From positions 116,381 to 180,380 of the forward strand of contig JAJKFJ010023213.1 of the NCBI GenBank assembly GCA_027382625.1: a stretch of 64,000 bases of DNA, read 5' to 3'. This DNA comes from Tetmemena sp. SeJ-2015. Lineage: Eukaryota > Ciliophora > Spirotrichea > Sporadotrichida > Oxytrichidae. The notes beneath the pieces were generated by a model that was given only the letters and a program-made list of their open reading frames with translations, did no database searches and was not told the DNA's origin. The translations under genes and the position numbers were made by a program. Positions 1-64,000 of the stretch are shown in pieces (position 1 is the stretch's first letter; every line of letters starts with the position of its first letter).

Positions 1-1
1 T

Positions 2-1425
2 GAGTTGAGAGAACGAGTGGAAGTGTAAATTGCAAACGAAATCGAGTGCATCATCAACAAGAAGCAAAGAGATTGTTATTTCAATCTAATTTCATTAAGA
101 GGTGGTGTTCCTTTGAAATAATTCGACCCTAACCATTCAGGATGGAGAAGAGACTCCTAAAGTAGTCTGTTCAGTAACTAGGGCTTCTTCGATAACTCTA
201 AATCAAATGTGAAGCACAATCAGAAACAAAGTGCGGACGATAAGTCTTCAACTGCAATCCAGGTCAAAGATAGAATGGAATCTAGTTCAAACAATAATCA
301 AGACACTGCGAGCCTTTACACACATAGAAGAGACGATTCCTAGTTAACTACTATTCAACCAAGCAAGGTCGAAATGGCCAAGCCAAGAGAAGTTAATAGT
401 CAAGCTTTTAATGATTTATATACATTTGCTGCTCCTTTTTAAAAAGCTCTTCATGGAAATACTTAAAAGCTAGATTAATCTAATCTCAGTAAGGTCAAAA
501 CAGTCGAATAAAAGCTAATAGAAAATAAAGCATTTTAGGATAATTAAAAGCAGAATCAGCAAGAGAAAATTAAGCAATTTTACTATATATAAACACTATT
601 TAATTGATTAGAAGAAAAGTTAACCCGTAATCAAGGAGTAAGTAACTGTGCCTAGGGAGAATCGAAGAGTTATTTAATTAAGTCGCTCTCCTGATTAGAA
701 GCACTAGAGCTCCAAACTGAATAATGATCTCTATTCTTTCAAGCAAATACAGTTTTAATTAGATCAAGTCTTTATCTTATTAAGCCTGATCTAGCAAAGA
801 GTAATGCAAAGCTCATGCTGCCAAAGAAGAGGGCTCCATCCCCCAAGGAGTACACTTCTCACTCTTAGGAAAGGCTTCACAAAGATATTTAGAATGCTTT
901 TCTCAAGGAAAGAGAGGGGAGTTTCATGCCTCTCTAACCAAGAATAAAACCAACACAGTCAATTGGTATTCAGGTATTTGAAGACAAGGAATAGTTTTTA
1001 GAGCAAAAGTATGGTTGGAAGAAATCTTATGCAAAAATATTTGTTGCTTAGTTGATTTTCCATTTTACTATTTTAACTCTGCAAATAAGATGCTGTAGAC
1101 AGAAGACTACATGTTTGGGCCTGAGTATTTCTCTTCGCTCTCTCATCACCTCAAAGAGTACGAGAAGTATCTAGCACCTAAAATGTTCAAGAAAAAGAAC
1201 CAGGTGCTAACTCAACCAATTTCCCAATCTAGCTTGATGCCCAGAGTTGCATCTTAAGAATCAATCGAGCCCTATAAATCTTATCAAGCCTAGGAGTCAC
1301 AAAGGACGGAATACTAAAACGCCCCTGTCATTCAGATACTCGACTACTCCTCAGCTGAACAGTCCTTCAGGCTTTTGCCCAAAATACAAATCAATTAAGT
1401 AAATTAGATCCAATAAAAAATGTGA
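2..1425 (+). CDS. Hypothetical Q/S/K-rich protein, 5' partial
   Basis: Reading TAA/TAG as Gln gives an open frame from the window edge (E-L-R-E-R-V...) rich in Q, S, N and K and probably disordered, ending at TGA 1423-1425. I recognise no family. The frame is broken three times and each break is repaired by removing an AT-rich piece. At 564-612 there is a 49-bp insert between AGAAAA repeats. At 768-784 there is either a 17-nt GT...AAG intron or a 26-bp insert between GATC repeats. At 1031-1080 there is either an insert between GCAAA repeats or a 47-nt GT-AG intron. The joined C-terminal part contains Y-M-F-G-P-E-Y-F. The start lies outside the window. Confidence 0.6.
564..612 (+). other. Putative IES, pointer AGAAAA
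   Basis: AGAAAA occurs at 564-569 and 613-618. The 49 bp counted from the first copy are AT-rich and contain the in-frame TGA at 605. Removal restores the reading frame. No GT...AG pair fits, so this is not a normal intron. Confidence 0.6.
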
Positions 1426-1508
1426 TAAGATATAAAACTACTACTTGAAGTTGCAATAAACATTTTAGAATAATTTCTAATTCCTTATCTCCATAATTAA
1501 ATTATTAG

Positions 1509-4500
1509 TCACTCTGGAAATGTGATAATATAATCGTCTTATACATTGACTTTAATCCTTTTAACTCTGAACATCTGAGCCAGCTATGCTATCTCTACTT
1601 CAATGTTATCCTGAATATTCAGTTTTTAAAGTGTCCTCACTGGCTTCAAAGCAAGCACAATCTTCTCAACTATATTATTCTTCAGATTAGTGCTGGTCAA
1701 GTTCACATATTGTAGCTTAGTAGTCTTCAGGTCCCTGAACAGATTGATATTCTTCGAGTTTACCATAAGTCCTCCGAGGTTAGTATTCACGAACATTATT
1801 GACTCCAGGTTCACACAATCCTTAAAGAACTCATTCAGATATAGTGCAAACTCCTTACTTTCACCTAAGCGACCTCTGATTACTACACTTTTAATGAGCT
1901 CGATATATCTCTTGCTCTTCTCTACGTAGAAAATTATGTCTGCTAATTGTCTTCCTTCTCCGATGTAGAGCACACTTTTCTCATCCTTGATCTCTTTTTT
2001 AAACTTCATTACATTCCCTCTCGAGACAACGAGTTTCTTCAAAGCTAAACTTGAGCCTCTTCTAATCAATTCCTCGTAAAATCTTTACAGCTCGATAAAC
2101 ATGCTGTTAAAGAGTATATCTGAAGAAGCCAGATAGAACTTTAGAGTTTTAACTACTTGGTTCTTTATAAAGATGTCCTTTAGTATGTGGAAGCAGGCAG
2201 GACTCAAAAAGTTCTCTGAAATGTTAAGCAGCTTGATAGAAGAGCTTTTACGTACAGCTCGAAGCAAGAACTTCAGCTTCTTAGCATTCTCAGTATCTGA
2301 AGCTATAAGAGCAGCGTGAAGCTCTCTCAAGCTCGTACTCTTTTCAATAGCATTGAAAAATTCAACAGGGGAAGTTAACTAGGGAAGGATGTTAGTCATG
2401 TTGAGGTTTAAGATCTGCAATGACTCTAGACTAGTTATGACCTTATCTAGATCCTTTATCTTGCACATGAAGTGGCTTCTTTTGAAGGAGAGCTTTTAAA
2501 GTTGAGTCATAGCAGAAACACTACTGAGGATGGTCTAAATATCGATTTCATAGAGATTAAGGCTATTCAAAAGCAAATGCTGGATCGAAGGATTCTTAAT
2601 CAAGGCTGCTCCTATCAGGATAGTTAGGTCGGAGTTAAGGCAATTCTTATAGTTGTCCATTTTAAGAACGGATTGGAACTGAATTTCATCCTCTATGTTC
2701 ACATCCTTCTTAAAGAAGCTTATCTTACTGGGGATGTTAAGGAACTATATCAATCTTAGAACAAGAACAGGCAGCATGCTAGTAATGCCCTTTTTGTACA
2801 TGTAGTTTTTAGTGTTGTAAATATCTTTTCCCTTAGAATAGTAGCAGTTATAGGTGTTTGCAAGGAAATCTGAGTCAAGATTGTCTTCTCTGATTTTCAG
2901 GCAATCTAACCCGTAAAAGTTGAGTAAGTTAGTTTCCTCTTAGCCGATTATCTTGGGAAGAGCTATATCTGCAAATTTCTCCAAGTCTTACATCTACAGC
3001 GGAAAGAATATATTTACCCTTTTTAGATCTCTATTCCTGTGGATTAGAGTTTCAAAAGATCTGAGGAAGGCAACTGACTAGTCACTCTCTATATCCCTAT
3101 CATCAAACGTGCAGCTTGTATTTCCAGGCTTTTGGTTCAGCTCAACACACTCAAGCTATGTTAAAAGGCTGAGGTTATAGGTGATATCCTGAATAATCTT
3201 AGGGAAAGATTGCCTGTCTGATCCTCGCAAATCGTTTATCTCGATGATTAAAGTTCTCAGGCTCACGAACTTTTGAAGAAAGTCAACATCGTGTGACATA
3301 CCATAGGCCATCTTCATATCTCTGCAAATTATCGTCTCTAGCTTATTATTCTCAGTCAGAGTATTCATCAGCTACTCCTACTAGTTTCTGTAGAAGGGAT
3401 TAGACTTGGCCCTACTTTGAATTTGATAGAGCTTTGTCGAGTAGACATAAACATCATTGACCATCAGGTGCTTTAAGTTAGACTGATTGATTTTGTTATA
3501 GAGCTAGTTATCCCCATACTAGGCGACATTGAATTGAAAATTCTCTAGAGATATGAATTCCAAGTGACTCCAGTTATTTAGCATCGATTAAATCAAGCTC
3601 CCTATCTCTCTTTTCTTTGTGTCACTATCTGAGAAAGATATGGAGAATTCTTTCAAGCTCACAAAGTCTTTGAGTAGATTCTTAATTAAATCAGCCTTCA
3701 AATTTATACCTCTAACTTGTAATGAGTTGATTTTAGTGTTCATCCTTAGAAAGAACAGGAATATCATGTGGAACTTTTTGGGAATAAATCCTAGATCAAA
3801 CTTTGACAGGTACTCCCCTGCTTCCTCATCTTTAACTAAACCTTTCAAAGATCCTAGAAATACGTTATCGAATGGTTCACAAATCTTGGTATTCTCTTTT
3901 ATGATTGCTTGTGCGAAGGTATTGATATTTTATTCAAAGAACTTAGCATTAAATTATCCAAAGTTGATTTACTCATCTCTTTCCTGCATAAGTCTTTCGT
4001 GGAATTAATTTATTGCTTCTATGTTTGGATTGAAAATTATCTGATTTAATTACTAAGGCTGTATTAGTAAGAGCTTGACTACAACAGCGCAGAAAATTGG
4101 ATCATAGTGAGCGTAGTCAAATGTATCCACTATGCTGCACAAGCTTAGTCTGGGATAGTCTGCGAAAATATAGTCATAAATTGGGAAACTGTTAAAGGTT
4201 CTAATGTTGTTTAGTCTTGCTTTCACAGAGCAGATGAGGTTTTCTGCAATTTTAATACTGTCTTCAAAGTTTGCGTGTTTGTAATAGACTAATAGAGTCT
4301 GAAGGGTTTTGTTATTAGCGAAAACTTTTGCCAATGCATTAGAGAGCTGTATTGTCATATTCCTCCTCTCTCTTTCATAGAGGTCATTATTGAATATCTT
4401 TTTCCTCCTGTTTCCATGTCTAATCCCCAACTCAAATTAGATCAAGGTTTGATTGAACTGAAGCTACTCTATCACAAATATGAACTACTGGAAGTTGATC

Positions 4501-6074
4501 TCAAACGTCTCTGTCGAAAAATGAGCAGGACAGAATTTAAGAATGCGCAAATTTTCACTGAGCTTGAATACCTTCTAATTCAAGATCGTTTTATTGATAG
4601 TGAGAGATTCAATCGATTAAGTTCCTTCCTCTAAAAACTTGGTCTTTTCAGTGAACTTGAAAGAATCAACTAGTGTGAGTTTAGTCAAGGAAGTTCCAAT
4701 GAAGTAATCTTCAAAGTTTTCTATGAAGTTATTCACGTTCAGGAAGTTTTAACCTGTGAGCAGTAATAGCTCAAACTCTTAAATAAAGGGATTATCTTTA
4801 AGCACACCTGACATCAGATTCATGACTGCTTCTCTTTCTCTATCTTCGTACTCTAATCTCAAAGATCTTATCTGAACATTAGTTCTGAATTACATGGACT
4901 GTGGATCTCTGAAATGTCTAGCTAGAAGATCTGAGGCAGATATAGAAAATTTGGTAAACCTCAAAGTCAAGTGTCTCAAATACTCGCTGTTGATTACGGA
5001 TTACGGGCTGAAGTATTTTGGGAATTTCTCATCATCAAAGATTCCCAATGAGAGCTTCTCTACTTAAGGAATAGTTGAAGTGTTTATTAATTTCTCATTG
5101 AGAGGATGAAAGATCTTCATATCCTCACAAGTAATCTTAACTTCTCTCGCTCTTGGTAAGTTGCTTATTAAATTAGAAAATTCTCTGTTCCATCTGAGCA
5201 GATCATCGATTGATTTATTACTCTTTCTTATGTTCTCTACTCTAGGTATTTTCAAGACTACTTTTTCACAGGCCTCTTATAGATATGCGTTGATGAGAGA
5301 CTAAAGTTTAGAGTTTAGTTGAGGCACAGTAGCAATCAGAAAATTCGTATCCAAAAGATCGAAAATGATGTGAAAGATTCTCTCATTGAAGGAATCTGCA
5401 GTCTTCAAAGATCTCAATGAGCTTAGATTATGCCTTACTTCGCTTTGAGAGTCTTAATCATTATCATCATTTAGTCTTTATCTTTTGCCAACAATTTAGC
5501 CTCAATAAACTGAGGTTGCTATACTAGTTGCCATCATTTCCTTATGACTTCTTTTCTTTGCTATCACTCCATCTTCATCTTGAATGTTAAGGTTCTTGAG
5601 TTTAGAGTCCATCACCTCCTCATACCTAAAATCGAACTTCTAAAAGATTGGCCTTGGTGCTTCACTCATCACGCTTATCTATTCCGAGTCCACTCCAATT
5701 TTCATATCCCTTCCATTTAGAATCTTCCTACTGAGAATGCTGAAATTTTCCGAGCTCTCTGGATTTATAGGATTGAAACAAGTGCTTATCATTTCATTTG
5801 CGTTTGTGTTCTGCTTTTCATTTTAATTTCCAAGGTAACTGCCCTCATCTTCAAAATTAACCCCATATCTATCTTTCAAGAAGTTGATCTAAGCCCCTTC
5901 TTTATTCTTTGAGTAGTTCATGATACTGATCATAGAATCGTTATCCAGATTTTGATTTCCACTAAGTAGCATTTCTCAGTCAAGATTTTTTAGGTCAAAC
6001 TAGTTCATGAGTGTGTCACTCTGCGCTTGAAACATATTAGAATTGAAGGATTGCTCTAAGTTGTCTGTTATCAT
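1509..6074 (-). CDS. Large leucine-rich-repeat-like protein with two in-frame TGA
   Basis: One reading frame runs from ATG at 6074 to TGA at 1509-1511, about 1,520 codons, with no frame slip over 4.5 kb. The protein is full of irregular L-x-x-L-x-I/L-x-x-N/T segments (for example around 1700-2070 and 4050-4430), resembling long LRR/F-box-like proteins. No catalytic motif is visible. Two TGA codons lie in frame near the N-terminus, at 5976-5978 and 5502-5504; the frame continues after both, with protein-like composition. If TGA stops translation, the main product would have to start at a later Met, near 5118. Alternatives are readthrough, TGG-to-TGA error, or removal during germline processing. 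Confidence 0.65.
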
Positions 6075-6369
6075 ATGTTCCTGGTCTATAATTTATCTAC
6101 TGCTGATTTTATAATAGATTTAATTTTGTAATTATTCTTCTCTTTCTTACTTTGTATGATTTAAATTTTGGGTGAGGGACAAGTATTAGAAACTTATTTT
6201 AAAATTTTAAAGAAAATTTTAATCTATAATTTGATTCTTTAATTAATTTGCTTTTGTATTAATTGGTGAATTTATCATTTACTGAGTAGATGACTCCCTC
6301 CCAAAATCTATCTCACTCTCTTTAGTTTTTAAGTTGTTGTTTTATTGTATTTTTAATCGTCTAAGGCTG

Positions 6370-6534
6370 CTTAGTTCCATCTCCAATAACTGTGACCTCT
6401 CCATTAAAGGTAACCAGGCCGACTTTACGGTCTGGCGCTCCGTGCTCCATCTCTGTTAATTGCTAGTCGATAGCTGCCTGCACACACTGCAATCTAGATA
6501 TATAGGTCACATTATTCTCTCCTTATAGCCTCTG
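6370..6534 (-). CDS. VWA-domain gene, block B (inverted continuation)
   Basis: Read on the minus strand from pointer CAGAGGCTA (6534-6526), this block gives Q-R-L-Q-G-E-N-N-V-T-Y-I-S-R-L-Q-C-V-Q-A-A-I-D and then K-V-G-L-V-T-F-N-G-E-V-T-V-I-G-D-G. These are the second helix and the beta-strand L-V-T-F of a VWA domain. Joined to block A through the 9-bp pointer, the frame is kept exactly. The block lies upstream of and opposite to block A, so an inversion is needed to build the gene. The left edge near 6370 is approximate. I could not find the next block in this window, so the gene is incomplete here. Confidence 0.75.
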
Positions 6535-6691
6535 TATCATCAATAAATGCAAACAGATCAGATTCACTTTATAAGGCGGAGGAAAAAGTAGGATATAATT
6601 AATTTCTTCGAATCAATTTATTAATGGATTAAGGGTTCCTATTAATTCAAACTATTTTACATTTATCCAAATATCTCAACATCCCCTCAAA

Positions 6692-6969
6692 ATGAACTCT
6701 GCAGGATCTCACGCGTACGTATCTTCAACAAAATTTCCATTACTATAAGTAAGAGCAACCAAGTGACTTACATATTGGAGGCGGCGGCGCAGGTGTACGA
6801 CAAGAAGCAGGGACTGGGGAGTCAGGACGTGACTGTCATCTTCTGCATCGACGTCAGTGGCTCCATGTGCGTCTCCCAACCCATCCAGGGCAAGCACAGC
6901 ATCAGGGGCGACAAGACTGCCCAACTCAGAGACCTCCTCAAGTACAGCGACGGATCTGACCAGAGGCTA
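6692..6969 (+). CDS. VWA-domain gene, block A (N-terminal part)
   Basis: This encodes N-Q-V-T-Y-I-L-E-A-A-A-Q followed by the VWA MIDAS motif I-D-V-S-G-S-M (DxSxS) and Q-L-R-D-L-L. The codons are markedly GC-rich compared with neighbouring genes, as in Hsp70. A possible start ATG is at 6692, with one frame slip near 6745. The block ends at pointer CAGAGGCTA (6961-6969). The following bases turn AT-rich and do not continue a VWA fold. The same 9 bp occur inverted at 6526-6534, where the domain continues on the other strand. VWA domains bind ligands through a metal ion; the role here is unknown. Confidence 0.75.
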
Positions 6970-7070
6970 CTAAGAAAATAAAAGTTAAAATTATATGAAA
7001 GAATAAAATATATCTCTAACAAATTAATAATGACTTAGACAAAATTGATTTAGTTGTTATTCTTTCTGAC

Positions 7071-8063
7071 TCATTTATGCTGTGTCTAAGATTATTTGAA
7101 ATCTTATTTGAGTTCTCTCTTTTAGTCTCTCTTTTTCTTTTGCTGGTTATTCTCCCTTAATTTAGCTTCTAGTTATTAAATTTATTTGTTCTTCCCATCT
7201 ATTATCTTTTTCATCTCATTAACTTTATCTGTACTTAAGTCTTTACTGCTACTTTCATTATAAGTACCACTCTTTCCTAAATTTGACTAGTCAAATCTGT
7301 TTGTGAATTAAGTAGTAGGAGTTTCTTAAGGCTAAGTTGTTTCAGCCCCTCTATCTCTCTTCTTCTTATACATATCTAGTTATTCTTAGAAAGATAATGA
7401 CTAACTTGCTTATTGTTGCTGCTGTTGTGGAAGAGCATTATCTAGAGTAGAGTATCTACGCTAGTAGGCGGGAAAGTTATAAGAAGCCATTCTCTTATAT
7501 GTCTGAATGATGTTGCCTTTGAGATAGAGAGTCAGCACCTCACCATCCTAACTCTTCCTAATCATTTACTAGCATGTGATGCACTTTCTCTTGCCAAAGT
7601 AGTCCCTGTAATAGCTATCAAAGCCAACTTGATTATAGAAGCAGCCACATGTACTCAATCTCACATAGACGCCACTCTACCAAATTGGTCTCTAAGTGAT
7701 GGGGCACTTCATGTTCTTGCAGAGATGCTTATCAAAGTAGTTCTTATTAAAGGCCTTAAAGCCACACTAATTGCACTCAATTTCTCTCTTTAAAGTATGT
7801 TAAAAGCTTGAATGTTATGGTTTTGGTTCTTACTTTTGCTAGATGGGCTATTTTTGCTCCTCCTATTTCACTTCTTGTTCTTTTTGCTTATTTTCTGGTT
7901 GCTCTTCTATCTTTATGAGGCTTTCCAATTTCTTAGCTTCGTTTGCTGCCTTGAGCGAGTCATAGTGCTCTTGCATTTAATTAAAAGCAAACATCTGGGA
8001 TTCATAGCAATAATGCTCTTCTTATCCATTATTTAGAGTTTATAAGCAATACTAGCACTACAT
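7071..8063 (-). CDS. Zinc-finger protein with Q-rich C-terminus
   Basis: A continuous frame of 331 codons runs from ATG 8063 to TGA 7071-7073 when TAA/TAG are Gln. The N-terminus has a C-x2-C...H-x-C pattern (M-Q-C-Q-Y-C-L...H-Y-C-Y). A second cluster in the middle reads C-N-Q-C-G-F-K-A-F...H-L-C-K-N-M-K-C-P-I, then C-G-C and C-I-T-C-Q, consistent with zinc binding by C2H2-like or treble-clef fingers. Between them is an acidic Q/E/K linker. The C-terminal third is Q/K-rich and probably coiled. No close family is recognised. Confidence 0.75.
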
Positions 8064-8299
8064 TTTGGAGAAAAAATATTATGATTATTATATAATGGCT
8101 ATCCTATTGTAGATATTCTTAGATTAATAAATGAAGTAATAGAGGGAAGATAATGAATATTCAAACAATGGGGCCTCTAATATCATAAAAAATGGGAAGA
8201 TAATTAGTTTTTAGTAAAACTAAATGCTTAAATTAATACGCTAGCAGATATAATTATTTGTTCAGATTTAAGAGAGATCTCTTTATCTTTATGAAAGAC

Positions 8300-9469
8300 T
8301 CAGACCTTGTTTAATCCAAGCACTCTTTCAGAAGCCTTTTTAAGGTAGGGGTATTGATCGTTCATTTACTTGACCACACACAAGGAGAGGGCATACTTCT
8401 TCAGTTGCTCCCCTTCTTTTAAGTATTCGATTACCTTATTCGGAGCCAGCTTTTGATGTTTATGTTATTTCTAACTTGCACAAGGGTGCTGTAAATCTTG
8501 CTTGATGGATTCATAGTCGATTAGCTTCAAGCAGCTATTGAAATTGCCTGCTTGCTTGGAGTTATACTTGGAGCCTATCTTATCAGCAGTCTCGTATTCT
8601 CTTTCAAACAAGCAAGTCAAAAGCTCTTTGTCAATCTTCTGGCTTGATTCCTACTCCTCACACTGCTTAGATTAAGCTTTAAAGGTCTCCTCCTCATCAA
8701 GAGGCTAATCTTCTTTTGCAGACTTATTAGATTGACATTATTAGTGATCCAAATTTAGCGACTAAGATTCTTGGTTCAACAATATCGAACCTCTGAATGA
8801 ACTGAATATAAGATTGACTGCTTCAAGTTCCCTCTCCACATTCTCTTTAAGTTCTATCGCAATTTGTCTCTTCTTTTCTTCAAGAGCTAACTACTCTGCC
8901 TCTTTCTTTTCTTATTCCTCAGCGGTCAGTACCTTATATTTCTTACAGAGCTGATTCCAGCCCTAATCTTCATTATTCTCTGGACCAGAATTCTTCTTTC
9001 TAAACATGTTTATCCTTGCTGGTTGTCTTTGTATAAGCGTAGGCTTAATTTAAAGTCCACTTCTATTCGCAGATTTATCACCTATCGTTCTTTGGAATGA
9101 TTTGCTGCTTTGATACCTCTCAAGAGGACTTTAGCTTCTGTAGTTTACTGAATTTTATTGATTAGTAGTATTATTCTGGATGGATTTTGCTGAGTTGCGA
9201 CTTTAAGACAGGGATGTACTGCTAATAAAAGAGCGAGACCTGGAGTTATATTAATTGTCTCTTGAATTCTACACAAATGAGCTTGAGTAAGAGCTAAGAT
9301 CATTCTTCAAAGTAATTAAATCTCTGGGTCTATCCTATCTTAACACTTTATTGAGGAGCAGCGGTTCTTCAATCTTCTTTTCTAATTCGATTTTAGGTGT
9401 AGACTTTTGAGTATTAAGCTGCTTCTTGTTTCTAACTGCCTCTTGGCAATTTCTTTCAATGATGCTCAT
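8300..9469 (-). CDS. Hypothetical S/Q/E-rich coiled-coil protein
   Basis: A clean 390-codon frame runs from ATG 9469 (M-S-I-I-E-R-N-C-Q-E-A-V) to TGA 8300-8302. The N-terminal half is Ser/Asn/Gln-rich with R-S-Q-S-P-L. A charged helix follows (E-E-Q-E-K-K-E-A-E-Q-L-A-L-E-E-K-K-R-Q). The C-terminal half has a compact, less charged part with L-K-L-I-D-Y-E-S-I-K-Q-D-L-Q-H-P-C and Y-P-Y-L-K-K-A-S-E-R-V-L-G. Its start lies inside the tail left over after the neighbouring scrambled gene leaves at 9517. No family recognised. Confidence 0.65.
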
Positions 9470-9516
9470 CAAAACAGATTAAGAGCAAAAGATAGGTATG
9501 TTAAAAGTATTTTTGT

Positions 9517-9760
9517 TTCTCTGCCAGTGAGATTGATTCCTTCCAAATGTAGAGATTATCGTTTCTCAGTTTCTCAAATGCACTCTGGATCTTTGTATCG
9601 AGAACTTCATTAAGTTACTCTTACTCCTTCTTCTTTTGCTCTTGCTTCAAGTCCTCTGAATTCTCATTCATGAACTTCTCTAATCTCTCCTTTATTATAG
9701 CATCTGTCTGAGATTAAAACTAACTTATATAAGAGATGAACTGTGGAAGAGCTCATCAAG
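9517..9760 (-). CDS. Scrambled coiled-coil gene, block 4
   Basis: The block encodes L-D-E-L-F-H-S-S-S-L-I-Q, a 17-nt intron (9708-9724), then T-D-A-I-I-K-E-R-L-E-K-F-M and more coil to W-K-E-S-I-S-L-A-E-K. It ends at pointer ACTGGCAGAGAA (9517-9528). Bases beyond it run out of frame. The same 12 bp occur at 11035-11046, where the reading continues. Confidence 0.65.
9708..9724 (-). other. Ultrashort 17-nt intron
   Basis: GTTAGTTTTAATCTCAG, with GT and AG ends. Its removal changes the frame exactly as needed between L-I-Q and T-D-A-I-I-K. No flanking direct repeat gives an in-frame IES alternative. Confidence 0.6.
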
Positions 9761-9775
9761 TTTGTGATAGATGTC

Positions 9776-10286
9776 CATAGACTCAAGTCTGCTAGTGAGT
9801 GTCTCCATTTGCAGAGCACTTGCACCTGCTAAGATATCGGCAGTGTGCTTCTCCTTCAGTGACATGTAATCCTGTAACAGCTCGCTCACTTCAGTTGCCA
9901 CCTTATCTACATCTCTCCTTGCCAGTTTTAACTCTTCCTCTAGCTTTGAAGTCTGCGATTCAAATTGGTTTCCGCCTGCATCAATTTGAATCTATAGCTT
10001 CTCAGTCACAAGCAGCAGTTTCTTATTGATCACATCGATTTCCTCAGCGAGTTAGTGGTCTTGCGCCTTCCTAACACTCTTCTCGGTGATTACGCTTGTA
10101 TTGATGTGTGCTTCTAGATCATTGACTGCCTTTGCCAGCCTTGAGACCTCGTCTTTACCCTTGCCTTCACCTTACTCATGCTTGACTTGAAGTGCGTAAA
10201 CTTCATTGACCACCTTCTCTAAATCCTCTACCATTGCATTATGTCTATTCTCCACTTCCTCATTCGTCTTATTGACAACGCTTACT
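9776..10286 (-). CDS. Scrambled coiled-coil gene, block 2
   Basis: The block enters through the 15-bp pointer at 10272-10286 and encodes V-V-N-K-T-N-E-E-V-E-N-R-H-N-A-M-V-E-D-L, continuing as a coil to R-L-E-S-M. It probably leaves at TCTATG (CATAGA on +, 9776-9781). The sequence directly upstream on the minus strand is in another frame, which would look like a frameshift if the locus were read as linear. Confidence 0.65.
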
Positions 10287-10294
10287 GTATATTA

Positions 10295-10494
10295 TCATCA
10301 AGCTCACTGAATTGGTCGACTCGCTCATCAAGGACCTGGAAATTGGTGAGCATGGTTTACTCGATGGCGTCTTTGACTTCCTTCATCTTGCCAAGACAGC
10401 GTCCCTCTGTGCCTTCCAGAAGCTTGTATAGCTCACTTCTGTAGATAGGTAGATGACCTTCTATTATCTCAAAGCGTTTGTAGATAAACATAGA
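10295..10494 (-). CDS. Scrambled coiled-coil gene, block 3 (probable)
   Basis: The block encodes S-M-F-I-Y-K-R-F-E-I-I-E-G-H-L-P-I-Y...V-D-Q-F-S-E-L-D. It shares TCTATG (10489-10494) with the end of block 2 and CTTGATGA (10295-10302) with the start of block 4. Both joins are in the same codon phase, giving R-L-E-S-M-F-I-Y and F-S-E-L-D-E-L-F. The 6- and 8-bp pointers are short enough to arise by chance, so the placement is less certain than the other joins. It could instead be the start of a different gene (an ATG lies at 10507). Confidence 0.5.
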
Positions 10495-10691
10495 ATCAGT
10501 AGTCATACTTATGATGAAATTATTTTAGCAGAGAGTTTATCCTTCTTCATGTTCTCATGGTTGATGAGATGCTTTTTGAATTGCTCTGTGAGCTTTCAAA
10601 TATTTATCGCATGATGATTAAGGAATAAAATAGAAAATTAATAATTATTGCTTGACTATCAGACTCCACTTTATCTTTCTCAAATGATGAA

Positions 10692-11046
10692 TCACTATTA
10701 AATTTAACTGGGAGTGCCTTTCTGGGACTTATTAGCGCCATCCTGAGCTGGAGTAGACTTTTAGAATGAGCTATTTGCAGCTGGTTGCTATTATTGCTGT
10801 TAGGGAGTAGTCTTCTGAGAGGACTACTGACGGGCACTCGGGAGACTGGCTGGCTCTTCCTTTGCCTCCTCTTTCTTAGGTGGTTGAGGTGGGGCATTTT
10901 GTTTAAGAATTGGGCGAGGGAGTGAGTTATCTTCTATGATGAGACTATTGACTGTGCGTTTGAGGTCGTTCTTGTCAGCTAGCAACTTAGGCATGAAATT
11001 CATAGTTTCTTAAACTCCTTTCAAACTGAACTCCTTCTCTGCCAGT
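10692..11046 (-). CDS. Scrambled coiled-coil gene, terminal block
   Basis: The block enters through ACTGGCAGAGAA (11035-11046) and reads L-A-E-K-E-F-S-L-K-G-V-Q-E-T-M-N-F-M-P-K-L-L-A-D-K-N-D-L. A Pro/Gln/Ser tail follows (Q-N-A-P-P-Q-P-P-K-K-E-E), ending at TGA 10692-10694. In the chromosome it lies between blocks 1 and 3, although it is the last block of the protein. Joined order is therefore 1-2-3-4-5, while physical order along the minus strand is 1-5-3-2-4. Confidence 0.65.
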
Positions 11047-11198
11047 AGATTTCATACATTTTCTCAAATATTAAATCTACAATAGAAAGAATTCTTTCAT
11101 TTTTTTAAATAAAAAGCTGAGGGATTACAACCAATTAGAGTAGTTGCCTGATTTTTCTTAAACAGTCGAACTTTCTTATAAAACCATAATATTATTTT

Positions 11199-13410
11199 TT
11201 GACAACGCTTACTAAAACTTCTCTGTTATCTTGAACGGCCTTTCTCAAAGTTTCCATGTTTGAATCAACCAGCTCACTTATATCTCTTTAATTTTTGCCT
11301 TTTATTGATTGCTCTGTGAGCTTTGCACAGAGTGTCTTGATGTTATCCAGTTGCTTTGTAACCTTGGATCCAATCTTGATAATTTCCTCGTCTATGTATC
11401 TGCTTAAGAAATGTGCTCGTTCAGCTGAGTCATGAGCCGCATCCTTCACATCTTTCATAAGTTTCTGTAAAGTCTTATCACTCTGCTCCTTTGATGCCTG
11501 CTACCTCGACCATAACGTTCTTAATCAGTCCCTAGATGAGAGTCTTATTCTCCCTCTCTGCTTAAAGCCTGCTATCAACCTCCATCTTAATCATTTCACT
11601 CAACTTCTCAGTTACTTGCACTTGCTAAGCTTTGAAGCCTTCAACATCGTACCTCACTCCATCAGCCACTCTTCCAATCTCAGTTCTCAGATTTATCTCT
11701 TATTGAGTTCGAGCTAGTTCTTCCTGCTTGACCCAGCCGTTTATATTTAAAATTTATGGTACGGATTTGAGTCTCAAGAGATGTTTGAAGAGATAGAATA
11801 GCTTCATCTTTGCGCTAGAACTCTGCTCTGACAATAGAGTCCATGGCTGCATATCTGTCTCGCATCTCCTCTCTTTCGTGCTTCGTCTTCTCTTAGTTCA
11901 TCTTATCCTTCACATCAAGTTAGTATCTAATGTCATCAAGAGATCTCATTCTCTCCTCTTGCTCAAGCAAAAGTCTGTTCACGAGGTCTGTCATCTTTAT
12001 CTCAAGTCTTCCTTAAAATTCATTCTAGACTTGAGATAACCTGTTTAAAGTCCTCGTTATAACGTAGAGAAGAGATTTCCAGTCTGGACAAGTTTTCCCT
12101 CTCCTTTGATTGCTCAGATTTGACAAAGTGTAAGTTCTGCTCCACGTTAAGTAATTTACTCTCTAGTCTTTCGACCACTTCATTCATCATATTCTGTCCA
12201 AGATCCCCTCTTCGCTCATTTGAAATAGTGTTTTACTCGGTCGATACGAGTCTCGCTTCAAGAGTTTGAATCCTGTTCTCATAATTGGAGTTCAGGTTTT
12301 GCATGTAGTCAATTTGCTTTTCATATTCTTAGCCCAGGCGTACTACTTCATTAAAGAGCACAGTAGACTTCTCCTTTTATTTGACTTGTCCCAAATGATC
12401 CTCATTCAGCTTTTCTTGGAGGAAAGTTCGCATTTGGGTTAGCTCTGAGTCACTCTGAGACTAGATGCTCTTAATGAAATTCATGAGCTCTCTATTGTTC
12501 TCATCAGCCACTCTAAGTCGCTCCCTCATCTCCATCTTGGTCTTTTCTTCCCTTCTAATATTCTCCTCCAAAAATCCTATCTTTGACATGACCTCGTTGA
12601 TGCTGAAGTGTTGCTAATCAGCTGAGTACTTGATCGTTGACTCTAGTTTGTTTCTAGCATCTCGCTCCGAATCAGCGATCACTTGCGCCTTCCTGTTAAG
12701 TTGTTGCACTTAAGAGTCAACTGAGTTTAGCTGAGAGATGAGATACTTTATCATTCGGTCTTGGTCCTCAAACTTAGAATCCAGATCATGCAGCAACGCC
12801 TTTCCATCCATAGAGCTTGGTCCAAATTTGAGCATCCGATCTTGAGATAGAATCTAGGGGAGACCTCCGTCGGTGAGGGGAGGCAACTGTGAGGAGGGTA
12901 AGAGCATGGAAGAGGCTACGTTATTAGATTATTGCTGTAACTGATTGCTCAGAGGGCGTTGCAGTCTCACTGGCCCTCTTGCATCAAAGCCGAATTCATC
13001 TCTAAAATCCATCTTCCCATCCTATCTCACATAATATTCTATTCCTCTTATATAATCTCGGAGAGTCAGATATCATAGTAGAGTTCTAGTTGTAGTCGAT
13101 GTTAGCAGTGGATGGTCCTTTGTAGTTTTTGATAGTGGGTGCTGCTGAGTTGAAGTCATCTAGGGACACTTTCTTCCTCAGGCGTCTGTCATTTTATTAG
13201 GATGAGGGTTGACCCCAGTTTTGCAAGATGTTTTAAACGTTTTGACTTGCATTCGACTAATTCCTTCCCAGGATCTATAAAAATACAGTTAAATATAGCA
13301 CTCAAAGCTTAAACAGTATTCTTAGACTTCAAAAAATGTGTTTTTGCTGGCAATGAATGAGAAAGGAATGAAAAGTGTTGGTAATTCTGACTTACTCTAG
13401 GCAAAGACAT
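11199..13410 (-). CDS. Scrambled coiled-coil gene, block 1
   Basis: The start is ATG 13410; exon 1 encodes only M-S-L-P-R, followed by a 121-nt GTAAGT...TATAG intron (13275-13395). A Ser/Gln N-terminus and a long charged coiled coil follow (roughly 12,980 down to 11,199). Internal features are a 19-nt intron at 12012-12030, a 13-bp IES at 11740-11752 and one frame slip near 11,505. A junction near 13,000-13,060 is unresolved. The block ends at pointer AGTAAGCGTTGTCAA (11199-11213). The same 15 bp at 10272-10286 continue the coil in frame (V-L-V-S-V-V-N-K-T-N-E-E-V-E). A structural cytoskeletal role is a guess from composition only. Confidence 0.7.
11740..11752 (-). other. Putative 13-bp IES, pointer ATAAA
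   Basis: ATAAA (TTTAT on +) lies at 11740-11744 and 11753-11757. Removing 13 bp of pure A/T joins Q-I-R-T-I to N-G-W-V-K-Q-E-E in frame. There is no GT...AG option. Confidence 0.55.
12012..12030 (-). other. 19-nt intron inside a perfect inverted repeat
   Basis: On the minus strand the insert starts GTCTAG and ends TTTAAG. Removal joins V-I-S-R to R-L-E-I-K in frame. The arms ATCTCAAGTCT and AGACTTGAGAT (11 bp each) form a perfect inverted repeat around it. Confidence 0.5.
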
Positions 13411-13604
13411 TTTCTAAATAAAGTATGCTGCTTAATGAAAATATTCTTAAATTTATAATTCAATTCGGCTTCAGATAAATTAAAGTAACTTACTCTCACA
13501 TAATTTAAAGCAAGGATGGATGGGATGTTCTAAATTTAAATTCAAAATAAATAGGGAAGTCTTCTTTACCATCATACTTCTATCTCACTTTATCTCTACA
13601 GAAT
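13411..13604. promoter_or_regulatory. Short divergent intergenic region
   Basis: About 195 AT-rich bases lie between the start of the minus-strand coiled-coil gene and the plus-strand POC5. Both genes must have their promoters here. I see no clear motif beyond the A/T bias. Confidence 0.35.
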
Positions 13605-16551
13605 ATGCTATCACATAACCCACTTAGAATATCACATGAGTCTCTAGACCTAGATGACATAATCTCTGACCTCAACGAGGGCAATCCAAAACTTAGTAAT
13701 GCCAATTTAAATATAACCGGCTCAACCAATGCTTATCAAGATTTTAATAAGCTAGCTCTGAATCCTCCAGGTTTAAACTTCGCACCCATCAATTCTACCT
13801 AAGCTGATAGCGCCTCTTTCCAAGAAATGAACTCCTCTCATTTTCAAAGCCAGCAATAACTCTCCACGCAGTAGATGAATAGCGTTGAAAATAGCTCTAG
13901 AGATGGAATATCTTAAATATCTGCTGCGCAGAGGACGGGCCAAACTTAATCACAAGCACAAGGATAAGTTAAATCAGTCACAAAGGAGCTAAAATCAACA
14001 AGTTCTGCCTCTTAAAAGACTTCAAAGCCGCAAAGTACAATTGGAAAGTAAGGAAGCACAACAGCAGGTGTCCCTAAAAGCCAGAACTCGACTAAACTAG
14101 GAGTTTAGGGAACCAGCATATCTAATTCGACCTCTGCTTAGAATAATCCAAGTGCAAATCTTAATAAGGAGAATTCAAATAAGGCTGTCAATCAGAGCCA
14201 TACTTCTATATTAAATTGTGTGATTAATTTTTCATTCTATGGTAGATGAAAGCAAAGCTTCAAAGCCTTAAACTTAAGTGGTTTAAAGAGACTATCTTCA
14301 AAGCACTACGAGTGAAACTTACACAAACAAGGACTCTTAGTCCAATGCTGCTTATCACCCTAACGAGAGATATGGCAGCTCTAACTACAAGTTCGACAAT
14401 CTTTCCTCTGTTGCAAATCATGATGACTTCGAAATGTAAACTTCAGCTGCCAAATCTCAAGCCACTGAAAACCAAGTACCCTTCTACTTAAACAGACAAG
14501 CTAATGGCGGTGCTAGCTTACCTTCTCTGGGTGGAACAGATGAGGATGTTGAAGGCTTCTAGAAGAAGTTAGACACCCTGATCATCAACATTAGTAATCA
14601 TATTCCCTGAATTGTAGGATTGAATGTTTTAAACTTCAGGTCAGAGACTATGAGTGAGTTTATGAGAACTAAGAAGCAAGTTCTGACTGAATAAAATGCC
14701 ACCATCGATGCTGAGAGGAGAAGATGCAACACTCTGCTAGGTGTCAAGTAAAATGAGATTGAACAGCTAAAGGAAAACCTAGGCCAAAAGTCTAAGATGT
14801 GCGATGAGCTCTCTATTAGATGATTAATTACTACTTATTATCCTTTTCTTTGTTAAGTTTGAGATGCGAAATTATGGCTCTCTGGGCAGGTAAAGGCAAG
14901 ACTCTAGCTAGAATGAAGGTCTTACAGTTTAAATGCTTCAACGCTTTAAAGACATACAGAGAGTTCAAAAAGCATTCTAAGAAAGTACTAGAGCACAAAC
15001 TTGAGGCACATAGAGAAGCAGTTAAGAGAAGGGCATTCTTGGCCTGGGAAAAGCAATACAAGGAGTGGAAGATTGTTAAGAACAGAGATGACTTTGAAAA
15101 AGCAGTGAAGAACGAGCTGCAACATATATGTGCTCAGTACTCCAAGGAAATTGAGTCTCTCAGACAAAAACTAGATGAAGCTAATACCATAGTAGATCAG
15201 GAGAATAAGAACAAAGCTAAAAGAAGAAAATTATTTTCTTGTTTATAGAAGCTATGATGCAGGAGAATCTCAAGAAAGCATTTATGAGAGGAGTATGTGC
15301 GCTAAACTTTGAAGCTATGAATATCCTCAACCCTAATGACAACACAGGTTTCCAAACTCAAATCGAAAGAGAAATGGAAAGACAAGTCAAATAGATTCAT
15401 GAGTAAGCATTTAATTTTTAAGTTCAGTTTGCCATGAATGACATAGCCAACCAATCTGTTTCTTCCAATATTAACAACAGAATGCCAATGGATGTAAATT
15501 AGAATTCCTAAACTCCGTCCTTCAACTCTTTTGCAACTAATCAGTCAAACCAGAAGATGAATTTCCCTCCCAACGTTCCAAACCCTTTCGATCATAACTC
15601 TTTAGAAACAATTATTATATATATATCTAAATTTATATTACTCGAGTTACCAAGCAAGTGAAAGATCAATGAATGTTACAAATGGAGATGAGAACTCTAC
15701 TGAAAAGAAGTTACTCTAAATGGATTACCAAAGCAATTTTGGAATCACTGATTATAAAAAGGTGGAGACTAAGGACAGCATGTGGAAGCCAGCTCCAATT
15801 ATGGGATCCTAAATATTGTAAAACTCTGGAGTCACTATAAACCACGGCATCTTGAATTCCAAGCCTTAAATTACCCAAATGCTAAAGGGACAGCCTTCTA
15901 CTACTGATAATTACTTTCTTCCTTCTCACTTTGCAAAAGTGAATGAACCTCTCATTAGAAATCATTAAGAGGGTGGATTCAGCCTGGATGATAAAGTCTT
16001 GATGAATATTCATTAATTTTAATAATTAAAGAAAAAATAGAATATTTATTAACTTTTAAATATTTAAACAAAATAATATATAAGTTCTAAGTACACAAGA
16101 CAAATTTTTAAACTAACGATATTTTTCTGGAATATCATAAATATAGATTCTCTAATTTCATTTATCTTTCACTAATAACTAGATAAGTTACCCATCATCC
16201 TCTCTTCCCGATTTTGTGTCGCAACCAACAGTTTCTAGCTATATGAACTAAAGCCTGGCATCATAATACGGAAGCAGCCTCCCAAGTAATATCCCTCAAA
16301 TGGAGAATATTTTCTCATCAGATCAAAACTCCTCTATGTAAGGAAAAACAGTTTTTGCTTAAGGAAACTTGAATGGAATGACAAGTGTGGGAGCTGTAAC
16401 TCAAACTTCAGCTGTGGGAGGCAAGACCATTACTGTCGGAGCTAAGGGTTAATCTGCAAATGGGCAAGTTGGAATAAATAACTCAGCAGGTTTATCTTCT
16501 ACAACTAAGAAAGGAAATGTAACTTCAACAATTGCCAAATCTAAGAAGTGA
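13605..16551 (+). CDS. POC5: Centriolar protein POC5
   Basis: POC5 is a centrin-binding protein of the distal centriole/basal body. The diagnostic C-terminal motif is clear at about 15,255-15,320: L-K-K-A-F-M-R-G-V-C-A-L-N-F-E-A-M. It is preceded by W-E-K-Q-Y-K-E-W-K and a coil (14,870-15,230) typical of the family. The N-terminus is Ser/Gln/Asn-rich. A 28-nt GT...TAG intron is at 14218-14245. A TGA near 14,609 is bypassed by an insert with a short TAT pointer ahead of M-S-E-F-M-R-T-K-K. A 44-bp IES (AGATG) is at 14818-14861. Further AT-rich breaks near 15,230, 15,620 and 16,010-16,190 are not fully resolved. The tail is S/Q/G-rich and ends K-S-K-K, TGA 16549-16551. Confidence 0.8.
14818..14861 (+). 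other. Putative IES in POC5, pointer AGATG
   Basis: AGATG lies at 14818-14822 and 14862-14866. Removing 44 bp of AT-rich sequence, which includes an in-frame TGA, joins E-L-S-I-R to C-E-I-M-A-L-W in frame. There is no GT at the left edge. Confidence 0.75.
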
Positions 16552-16772
16552 TGAATATTTAAAGAGTATACATATATTCGAGCTCATACGATAATTCTAA
16601 CTTTGAATTCTCTATTTTTACTTCGCTTACTCGAGAGATTAGATTGAAAATTAGGAACGCTTTTTCAACATACATTTAAATACAAAGTGTTAATTGCTAT
16701 TCTATCCTGCAGATAAATAGCCTTATAAGTTTTTATTGACAAGCTGTTGTTATTATCTTGTCTCTATATTTA
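16552..16772. other. Intergenic AT-rich spacer
   Basis: This lies between the converging ends of POC5 (+) and the PAP2-family gene (-). No open frame, repeat or RNA-like element was seen. Confidence 0.4.
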
Positions 16773-18643
16773 TCATTGTCTTTTCTTGTTAAATCTGTCT
16801 CCTCCTTATTATCTGCTCTCAGAGCTGCTGCCAGAGCTCTCCCACTAGTTCTACTTCTTCTTATTGTTGTTCTTGTTCTATCCTACTTATTGCTTTGGTG
16901 CGAGCTCATTCTCAGTGTTAGACTCTGAGTTATTGAGGTAGCCTGTTTCTTGAGATTTGGTTTTTATAGTTTAGGGTTTCTATTCAGCTTTAATCTCAGC
17001 CGCTCCTTGGTTGCTAGTCCACTCGCATTGGATTTTTTCTAAGCCCATGGATTTTTCAAAAGTGATTTCCTCGATTGATTCGTTGATGGCTCCTCCTCCA
17101 AGTTTCCAGCCCATAAATTTGAACATGCCGAATAAGTACATGCTGCCTAGGGTGCCTGGCATGATACTCTTGCACAGAATCACCACTAGGAAAGAGTTGT
17201 GTTTGCTCACGAAGTAAGGAAGCAGGGAAATCCAGTTCAGGGACAGACCTGCGAAGATACGCTTACTGAAATATATGGATCCTAAATAAATTATCAACTA
17301 TATATTGCTTAACAGTCACAAGGGGAGGTGTGCGATAGAAGTAGTTGAATTCATTGAATCTCCTCTGCTTGAACAAGCTATGCTATCCATGGCCTGTGAG
17401 GAACTAATCAAAATAGAGCCCTAGCATAGCTCCGATGAAGGAGAAGGAGATGTTGTACTTTTCAAAGTTTTAGAGCTCTGGATCTACGTGCAGGTCTACA
17501 TCTACGCAGTTCTTCTTGATGTTTTCAATCCAAAAATCTTAGAATTCATGTATAAGAAAGCATAAAACTATTATAGTGTCTTAAATCAGGGGTTGCTTAA
17601 AAGTTTAATAGAGAGGATATAAGGGGTTGGGTTGTTTGCTGAGCCGTGGAAGTAGAGTGCGACTTGTATAAGGTAAGCAATTATAAAGCCTTTGATAAAT
17701 GGGTTCCAAACGAGGAATTTAGTAGAATTTTGCCTAACCTTAGTCACGAAGAGGTATATTTCGTATTGGATCAAGTGTGTGAAGGTGTAGAAAATTACAA
17801 AGCCGTACATGTATCCTGCGATCACTTGATTGTGAGTATGCACTCCATTCATTTATAAATTATGAAGATATAAGGAATAAACCTTAATAAAATTATAAAG
17901 TAGAATTGTAGATACGGCCAAAGCCTATGAAGCCAGCAAGCATCACAAATCCAATCCAGATGCCTACTCTGTGTCTTCTCAGTCCAGAGTACTCTCTAAT
18001 AAATGCTTCCACTATAGATGCGTAAGTGATATCACGATGAATATAGATCAATAGTTAGTAAATTTTATTAAAATGAGAGCATGACCTGATGGGTTTCCAT
18101 GTTCTAGTCTGCACTTGTAAGGCTTCAGATCTGAAACGAAGAACGGACGGGGCTCATTGTTAGCACTTTTTAGCATGCATATGAGTCCCTAACTGAATGC
18201 AGTACTTAAAATAATCAATTTTACTAACATTTTTGTACACAGACACAGAGTAAAACTCTTTGGAGTGTCTAGGAGATTGACGCAAATTAACAGCACAAAT
18301 GAGATTCCATATTTGTCGCAGAGCTCGCTAACTATCTAACAAATTCTATCAAATGTTCTGCTTGGATAGTTCTCTCGCAAGTACTTTGAATGCTTGATGC
18401 TCTCATTGAAAAGTAGGTCACGTAACAGGAAAGGAGCACATTAGCTAAAATGACTTTTATAGATATTGTTAAGAAAGAATCAAGAATGATAACGAAAAGC
18501 ATGAGCATTACTAGTCCAGAGAATTTCATAACTCTCAATTTCACATTCTTATACTTTGCACTCGCTTCAAGAGCTTCTGCATGAGTGGCACAGACCATGC
18601 TCTTCAAAGGTCTGTAGGATGATGTCGACTTTTTCTTTGCCAT
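16773..18643 (-). CDS. PAP2-family membrane phosphatase
   Basis: This is a multi-pass membrane enzyme of the PAP2/glucose-6-phosphatase/lipid phosphate phosphatase type, which removes phosphate from lipid or sugar phosphates. The start M-A-K-K-K-S-T is at 18643. Catalytic landmarks appear in order: N-E-P-R-P-F-F (about 18,165), G-N-P-S-G-H-A (about 18,100; the PSGH motif) and G-R-I-Y-N-G-V-H-T-H-N-Q-V-I-A-G (about 17,830; motif 3 His with Q-V-x-x-G). Hydrophobic segments follow, and the Q/K/S-rich cytosolic tail ends at TGA 16773-16775. Joins needed are a frame slip in a T run near 18,480, an AT-rich insert between PSGHA and S-I-V-E-A-F, and an insert with pointer AAT just before the motif-3 His. 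A junction near 17,300 is unresolved. Confidence 0.75.
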
Positions 18644-19009
18644 TTCTATAGTTTTGATGTCTACCTGATTGGATAACAATTTTAAATCTTCATAATGTTT
18701 ATGAATAACTGGTGTCTGAGATGGAAGGTAATTCCTAGTTTAAATTCTAGTGAGTTAGAAATGAATACCTATTTCCTATTTAATAAATTAATACTAGAGG
18801 AGCAAGTTGCCGACTCTCTACTGGTGATGTAAGACGTTTAAACGTTTCAAATTGATTTCTTCAAGCTTGAACTTTCTCTCATTCCTATGTTGATTCTCAT
18901 AGATTTCAGTGATGTAGAAGAAGAAGAATAATGTGAGTATATTTTAGCTCTATAAATTTGCAATCACTTTAAAAAGTTCTTTTGGAAACCAGATATTCTC
19001 CAGTTTCCA

Positions 19010-19986
19010 TCAACAACAATAATAAAAGAGATACAAATTTTATTCATCAGGTGCGTCTGTCAACTTCAGTTCTCCAAATGTTCCGTGCTACAGACTTCCT
19101 GGGTTTACTATCTAAACTTGCTTTAATTTATCGATTCCAGAGCCCTAGTGACAGTGACCATGCACATTCACAGCTATCCTTCCTTAGTTAAGCAGCAGTA
19201 GTTCAGATTAGATAAGATTAATGATGATATACTTATATTAATTTTGAAGATTAGTAAGGCGATCCAAATTTAATTACCCCAGTCTCCATTCTTATAAATG
19301 AATGTATGTAATAGAGAAATTTAATTCTTGCTACCTTATCATCTGAGGTGGAGCTCCCTCTCGGTCCATCGTGTGTCATCAGCAAGATATTCTTTGGCAA
19401 GTCAGGGTTTTGAACTAGCTTTTCTAAATCTTATCTGTATTGTGCATCCGATGCGTATGGGAAGGGGAAGTATATAGGTTCAGATTTTACTTAGAAAGCA
19501 TTAAAAGCATACGTGTAGATAGAAAATTTTAACTTCTCCGTGCTTAATAAAATCTGAAGGGGTAGATCCTCCGAGAGCAACTAAGGCTAGATTAGGTTTC
19601 AATTCTATCCAATCCATGTGTAGGTTTGTTGAGTCAGTGGACAATTAAGGGCGAGTATCCGTATTCAAGTCAAAGAGACTAACAGGATCATGATTACCTG
19701 GGATGTAGAAAATGGGCACACCAGGAACTATATCCTCAACCTCACTTAATACCCTAGCAATGTCTTTTTCAGCTTATTACTGCACCTCAGAGGAGGGGTT
19801 TTAATCATGGTTAACGCAAGCTATGTCACCTGGAATTAGCACACAGTCATAAATGTAAAAATGAAACTTTTTTCTCTTTGCAAACCAATTTTATCATAGT
19901 GGGGCTTGATTTCAATGTCCCCTATTTTATTTTGAACTCTAGAGTTACGATGCTCGTTCATCCATATTTTCAAAGCTTTGAGTTGG
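19010..19986 (-). CDS. Calcineurin-like phosphoesterase, main block
   Basis: This metallophosphoesterase fold carries most of the metal-binding motifs: G-D-I-A-C-V-N-H-D (about 19,820), G-N-H-D-P (about 19,690), T-H-D-G-P (about 19,370) and G-H-C-H (about 19,155), followed by N-P-G-S. What is missing is the first motif, D-x-H, normally near the N-terminus. That motif lies 3.9 kb away at 23879-23986. The 10-bp pointer CCAACTCAAA (TTTGAGTTGG on +, 19977-19986) is shared by both blocks and gives F-D-Q-L-K-A-L-K-I-W-M-N-E-H in frame. There is a frame slip in an A run near 19,865, and an insert follows S-T-P-S-D-F. Stop TGA 19010-19012. Confidence 0.75.
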
Positions 19987-20105
19987 CTTTAAACGATAAG
20001 GCTCGAGAAATATCAAAACTTAAAGTAAACTTAAAATAGTTTAAATAAATAAGTAGTGAAAGTAAAGTAGCGCTTAAATAAAGTAGTTAATTATTATGTT
20101 CTTTC

Positions 20106-22494
20106 TCATCTTCTTGATGCTTGACGACCTATTAATTTAGCCTGCTTGACATCTAAATTGCCCATCATTTTAACTGCTATCTACTCAATAAGAGTGTTTC
20201 CTATGATAGAACATATGTAGGGAATAATCCAGCCTCTTAAATGATCTTAAGTATTGAATTGTTGAGATGAATATTATCTAGTATTCTCATTTTGGATTGG
20301 GCTGTTAGAGCCTGGTATCAGAATAGTGATCAATGTTTCAACATCAAATATTGGAATATCATTTGTTTTCAAGCACAAAAGCAATGAGCCAACAAGGATT
20401 GTGAATACAAAGCCTGCCAAGTTTGCGAAAGTACTCGCCTTAAACTTTCTCTTTTCTCTTCTCCTCCCTTGATAAGTTGCAGTTAGCAGAACTAACTTAT
20501 CCTTGGAGTGAATTCTTACCATCGCTAGTTTAATCCATAGATATAGATCGATGATTGTCTTGAGTAAATTGTTCAAGAAACTGGCAATTCTCAAAGCTCT
20601 TATTAGAACAATAGGATAACTATGGGTGAGTAAGAAGTTGAAGAATAAAAAGCTGATGGTATTTGCCAACCAAGGAAACCAAGGCATCGTAATCAAAAGC
20701 AAGGAAGATACTACTCTCGCTAGAGCAATTAGCTTAGCCGAGATAAAGGATTATATTTCGTAGACTGAATTGAGAGAGACTCTTGAATTTTCTATTTCTC
20801 CACTGGAAGAATCATGGATATATAAGTTAGTATGTTTAAGAGTTGCAACAGCAGATTTAAAGTCCAAGTAAATTCTGTCTGATAATTTAGCATGCCTCAA
20901 TTTAGAGTAAAGGTATTGATAGAATACCCAAAATGGCAAGAAAACGTTGATAACTACCCCTCTTACCAAAAAGTAGAGAAAGTAATTTAGGATGGTAACG
21001 AAAGCTGTCTCATTGAAATGAGATTGTACACCTTGCTCTTAAAATGTTAAAATATAACTCTTGGAAAGACAAGTTTGGAGCTTAAGAAGTCTTAATAAAT
21101 GGCTTATCGTCACTTAATGATAGGAATTCAGACTCTAAGAACTTGCCACTCGTAAATAGCTCAGGTTCAAATTTTTATGTTTGACCTTGACTCAATCTCA
21201 AGACCTTTCCTTTAGTCTATTTGTAGCTTTAGAGGTCAGTTGAGAAATGAATACTTTGAGAGATAGGAAGCTCTCCTCTGAGCCTGAATATATATCCAGC
21301 CTTATCTAATTACTCGTTGAATTTAGGTTTGATCCTAAACTCCAAGCAAGAATATTGGCCTAAGATACAAATCTCTACACCATCATTTTTACTTTAGTTG
21401 AGTTGGAAGTTCCAAATATCCTTTTCATTTCGGAAACTGCCACTTATTCCCTTTATTCAAAGCTTATCAAAGACCAAATTTTATTAAATGAATTTTAAAA
21501 TTTCCTAAGAAGCCTTCCTGACTAAGTATAGTTTCATTCTTATGTTTTTAACTAGGTCTGAAGCAACTAATCCATTGATCTTAGGCTAGTTATCAGTTTT
21601 AAGCCCTAATCTATTAGCCTTATTAGAAAATAACTCCTCAGCTGCTCTGAAAAGCCTCAGCAGGTATTTTGAACTTCGATAGAAGGCTTCTCCTTGGCTT
21701 TCCCCATAACTTATCTCGGTATAGTGCTTCATATCTTTTAAAAAGTCCCCTAGCTATTCATTGAGGGAGGAAAGGAGCTGCGAATTTGAAATCTTGTTAT
21801 ATCGAAGAGTCTTTCTCTACTCAGCCTCTTAATCTGCTAAGTTAACTCTTAATTTATGATCAATATACATCTTGGTACAAATTTAGCAATTAAACTAATC
21901 ATTTCTAAAAATATTAGCTCTTTATTCGCTGCTGACTTAAGCAAGTGCTCCCTCGCTGAAATACATGTCTTAGCCAAAGAAGGCAGCCTCAGAGATCAGC
22001 TTTCTTATCTTTACAGCCAGACAGTCGAGCATCTTCCAGACAGAGAAGGGAATAAAGTCTCTTGATTTGAAGTTCCTCTTAGTCTGACGATACTAAAGCT
22101 GCAATTTCTTAATGAGTGTACACCTCTCTAAGTACAGAGCGCTTTTCACCTACATAAATTTGCAACTGTGATACTCCTTATAGTAATTGTAAAGTTTTTA
22201 GGAGTCCATGAAGGCCATGTTGCTCAGACTGGATTCCCTTGTCTCTGCCTGAGAATATAAATACTCTGAAGAATAGAACCCATTTGAGAAGTTACTGCAG
22301 CTCTCAAAGCTTTAGAATCTGCAGTTGAACTCATGATTAAAATATTAAAAAAATACTAAGAGTTACTCTTCTAATAGCTTTAACTGAGATTTCTTAGCTT
22401 TGCTGAATGCATCATGTATTTGTAACTTCATTTTTTCATCTATAGATTCAGATATTGTCGCATTAAGATGATCTTCCCATTCCTCCGCTTCCAT
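20106..22494 (-). CDS. Multipass membrane protein, unknown family
   Basis: The start M-E-A-E-E-W-E-D-H-L is at 22494. The N-terminal ~350 residues are soluble and charged (contains F-N-C-Q-I-C-T-K-M). A beta-rich middle (V-E-I-C-I-L-G-Q-Y-S-C) precedes several hydrophobic helices (about 21,000-20,330), among them F-V-T-I-L-N-Y-F-L-Y-F-L and I-T-M-P-W-F-P-W-L. The C-terminal helix contains W-I-I-P-Y-I-C-S-I-I-G-N, and the gene ends at TGA 20106-20108. A TGA at 21457-21459 lies in frame (F-D-K-L, stop, I-K-G-I-S) and the frame continues in the same phase. There is one frame slip near 21,010 and a possible 27-nt GT-AG intron near 22,340. No homologue recognised; a channel or transporter is possible. 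Confidence 0.6.
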
Positions 22495-22614
22495 GAAGTT
22501 TGCTTGCTTATTAAAATGAGATAATAAAATTCTTAATAAAAACTAATCTAATGCTTTATTAGAGCAGCTTAAAACTACTTAACTTAATTGACCTCTTTGA
22601 AAAAATACTAAGGT

Positions 22615-23651
22615 TCAGGGCTAGGTCTCACAAGGAAAGGAGAGCCAGCTTTAACTCATCTTCAGTTTCCTATATAGCTCCCAAAGAGAAATATTGATAT
22701 TCACATCAAGTGCATAACACATAGAACTGCCCCATTCAGTTTCGAATGCTTCATGTAAAACCTTAAGAGCTTCGATATCTTGGTTCCTCCAATCCTTAGA
22801 TCTTATATTTATGTCGTAATCAGACTCAGGATAGAATAATTTTAAAGCTATTCCTCATAATTCAATATTCAAATATCATTAAAGGATATAAAATGATTAG
22901 CTGCAAATATGTAGAGATATTTTATAGGATCTCTGCTACCTGTTCCTAGATCCAAAATTAGAGAGAAACTGAACATCTCATTTAGAGAATTCAGAATTGA
23001 GTCAACATAGAACTTTCTAAATTAATTGAGGTACATCATCAAGTCTCTTCTAAGATGTTTAGGGAAATCTTTTAGCCTTTGATTTGCAAATTACTCTCTA
23101 GAATAACTTTGATTATCGTTAATTAAAGTGTCTGAGATAGAATCATCATCCTCCTCCTCCTCTTCTATTTCCTGAGAAGCTTAAATTTAATCTTTCATCA
23201 AAATTGTCTTAATTTTTTCCCAGCCCTAAACATCTCTAATAAGCATGGCCAGAGAATAATTGTCGCTCTTTAAATGTCTAATAGCAGTAGCAAATTAATC
23301 TTGCTGGCTTAGAATAAGCTAGTCTATTTAATCTGCACTCTTAAAAATGCGTTGGTAATAATCTGGTAGCAATTCAACATCCATGAGCTCTCCTTGCTAA
23401 TATGCCGTCATCAATTTGATGAGTACTTCTCTTTTCTCTTTCATTATCATACTCATTTTGGTTTTAAAGTTAATTTTTAGTGTTTTATTTTTGGTAAGAT
23501 GAGGGTCAAACTTCTTCTCCACAATTTCGGTGTTAAGTGCAAATCTTGGAGTCAGTTCTGAAATCCTAGCTGAGATGAATGAGTTCTGCTCTCCACAGCT
23601 CTTTAGGGCAGCTGTTTAATTGGATTTAAATAGAAGGGGCTCGTTTAGCAT
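22615..23651 (-). CDS. Hypothetical protein
   Basis: ATG 23651 (M-L-N-E-P-L-L-F) to TGA 22615-22617. The protein is alpha-helical and charged with an acidic stretch (E-I-E-E-E-E-E-D-D-D). A hydrophobic part reads S-L-I-L-D-L-G-T-G-S-R-D-P-I-K-Y-L-Y-I-F-A-A-N-H-F. An insert of about 36 bp with a short ATA repeat (near 22,880) interrupts N-H-F-I and A-L-K-L-F-Y-P-E-S; removal restores the frame and there is no GT...AG alternative. The C-terminus includes W-G-S-S-M-C-Y-A-L-D-V-N. The whole gene sits between the two blocks of the phosphoesterase gene. Confidence 0.6.
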
Positions 23652-23878
23652 TTATTTATAAGACTTATTAGCTTTTAAGAGAGATTTAAAGTGAATGAGT
23701 GAATGAGTGAGTGAGGGAGGTTGTAGGCAGGAGTAAATTTAAAGGAAGCAGTAGCAAGCTATTTATTAATAATATGATTATTTCACATTCAAGCATATAA
23801 GGTAGCAAGCAACCTATCAGATTTTATAACATGTGAATAAACTATTCCATTATTCTGATCTAGAATATTAGAATTTAT

Positions 23879-23986
23879 TTTGAGTTGGTCGAAAGCCAAG
23901 TGGATGTCTGAGAGCACAAGGATAGAAAGTTTATTTCCGTTCTTATTAACTTCTTCTAGGAAAGTGACCCCACTCGCTGACTCCAT
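23879..23986 (-). CDS. Calcineurin-like phosphoesterase, N-terminal block
   Basis: ATG 23986 starts M-E-S-A-S-G-V-T-F-L-E-E-V, followed by L-S-I-L-V-L-S-D-I-H-L-A-F-D-Q-L. This is the first metallophosphoesterase motif (S-D-I-H, metal ligands Asp and His). The block ends at pointer TTTGAGTTGG (+ strand, 23879-23888), identical to the start of the main block at 19977-19986. Past the pointer the frame runs into N-I-L-D-Q-N-N and then stops, with no phosphoesterase similarity. Two complete genes (20106-22494 and 22615-23651) lie between the two blocks. Confidence 0.75.
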
Positions 23987-24235
23987 ACTTGACTAGTGTT
24001 TCATTCTCACAGGTGAATTCAAAATAAATGAGCATAGTTATGTGCAAATTCTCCATAGTTAATTCTGTATATTTTGCAATGATAAAAAAGATTTTATTAC
24101 AATCCCACTCTCTAATAGCCTAGAACTAGTGAATGTGTGCACTATGATACCACAATGCAAGTAATTTAGTCGTTTGATTCTGTAATTTGATATTGCGATA
24201 AATTAACTTATTTAGCCGCTTACATAAACTTAACG

Positions 24236-26395
24236 ATGTCAGAACAGAGCTACCAAGAATCTTATAGTGAAACTTCTTCCTCCTAGTCAAATTAGAACAA
24301 CAACCTAAGAATGAATGGTGGGATGAACGAAAAATAGATCGAAAACTACAGCGATTAAAAAGACTTATAATAAATGGAGAATAGGAGACTTACTCTCCAG
24401 CAGAAGGTGATTTAAGTTTTAAGATAGAAAATGGATAAACCAACTGCGAACGGGTTTCAATCATTTGGGGATCAAGAGCTCAGGAATTTAATCAGAGAAA
24501 GTTTGGGCAACTTGATGTAGAAAAAAGACTAAAATAGGGCAAGAGCAGGATTAGACTACGATGAATATGAGGAAGCTGAAGAACCCTAGATATATTTAGA
24601 GAGATAGGAGGACTGCATAACTTTCTAAAACTACAATAAACCATTGCTGAAAGTATACCTATATTCATATCAAAAGTTGTTAGTTTAGTGGACAGTTCAC
24701 TACGAATCAAACGCAGAGGGAGTTTGTGAAATAATTTGATCCCTTCAAATATAATAACAACCATGAAGTAAAACAGAACTTAGACCCACTGTCATAATAC
24801 TCATCGAGAGTTACTGACTACCAGCCACAACAGTTAAATGTCCTTCCTTGGCCTGAAAGCTCGCACAAGAAAATATTCAGGGATATGAAAAGCCCGGAGT
24901 AAGATGGAGCCAATCAATTCTAAGCTTTTAATTCTCCTATGCAAGATGATAACCATTAAATACCACAACCACTATCGCTGGACTTTGAGGATTAGATTAA
25001 GCAGGTTCATGATCTTGCTAATAGTTCTTCTTACAGGAATTCCTGCAACTCAGGCTTCAACTTACAATATAATGATTCTTATTTCCTTTACTCGAATTTG
25101 AGTGCAGGCTCATTGAGTTAACTCATAGAAGAAATCCTAAACGAGAAGTAAGCAAGGGACTGTGAAAGGAAACATAGTTAGTATGATGGTATGAAAGTTA
25201 GATATGAAGGTGCAAGAGCTGGCAATAGTGACTTAGATGAAAACTAGAGCATTTTTGGAATGATCAGAGATGAGAAAATGAGACTTCAGTAGCTCCAAGA
25301 TAAATTACTCCAGCTTCAGCAATTCAAATTGTAGTATTGTTTTAATTGATAAACGATCAGCTTATTTTAGTGAATATGAATCATCTAGCGATGGTAAGGC
25401 TTTGAGATATGAAAATAGTTCGTCAAGTAATCAACAACTATAAAGCGAGGAAGTCCATATTTAGGGTTCTTAAAGCTAATTTTAGTAATCTAGTCTTGAG
25501 TAAAACCAAGATAATTAGTAGTAAGATGAAACAAAAACTACTGTTAGCTGGTAGAGCTAGAAACAAAATTCTGCAGTATATGAGCAATAGATTGGAGATT
25601 ATAATTATAAAGACTCCTATTAAACACAGATCAATCTTTAGAGCCACAGAAATAGAGACTAAGAGGAAAGCTAAGGAGAAAACTCCCACCAAACTAACTA
25701 GGAAGTTAACATATACACGAGGCCTATCAAATCCATCTAACTTGATCTCACTTCACGTAATCCTAACGCTTAAATACCTAAAATTCAAATTAACCTCATC
25801 AAGATTACTAGTAACTCCTAAAATTAAGCGTAGCCTCGTATAGATAGCAACAGATCCTAGAATGCTTAGGATCACACCCATGCTGGAGATTACTATATTG
25901 ATGAATTTTCATTAATTCATTACTATTTTCTATTTTTGTCCAATTTTTGAATAGTTCAGCATAGCTCAGAAGCCGTTTAGATAATCATAATCGCATGATG
26001 AATTGCAAAGATAACTTAGGCTTTTAAAATACAGCTGATATGAATGCTCCTGCCCCTGTAAGAGTAATTTAAAAAGAGAGGCAGCAATAAAATATAAACT
26101 AGGAGAAGCAAAATAGTATTGGCTTTAAAGCAAGACAAAAAAGTTCTTAATAAATCTGCTATGAGGAAGTTAGACAAAGAAAACGACCCTCTTCAAACTT
26201 CAAATACTTTTAAAGACCCTCGGATGATTGCATAAAAGAGTTTCTAAGTTAAAGTTGATAATTCTAAGACATTTAATCAAGCAATAAATAAAAGCAGCAT
26301 CATTGAAGAATTAAATCGTATAAGAATGAATGCATGCTTTTTAATATTCACTTCTCAATCTTATAAGCTTTAGTTAAATATCTTTGTTTATATAG
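24236..26395 (+). CDS. Hypothetical Q/N/S-rich protein
   Basis: ATG 24236 starts M-S-E-Q-S-Y-Q-E-S-Y-S-E-T-S-S-S-Q. The coding is clear only when TAA/TAG are Gln: the protein is extremely Q/N/S-rich, with short helical parts (for example D-E-K-M-R-L-Q-Q-L-Q-D-K-L-L-Q). The frame changes near 24,700, 25,350 and 25,920-26,190, at AT-rich breaks that could be IESs, introns or sequencing slips. The end near 26,395 is uncertain. The gene converges on DNA polymerase epsilon. No domain is recognised. Confidence 0.5.
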
Positions 26396-26458
26396 CTTAT
26401 AGAAATCTTGATTAACTAATTTGTTTGAATCACAAGCCTGTAAGTAAGATGCTTACTT

Positions 26459-29400
26459 TCATTCGTGAAGTATGAGTAGCTGCTGAGCAGTGTCCCTGAG
26501 GATGTGGAGGTTATGGAAGGTGGCAAAGTTCCTCATTAGCTAGATGAACAACTTGATATCTGTGGTGCTGTTTAGCAAGTTCTAATTCATCAGCTTCTCT
26601 GGCTTCTGGTCTCCAAGAGTCTACTTGAACTAGCCTGTGCAATCACAGTACCTAGAAACCAGGGTGTTCTTCACCATCTTGCACTTTATGCAAGTCAAGT
26701 CTTAAAGCTGGTAGCTCACTGCTCTGCGATTCAGCAAGTCTACAAGTCTAACTATATTTTCTACTTTCAAATAAACTTAAGTCTTCTCTCAATCTTGCTG
26801 GCGTTAAGCGGTGTTGCACAAAGCTCACACTCCCATGATGCCTCCTGAACTTAAGAGGGATCGCTGTTCTGATTGTTGAGAGGAGTGAAGTTGAGTTTGA
26901 AGTCCCTGCAGATATCTAAGTCCGTGGCTGAGGAACAGAAATCGCAAATTACATCTGGAAGCACCAGAGTCAGACTAGGCTCGTTGCCTGCCACAACAGC
27001 CTCAGAGAACTCTTTCTCTCTCACTATGATGAGCATGTTTCGTTTCAGGCCAGTGACCTCTCCACTGAAGGCTTAGTCAAGACCGAATACGTTATTGCAG
27101 ATCTACTTGGTGAATTCAAGAGCAGCATTTTTGTAGTCGTTGTAAGAGCCAATCCTCTGTGGGAACTCCCAGATCTTCATCTCCTTTACTCTCTTCTCTC
27201 GCTCTCTTCGCTTTCTAATTCTGTCATCCTCTTCGTTTGCATAACCAGCTCCATTTGCATACTCATCCTCCTCGAACTCTTCTTAGTCTCCTAATCCTTT
27301 ATAAGTATTAATTTCACTTATAGTAAATCATGTATCCTTCTTGGCCGTATTCATCTGGGTCAATATCGAAGGCTCCTCCGCCGAGGTCGTTGTTATCGAG
27401 TAAGCCATCCTCGTTTGCGAGATCTCTGTACTGCTCTTGCTCTCTCTGCTTGACTTCATCTCTCTTAGCTAGGAATTCCCTGACTGAAGTGAACAGCTTC
27501 TGAGCCAACTCTGCTGTGATGAGTCTTGAGACGTACTCATGGTCCTTCTCCTTCTTGAAGTCAGTAACTGCATCCATGTACGACTCTATGCGCTTCTAGT
27601 CCTCCTTCATTAAGTCCCTCAATCACAAAAAAATAATTATCATTAAAAATGAGATACTTTAATCTATGAGTTGCATGTATATATTTTAAGAATGCATTCT
27701 TAGACTCAACTGGAGCTCCTTCTCTGTCAGAAGGCATTTCCTCTTCACTCTCATCTCCCTCCTCTCTATTCTGTCTCTCCCTACTGCCCAGCAACTTAGC
27801 TTTCTTCTGCTCTCTCAGCTTCACATTATAAACTTGCGATTTAAATATATTTCTTTAGTATATGATTAACTATTTAGTTTACTTGTAGACCTTGAGCACG
27901 AACTCACTCACAGTGATTTTGAACTTGCGCTGAACGGCCTCGGGCAGATGGAGTACCACATCCCAGTTGTTGAGCACCTTGCGGGGGTTGCTCTCCAGGA
28001 TGGTCGAGTAGTTGTAGAAGTCCTTGAACAGCAAGATCTTGTGGTAGTCGAACTCAGTCACGTTAACAAATAACAAACTACACACTCTATAATAATTTAA
28101 TAGTTAAGATACTGGAAGAGCTGATTCTGGTTGATGGTCTGGACCACGAACTGGATGAAGTTGTGGGCCTCCTCATACTCTTGGCGCTGAGTGTAGATGA
28201 ACAGCTTGTGGATGCTTCCAAAGACTACCTTGCACCAAGTTGCTTGAGTCTGAAGACTAGTTGGTAGAAACTCTTCTTAATCAGCTGGTGTACTAGTCTA
28301 TGTAGAAGTGGTTCGTAGAGCTTTGAACTGGCTGGAGAGGTGATCCATCTGTACAGATTCTCAAGTAGTTTCTTAGCCTCAGGGTTGTCGTTATAGTCAA
28401 GCACCCACATGTTTGCAAGGTCTCTCAGCTTCTTGAAGATAGAGGCGCAAGTCACATACTCGTCCAAGTCATTGTCAAAGTCCTAGTTGTTGTGAGCCAT
28501 TCTTCCAGGGCCACCACACCTGATCTCCTGCCGATCTGGCCATCTTCTTGCTTGTACTAAGTTGCTATCATAGACGCCTCTTCGAAGTCTTTGAGATACT
28601 CAGAATGACAATCGTGTTCAAGGCAAACTCTGATATATTAAGCTCAGCTACATACCCTCTATAGAACCCTTTCTCCTGGAGTTAAGGATTCTCAATCTCG
28701 TCTTGGAAGTAAATACGATAGTCCTTGTCTTCATGGCCTCCGAGATCTGGCTTGGAGGTGTCAGAATACCAAAGCAGATGTCTATTAGACTGAGTTTACG
28801 AGCGAACAGAGTATCAATAGCTGACGAAGCCATATCCTCAACATCTAAGTTACAAATGGGGATGAAGGCATAACGAGCCATGCGAATGCGGCTCACGAGA
28901 GTTTCGGGCATCTCGAAGAAGCGGTTAATCATGTTTCTGCAAGCCTCCTTAATCCAAGTAAGTCCATATTGGTTATCCTCTTGGTGTTGGAGAACTCTCA
29001 TGCATGGGAATTCATTGTGGAGAGTAGGTAGTCCCATAAACATGAGCTTCTCAGGAGGAAGTTCAGTCTGTACTATTGCAAGTGTTGCCTGCTTGTTCTT
29101 ACTTTTGTAGTCAGTAAGTAACTTATCAATCGCTTTAAAGCAAGCAGGAAGTTCAGCGAAGTAGTTTTAATTGTTACTGACTTGCCAGTCATCAAACACG
29201 GTCTCAAGGGGCACTTCACTTTCAAAAGCTTTCTTGAAATCTGCCAAAGTCAATGCATATAAGGACTTGAAGTTAACCTAACCTTACAACTGAGCAGTCT
29301 TTGCATCCTGAGCACTTACGATGGGTAGACTTAATTACTATCGAGTTAAAGATATATATGATGAAGAAGTGAGCCTCTTAAGATTACTCGAAGAAGAGAC

Positions 29401-32400
29401 CCCAGAAGGATCTATCATAAGATCCCTAAGACTAGAGCAGATAGATCTTGTCATAGCCTGAAGATGGCAAGTACTCCACTTGCTGACTGTTTCTATGTTC
29501 TAATTCTTCTAGTTTATAAGTTCTACCCAGTGCTTATTCATTCCTAGGAATCATGTTTCCTTTGGGCCTGACAAGACATCCCATCTCTGATATGGCTTTG
29601 AACTATAGAGGAGTCTTGGTTTCATAAACTCCCTCCACTGTTGGGTTCATGAGATGGTGATAGGTGAGATTATGGAACTTCTCCAGGAAGGTTTCCTCAT
29701 TGGACTCCCATTCGTATAGGTGGTAGGCCTTGCGCTCTCTTGGGAGGATCTTCTGGACCTTCTTGAAGTCTGGCTCGTTGCAGACAGTCTTAGAGTTGAT
29801 GTAGATGACTCTTGGAACCTTCAGTTTGACTGCAAACATCTGACCTTGCTCAGTCATAGCCCAGACTCTCATCAGAGCCTGGCTCAAAAGTCTCCTGTAC
29901 CTGCATGATGTGCCAGTTTGACTTTAGCACCACCTCATCCATGTTCCTGATGAAAGATGCCTAGTCCTTATTATAAAATTATAAAAATATTATATAAGAA
30001 AATTTAAATATAATTTTATTTTTTATTTTGGAAAATAGTTCCTAGTGGTCTTGCTCTGGGGGATGACTTGCTTCTCCTCTTTGATAGTTCTCCTGATCTT
30101 GCGCCAGTTGCTTTTCTGGTACTTGAGCCAGTCCTTGAAGTTGTGCTCTGGGTTGGGGCAGTCCTCTATGTTCCCGTACTTGTCGTCCTACTGCTGCCTG
30201 CTCCTTCTTCTGGAACTTCTAAAGCAAATAAATATTTTTTAATTCTTTCTTGTATTTTTATTTATGTTTAGCTGACGAACTTGTTGTTGTTGCTTCCGAT
30301 GGAAAGAGTCTTTGAATTGGCTTGGTGAGCTGGGAGGAGTGAGCTCCACCCATGTCTTCGATGTCGTTGGTGGAAGCAAGAGCATGAAGCGGCTTCGCCA
30401 TCTTCTAAAAGAAGGAAGTCAGATTCTTCTGCTTGTACTTCTCATTCTCCGCCTTTATCTTTCTTGTTCAACCAGTCTGGGTAAGGGATCTTAGGGACTG
30501 GGTTCAAGCAGTTCTGCTTTCATCAAACACATCAAAAATTATTACACTACACTTATATTTGATAGATTGCAGCTGGGATAGTGATGATCTTTTGAATGGT
30601 GGAGGCCACTCTCTCCTTGTAGTAGGACCAGTCGATGATGGTTCTCAAATCGAATTCAGTCATCGAGTAGTCCTTCAGCCACTTCTTCAGGAACTTCTTC
30701 ATCACTGGAGGGTCAGCTTCAAAGATGGCAGTAGGCACTGCTCTCTCAGCCACCTTAGCACCGAAAGGTTTCTTTGAGATGATGAACTTGACATTGATAC
30801 CCTTTCCCTTCACTATCTCAGGCCCCAAGAACTCACTCAGTCTGTGGCCACAAGTAATCATAGTACCCTTCTACCCCTCATAGTCGTTTAGAGCCCTCGA
30901 AAGGAATCTGGATTCTCCAATGTACTCGATCAGCTCAGTATCGTCAACATACTCTCCCTCTGTTTCCAGGATGTCGTACCATCTATCAGCCACCTCACCA
31001 CAAGCGTCATAGCACTCTTGTAGACTGCTTCCTTCCAAGAACTTAGAGAACACTTCCTCTTGGAAGATCTTTATAAGTTTGAGCTCTCCTCTACGTTTCA
31101 GCTCGAAGCCTTTCACCTCAGTCATCTTTCCGGCATGGTTGAAGACTGCATAACGCTTCTTGAGCATCTTGTTCTCTTCTTTGGAGGCTGGAATAACCAT
31201 ACACCGATAGGGTCCATCGATTTCGAAGAAAACTGACATCTCGAAGTTGGTCTCATACTTTAGAGTTCTCTTGTCCACAAGAGTTTGGTAAATTAATCTC
31301 TAAAAAGATATAATGTTAAATAATGAGATTAGATGAGTTTATTAGGCGTTTCCATACTTGTCATAGATAAGAACGTTGCACATAGTACAAGGGAAGGAGA
31401 AGCCAGTTTTACCTCCAGTGGAAAGTTGGAAAGTAAATTCTCAGGGAACCCTTTGGGAAGCAGGGTCCAGATTCCATCCGTGTCTAGCTCCAAGGGACAG
31501 CCAATTTGATCAATAAGCGATCTAGAGTCTTGGATGATGCAACTTCCAGTGTGAGTGACCATTGCAGCCATTTCCATAGAGTACCATCTGGCACCACGCC
31601 TCATCACATATCCATAGAAGGAGTTCAAGATGATCTTATGAGCTAGTTGCAAAGACTCGTAAAGATTCATGAGATTCTTAGCCTCTTCAACCCGAAGGGG
31701 ATCCCCTGATTAAACCGCCTCTTTTAATTTGCCTCCCCAAACTTTGACAAGATGCTTATAGTCATAGCGTCTGTCTCTAAAATCACGAACAGTATCAACA
31801 TAGAAGGAGTTCTCTCTCATGCACACTGTATCGTGCCTCATTACTGTCTTAGTTTCATGCACTTGTTTGTACATCATTCTGGAGTACTCTTTGATTCTCT
31901 GCTTTAGTTTCTACTGCTCTACCTCAGTTGTCAGGAATTGGTTACTCCTTGCTGCTTGTCCTAGCCCTTCTAATTAAAATCGTGAGTTGATCATGAGTTA
32001 ATTATACACATAACTTCTGTTGATCTCTCAGTTCATACTCAAGCTGTTGCTTTACCTATTCATACTCCCTACGCCCTAGAGGGAATAAGTCTCCTCTCCA
32101 CTACCAATCCATTTCTCGCTTGCATTTGTTGTCTTCATGATTGAAGATGCAGCCGGCACACACTTGCTCATTTACAATGGCAACAGGCTGAAGTCTGTTA
32201 GAGAGGATGATGTTCGGGTACATTTAAAATGAAAAGGCATTCACTATTTAGTAAACATAGCAGCTACATCTACGTGATAAATAAGTGGTTCGACATTGTA
32301 TACAGGGCACTTTGCGGTGATGAACTCCAACTTCGAAATAATTTCATTCTTAACCTCCTCATAGTTAGTGACCTTGCTCTTATCTACCTTCAACTCGATC

Positions 32401-34581
32401 TCTAAAGCAAAGTCCATGATCTTCTTTCCACATTTTATATCAACCCTTCATATCCACTCTTCTTCGAGAACGAACTTCAAAAATTAGTATCTAAGAGATG
32501 AACTAAGCTTATTAAAAAGTAAAACTTATGAGGGATGTCACTTCTATAGACTCCAGTACGCAGACACTCCACATGCCCTCCGATATAAGTGTCTGAATCG
32601 ATTAGCTGGCCATTATAGAAGCGCTCGAACTTTTCCTACTGCTTATTAGGGAAGATGATGTTGCACCTAAATGCTTGGGCCATTAGCAGATTCTCGCAGA
32701 GAGTACCAGAACCCTTCCTTAGCACTTCATCAGGATTTGTTGGGATGATAGTGCAGAGGGCGAAAATGAAATCGTGGATCATCTTCTAGTAAAGGAAGTA
32801 AGTGGCTACTGCATCTGAGACTGAATACTCAGCCAATTCCTAAGGCCTTGTCCTTGCATAGGGTACCATGTTCTCAGGATCTAGTTCGACTGGGTCATAA
32901 CCAAGCTTTGCCTTGGTGACTGCCTTAAGTCCATGAGAGCCTTGAGGTAAGTAGGCATCTCTCTACACCCAATAGAAGCAGTCCATGTGCACTGCAAAGC
33001 GACTAGCAAATTCAGATTAGCTGTTTTAGAACACTCCTATTTGTTCTTCAAGTGTCATATCATAGTGGCGGCATCTGTCCTAAATGAATACCCAGTCGAA
33101 GAAGTCTCCGTTGAAAGTTGTGAAGATGAAGGGACGGGTGTCTCTGATATGCTAGAAAAACTTGTCTAACAAGGCTTTCTCATCTGGTTCATTAAAGCAT
33201 TTAAGATATCTATAGATTTCAATTCATTGAACACTTTGAAGGTACCTATATCGTACTCTGGCTTAGGACTGTATTCGAAGTCTTGCACATCGGCCCTACT
33301 ATCTATCTATTGGTAATTAGGTAACCCTTGCCGTCTATCACATAGGATATCATCATGACCTGATCGAATCTACTATCTGGGAACTTCAAAGCAGCCTTTG
33401 TAGTCTCAATATCGAAAGCTAGAATTCTCAAGTCTGCCTTGTCCAGTTTCTCCTTGAGGTGAGTTATCTTTGTGATGAGTGGACCATCCATGTCCACTTC
33501 ATACCAAAAAGCGCATCTTATCTCGTTGTCTATTGCTACTCTGATGTGATAAACTATACTCAGCTATCCTCTTCTCAAAATAAGAGCTTAATATCTCTCC
33601 TCTATTATTTTACTTGAGTTTAGTTGACATCATATTCTCTGAGCTCGTGGATCTTAGCTAGGTATTAGGATTCTTATTTCTCCTGGCCTTAGATATTATT
33701 GGGGTCATAGAAGCCCTCATAGACTTCTTGTGTTTCCTTGTTGCGTTTGTTGTTCTCCACTATGACTTGCAGTTCTGATCTGACTTGCAGAAGGTCACTG
33801 ATGTTTTTGAAAGACAGCTTCAGGAATTTCTAAGTCTCACCCGATAGATGATTTACTAAGCTCAGGTCTTCCTTGTCAACGTAGTCAAGTTTAGAAATCA
33901 AGTTCTCATAAGTCTTATTCAGATAGAATATTGCTATATAATATATTGTCTAAAGGAAGTAGACCCTCATTGAAAATACGATTTAATTTTAAAATACCAC
34001 CTCCCTATAAAGTAAAGTTTAAAAGGCAATGCCTTCCTGGGTAATCATTTGCGGGTATAGCCTTTCTCCAATCCTTAACACAGAGCTTAAATGAGTTAAA
34101 GTGGAAGGCGAGGGTGAGCTATTGATTGATTATTTACTTACTTGACAACCTCAGCAGCGCAAAGTATATAAAAGTAGGGTTCATACTGTAGCATCGCCTT
34201 GAACCAGTTATCTACTAATATATATCTTAATAGCTGCATTCATTTTATTTTACAGTTTCCTGATGGGTCGATGAAGAAGAGTAGTATGGCGGATAAATCG
34301 CCTCCATTGGTATCTTGGAAAGTAGTAGTCTTGAAATTAGCTAGGTACCCTACTCTTTTGCTCTAAGCTTCCTCGAAATTTATTCCAATACTAAAATCAT
34401 TATTCTTAAGATCGACATTTTAAGGAAATGATAAAGTCTCTTTAGTATTGCTGCTTACCTTGACTCAAAGAAATCAGAATCGAACTTTGCCTTTCTAGGC
34501 TAAATTGCGGGCTTTTAGTTATTGAACCTTCGCATCTATTTGATTATAACTCCCTCCCTCCGTTTTTAAAGATATCATCAT
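26459..34581 (-). CDS. POLE: DNA polymerase epsilon catalytic subunit
   Basis: Family B leading-strand replicase. The start is at 34581 (M-M-I-S-L-K) and the stop TGA at 26459-26461. In order along the minus strand: N-terminal domain with Y-E-P-Y-F-Y-I (about 34,170); 3'-5' exonuclease motif F-D-I-E-T-T (about 33,410) with Q-V-M-M-I-S-Y; polymerase motif [14 protein letters not shown] (about 32,200, split by an IES); motif [16 protein letters not shown] (about 31,610); motif C L-D-T-D-G-I-W (about 31,480); the long inactive C-terminal half; and two cysteine clusters (C-D-F-C about 26,940; C-I-K-C...C-D-C about 26,660). Order is linear. There are several single-base slips (about 31,425, 30,465, 29,870, 29,330), GT-AG introns of 36-40 nt and at least four IESs. 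Confidence 0.95.
27299..27317 (-). other. Putative 19-bp IES in POLE, pointer TATAA
   Basis: TATAA repeats (TTATA on +) lie at 27299-27303 and 27318-27322. The 19 bp contain an in-frame TGA. Removal joins M-I-Y-Y-K to G-L-G-D-Q-E-E-F in frame. A 21-nt GT...AAG intron at this site would not restore the frame. Confidence 0.55.
27618..27657 (-). other. GT-AG intron (40 nt) in POLE
   Basis: The minus strand begins GTATCTC and ends GATTGAG. Removal gives H-R-L-K-D-L-M-K-E-D-Q-K-R-I-E-S-Y-M in frame with the following exon. Confidence 0.65.
29960..30040 (-). other. Putative 81-bp IES in POLE, pointer ACTAGG
   Basis: ACTAGG (CCTAGT on +) lies at 29960-29965 and 30041-30046. The 81 bp between are about 90% A/T with no usable GT...AG pair. 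They separate the R-R-T-I-K-E-E-K-Q exon from [10 protein letters not shown]. The join needs one extra C in the adjacent C5 run to keep frame. Confidence 0.6.
30517..30552 (-). other. GT-AG intron (36 nt) in POLE
   Basis: The minus strand begins GTGTAGTG and ends GATGAAAG. Removal joins I-T-I-P-A-A-I-Y-Q to [12 protein letters not shown], which matches the conserved spacing of the family. Confidence 0.7.
31281..31334 (-). other. IES (54 bp) in POLE, pointer AAACTC
   Basis: AAACTC (GAGTTT on +) lies at 31281-31286 and 31335-31340. The insert has no TGA and is a multiple of three, but its translation has no counterpart in the family. Removal leaves [18 protein letters not shown], the length expected before F-F-E-I-D-G-P-Y. 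There is no GT at the edge. Confidence 0.75.
32220..32254 (-). other. IES (35 bp) inside POLE catalytic motif A, pointer ATGT
   Basis: ATGT (ACAT on +) lies at 32220-32223 and 32255-32258. Unremoved, the motif reads [13 protein letters not shown]. After removal it reads [17 protein letters not shown], the invariant family motif A. No GT...AG pair could give the same join. Confidence 0.85.
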
Positions 34582-34637
34582 CTACACTTAAATGCTTTTG
34601 CACAGTTTGCTAAATTAATAAATTGTTATTCAAAATC

Positions 34638-35631
34638 ATGAAAGCATAACTTTTGCAAGCGAATAAATCTAACTCAAGCAGACAAGGGCTTAGTTTGAAA
34701 CTAATCCATAAGGAGAAAAAAAGTTCCTTAGCTCTACTGATAGTGCTTTTGTCATTGACACTGCCAATTTGCAGTTGCATGCAACAAGGGAAAGAGCCAG
34801 GGATGATAGATCAGACTCTGCAGAAATTATTCGACTTGACTTTGACGACATAGTTATTGAGGAGGGAGAAAACTGGGCGGAGCGATACTATATCAAGCAA
34901 CTTAAAAAATGCAATCTGAAGATGCCTGATGGATACAAAGCCGATATGAAGGCGCTGGCTAGAGATGCACCACCCGACTACAGTTGGTTGGATGCTCAAG
35001 GCTTCAAATACTACTTCAACGTGTGCAGAAATACAATCATGACTTGTGGGGGAAGAGACGACGGCATAGCCATTCAGTATGCTCCAAGTAAGACAAACCT
35101 ATTAGATTAATTTGAAAGACATTTCAAGTCTCTACTCCAACCTAATCTTCATTTTATAGATGGTAAATGTACTGCTCTTCTAGCCAAGATTCCTCTGTAC
35201 AGCGACTACTTGGACGAAAAGATCGCCACAAAGGGTTTTCAGTGACTTATGGTGGGGGTGACTTTTGCGACGAGGAGTGGATGGAGAGGAAAGTGCGCTT
35301 TGACTTCCACTGCGACCCCTCAATAGATTTTGAAGTACGCTATGTGGACAAGACTTCCAAGCCTTGCGAATACATCTTCGCTATAAATTCTCACTAAGCT
35401 TGCAACTTGATTGCACCAAATGGTACTCTGATAAAAGGAGGAAGAGGCTTCCTGCATAAGGTTTTCACCTTTTACTATGAAGTATTCTTGCTCATAGTTT
35501 CAGTCCTCTACTATCTGCTCGTCATTTTTGTGCTCTTCTGTATTTACAAAGCAGTTACACTCACATGTGAAAACCAAGAAAATCAATACGCCAAGTTCAC
35601 CAGCTTCAAAAATTAATTTATTAAGACATGA
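34638..35631 (+). CDS. Type I membrane protein with MRH (mannose-6-phosphate receptor homology) domain
   Basis: A Lys-rich N-terminus precedes a signal-like hydrophobic run (L-A-L-L-I-V-L-L-S-L-T-L-P-I-C-S-C). The lumenal domain has MRH hallmarks: F-K-Y-Y-F-N-V-C-R-N, C-G-G-R, A-I-Q-Y-A-P-N-G-K-C, then V-T-Y-G-G-G-D-F-C, F-H-C-D and K-P-C-E-Y-I-F, with the conserved Cys and Tyr/Glu residues. A single transmembrane helix (V-F-L-L-I-V-S-V-L-Y-Y-L-L-V-I-F) and a short tail follow. A 72-nt intron at 35088-35159 (GTAAG...TATAG) is certain, because it rebuilds A-P-N-G-K-C. Frame slips occur near 34,800 and 35,235. The likely role is lectin sorting or Atg27-like trafficking. Stop TGA 35629-35631. 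Confidence 0.8.
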
Positions 35632-35784
35632 GTTACGATATATGTATTAAGTTATGTTGTTTATGCTTCAAGGAGAGAGCATCGTTTATGTATTATAAAG
35701 TGAAACTAGCTATTTTTGGCTGAATGAACGATTGTATAATCTTCTTTCTTTATTTCTTAGTCTTGATTTCCATGATATCTATCC

Positions 35785-36115
35785 TCTCTAATGAGGAAAT
35801 AGTTGCTTTGGCATCTGTGGAGGCACTTGAGGCACTTAACGCTCCCACTCTGGGCCACACCACCTATTTCGAGAAGTTAGATAACTCCCTCTACAAGTTA
35901 GTTGCTTCCAACACTGCACCAGCTTCTATCCAGGGTCTTGCTCACGCACTCTCTGACGCAGACTTGAAGCCCATCGTTGACAAATTCGCCAAGACAAGAA
36001 GGTTTTCCAAGAACACCTCGGACAGGGATTCTTGAAACTAACTAACTTGGGTCACGATGAACTCCAAAACATTGAGAACTTCATCGTCAAGCACCCCTTC
36101 GCTAAATACATGTGA
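35785..36115 (+). CDS. Ascorbate-peroxidase-like gene, C-terminal block
   Basis: The block starts at pointer TCTCTAATGAGGAAATAG (35785-35802) and reads S-N-E-E-I-V-A-L-A-S-V-E-A-L-E, then L-K-P-I-V-D-K-F-A-K and L-G-Q-G-F-L-K-L-T-N-L-G. This is the C-terminal half of class I heme peroxidases. One base slip occurs near 35,997. Stop TGA 36113-36115. Bases 35,724-35,784, upstream of the pointer, only look like a short hydrophobic ORF. The N-terminal half lies 3 kb downstream on the same strand, so the blocks are in reversed order. The proximal heme-ligand His region (normally S-G-G-H) is replaced by A-S-V-E. Confidence 0.85.
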
Positions 36116-36609
36116 GCACTCATAGGTCATACTAGCATTTCTTAGTCAGACCACTCTGCAACTAGCTTGCTTCACAGCTTGTTATTTAAACCTAAGTTAA
36201 TTCCTCCCATAAACTTTAATAAACTTGCTTCTTCATTCTCTCATTGAATTTAATTAATCTTAATACCGTTTTAATTATAAGGTGAAAGAATTTGGTATAA
36301 TAATTTTCTCAATTAAAGTTGTGCTAAAAGGAATTAGGCTTAGCTCCATAATGAAGTCAAAAATATAATAACACCAGCATCAACCCCTTAATTACTCATT
36401 CCAGAGCGTCAAAGGCCCCACAGATAAGTCTTTCCATCAAGCTTAGAGCAATTAACCTCCCCAAAGAGAGGCCATCAACTCTTTTCTAATATCAACATGA
36501 AGGCTTGCTTATAGTTAATATAGTGATACCTTTTATAAATTTTTAATTTGAAGGCCGGTTAAACTGGAAGTAATTTTAACAGGAAGAAATTCAGCTCGTA
36601 ACTGCAAAG

Positions 36610-37230
36610 TCAGGGTAAAAACAGCCCCAGTCCTCCTCCTTTGGGATTCAGGGATAAACAAAGACCCAAATTCAACAACTAACATTTTTCAAAGAAAGCA
36701 CTCAAAGCTCTTAACGTGGACTCATAAAACAAGAATTATATTTAAAGAAAATTAAGAAGTCTATTATTTTGACTCACTCTAGTAGCAACTTAAAATATTA
36801 GTAGACAAGTCTGTCGAAGCAGCAGACCCACAGCAGTCAGAAGAACTATTATAGAAACGATGGCTACTGCAGTAGTACTTGAGTACCAAGCATACCTCAC
36901 AAGAGAGTTTCTAGGTGCAAGGGCTAAAGCGTATTCCATCTGGGTCAGCCTTTCGAAGTTAGTTTTAGGAGAGAGATAGAGAGCTTCATGAACTTAGACC
37001 TGTCCATAAACAGCAGCTTATCAACAAATCCTTAGCCTACATAACTTAATACAGGCAGCAGAAGAATTCATCATCCATATTGTATTATTCTTAAATATTA
37101 ATAAGAAACGAGATGATCTGGTTTCAGACGAGAATATTGTAAACAAAGAACCACCCATGACCAAGTAAGTTAATCCAAGCAAGAAATAAAAGTTAGTATT
37201 TTTATTCTAGAAAAATTTAGTCTTATCCAT
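36610..37230 (-). CDS. Hypothetical membrane protein
   Basis: ATG 37230 starts M-D-K-T-K-F-F-Q-N, followed by a hydrophobic stretch (Y-F-L-L-G-L-T-Y-L-V-M-G-G-S-L-F). A second strong helix (A-V-A-I-V-S-I-I-V-L-L-T-A-V-G-L-L-L) sits near 36,850 after E-A-L-Y-L-S-P-K-T-N-F-E-R-L. The frame changes near 37,100 (possible 20-nt GT...AAG intron) and again near 37,010. Stop TGA 36610-36612. It lies between the two peroxidase blocks. Family unknown. Confidence 0.45.
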
Positions 37231-37367
37231 TCTCGTTTTAGAGAGGACCACTTTCAGATTGAGGACTAGATATTCAGGCAAAGTTTGCGATAAGATGGAG
37301 GCTCGAGCATGGCTCTCAGAATGTATAACTTGTCTAAAATTCAGAAGAGGATAGCTGCGCTTCTGCC

Positions 37368-38640
37368 ATGGCAGGCGGTTCTCCTGGAAAAAACAAAAAT
37401 GGAGTTTCTCCAGGGAAAAGAGTCAAGACATCTGGAGCTTCTCCAAGTGTTAATAAGAGCTCAGTCAGTGGTGCAGCACTATTCTTTGGAAAACCTGTCC
37501 TTATTGATTCTTAGTCTTATTTAAAGGGGAGATTCTTCACTTATGTTTTTGCTATAATAAGCAAGTGAGCTTTGAAGGAGTGGGGCATGAAGGGAACGAT
37601 GACGGGTTAAATAAAGGCTAAATAAAAACTACTAAGGAGCTCGGAATTAACCCACCTTCTTTTTTCGATGAAGACACAGACAAGTTTTTCCTAAAGAGGA
37701 AGCTAGCAAGGAAGAATCTAATGATGGGGAGATCTACTGCAAACTCTCCTTTCGTCAGTGATTCTAGAATAGAAAAGTATAATATTTATCATCAGATTCA
37801 GTGGACTTCTTGAATCAAACAAGCGTTTTCCAACCACACTTGATGCAGAGGTCGTCAGGTAGTGGAACTCGTTTCCCGAACTCCTCTCAACTTAACTTTG
37901 AATTGAATTTGAGAACACCAATGCCCTCTAACGCACCACAGCATTAAGCAAGTCTGCTTTAGACCTAAGGTACCATAGGAGATAGACTAGCCACTACTAC
38001 ATCAGCAGCCGGAGGAGCTGGATACGATAAAGATGGAAAGCGAAGATTCGATCTCTACATGAATAGCCATCAGTACATCAGCAATCTAGAGTTGAAGGAA
38101 GGGGACAAGAAGTTAACTAATCATTTAAGAAAATTACATCTAATTCATTCTCATAAATTCTATGAGAAAAAGGTATTTTATAATCACGTGAAGTATCTTA
38201 GGCTATTTAAGGAGACAATGTATTCCTAACCTAGATTGGGAGACTTATCAGTTTTGGAGTTGAGTCCAGAATAGGAGCAGGATCTGAGGCGTTTCCGAGA
38301 TCAGCCAATAAGCTTTAAGAACCAGAATGATATCACATTCTTATACAAAGAAAGAGACTTCAGCCGCTCTAGCCTGAATTGGGTAGATCAACTGAGAAGA
38401 GATGGTTTTGAAGAAGTAGAAAAAGGTTCCACTTACCATAGAGGAGCAACAGGAAGTGTTAGCAATAATGATAACGCTATAGGGAAGAGGCGGTAACCGT
38501 TAGAAACATGGCAAATTAAGAAAGAGCAGCGTCATCTCTTAAGATTTCAGAAGGAGAGAGCCTTAGAGCAAAATAAGTATCAAGAACCTAAATACTTCCA
38601 GCAATGTAGATCTCTTTCACTGAGTCTAAAATTTTCAATT
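37368..38640 (+). CDS. Hypothetical protein nested between peroxidase blocks
   Basis: ATG 37368 (M-A-G-G-S-P-G-K-N-K-N-G-V). A 17-nt GT...AAG intron at 37545-37561 leads into V-S-F-E-G-V-G-H-E-G-N-D-D-G. A second short GT...CAG intron near 37,778 and a frame slip follow. The rest is a long frame with S/N/Q-rich sequence and a helical part (Y-I-S-N-L-E-L-K-E-G-D-K-K-L, L-S-P-E-Q-E-Q-D-L-R-R-F-R-D). The end is not clear and is probably near 38,640. No family recognised. Confidence 0.5.
37545..37561 (+). other. Ultrashort 17-nt intron
   Basis: GTTTTTGCTATAATAAG. Removal joins F-F-T-Y to Q-V-S-F-E-G in frame. Without it the frame stops at TGA. No flanking repeat offers an IES alternative. Confidence 0.55.
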
Positions 38641-38770
38641 TCATTTGAAGTAAAACTTTCAAGATCTCTCAATTTCATCGATATTAAAGTTAGACTAGTA
38701 TTCTTTGAGAAAGTTGATTTGTGCTTTTATAATATTTCTTTATTCTTTGCTTAGAGCGACCTATTATAAA

Positions 38771-39239
38771 ATGGCACGTAAATCTCTTTAGGGCATGCAA
38801 TACCTTGCTGAATCAATTTCTCCCTTCATGCATGCTCAGATCAAGACTTATCCCCTCTCCTCTTATCTGAGACTCCTCTGGAACGACGCTCTCACTTATG
38901 ATCCCGCTACCAAGCGCGGTGGACTCCGCTGCAACTACAAGAACTCACAGGTTGCTAGAGCTCCCTAGAACAAGCACCTACAGCTGCTTGCTCTTAACCT
39001 CGAGCGCATAAAGGTGAATAGAGTTGATGCTATGTTGGACAACTTGAGTGACGCAGATTATTTGGCAGCTGCTGGAGTCTTAATCCTTAAGGAGGCAAGC
39101 GGAGTTAATGTACTACAAGAATTCTCTTATGGCAGAGAGGAGGCCACTCCTCAGACACTTGGAAGCCCCAACCTCATCCCAACTCACTCTAACTTCAAGC
39201 AGAGCTTGCTCGCAAGAGGCTTCTCTAATGAGGAAATAG
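38771..39239 (+). CDS. Ascorbate-peroxidase-like gene, N-terminal block
   Basis: ATG 38771 (M-A-R-K-S-L-Q-G-M-Q-Y-L-A). The class I peroxidase scaffold is clear: Y-L-R-L-L-W-N-D-A-L-T-Y-D, G-G-L-R, A-D-Y-L-A-A-A-G-V-L-I-L-K-E-A-S-G, Y-G-R-E-E-A-T and F-K-Q-S-L-L-A-R-G-F-S-N-E-E-I. The catalytic distal His of the L-x-W-H-D motif is Asn here, so a normal peroxidase reaction is unlikely. The block ends at the 18-bp pointer (39222-39239). After it the sequence reads I-E-D-Y-Y-K-Y-K and leaves the family. Joined to 35785 it forms a protein of about 265 residues. Confidence 0.85.
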
Positions 39240-39330
39240 CAATCATTGAAGATTATTACAAATATAAGTAGATCAGACTTATAAATTCAAGAATCTGAGG
39301 AGACATAATTATTAATTTTTTAGTAAAGTA

Positions 39331-42196
39331 ATGTCAGACGATGAGAGTGAAATGGCAGCGATGCGCCAATCTTCTAAGTATTAGCAAGGCTTGACACAAA
39401 AAGGCTGAGTAAGCAGCCAAAAATAGGGATAACCCTCTAAATGAAGATACACTAAAGGATAAATAGTTTGGCCCTACATCACTATAGGACAGAAGTGAAA
39501 ATCATAAGGAGTAACAGAAATAAAAGTTAGGGCCAAGTATTGGAGAGTTCACTAATAAAAGGATAGGAGATGCTGACACTCTCGCACGATAGAGCCAAGA
39601 TTTTAAGATGCCCATGCCTATGAACTCGAAGAACTAAAAAGATAGAGCAAGTCAACAAAAGACCCTAGCTGAACCAAACAGAGAGGATTTGATAAGTCTT
39701 CAACTTTAGAGGCAAGAGCTACTCAGGAGATAAAAGTAAGGTGCTTACTCAAGTGAACTTGAGAGCACTAATGAAGGGTTAAGATAAGGTGCAGAATTTG
39801 ACCGAGGAGAAATGAAAGAGCTCAAGAGATCTCTTTAAGGAAGTGGAGCTTAGTTTGGAGGAGATGATGGACCTTAGATAGTGTTTGATCTTAGTTCCTC
39901 AACACAGGATGATGAAAGGGATGAAGATATCGATGATGCTGAGGCACAAAGAAGAAAAAGAGCGAGGGAAGTTGAGCGCTACAAGTAACACATGAGAGAA
40001 GAATATGAGGAGGAAATGTAAAGAAAAATTCTAAACCAGACAAAGAAAGATAAAGATAAGCAGCAACTAAAGTATGAGAAGAAATAAGGTCTGTTAATAT
40101 AAATGAGCTATATAAAAATTAATTTTTAAGGTCATCAGAGTTTTGGCAAAGAGAAAGTGTATGAAGATGAGCATGATGAGCAGATGAGTTCTTTGCGAGG
40201 AATGATGAGCCTTGAGGTTGGTAAGAGTGCACAGAAGCTATAATAAAGATGTATAGGTATTTTATTAATAGCTAATCATAAATAAGATGACAGTGGATGA
40301 AATAGATAAAGTTCACAGTTAGCATAAAAGAGCCAAGATTGAGGCTCAGGTTAAGAGAAAAGAAGATTTTGAAATTAACTAAGAGGATGATGATGACGAT
40401 GATTTTGTGGGGCCAAAGTTAGATCTCTTCCAAAAAGATGATAGAGAGGAAGAGAGTAATCAAAATTAGACAAGGATTCAAGATGAAATTGAAGGCCTGA
40501 ATGAGTCAGAAAGACCAAGGAAGAATAACTCAGTTTATTAAAATACTAAGCATGTCACTGATGACGATTCTGATGATGAATTTGCTGATAACCCTTATCG
40601 ATTACCGATTTCTCATGAAGTAGAATTGGGAGGCCACTCTAGATCTATTCAGACTATTGATATTGACTCGACTGGATCCAGAATGATAACTGGAGGTCTA
40701 GACTTCATGCTCAAAATTTGGGATTTCCCAGGAATGAATAGACGTCTGAAATCGATGAGAGAGTTCAAGCCTTTTGATGGACCACCCAGTAAATGCTCTC
40801 TCTTTCGATCCTGATGGAGAAAATTTCCTCGCATGCTGCGGAAATAACCAGGCCAAGATTTACAACAGAGATGGCTAGAGAATTCAGACTACTATCAGAG
40901 GAGATATGTACATTTCTGATATGGCAAATACTAAAGGCCATGTGGCCACAATTTTAGACGGAAAGTGGCATCCGAAAGATAAGAGAATCTTCATGACTGC
41001 AAGTCTTGATGGGTCAATCAGACTTTGGGATCTGAACTCAAAGTAAATGGGTGTCGACTCGCAGATTATGCATGAACAAGTCATTAAGGCTCATAACAAT
41101 AGAGGTCTTAAGGTTGCAGTAAACACTTGCTGTTTTTCAGCGTCTGGGAATGTTATTGTTGGAGGGACAGCAGAGGGTTAAGTTTAAATATGGGATAGAA
41201 AGCTTAAAAGTTTCCACAGACCCTCGATCAATATCGCAAACGCTCACTAACAAGGTTGCGAAGTTTCTTGTGTGAAACTATTCAGAGATGAAAAGAAACT
41301 TGCCACAAGAGGTATGGATGATACTTTGAAACTCTGGGATATTAGGAATTCAAAGCACCCCTTCTAAGAATGCAAGGATCTCATCAATCTTTCAAGCAAG
41401 ACTAACATCACTATTTCCCCTGATGAAAAATTAGTCCTGACTGGTACTTCAGTCAGAAAGGGTTTCGGACATGGGCTCTTAGTCGGAATGAATGTGCAAA
41501 CTGGGGACATGGATTTGAGACTACCGATATCAGACGAGTCAGTTATCTGTTCTTACTGGCATCCACTGATAAATCAAATAGTGGTGGGCTCAGCAGATGA
41601 TAAGATCAGAATCCTGTATGATCCCAAACTTTCACAGAGAGGCATCACTACAAGCCTTATCAAGCTAGAAAAGAAAAAGGCTATTGACAGCGTTACCATA
41701 GTCTCAAAACCCATCTTCAATCCCAGTGTCTATGAAGATGAGCGCGAGAAATAAATGGAGAAGGATCCACATAACCCCAATAACTAGAACGCACCTTCAG
41801 CTTTCATACCTCCTGAAGTACTCGACCCCAGACTCGCCAAAGAGAAGAGGTTGAATGATCCCAAGTAGACTAATATGCCAGAAATGCCTTTGCAAGGTCC
41901 ACTAGGAAGGGGTGGTAAATTTTCTGCTTCGGGTACTTACACTCAGTATCTTATGCGTCACTTGGCCAAGAACTCTACTAGAGATGTGGACCCTAGAGAA
42001 GCACTATTGAGTCATGCTAAAGAGGCTGAGAGCAATCCAAAAGTGGGTATAGCCAGCTTACTAGCATACTCAACCAAAGGCAATCTATGATTACAGTGAG
42101 ATTGCAAGAGAAGATTTAAGAATGCTGGAAACTAGTGGCTTTAAGAGATGTGGAAGATGTGGACTTAAGCTATGTGTATGTAATAAAAAGTCTTGA
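39331..42196 (+). CDS. WDR70: WD40-repeat protein WDR70
   Basis: Ortholog of WDR70, a nuclear WD40 protein linked to chromatin and DNA damage responses. ATG 39331 (M-S-D-D-E-S-E-M-A-A-M). The N-terminal third is charged and Q-rich (R-R-K-R-A-R-E-V-E-R). The WD repeats start near 40,620 (G-G-H-S-R-S-I-Q-T-I-D-I-D) and include the diagnostic Y-I-S-D-M-A-N-T-K-G-H, T-R-G-M-D-D-T-L-K-L-W-D and D-P-K-L-S-Q-R-G. The tail has G-R-G-G-K-F and R-E-A-L-L-S-H-A-K-E-A-E-S-N-P, then a Cys pair motif C-G-R-C-G-L-K-L-C-V-C and TGA 42194-42196. There are single-base slips at about 39,404, 40,788 and 42,079. Confidence 0.9.
40089..40130 (+). other. 42-nt insert in WDR70: intron or IES
   Basis: The insert begins GTCTG and ends TTTAAG, so a GT-AG intron fits. 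It is also flanked by a 7-bp direct repeat, TAAGGTC (40085-40091 and 40127-40133), the signature of an IES pointer. Either removal leaves the same sequence. Confidence 0.6.
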
Positions 42197-42307
42197 GCTT
42201 CATTTTAATTAAATTAAGAGTTTTATACATAATAAATTAATTCTTAATAATCTTAAGCTCTTATAAGAGAGCTTTCTATCTCATTCGATTAGGGACTATT
42301 CTTTTCA

Positions 42308-43100
42308 TCATCTTTTCTTCTGCTTCTTTAAGATGAAAGTCAGCTTCTCCCCCGCCTTTTCGTATTCTTGAAGAGAGTCTGCTACTTTCTTTTCTGCAGA
42401 TCTTAAGTTTTAATTGCAGATTTTCAAGAGTGTCTCATGCGCTAATCCTCTCCGCCAATTTATTATCTATAATTTTCGCTCTATTTAGTTAAATTTAGTT
42501 AAATTTATTAGGCGCCACTTTGCTTTTTATGCCCTGCCACAAAGCTCTTTGTCAATTCGGTGCTTCTTCTTTACTTTTAGGAGTATTCCTTCCTTAAAGC
42601 TTCACTTCTCCTCAATAAGCCGAATAATTTCATCCTTCAGTGAGTTGATCATTTGCTTGATTTTGGGCAATTGAAGAATACTCCTGCTTATACTCCTTAA
42701 AATTGTATATATCATCTTCATCTCCTCCCTAAGGCAAATCATTACCTCCGTCAGATTGAAAGTGGTCCCTTGATTGGTTCTGGGAAATAAATTTCCTTTG
42801 TGAAAGCTTTTCAGATTGCATGCTCTCTCTTTTCTTACTAATTTCTGACTCTTGAGCATGAGATTGATGATTAGTCTCTTTGATCACTCGAGAAATATAA
42901 TATGATTCATTTTATTTAATCTAATTTATTTAGCATGAAAATCATTGCCATTTTTGAGTTATGGCAATTTAAGAGTCTTCATCAGATTAATTTGCAACTT
43001 GGTGTTGAGCTTGTCTTTTGATGGGCGAGCAGGCTGATTTTGGCTAACTGACTGAGTATTCTGCTACCTTTGCTGAAAGTCGCCTTCTTAGTTCCCTCTA
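42308..43100 (-). CDS. Family protein copy 1 (coil with E-Y-E-K-A-G-E tail)
   Basis: The C-terminal part reads S-A-E-K-K-V-A-D-S-L-Q-E-Y-E-K-A-G-E-K-L-T-F-I-L-K-K and ends at TGA 42308-42310. Upstream are R-K-E-Y-S-Q-K-Q-R-R-S-T-E-L-T-K-S-F-V-A-G-H and an acidic Q/S-rich segment. Copy 2 at 45984-46739 has the same parts in the same order. The reading frame is broken near 42,490 and 42,620; the start is not resolved. A further Q/R/G-rich frame (43,030-43,300) may be its N-terminus or a separate gene. Function unknown. Confidence 0.5.
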
Positions 43101-43399
43101 CCTCTATAGGGTTAAAGTTGGGCCATCTGCTAGATCTGGGAGCCTCAGGTTCTCGAATTTCCAGTAGGTTTCAAGTTTGCTGGAGCATCTGGTTTTGAGG
43201 TTGACTTCTCTCACCACTTCGAAGAGACATACTGGAATTGTCAATTCAAGTCATATCAGTGTGAGTCTCTACTGAACTTTTTATAGGCTTTGACCTCTAT
43301 AGATTCTGGTTTCTTTTCGCATCCTTTAGCACATCTGATTAGGAAATTCTTTGGCTTCTAGTATTATAGCACAAGATTTAATTTTAAATAGAATTAAAA

Positions 43400-44700
43400 G
43401 ATAAAATAATTTAATATGGATTTAAATAATGCTGATGAAGAGTATAAATTTAAATAAATTTTAGCAATTAGACATATAATGAAAAAATATATTACAATTT
43501 TTCAAATTTATACAAAAATTGTGTTTTAAACATAAAAGTAAATGCAGATATATGTTGAGTAAATGGCGTTCAATCTTAATACATAGCTACTGAAGAGATG
43601 GTTAATAGCACGCTGCTGTTAATGTTTTACAAGAAGGCAATCAGGTCATTCTAAAATTTCAACTCTCTCTTAGTTTTATAACCTGAGTTCGCTTAAAAAT
43701 TAAATCTTTTGTTTCAATAAATTATTACCTATATTAAATATAAAATTCTAAGTATTCTCTTTGATATCTCCAATCTTAAGAGCATTTCGTTTCCCTCAAA
43801 ATATAAGTGACATTAAAACACATTAGCTGATAAATTTAAACTTAATTCGATTTATTATGAAATAAATATTTTGTCTGGTTCTTAAATGATTAGATATGTT
43901 GCACTTTAACTGTTTTATCCAGGACTATTCTGTTTATTCACAGCAGAGATCTTCGCTGTGAAACAAATTTCTCATTTATGCTACTTTTGGATTAGAGAAT
44001 TTAACGAAGGAAATTTTTTTCAAATAAAAGAGGAAATTCAATTTAAAAACTTAATAAAAGGATAAATTGCAAATAACTATTTAGGTTTTTATTCTCTCCT
44101 ACCTCAACTTTCAAATTTAAACTTTAAATAAATTTTAATTTCAACTTCTCCTTTATCCCTAATTAGATTTATTCACGTCAAAATTTTAATATTTTACATT
44201 TAAATGACATTTACCTTAAGCCTACTTTCAAATAAAGGAGAAAAAAATTCGGGTCTAAATATCTTTTATTTAGAATAGTTTTATAAAATAGGATTACATA
44301 TTTATATCTTAAAGGTATGATAAATAATAGTTTTGAAACATAATTTATATACTTTTTCTTCTATTTCTCGAATAATAGAATAAATTATTTAAAAATAGTC
44401 TATTTCTTATTATAAATCATTATAAAAGTTATAGAGAACTAATTTGTATTTGTTGCTTTATTTACAAATGTAACTATAATCTTAATAAAAATTCCTTGGG
44501 TTCTTTAATACAGATAAAACTAGATTTTATTTTACAAACTTTATTTTATTATTTTATTTAAATAAATATAAATATGGTCTCTTTAACATGTTGATCCTTA
44601 CTTTCGCATCTTATTCTGTCAAGATCTTAGATTATTCTTAATAAAATCGATATCCTTTTTCTTGAAATTATATTTATTCAATTAGTAGCCTTTGCTTTGC
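43400..44700. other. AT-rich gene-free stretch
   Basis: Very AT-rich, with no frame longer than expected by chance even when TAA/TAG are sense codons. No tandem repeat or RNA gene was recognised. Likely germline-limited or intergenic DNA. Confidence 0.4.
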
Positions 44701-44899
44701 TATAGTGAATCCCTTCGATATTTCACAAAACCCAGGTAAATTAACTCGATTACTATCTTTATTGAGAAAAGTCTAATTATCACGGAAGTGCTTCTATCTT
44801 ACATTTTGGACTACATACTGACTTGAAGAAGAAGTTGTAGTTGGCTTAACTCATCTTTCGCAGATTCCAGCCTAAATTATTTTTCTTCAATATTTTAGA

Positions 44900-45340
44900 G
44901 GTCTAAGATTTTCATCTATTCCTTAAAAAAGTCTTCTTTATAATCTGCCTTCATTTATTTGATATCAAAATTTTCTCTTTAATCAATAAGCAGATTATTC
45001 AGAGTGTCAACTTATAATTCTTATGGAATGTACCCACACTTATCATTTATTTCTAAATGCCTCCATTCCAAACTTCAAAAGCTATTTATATCATTAGTAA
45101 TGAACTTCCTATTCATTGTAGTTGCTATCTTTCAAAGCTCCAAATTTTAGTCCTTGAGATCGATATATATTTTGGAGCAAGTTTTCCATTAGCATAAGAT
45201 CATTCTATCCTTCATCCTCTAAAGCAAAATTTGGAATAAAGCCTAATGGATTTTGATTTCTAGAGACTTGAATTTGCTGCATGGTATCTTTCTTCAATCT
45301 CTCTTTTAAAAATTAAAATTTTAAAGCTCGTTTTTTACTA
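44900..45340 (-). pseudogene. Fragment of the same local gene family
   Basis: The minus strand encodes R-N-Q-N-P-L-G-F-I-P-N-F-A-L-E-D-E-G-Q-N-D-L, then, after a break, D-T-L-N-N-L-L-I-D-Q-R-E-N-F-D-I-K-Q. A related R-N-A-N-S-Q-V-F-I-Q-D-P-A-L-E-G-E-E-E-N-N-L is at about 47,070-47,160. Frames are short and interrupted, so this is either a decayed copy or an IES-broken gene. Confidence 0.4.
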
Positions 45341-45780
45341 AATTAGATGAGATATTCTATTTCTAATAGAGAGCCTGTTTCCTTAAGCAATAGATTATGA
45401 CTTTATCATCTTTAGTGATTGCTTTACTTCTATGATGACTATATTATGTGAAGGTGCCTTTTCACTCTGAATATTCTCTAGAGGACGCGCCTCATTTATT
45501 TTTCTTTGGAGAGCTTCTTAGAAGATATCTCTTTGGGAATCTCTCTTTTTACAATTTAAGAGGGAGTTCTTTTTTTAATAAATATTTTTGTTGTAGTTGA
45601 TATCAGCCTTATGAAAAATTCCCTAAGACCTCTTCCCTATCTTTATTATAATAATAAAGATAGGGAAATTATTTATTATATTTGAATTAATATGATCTTG
45701 CTATTTGACTTAATCCTAATACTCAGAATCCTTTCATCAATACTACATTAGATATTTTAAATTATTGAGTTAATTTAAGT
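45240..45780. repeat. Duplication copy 1
   Basis: This stretch is similar over its length to 47140-47720. Shared landmarks in the same order are GATTTCTAGAGA-like start, TTTTTTACTAAATTAGATG, GAGAGCTTCTTAGA-like, a TTTATTATAATAATAAAGATA-like hairpin and TGATCTTGCTATTTGACTTA. The offset is about 1.9 kb. Base differences and small indels are frequent, so the duplication is old. Confidence 0.65.
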
Positions 45781-45983
45781 TTGTTTATGATGAAAAAAAT
45801 ATTTAAGAAAAATAAGCGAGAAGCTTCAATCATAGATATCTATAAGTGTGAATTCACGAGATTCTAGATTTTTATTTAAGATTAGTTTTCGAAGTTTTAT
45901 CAATAATTTACTTATTCTTATTCATCTTAAAACTATTATAATAGATTACCTTTACAATTTACTTTAAATTCTTGTTTGCTATA

Positions 45984-46739
45984 TCATTTTTTCTACTTTT
46001 TAACCTTATTTAGGGTATAAGTAAGCTACTCCCCAGCCTTTTCATATTCTTTTAGAGAGCTCACAACTTCCTTCACTGCATTTCGGTAATTATCATTGCA
46101 TTTAGTCAAGATTTTATAAGCTCTTTGATAATCTTCTTCATCTTAAAAGTTGCTATTTTAGCTTAATTCATATTAACTAAGCTGATTCTATTCGACAGTA
46201 CGCTGTCTCTGATGTCCATCCACAAAACTTTTGATTAGCTCTGTGATTCCTTTTTACTTTTTGCTATAGTCCTGCTTTAAATCATCACTTTCTTGAATTA
46301 ATTAATTCATTTCTGCTTAAGTGATAGCCTCATTTTGAAATTCTTAGTCTGGATCATAATCGTCCTCCTGATAATAATCATGATAATTTTCCTATTGCTG
46401 CTGCTCTTCTTCTCCTTCCTCTTAAGGCTAATCTTATTCAAAGTCGGAGTAGAAGCTTTGATGAAACTGGTTCTGAGCAATTTCTTCCCTTCGTTGAAGC
46501 TTCACAGTTTACTTTTAATTTCTCTTTCTTGGTATATCAAAATCTTCATCTTAAGGTTGAAGAGCATCCCCTCTAGACTAAAAATGGCTGACTTTATTAT
46601 AATGAATCTAGTTCTTATTGCCTAAAAAATATTGCTTTGTTTGACTGTCAATAATTTCGGACTCTTCATCAGAAATTATAACCTCTTAGTGATATGACTG
46701 CTTGATATTTGGCTTAATATGCTTTTATTTTTCCTGCAT
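45984..46739 (-). CDS. Family protein copy 2 (coil with E-Y-E-K-A-G-E tail)
   Basis: ATG 46739 (M-Q-E-K-Q-K-H-I-K-P-N-I-K-Q-S-Y). An acidic I-I-S-D-E-E-S-E-I-I segment follows. After breaks the frame continues with A-E-M-N-Q-L-I-Q-E-S-D-D-L-K-Q-D-Y-S-K-K-Q, T-E-L-I-K-S-F-V-D-G-H and C-N-D-N-Y-R-N-A-V-K-E-V-V-S-S-L-K-E-Y-E-K-A-G-E, to TGA 45984-45986. It parallels copy 1 segment by segment. Small, charged, probably coiled; no known family. Confidence 0.55.
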
Positions 46740-47139
46740 GATTTTATATTAAAATTTTAACTTGATTTTATAATTCAATTTTCAAAAAGTGAGTTTGGAA
46801 TAAATCAAAAAGTCTGAATATTTATCTAAAATATTGATTATAGTAATTTTATTGTTAAAGCCAGCTTTCAATAGAGATTTAATTACCCTCTACTGCTATA
46901 AATTTATAATCTATTAAAGCCCTCTGCTTGAAATAAAGACTCGCGCATAAAACCAATTTTCATTAGTTCAGTTTCTATACGAGATATCGCCTGGTGCTGA
47001 TATTGAGTTAGAGCCATACGAGATATGTTTTAGATCATGTCTATTTTTATTTAAGCAAATCATATAGCAAGTCCACACTCATTTTAAATAAAGAGATTAT
47101 TCTCTTCTTCTCCCTCTAAAGCAGGATCTTGAATGAATA

Positions 47140-47720
47140 CTTAGGAGTTTGCATTTCTAGAGAATTTTGTTTGCTGCTTGATATCTTTCTACAATCTCTC
47201 TTTTAAGAGATTAATATTTTAAACCAGTTTTTTACTAAATTAGATGTGATATTATAAAGATAGTCTAATTCCGTAATCATTAGAATTCTGACCCCTTTAT
47301 CTTGATAGATTGGATAATTTTCTCTGATATCTAGACTGTATAAGGTTGATTTTCTTTGATAGTTGCTTAGGATTATCTCTAAAGGGCTCGCTTCTTTTAG
47401 ATTTCTTTGAAGAGCTTCTTAGATGAGATATCTTTGAGAATCTCTCTCTTTCTTAAAGTATTGCTTCTTATAATTAAAGAGATTTTTTAAAAATATTAAT
47501 TTTGATTTTGTTGATGTTGTTGTTTTTAGAATCCCTCTGGCTTAATGCAGAATTCCTGAGACCTCTTTCCTATTTTTATTATCATAATAAAGATAAGGAA
47601 ATAAATTATTTTCTTTAATTAATATGATCTTGCTATTTGACTTATGTTTAATTCTAAAATTCAAAGAATCGTTTTATCGATGCTTCATTTAGATATTTTT
47701 TGATTATGGAGTTAGAGAGG
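47140..47720. repeat. Duplication copy 2
   Basis: Diverged partner of 45240-45780 (see there), same orientation. The flanks also carry related coding fragments, so the duplicated unit is probably about 1.9 kb and includes a family gene. Confidence 0.65.
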
Positions 47721-48279
47721 TGAAAATTAAGAACCACTTTTTGAACAAAAAATATCAGTTTGAAGAAAGAAAGTTATAGAATCTGGTTTTCTTTTAGCTT
47801 TTTTTTATTTTTGAAACCTCAGAAATATTAAGGGAAAAATTGCCATTTATTCTTACTATTGCGTATTGCAATAATAACAACAAAAATTGAGGAAATAGAA
47901 TAAATTCAAAGTAAACTAGAAATAATTAATGGGTTAATCAGCGAGTTATTTTGAATCCACTGACCCCTCCTAGCACGACTCCTTCCCTCACCATAAAAAC
48001 AACTCTTCAACTTTCTACTCAAAGCAGACTACCCTCTCAACTTCCAAAAACGCATAGTCATAGAACCGCTTTTACAAATTTCAAGTTTATTTAATTCTCA
48101 TTAATGATGATGAAATATGTTTTGTCGCTAGAAGTAAATTATAAATATTGCCACTAAGCGATCAGCGTCCTATGATCTCACAAAGCGAACACAGCAACTG
48201 AACCTAGGAAAACGACTGACCGAATTAATAAGCCAGCCTAAAGTGCTTTTACCAACAGCCAGTGAAATTATAGGATAAC

Positions 48280-49710
48280 ATGAAGGAGCACTATCGGTAG
48301 CATGCCAAGTAGAACTCTCTCAAGCTCATCTCCAATCACAATCACTAGGATAGCTCAGACTTTAAGCAAGTCGCAAAATAATCTGCTTCTGCTAAGCCTC
48401 CCATGCACAACAGAAAACAGACACAAAGGCAGTTAGATATCAGTTAAAACGAATAAAACTGGGTACTCATTTCAGATCTAAAGGCGAGCTAAGTTTAAAT
48501 GGCCGAGGGGCAGTAGAAGGTTCAAGTAGGACTACAAGAAAGGATACTAGAGTATCAAAAGCTGCGCAGTAGAGCGGCTGACATGTCAAAGTCTCATCCT
48601 ATCTAGCAGATCAATCTGAGCACGACAAATAATCAGCCCTTGAGGCAGCTTTAGTAGCATTTAATATCGCCAGAGTCAAGCCGTAATAGTAGGCGGCCCC
48701 CTCAGAAGATAAGTGAATAACTGAGATCCCTCTAGCTGGACAGCGACAGGCACGGGCCACTTTGCGAAGAAGATGAACAATCACTGATCAACCTGAACAG
48801 CAAACAGAAAAAAGAAGCAGTAAAATAGCACATCAAGACTTCAGACATGAATCATCAACTCTCAAGAGGGAATAAGCATCAGTAGTCTGTCACTGAGTGG
48901 GATGAAGAGAGTGATGAGAAGTATGCAGGATAGGGTAAAATTCTAGACTAAAATGTGGCAAGAACTGAGCGAATAAATACTAAAGCAGCCGTACTCAGAA
49001 AAGCACAAACCATTCAAGCTGCTGTTCGATAGTAAAAGCAAATCAGTCCTCAAAAAGTAAAGTCATAGCAGTAGCAATAGCAGCAGCCTCAAGAGTACTT
49101 ACTTCAATAATCTCAGAAAGATAGGAATAAAGAGAACGCTCTCAATAAATCTGATGTCATGAAAAGGTTAGCTCAATCAAACACTACTACTCACGGCTAA
49201 CAGAATCAAAAGTCCACAGAGCTGGAAAATTTTAACGACTATATGTTGAAGACGCGAATAACTTCTCTCAAGGACATATATCATGTACGGATAAAAGCCA
49301 TTTTCTTCGCTAAATGTGCAATCAAAGGGTGGTTTGTGAATCACTGGGCTCTCATCTTTAAGCGAGAAGACGATAAGTATCTGACTATTCAGTTTGTAAA
49401 GAGTGGATTAGAGATTGATAGATCTAATACTTTAGAGAGGGCGAAGGATGCAGTAGCTAGATGTTCAGACGCCAAGATGGAGCAAGTGGGGACTAAGAAA
49501 TTGGGAACCACTCGTAAGAATATAGGAGAGATAGTTGATGAAGCTCAAAGATTGAATCGTGAGTATAACTTCTTCACATACAACTGCCGCCATTTCGTTT
49601 TGGACTTACTTCAAGTAATAGTCTATCAGGGAAATGATGGCGTAGTGAAATAAGGTAAAAGAGGAATGGAGGATCTGGACGAAGACTGTCCTGAGGAAAT
49701 AGATGACTGA
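48280..49710 (+). CDS. Q-rich protein with C-terminal NC-type (LRAT/NlpC-P60-like) domain
   Basis: One unbroken frame of 477 codons runs from ATG 48280 (M-K-E-H-Y-R-Q-H-A-K-Q) to TGA 49708-49710. The first 320 residues are Q/S/K-rich with an IQ-like A-Q-T-I-Q-A-A-V-R-Q-Q-K-Q and a Q7 run. The C-terminal ~150 residues form a compact domain: V-N-H-W-A-L-I-F-K-R-E-D-D-K-Y, F-V-K-S-G-L-E-I-D and N-F-F-T-Y-N-C-R-H-F-V-L-D-L-L. The H...N-C-x-H-F arrangement resembles LRAT/PPPDE/NlpC-P60 thiol folds, with Cys and His as possible catalytic residues. That assignment is by eye only. No IES is seen. Confidence 0.65.
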
Positions 49711-50068
49711 TTCTATAGATAAGTTAGTTGTTAGTCAGTCGTCTCGAAATATTTGTATCATACTAGACTAGTGCTTCCACAAGTTCATGAATTAATGCTT
49801 GCTTTAAATTATTCTTAATAAACGATTGAAGAACTCGAAAGAGAGAAATGAAAGGGATTGGGCAAAAATAGGAACAAGTATAATCAAAGAAGAACAAATT
49901 TAATTGAATGTTTCCTTGTTTCTAGAAGCTTGTTCTATGAGATTCTGCTTAAAACCTCTATTCTCTAACTTAATTTCATTGCCTCTTAATCCCCTGCTTT
50001 TCTTTACATTTCCCCTCCCCTGGATACTTTCCCTGACTCTACTGGACAATTATTTTGCTAATTAAGAA

Positions 50069-50461
50069 GGAATTTTAATCAAAATCGATGTTTGGTTAAA
50101 ATAATAAATGGAGAGTTGAAACTTCGTGCAAGCTGAATTCGCGAATTCACCTCCTGATCTGAGCTTGTTCGATAGAGAATCAAAAAATATATGAGATTCT
50201 TCTTTAATCATCCTTCAGTACCTCTAAGCAGTGAGATATGTCTCGCGAACTCATCTTCATTATTATCTTCATTAAATTGCTTATAATTCTGTACTGAGCT
50301 CCCACACAAAAGTTGCAAGGATAAAAAGTTCTTAGAATTTGATGCTGAATCGATTGGTGTAACCATTAGTCAAGCTGTATACACTTCAACTGCCAAGCAT
50401 TTATTCCATTTTAAGTTAATTACTAATTTAATTCACTTTTTTATTAAATTCTCAGCTATAT
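50069..50461 (+). repeat. Dispersed direct repeat, copy A
   Basis: About 390 bp similar to 54995-55405 in the same orientation. Shared parts include GGAATTTTAAT, CTTGTTCGATAGAGAATCAA, CCCACACAAAAGTTGCAAGG, ATAAAAAGTTCTTAGAATT and TTTTATTAAATTCTCAGCTA. The two copies flank the Hsp70 gene, about 4.9 kb apart. Confidence 0.8.
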
Positions 50462-50679
50462 AGAATAAATATAATTAAAATAATTGATTTAAGTACATAT
50501 TTTAAATCTAAAAATTGCCTAGACCTTTTACTTTCAAGTGTGATTTATTTATTTAGGCTTTACAATTTGAATAAATCTCCATAAAAAAATCTTTATTTAA
50601 ACATTATTTCCTTGATTATAGACGAATTTATTTCCTCTATAATCCTTTTAGAAGAAGGCATTAAATAGGGATTATTCTG

Positions 50680-50745
50680 GAACATTCTAGTTGTCTCCTG
50701 ATCTTTCGATTCGAATTTTCCAGAAGCGCGGTTTACTATATATAA
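50680..50745 (+). promoter_or_regulatory. Heat-shock elements and TATA box of Hsp70
   Basis: GAACATTC at 50680-50687 (two inverted GAA units) and GAATTTTCCAGAA at 50713-50725 (three perfectly alternating units, GAA-nn-TTC-nn-GAA) match the HSF-binding consensus. TATATATAA at 50737-50745 follows, 65 bp before the ATG. The leader contains ACAACAACAACAC. Confidence 0.8.
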
Positions 50746-50809
50746 GCCCTTTGCTGCCTTAATTTATAAAGTTATTATACTAACAACAACAACACTCTCA
50801 AATATACAA

Positions 50810-51895
50810 ATGTCAGGACCAGCTATTGGAATTGATCTAGGAACCACCTACTCCTGCGTCGGAGTATGGCTCAACGACAAGGTCGAAATCATCCCCAACG
50901 ACCAGGGTAACAACACCACCCCCTCCTACGTCGCCTTCACCGAGGAGGAGAGACTCATCGGAGATGCCGCCAAGAATCAGGTTGCCAGAAACCCCAAGAA
51001 CACCGTCTTCGATGCCAAGAGACTCATCGGAAGAAAGTTCTCCGACAAGCAGATCCAGGAAGACATGAAGCATTGGCCCTTCAAGGTCGAGCAAGGCCCA
51101 GGAGACAAGCCCATCATCATTGTTGAATACAAGGGAGAGAACAAGAAGTTCCAACCCGAGGAGATCTCATCCATGGTGCTCGTCAAGATGAAGGAAATCG
51201 CTGAGGCTTACCTTTCCAAGACCGTCAAGAACGCAGTCATCACTGTCCCCGCTTATTTCAATGACTCTCAGAGACAAGCCACCAAGGACGCCGGTACCAT
51301 CTCCGGTCTCAACGTCCTCAGAATCATCAACGAGCCCACCGCTGCCGCTATTGCATACGGACTCGACAAGAAGTCTTCCCAGGAGAAGAACGTGCTCATC
51401 TTCGATCTCGGTGGTGGTACTTTCGACGTCTCCCTCCTCACCATTGAAGAGGGAATCTTCGAGGTCAAGGCCACCAACGGTCACACCCACTTGGGAGGTG
51501 AGGACTTCGACAACAGACTCGTCGACTACTGCGTTGCTGAGTTCAAGAAGAAGACTGGCATCAACATCGATGGTAACGCCAGAGCTCTCAGAAGACTCAG
51601 AACTCAGTGCGAGAAGGCAAAGAGAATTCTCTCCGCTGCCCATCAGGCCCCCATCGAATGCGAGACTCTCGCTGAGGGTGAGGACTTCAACACCCAGATC
51701 TCCAGAGCCAAGTTCGAGGAGCTCTGCATGGACCTCTTCAGAAAGTGTATGCCACCCGTAGAGAACGTGCTCAAGGACGCCAGTCTTGCCAAGGGACAAA
51801 TCCACGAGGTCGTCCTCGTCGGAGGTTCTACCAGAATCCCCAAGGTTCAGCAGATGCTTTCCGACTTCTTCAACGGAAAGACCCTCAACAGATCC

Positions 51896-51927
<32 letters not shown>

Positions 51928-52765
51928 TGCCGTCCAGGCTGCCATCCTCACTGGTGAGGGAGACTCCAACGTTAAGGATCTCCTCCTCCTCGACGTCGCC
52001 CCTCTTTCCCTCGGAATTGAGACTGCTGGCGGTGTCATGACCATCCTCATTGGAAGGAACACCACCATCCCCACCAAGAAGTCCCAGATCTTCACCACCT
52101 ACGCTGACAACCAGCCAGGCGTGCTCATCCAGGTCTTCGAAGGAGAGAGATCAATGACCAAGGACAACCACTTGCTCGGCAAGTTCAACCTTGAAGGTAT
52201 CCCACCCGCTCCCAGAGGTGTTCCCTAGATTGAGGTCACCTTCGATATCGACGCCAACGGAATCCTCAACGTCTCCGCCGTCGACAAGGGAACTGGAAAG
52301 ATCAACAAGATCACCATCACCAACGACAAGGGCAGACTCTCCAAGGAGGAGATCGAAAAGATGGTCAACGACGCCGAGAAGTTCAAGGGCGAGGACGAGA
52401 AGATGAAGAAGAGAATCGAAGCCAAGAACAGCTTCGAGAACTACTGCTTCCAGATGAAGAACACCCTCAACGACGAGAAACTCAAGGAGAAGTTCACCGA
52501 AGACGACAAGAAGGTCATCGAGGACGCCTCCAAGGAGGGTCTCCAGTGGCTCGAGGGCAACCCAATGGCTGAGCCCGAGGAAATCGAGGCCAAGCAGAAG
52601 GAAGTTGAGGCCAAGTACAACCCCATCATGATGAGAGTCTACCAGGCTGCCGGTGGAGTGCCAGGAGGTATGCCAGGCGGTATGCCCGGCGGTATGCCAG
52701 GCGGCTTCCCAGGCGGTGCTGGCGGCGCTGCCCCAGGAGGCGGTGATGTCAACGACCTTGACTGA
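50810..52765 (+). CDS. HSP70: Cytosolic-type heat shock protein 70
   Basis: 651 residues, complete. The N-terminal ATPase domain has [36 protein letters not shown] and V-G-G-S-T-R-I-P. The substrate domain starts around [11 protein letters not shown]. The C-terminus has a tandem G-G-M-P repeat as in many protist cytosolic Hsp70s. It ends D-V-N-D-L-D rather than the usual E-E-V-D, which could alter TPR co-chaperone binding. TAG at 52226-52228 is an internal Gln codon; the stop is TGA 52763-52765. Codons are strongly GC-ending, unlike most neighbours. No intron, IES or frame slip. Confidence 0.98.
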
Positions 52766-53203
52766 GCAAGCCCTCACGAGTGACAGAAGGCAACTTCTCT
52801 CGCTCACCCTTTCTCTCTAATCAGCTAAGCATGTATAAAAGTATAAGCTCACTAGTTATTATCTACTCTTAAGCATTTATATTTGCAAGCTATTAGTTAG
52901 TCAGTCAGTTTATATTGGAAACAAATTTAATTTCTATAAAACTTTGACCTATAAATTCTCTTTTTCTATTATGCATTCTTCTCTTTATTTCTCTATCTCT
53001 CTCATTTCGATATGTTAATCCATTTTAATGTGTATCATCGATTTGATTTAGTATAATTGAGATGAATGTTATTAAAATGGAAAATTTGAGAAAGGTAAAG
53101 ACAAATTATGAGAGCAAACTATTACCAAATGGGGATACCCATTTAATCACACAAAGTAAATAGAAGAGGTTTTGGGAGACTTTATAAGACTATCTTACTT
53201 CAT

Positions 53204-53836
53204 ATGGTTTCTCTGAGTTTATTATCTCTAATAGAAGTGAAATGCTTTTCCTTTGTGCATGTTCCTCCCTTGTTTATTCAACATACTTCAAAAGTCTAAT
53301 CCCACTCATTTCCAGCTTAAGAAGAGGATAAATGCGAGTCAACACTTGATCTATAATTAAATGAGCAGTCTGGGGAATTAAAAAAGATAATAGCTGATGA
53401 AATAAAGTAGCCAACTGCTTTCAGCAGTATCCTCTTGAAGAGTGAAACCCAATAAAACCGTTCTTCGCTTTTGTAAAATGCTCTCAAATCACATTTTCAA
53501 GGCAACGATACCAACAACGCAAATTAGAAACCCTTTATCAACCGGTCTAACTCTTTTCTACAGCATTCATCTAACTCCTAAGCGAACTCCTCTCTGTCAG
53601 CTTAAGAGTTCGGGTCTGCAATTCTCCAAACTCACGGGATATTGTCATTAACAGCAACCCAAGATTAAAGCCGAATCTAAGAGGAGTTGCCACTCCCTGT
53701 GAATGTAACTATCAGCTAACTTTACAGAGAGGCTAGAACTCCTTGGTGGGCTATTATACTGACAGTGTTCATCCTAGCAATCTTCGTATCTTTCCTCTTT
53801 TGGCTCTTCAAAAACTGCATGAATGAAAATGATTGA
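53204..53836 (+). CDS. Small tail-anchored membrane protein
   Basis: A 210-codon frame is visible only with TAA/TAG as Gln: ATG 53204 (M-V-S-L-S-L-L-S-L-I-E-V-K-C) to TGA 53834-53836. The body is S/N/Q-rich (N-R-S-N-S-F-L-Q-H-S-S-N-S-Q). Near the C-terminus is one strong transmembrane helix (W-W-A-I-I-L-T-V-F-I-L-A-I-F-V-S-F-L-F-W) followed by L-F-K-N-C-M-N-E-N-D. This suggests a tail-anchored or single-pass protein. The start could be downstream. No family recognised. Confidence 0.6.
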
Positions 53837-54139
53837 CAAGAGCTCGTCAGTGAATACATCCTATCTAGAATTGAACTTTAAACAGCAACCTATTTAATCT
53901 ATTGTCTCTATGAGTTCTATTCATTATACTCTTATGAAGAGATAGAAATAAAAATACAAACTAACTATAAATGATAGAAGAATTCTATAATGCCTATATA
54001 AAAGACTAAAGCAGACATGCTTCAATAAATATGTTACTTATTGTAAAATCCATAATTTGTGAAATAGTTGAATAAATATAGTTTGTTTATATTTGTTAAA
54101 GATAGAGTTATAAATTTACATTTCATTGGTCACAATATA

Positions 54140-54990
54140 ATGGAAGGCAATAGGGAACTGATAGCTAACTTAGAGCCTCATGACTTGTCTATGTTCTTAG
54201 AATACATGCCACTTTTGGAAAGTCAAGCCCTTAACGATTATGGATAGGTAAGTATCCTGCCTCTTCTTTCTTCCTAATTTTGCAATTGTTGCCTAAACTT
54301 TGATGCCTTTCTTAGCTTGAGCTTTTGTTAGGAGCCTCCTGCTGAGTATGAAGTTGTAGATGGTCAAGAAGACAACGACGAAGATGAATTTAAGTCGTCG
54401 ATAGATTTGCTAATGGTCACCAACGAGAATTTTGAGTCTAAAATTTTAGAAGAAATCAAACTTTAAGAGCAAAAAGAGGGAGAGGAAGATCAGTAGCAAG
54501 AAGATCTGTAGCAAGATGAATAAGAGGAGCAAGAAGAAGAAGAGGAAAAATAAAGTTCTGGAGTACAGGAGGAAGGGGTAAACGAGGTTCTTCCTCAACT
54601 TGAAATGGAAGTCCCGTAATAGCCACTTGATGAAGTCTCAGTAATGCGCAAAATTCTGGAAGAGAGAATAGTTCGCCAATCTTCTATGTCTTAAACTTTG
54701 TCATTACAGTTTTAAGCGTGAGTGAGTATTTAAATATCTAAAGGGGAGGCCCCTAATTCATAGAAGAAGAGTGTGATTAAGCCTTAAGAGCTCCCCAAGA
54801 TACATGAAAAAGAAAGTCCTGAGCAATTGCTAAAGGAAATAAGGTTGAGGAATTCTCAGATAGGCTCCTCCTCTCACTCTGGAAAAATTATGAGCAATAG
54901 TGTTTCTCAAAATATTCCATAATATCCTCCACCAAAGCCCTAAATATAGCAATAGATTAAGCCATAGCCTACATAAGGAGTGAATAATAT
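54140..54990 (+). CDS. Hypothetical acidic Q/E-rich protein
   Basis: ATG 54140 (M-E-G-N-R-E-L-I-A-N-L-E-P-H-D-L). A GTAAGT...GTTAG intron begins at about 54,249 and ends at about 54,340. It joins D-Y-G-Q to E-P-P-A-E-Y-E-V-V-D-G-Q-E-D. A long acidic Q/E tract follows, then M-R-K-I-L-E-E-R-I-V-R-Q. At 54719-54721 a TGA lies in frame; the same frame then continues as G-E-A-P-N-S-Q-K-K-S-V-I-K-P-Q-E-L-P, so another small intron or readthrough is likely. The gene runs into dispersed repeat B near 54,995. No family. Confidence 0.5.
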
Positions 54991-54994
54991 AGTT

Positions 54995-55405
54995 GGAATT
55001 TTAATAAAAATCGGTGATTGGTCAAAATAATAAATGAAGAGTTGCAAAATGGTGTCAGTTGAAATCGCTGATTTACCCCCTGATCTGTAGCTTGTTCGAT
55101 AGAGAATCAAAAATTAATAAGAGTTTCTTCTTTAATCATCTTCACAGTACCTCACAGCAGCGAGATATGCCTCGCGCATTCTTCTTCTTCCTCATCTTCA
55201 TTTTCATTAATACTTGTGTCGCTTATAATTCTTTACTGAGCACTCCCACACAAAAGTTGCAAGGATAAAAAGTTCTTAGAATTCTATGCTGAATCGAATG
55301 GTGTAATTATTATTCAAATCTGAGATCCTTCAACTGCCTCTCATTTAATCCATTTTAATTTAATATCTAATTTAATTCTCTTTTTTATTAAATTCTCAGC
55401 TATAA
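54995..55405 (+). repeat. Dispersed direct repeat, copy B
   Basis: Partner of 50069-50461. This copy contains a short frame beginning M-P-R-A-F-F-F-F-L-I-F-I-F-I-N-T-C-V-A-Y (signal-peptide-like, 55168 onward) that is not kept open in copy A. The repeat is therefore more likely non-coding or a decayed gene fragment. Confidence 0.75.
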
Positions 55406-56404
55406 TGTGTAGTAAGTGGACACCACTGATTTAATAAACCTGCTTATGCAAAGGATGGCAACAAAATGACTCCTAGAAATTGAGCAGATACCTAGAGCAA
55501 GCTTATAGGGAATTGGAATATTTTAACAAGCTTAAATTTATAGTAATGTTGATCAAATATATTTAGTTATTCATAACTGATTAAATGTAACATTTTATAA
55601 AATTTTAAAATGACTTTTTTTTTTATAAAATTGGCTCTTTATAATTTTTATTGCATATATAGCTCTCTCCTAATAAAGTATTAAATTTGAAAATATATTA
55701 CTCATTTGATTTAATACAAAATTGGAAGGTCTGAAAAATAATGAAACTATAACTTTTATATTTGTGTCTTTTTCATATTTGTGTAAATCTTAGTATAAGT
55801 TTCTCGTTAAAAAATGTTCCTAGCTATGAAATATAAAGTGATTAAAGAAGAATGAGTAAGTTTTTATGAATTTTGAGGAAAAAAAAACCTGCATTTTTAA
55901 TTGGTTGCATTTCCAAAATACCTCAAACACACATAGAATGAAAATTGTCATTTCATTGTAAGTTTTCAATAAATTGTGGTGGTTTATTTAATTAAAAAAT
56001 AAGCCTGAATTTCATGGTCCAATAACAAACACTTATTCAGATTATTATATCACTATTTTATCTATATGTTTTTTATGTGGACACATAGAGAGCAAGGAAA
56101 GTTCAACATAGAATTTAATAATATTTTGTATGTGAGAATTTATTAATAAACTATATTTTTATAATCGACTATTTCTCTACCGAACAATTAACTATGGGCA
56201 ATTATTACACATTATAGAATAATATTATAATGACATATGGAGCATTATAATTTTAGGATAGTGTTGTGGAAAGAGTTCAAATCCGCCAGCGCAAGTTCCG
56301 CAAGCAAACTAGCAATAGAAAACTGGAGCCATGCCTTCATACAGCAGCTTTGAATATAAACAATCATTATACTTCTTGATAATTTAAAATTATTTGAACC
56401 AGTA
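55406..56404. other. AT-rich gene-free stretch
   Basis: Very AT-rich with homopolymer runs. A short frame at 56,265-56,345 (R-V-Q-I-R-Q-R-K-F-R-K-Q-T) is the only coding-like piece and may be an exon or MDS of the next gene. Otherwise nothing recognised. Confidence 0.35.
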
Positions 56405-58533
56405 ATGATGGACAATCCATATGCAACAGTTGATCACAAGGCTTTGGAAGAGGCGAAGAGAACATTATATGTAAACAAACATTTTTATTTTTAGTAAGAG
56501 AGTACAGGATGAATACGAACGCAGCTTGAAGAGATAGAAAGAAGAGCAAACGAGGAGTCAAGCAGCTACTTTAAAATATTTCATGAATTAACTTTTGAAT
56601 TAATGATAGCAGCTAGAGATGATCTAAAAACGAATGCAAGTAACAATCTGTTAGCAGCACCTGCTACTACTAATCTCAATGGAGGCTCCTCCTCTAATCT
56701 AAACAGCAATAGATCCTCCAATCCAACTCATAAAAGTTGTTAACACTCATCTCTTATCTCTACTCTTGTAAATGTGTCTGCCTCTGCTTATGGAGAAGAC
56801 TCTACCCTTGATGAGAAGACCCTGGCTAAGAAGAGAAAGGCGGAGGAGCAACGGCGCCTCAGAGAAATGGAGTACCAACGCAAGATAGAGGAGAGGAAGC
56901 AGGCAGACTTAAAGTTTAGGGAATTGCAGGAGAAGAAAGATCAAGCCAAGCAATAAGCGCAGACTACCCAACCATCTTCATAGCAAAATGCGGCTGCTTC
57001 TAAACTCTATCAGTATCTTTTCCTTTTTCTCAAATAGGAGTATTAAGTATATGCCCTTATCAGCTAAGTTAACTGAGGAGGAGGAACTGTAAAAGTAAAG
57101 GAAAATAGAAGAGCAGCGGAGGCAAAGAGAGGAGGAATATCAGCGAAAGATGACAGAGTAGAAGCAGGCTGACTCCAAATTCAGAGAGCAGCAGATCAAT
57201 ATAGTTTATCCTCCTTCTATTATAACTATTGTATGAAGATTAAGAAGGAAAAAGAAAAGGGGAGCGCTCCTACTTAGGCAGATGCATCCTCAAGCATATT
57301 GATTTTTGTTTGAATAGTGTTTTTATAGCATTGAATAAATTCCCCTATCTGCAAAGTTAACTGAGGAGGAAGAGAAATAAAAGCTAGACAAAGCAGAACA
57401 GCAGCGTCAAGCCAGAGAAGCTGAATACTAAAAGTAGCAGAAGGACTTTAAATTGGATGTTTAGATCTTTAACTCTACAAAATAGTTTGAAGGAGCGGAA
57501 AGAAGCAGACTAAAAATTCAGAGAAGAGCAGGAGAAGAAGCAGAAGGCAAAGAACTAGGAAGACGAAGCACTTAAATTGAAATAGCAGCAAGAGAACTAA
57601 ACAACCTTAACATGCGTTAATTTCATTAATATGGTTTTGAGAGAAGTAAGAGTAAGATAGGAAGGAGAAAGAACGACTAGCAAAGGAGGAGTAGGATCGT
57701 ATTGCAAAAGAGAAGGCAGAGCAAGAACGCCTAGCTAAAGAGAAGGCAGAAAAGGAAGAGCAGGAAAGAAAGCGACAGTAGGAATTAGAAGAGCAGAGAA
57801 GAAAAGAGGAGGAGAGACTTGCAATAGTGAGACAGCAGGAGGAGGAAGAGAGGAAGAGAAAGGAAGAAGAGAAACTCAAACGCATTTAGGAAGAACGCAA
57901 GCGCAGAGAAGAGGAAGAGCAGAAGGCGTTGAGAGAGCAAGAGGAGAGAATTAAGAAGTAGCAGGAGGAAGAAGATGAGAAAAGGAAGAGAGCAGAAATC
58001 GCCAGATAGCAGAAGGAGGAGCAGGAGAGGTTGAGGTAAGAGGAGGAGCAAAGACAGAAGGCCAAAGCAGAGGAAGAGAAGATTGAGAAGGCTAAGTTGG
58101 GAAGGCTATAAAAGGAGGAGCAGGAGAGAAAGCGCTAAGAGGAAGAGGAGAAGTAGAGGCAGGCATCTTAAACGTAGGAGCAAATGCATCATTAAGTGTA
58201 AGAGGAATTCAAAGTTAATGAGGAAGGCCAATCTGAAAATGATGGATAAATCACTCTTGACACTAATTAAGCCAATGAAGCTGCCGAAGATGATGAGGCA
58301 TATACAGAAGGATTCAAATTTTGATAATATTTCTAGGAGATGAAGCCAATGGGGACACACCAATGAATACTGGAGATCCTGATGCTTCCAGGGACGGCAC
58401 AGCAAACACTACTCGCTCAGACTCTATTATAATTAAAAAAATTGTTAAATAAAGAAATTTGAAAAGCTCTTAAGTTAACGCATCTGCTGGTAGCAAAAAG
58501 AAAAAGAATAACAAAAAGAATAAGAACAAGTGA
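56405..58533 (+). CDS. Long E/K/Q/R coiled-coil protein with repeated segment
   Basis: ATG 56405 (M-M-D-N-P-Y-A-T-V-D-H-K-A-L-E-E-A-K-R). A 28-nt GTAAAC...AGTAAG intron begins near 56,471. Several copies of a ~40-residue unit follow, of the type A-E-E-Q-R-R-L-R-E-M-E-Y-Q-R-K-I-E-E-R-K-Q-A-D (about 56,850, 57,110, 57,390, 57,490). They are separated by AT-rich breaks that stop the frame. From 57,650 to 58,180 a single alpha-helix-like run of E/K/Q/R extends, then an acidic segment, and a basic tail (S-K-K-K-K-N-N-K-K-N-K-N-K) ends at TGA 58531-58533. Such helices are typical of microtubule-associated proteins. Confidence 0.6.
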
Positions 58534-60164
58534 GAGTGTTAAAAGAAGTAGCAAACATACGACTAACTATAAATAGAGCATTATGAACTTTAAATATTTC
58601 TCATTTAAGAAATAATCGATTTAAAAATAATTTTTGAGATTTTCGAGTAATTTAAAAATTTAAATAAAATTAAAAAAACTGGTTTTTAAATTTATTTTGG
58701 TTCCCAAAATTAAATTAAAAAAGTTAAAAATGGAAAAAAAAAACTTTTTTGTATAAATTTTAATTTTAATATTATTTGAATTAATTAATTATAAAACAAA
58801 AAATAAAAATTAGTCAGATTTAAAGGGAAAATTTTTATGAAAAAAAATTATAAATAAAAAAATAAATCTTTCAAAAATTAAAATTTTTAAAAAAAATATT
58901 TTTTTTAAAAGTTAAAAGAAGTTTAATTCCTTTTTGGTTTAAGTTTTAATAATTACAATTTATTAATATTATTTAAAACAAAAAGGGATTTATGTTTAAA
59001 ATTAATTTTAATAGAAATTTCCCCCTTTTTTACGCCATTAAATTCTTAAACTTTAAGCCTTGTAACTTGTGTTCGGAATTTTTCAGCTCATAGATCGGGT
59101 GAACTAATTTAATATCAAGGAGTTTCAACCTTCCATTTATTAATACAAACATCTATGAACAAATTTTTATTTGAATGCAATATTATGTTCTCCCTCTTTG
59201 GGCTAATAAAAAAGATTAAATTTTAGAGAAAAAAAAGGATTAAAAAGGTTAATTATACTTTAATGCAAAAATAGTCCAATAGAATGGGTTAATGGCTTCC
59301 TCTTTCATGATCTTGAACCCAAAAGTTTTAATGCATCAGTGTAAATATAAGGTATTATGATGATTTTGAAAACTAGACTTGTTCTATATTTACTAATACT
59401 TTCCAACAATTATCCTTTAAACTTGTTTCTTACTTTTTTGTTTTCTTTTATTTTAATATGATTGAATTAATTAATTGGTAAATATTCTTAAAATTATTTT
59501 TAAAAAATAATTTAAAAGTTAAGAATAAATATTACTTTTATGAATAAATTTTTTGTAAAGCACATTAGGATGAAATTTTTTTTTAATTTAAGCGAAAAAA
59601 TTTAAAAAAATAAAAAAATTTTATTAAAAATCAATTTAATTCTATATAATTTCGGGGGGTTCCCCTGAATTCTTAAAATTATGAGCAAATCTCAAAAGAA
59701 AAAAAAAAAGGATTTTGGAATAATTCCCCCATTTTTAAAAATTTGTGACATTTTTTAAATCGGGCACTAAAAAAAATGAAAACCCTTTTTTATGTGATAA
59801 TAAAGTCTTAAATTTAAATTAATTTAAATAGATAAAAGTAGCATATTTAAAATTAATCAGAAACTGTCTGGAAATGATTCAGTAAATTCTTGCAATTAAA
59901 GTTGAAATAAAATTTACTTGAAAATAACTAATATTTCTTTATTTATAAACTCATTAAGTTTTAAAAAATAGATAAACCTATCTCTATAAGCAGTTCTATT
60001 TTTAATAAATCTAATGTTTATTTCAAGTTGTATTAATCTATCTCAAAAATAGAAAGTGAGTAAATTTATTGTTGAAGAAAGTAATGCAAATATAAAATGA
60101 ATAATAAAGCTTTTCACAAAAATAATTATATATTTAATGCTCCTTTGGCAATTTAACTTTAACT
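58534..60164. other. AT-rich gene-free stretch with homopolymers
   Basis: Over 80% A/T in places, with many A and T runs. No frame, tandem repeat, telomere-like array or RNA gene seen. Probably intergenic or germline-limited. Confidence 0.4.
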
Positions 60165-60418
60165 TCAAATTCCTATTAAATTAATAAGAGCGATAGTAAA
60201 GCCTGAAATATAAAACGCTATGAAGCTATTATTTAATATATTTGCTCCGTTAAACATACCCTCATCCTGATTTGTTGAGTCTTGAGCAAGGAGTCTTGAA
60301 TTACAAACTCTTTGATTGGTGGTGCAAGAAAGGGAGAAAGAGTTTGGAGCACTAACTGGTCCCCAACATCCCACAGTGTAGGGGAAAAAAGTAGTAGTCG
60401 CGTATAGTAACTTCCATT
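60165..60418 (-). CDS. YHYH-domain secreted protein, block 2 with GPI-anchor signal
   Basis: The block enters at AATGG (CCATT, 60414-60418): N-G-S-Y-Y-T-R, then F-F-P-Y-T-V-G-C-W-G-P, exactly the C-terminal motif of YHYH domains (one slip in the T run near 60,390). It continues V-S-A-P-N-S-F-S-L-S-C-T-T-N-Q-R-V-C-N-S. The end is a polar stretch, small residues and a hydrophobic tail (F-I-A-F-Y-I-S-G-F-T-I-A-L-I-N-L-I-G-I) up to TGA 60165-60167, typical of a GPI-anchor signal. The protein is probably on the cell surface. Confidence 0.75.
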
Positions 60419-61225
60419 ACAGTTGAGAGTTAATTCGAAAAGCATAAAAGAAATATCCTTTGTATTTTTTATTTAATTTAAGATTGCTAATATATTTCTT
60501 ATTCTCATAAATAAAGCACATTGAAATGAAAATCCCTTGTTTTAAAAGAATGAAATATTTTTATTAAGGAATATGCAATGTTCATTGAGATTTAAAAAGA
60601 TAAGAACTTACAGTTTTAATTACTTTGTTTTCAAAATGCTAATTGGTTTCATTAAAAGACCTTTTTTAATTACAAATTCTAAATTTAAATAAAAGCCTAA
60701 ATTCTTAAAAGTGTGGTTGAGGTATAATGTATATAAACGAGCAAACAATCATTCCATCTCATTCAAGCTTGAATATAATAGTTGAGGGTCTGCTTTTGTA
60801 AGAAGTAAATTTAACTTCATTTTAAAGCAAGATTATATTGACTTGAAATTTAAGACAGGATTAATTAGTCTGATTTTTTCGTGGTTCAACTAGTTGTATT
60901 TAGTTTAATTACCGTTTTATAATATAATATTTTAAGGAGGAATTGTTAATGAAAGATGAAAGAAGATTTTGCGATATATCTTTAAGGATATTTATTTTGT
61001 CTTAAATGAAGCCCTCAGTAAAGAGATTCTTCCTTTAAAGAATCTAATAAATTTATCTATTTTTAATATTGGGTTTTAAAGGATAAATAAATGCTTATAA
61101 AATACATTAAATTCTTAAAATAATTCTTTACTCTTTTATTAGTAGAGTTCATTTAAATAAAGTTTGAAGAAAATTTTTAATGACTATTTCATTAAATATA
61201 GTAATTTTGATCTATAATGGTCAAG
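60419..61225 (-). other. Putative IES of about 807 bp, pointer AATGG
   Basis: AT-rich, non-coding and located exactly between the two YHYH blocks, with AATGG at both ends (CCATT at 60414-60418 and 61226-61230). Without removal the domain ends prematurely at the TGA at 61189-61191. Confidence 0.6.
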
Positions 61226-62330
61226 CCATTGCAAACGTCCACGTCGCAAGGTTGCCAAAGAGATCCGTCACTCTTATAAGGTCCTAATATTTTATGCCCA
61301 TCTTTTGCTATTCCCACTACCTTCAGAGTCTTCTAAGAAGAGTCTGTGATTTTTCCCAAAGCGAATTGGATACTATTAGTCTTGCAAGATGGGCTATTGT
61401 TGCAATACGAAGGAGTTGTCAGAGTATTTTTGAATTGAGAGCTAAAAATGCAAGGAGAGTAACTTTAATACTTGTACAAACCAGAATTTGAGAGCCCTCC
61501 AAGGCATATATCAAGAGAGGTTCCTCCAACCATATTATTTGAAGAGGCGAGCAAGGAATCGTAGTTTGCATCTAATGATAATCCAGAGTAGAATGGGACT
61601 CCATTCAAAGCAACACCAACTACTTAGCCACTAACTCCAGAAATATCCTTCAGGGATAAATTAGCGTTTGGCTTGGAGATTAGTGAGCAAAGTTTTGAAT
61701 CCACTTTCTATGAAGTTTGAATTTATTGGACTTAGAGTTTTGCAGTTTCTACATTAAACTAAACCTTGAAGTCTATTTGATTCTCTTAAATTAGAGTATC
61801 AGCAGAGCCAATGAAACAGTGGTCTGGCAAAGAATTGGTTTGAACTCTGATAAAAACTTAATCATTTTCTAGAGTGCAAGTCACTTTGAATTTTCTCTGC
61901 CAAATACATCCTCCCTTGCTAGATTTCTATAGCCCAAAGCAAGATTGCATTCCTGGGCATACAACCTATTCTGAGATTATTTTAATGAAGTCGCTGTTCT
62001 TTGAGGAGATGAAGGTTTCCTCATCGGATGTGTCCATTTCAGAAGCGAAAGAAAGACACTCTTGAAGTTTTGAAGTTGATGGGGTCTTAGTAGTAGGTTA
62101 AGGTCTTGAAGAAATAATGGCAATCGGTGTTAAAGTGGGCTTGAATCTATCTTTGGGGTGCCCGAACGGGTCTCTTGGGCCCCAAAGGGGTTTTGTAGTA
62201 GAGGTTTTTTTGGTAGGGGTCTTTGGTTTCTTTAGTGGTAGCGAGCCTTATAGTAGTTGTAGTTCTAGTAGTAGCCCCGGGTGATAATTGTAATTTGCTT
62301 TTTGGTGGTTTAAAAATTCTTTGAATGTTT
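61226..62330 (-). CDS. YHYH-domain secreted protein, block 1
   Basis: A Thr/Pro-rich, mucin-like linker (T-P-T-K-K-T-S-T-T-K-P; about 62,260-62,090, one frame slip near 62,250) leads into a Cys-rich domain with C-P-G-M-Q-S-C. The YHYH-family core follows: V-V-G-V-A-L-N-G-V-P-F-Y-S-G, G-L-Y-K-Y-Q-S-Y-S-P-C-I-F, G-I-A-K-D-G-H-K-I-L-G-P-Y-K-S-D-G-S-L-W-Q-P-C-D-V-D-V-C-N-G. One frame of about 290 codons. The usual Y-H-Y-H is Y-K-Y-Q here. After pointer AATGG (61226-61230 as CCATT) the sequence leaves the family. The N-terminal signal peptide is not located. Confidence 0.75.
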
Positions 62331-64000
62331 TTGGTTTCCCGATTGTCGTTGTTGTGGGGTTTTGTAGTATTATCTAGTTGCTGCAGACTTGTGAAAATAA
62401 TGAATTTTCTTGATGGGGTTTTCTAATTTTTTTGGCAAAAATAGACGTTTTTAAAGGAAAATTCACTATTAAAAAACCCATAATTTTGAAAAGAAAGTAA
62501 AAATTTAAGGGTTGTAAAATTTAAATTTCTTTATTAATACTTAAAATTTTTGAGATTTTAAAAACGCAAAAATTACTCAAAAAAAACACACACCCCTATC
62601 TCATTTTCTTTTTGACTTTTAAATTTTGGATGATTCCCCTTATCTAGCTAATATTCATTCCAACATTAACCCCAAATCGCAAAAATTTTTGAGAGTGCCC
62701 ATAAACCTCTCGCATTTAAAAATTCCCTTTGCAATTGAGAAATTTGGGAGTTCAGCTTTTCCTATCCACTTTTTAAGTTCAGCCCCTTTTTTCAATTATT
62801 TGATGACCCCCCAAAATTTTCTTTCGCCACAAAGCGCACTTCATTTTGGGATTTAGCGGCGAAATTTTCCCCCAAATAGATATTTTCCAAAATCTAAAAA
62901 ATCTCCCCTTTGGGCCCTTTTAGCAAAAACATTTTATCTTTTGAAAGGGCAAACGTCCCAAAACTGTGAATAGAAAAAGCCTTTTAAATTTTCACTAAGC
63001 CATTTATTTTTTAATGAAATATTTTTACACTGCTCGGTGTGGGGGGTTTTAGCGGAAGTTTTGAAAATTGTGCGACAAAGCTTTTCCCACACACAACACC
63101 TTCATGAAAAGAGTTGGTACAAGAAGCACGAAAAAGAAGTTTACGAGTAAAAAAAAGTAAATATAACTACAATGCGTTACTTTTCAGGAATCAGCGAAGA
63201 CCAGGTTAGAAGCTTATGCCCCTTTATCCTCGCTCTATCAAGGGAGCAGTTGTTGCTTCCTTAAGAAGCTCAAAGAAGATCACAGACGGTTTAGATCGTT
63301 CTATCTTGACAAAACCCCAGCCCTGCACAAAAACAAAGGAACAAGAAGGGATACCGCTGAGGGGAAAATCACTCCTTTTTTAAAAGTTTTCCCTACCGCC
63401 AAGTTCAACCGGGATTGAGTTTTTCTAAAAATTAGTTTAAGGGGCACTATTAAAAAGTCTTTCTCTAAACACTTGATGCATGATTAAAACTACATACAGA
63501 GGATTTAAATGAGTAGTTGAAAAAGAGTGGAAAAAAAGAGAAGACAAATTATGTGCGAGATAATTTAAAAATATTTAGGGAAATTATTTAAATTTTAAAT
63601 TTAAAGACTTAAATCACTTTTGCTTATCCTGGGAAAAAGGGATTCTTAAGAGGTTTTCCCTTTTTCTCTTTTGTTTGGGGGGCCCGATGGACCTAGCTTT
63701 CCCCATTTCAGCCTGCTTTCCCCCAATTTTATGTTTCAAACTCGTCGTTCCCCCAAGTTTGTAAGGATTTGACGTTTTCTCACCTCGATGCTTGTATTTG
63801 CTTTCTCTGAATACCTTTTTCCCCCCTCCTTCATTAAAGGCCAGTGCCAGGTTTTTCTACACAGTTTAAAATCAAAAACTTTCTAGAAAAATAGGGGTAC
63901 TTTTGGAAACTGCTTTAAACCACTTGTCGGAATTTTATTTTCCTTTTCTTTCTTTTGGGGCTTTTTCTCTACTTTTAATCTTTTTCCTGTCTCCTTTTCC
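62331..64000. other. Homopolymer-rich terminal region with exon fragments
   Basis: The sequence style changes: many G4-6, C4-6, T and A runs and few intact frames. On the plus strand near 63,095-63,350 two coding-like pieces (W-Y-K-K-H-E-K-E-V-Y-E-Q-K-K and E-S-A-K-T-R-L-E-A-Y-A-P-L-S-S-L-Y) can be joined across a GTAAAT...TTCAG intron, suggesting part of an unidentified gene. The remainder may be low-quality consensus. Confidence 0.35.

Follow-up and report, generated by a model that had tools for sequence, protein, structure and literature searches.

Organization of the locus

Within the 64-kb window, i.e., the whole stretch of DNA that was analyzed, a peroxidase-like gene is present as two halves in reversed order, in the neighbourhood of a DNA polymerase epsilon gene, a downstream WD40 gene and an HSP70 gene without interruptions (50705-52762). 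The features that are used throughout the text are given below, with the terms MDS, IES and pointer anticipating the interpretation that we propose.

26501..33898, minus strand: DNA polymerase epsilon, in normal order with short IES-like inserts; serves as internal control outside the peroxidase-like gene
33223-33228 and 33188-33193, minus strand: direct repeats (AATGAA) with a 35-bp IES-like insert of DNA polymerase epsilon between them
35785..36115, plus strand: C-terminal half, coding part of MDS 2, from pointer to stop codon
35785..35802, plus strand: 5' pointer copy of MDS 2, exact 18-mer
35988..35988, plus strand: one-base gap relative to contig C3955 that breaks the frame of the C-terminal half in the window; probably a consensus error
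36116..38770, no strand: sequence separating the halves, missing from the joined coding sequence
36613..37020, minus strand: weak candidate reading frame, hydrophobic stretches by eye
37368..38620, plus strand: candidate gene with ATG at 37368 and two frame changes bridgeable by short direct repeats
37760..37794, plus strand: 35-bp IES candidate in the plus-strand frame, with GATTC at 37760 and 37795; joining in frame keeps the reading frame open
38771..39239, plus strand: N-terminal half, coding part of MDS 1, from ATG to pointer
39222..39239, plus strand: 3' pointer copy of MDS 1, exact 18-mer

A preliminary description, made from the letters of the window, had placed the C-terminal half upstream of the N-terminal half on the same strand, and this order was recovered here in the window as well as in a second haplotype (contig C3955). 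The two halves share the 18-mer TCTCTAATGAGGAAATAG, whose exact copies stand at the first bases of the C-terminal half and at the last bases of the N-terminal half; recomputing the repeat and its phase confirmed that both copies are read in the same codon phase, and the flanks on either side of the 18-mer differ directly. A third copy was not found within the window when up to 3 mismatches were allowed. Among the 20 direct repeats of at least 14 bp that were left in the window after low-complexity filtering, the 18-mer ranked second in length, while first-order Markov sequences (20 simulations) gave an expectation of 0.1 repeats of at least 18 bp per window, and base composition gives a probability of 5e-11 for 18 matching bases at a single specified register. 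In the source assembly (146.2 Mb), the exact 18-mer has six occurrences that form three pairs, on C2499 (the contig of the window), C3698 and C3955, and thus it is absent elsewhere in the assembly apart from copies of the peroxidase-like locus (exact matches). The two copies of a pair are 3,437 bp apart in the window and 3,434 bp apart in C3955.

When the halves are joined at one copy of the 18-mer, the predicted reading frame has 783 nt, and the joined translation reads G-F-S-N-E-E-I-V-A-L-A across the junction, exactly as had been predicted; in C3955 the same join gives a 260-residue protein without a stop. The ATG at 38771 and the TGA ending at 36115 were also correctly placed, whereas the C-terminal half is not a single open frame in the window, as one base is missing near 35988. 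The source assembly was found to hold two halves only, once per contig, with no third or intact copy of the gene and no joined copy with one 18-mer; likewise, no further MDS of the gene was found in its own genome, and the sequence that follows the N-half pointer had no matches in the assembly beyond its 3 locus copies. The codon-usage score of the N-terminal half falls in the 4.5% tail of TGA-free windows, which adds little support, since the score, trained on DNA polymerase epsilon, WD40, the HSP70 frame and the N-terminal half itself, separates coding from non-coding sequence poorly.

The sequence enclosed between the halves had been described as containing at least two unrelated coding regions. 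For the plus-strand one, starting at 37368, this is plausible, with the GATTC pair as the most convincing bridge between frames and an ambiguous first bridge, while the minus-strand one is a weak candidate. For the plus-strand frame, no homologous protein was returned at E 0.001 among 907 candidates, and no paralogue of it was found in the assembly; the minus-strand frame had 3 matches in the assembly, all of them copies of the peroxidase-like locus, and hence no paralogue. Neither frame had a Pfam match at E 0.01, and a Pfam search of all six frames at 33.9-38.8 kb gave three weak matches, each under its own cut-off. An open run as long as the plus-strand frame is unremarkable when only TGA is a stop (0.21 expected in the region), and codon-usage scoring is too weak for calling the enclosed frames. 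Other genes may possibly be nested inside the peroxidase-like locus.

Other direct repeats of the window were also inspected. The 25-mer at 50162 and 55089 was rejected as a pointer, as it lies within or close to a dispersed repeat that has diverged; positions 54985-55404 are such a diverged repeat, with 82.7% identity over 423 columns to C3955:28644-29055. A separate region at 10272-11324, with a coiled-coil-like reading frame on the minus strand, contains direct repeats of two kinds in alternation, 15 bp long (10272, 11199) and 17 bp long (10580, 11308). The 15-mer pair is compatible, judged by eye, with a 927-bp in-frame IES, and the second 17-mer copy within this candidate may point to scrambling or duplication of a segment.

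Homologues across the join and family membership

In a first search, all 11 homologous proteins recovered ran ungapped through the join. A profile search then gave at least 74 homologues, a lower bound since scoring was confined to the 7,998 candidates with the most shared words. When all 74 were aligned with the query, 67 were continuous through the join without a gap at residues 150-160 (with 15 or more aligned residues required in the 51 columns to each side), and none of these 67 had an insertion or deletion at residues 145-170. The remaining 7 are short (98-153 residues): five have no residues at the junction, one ends there, and one (P0071) has the junction residues followed by only 4 aligned residues in the next columns. 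The closest relatives among the matches listed, P0002 (74% identity) and P0008 (63%), are partial sequences that both cross the join. Full query coverage (100%) was reached by P0014, the annotated Halteria grandinella gene FGO68_gene12209, which encodes 267 aa; its contig, at 971 bp, has the length of a spirotrich gene-sized chromosome.

The joined protein scored 35.9 bits against the Pfam peroxidase family (PF00141), above the cut-off of 27, as compared to 25.5 bits for the N-terminal half alone and no match for the C-terminal half alone. It also matched 17 PDB sequences (best E 1.1e-10, residues 32-241 of the joined protein), 16 of which are ascorbate peroxidases aligned across the join, while the 17th is the thylakoid lumenal 29 kDa protein, matched at residues 23-104 only. 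The distal and proximal histidines are the catalytic residues of ascorbate peroxidase, and both are absent from the joined protein, which has Asn38 and Glu163 at these positions as located by the PDB alignment. The same holds for the homologues with a residue there: Asn was present at the distal position in 29/29 (His in 0/29), and Glu at the proximal one in 59 of 68, His being found once. Judged by these residues, the family looks like a group of conserved non-classical or inactive peroxidases.

Germline context, haplotypes and competing explanations

The window belongs to a ciliate germline in which UAA and UAG are read as glutamine and telomeres are of the C4A4 type. In the assembly, 9 of 67 matches to C4A4 telomere repeats lie at the first base of a contig; a control with the reversed pattern was uninformative because C4A4 is identical when read backwards. 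The TEBP-beta family had 5 matches in the assembly and none in 14 control genomes, and the best piece was identical in 155/155 residues to the PDB telomere-binding protein beta subunit of Sterkiella (Oxytricha) nova; on this basis the window probably comes from that species or one closely related to it. Omitting the 35-bp insert of DNA polymerase epsilon gives V-F-N-E-P-D-E, which matches the PDB protein by eye. As a positive control for scrambling we used TEBP-alpha, for which an odd-even map has been published, and which was located as follows.

C3416:1-10000, about 5132-6949, minus strand: scrambled TEBP-alpha gene, close match to the PDB sequence

On the minus strand of this contig, the pieces 49-65 and 76-110 come before 1-50 and 63-75 (numbering of the query fragment), and thus the same assembly keeps scrambled germline order. 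Another TEBP-alpha candidate, on C3207, was rejected as a collinear paralogue, the close PDB match being the C3416 gene.

We consider that the peroxidase-like locus is best explained, with a probability of about 0.93, as a scrambled hypotrich germline gene in its minimal form, i.e., two coding MDSs in the order 2-1 and in the same orientation, which share an 18-bp pointer and would be joined in the soma. The repeat, its phase, the order of the halves, their arrangement in two haplotypes and the continuity of homologues across the join are direct observations. The interpretation as hypotrich MDSs, already made in the preliminary description, is supported by the germline context, the in-phase pointers in two haplotypes, the homologues, the Pfam score of the joined protein and the search of the assembly, in which neither a third nor an intact copy was found.

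C2499 and C3698 were 100% identical over both 3-kb stretches compared, and therefore they were counted as one. C3955 differs from the window by 69 and 8 substitutions in the two 3-kb stretches, and window positions 21354-51053 align with it at 95.8% identity; it is a separate haplotype, about 4% different, with the same order of halves. In the joined frame, the two haplotypes are separated by 5 synonymous and 1 non-synonymous differences at approximately 181 synonymous and 599 non-synonymous sites (one-sided binomial P = 0.003, a test that relies on few differences and ignores mutation bias). Single C's are absent from the window contig relative to C3955 at 34843, 35220 and 35988. The neighbouring gene, which is one open frame of 385 codons in C3955 (34479-35632), is broken in the window into three overlapping pieces of 151, 233 and 171 codons; since this frame is interrupted at 34843 and 35220 but whole in C3955, consensus errors in the window contig are likely, and all three missing C's are probably of this kind.

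Among the alternatives, the one that survives best, and still a very improbable one, is that a tandem duplication left two truncated relics, the first without its C-terminal half and the second without its N-terminal half, with the 18 bp as a stretch that both kept. Such relics would not be expected to diverge immediately beside the 18-mer, to be complete and complementary, or to differ between alleles mostly at synonymous positions, and no second N- or C-terminal half was found in the assembly. As an account of its origin, a tandem duplication is compatible with the scrambled-gene explanation. Even less probable is an assembly artefact that put the halves in the wrong order: the assembly does contain duplicated contigs (C2499 and C3698 are identical in the stretches compared) and probable one-base errors, but the diverged C3955 has the same order, nearly the same spacing (3,434 vs. 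3,437 bp) and its own substitutions. That the halves are separate genes encoding two polypeptides, with no join at the DNA level, can practically be dismissed despite an in-frame ATG at 35724 upstream of the C-terminal half and an N-half frame that stays open for at least 11 codons beyond the pointer, as 67 of the 74 homologues, an annotated spirotrich gene among them, are contiguous through the join, and an exact in-phase 18-mer at that very spot would be a coincidence (5e-11 at one register).

Proposed assembly and comparison with known systems

For the scrambled gene favoured here, established hypotrich biology suggests how the join would be made in the cell. As the somatic nucleus develops, MDS 1 would be joined by its end (39239) to the start of MDS 2 (35785), with one pointer copy kept. 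A maternal RNA template would guide the join, the DNA between the halves would be removed, and telomeres would be added. The product would be the 783-nt frame for a 260-residue ascorbate-peroxidase-like protein, probably carried by a gene-sized chromosome of approximately 1 kb. General statements in passages of PMC5940158 and PMC4702850 describe the joining of hypotrich MDSs at pointers under an RNA template.

The direct repeats and the 2-1 order also imply that one recombination event between the pointers would release a circle of 3,437 bp bearing the joined gene, with one pointer copy staying behind in the chromosome. No scrambled gene simpler than a two-piece 2-1 locus could be put together on an excised circle by a single such event. 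If the cell used this route, the 3.4-kb circle would bear the finished gene together with any genes between the halves, the chromosome would retain a one-pointer scar, and what becomes of nested genes would hinge on the assembly of the outer gene. We regard this route as unlikely, because circles were reported at only 0.04% of scrambled eliminated sites in Oxytricha, with imprecise junctions that do not correspond to pointer recombination (passages of PMC6765146). The locus could nevertheless be a clean one for asking if descrambling passes through a circle, as it combines a single scrambled junction, a locus-specific 18-bp pointer and two distinguishable haplotypes. It also illustrates that a repeat, its codon phase and the continuity of a gene family can together be enough to recognize a scrambled gene in germline sequence.

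Scrambling in two pieces is already known, as is nesting, and the peroxidase-like locus is a fresh and unusually simple example of scrambling; within the titles and abstract openings of the literature listed, a scope that most subscription papers fall outside, no description of a scrambled peroxidase gene or of a micronuclear assembly of Sterkiella nova was found. According to partial text of PMC5940158, scrambling affects 12.8% of the 15,811 somatic contigs processed in Oxytricha trifallax, and scrambling is mentioned for other spirotrichs too in a portion of PMC10901763. Like the scrambled hypotrich genes TEBP-alpha and actin I, the locus has MDSs out of germline order, direct-repeat pointers and UAR read as glutamine, and unlike them it consists of just two coding MDSs with a single scrambled junction, whereas they have long MDS series. 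At 18 bp, its pointer approaches the upper limit of the Oxytricha range, given as 2-20 bp in excerpts of PMC5940158, with an average of 11 bp for scrambled pointers in those of PMC6765146; far longer pointers are reported for Euplotes woodruffi (section of PMC9797194).

The long scrambled gap with possible foreign coding sequence inside resembles the nested 'Russian doll' loci of O. trifallax, for which the same partial text (PMC5940158) gives 1,301 MAC contigs (8%) with MDSs of other loci nested inside and 62.3% scrambled contigs at interleaving depth 1, with the difference that the enclosed frames of the peroxidase-like locus are candidate genes only. Among Oxytricha rearrangement circles, 86 may carry MDSs, 6 of these with MDSs located inside an IES of a different locus (passages of PMC6765146), while the circle considered here is only a prediction from the 2-1 order of direct repeats. 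A full-length counterpart is FGO68_gene12209 of Halteria grandinella, which has the same length and the same order of parts and is continuous through the join; there the gene is contiguous on a contig of approximately 1 kb, whereas the peroxidase-like gene is split and reversed in the germline.
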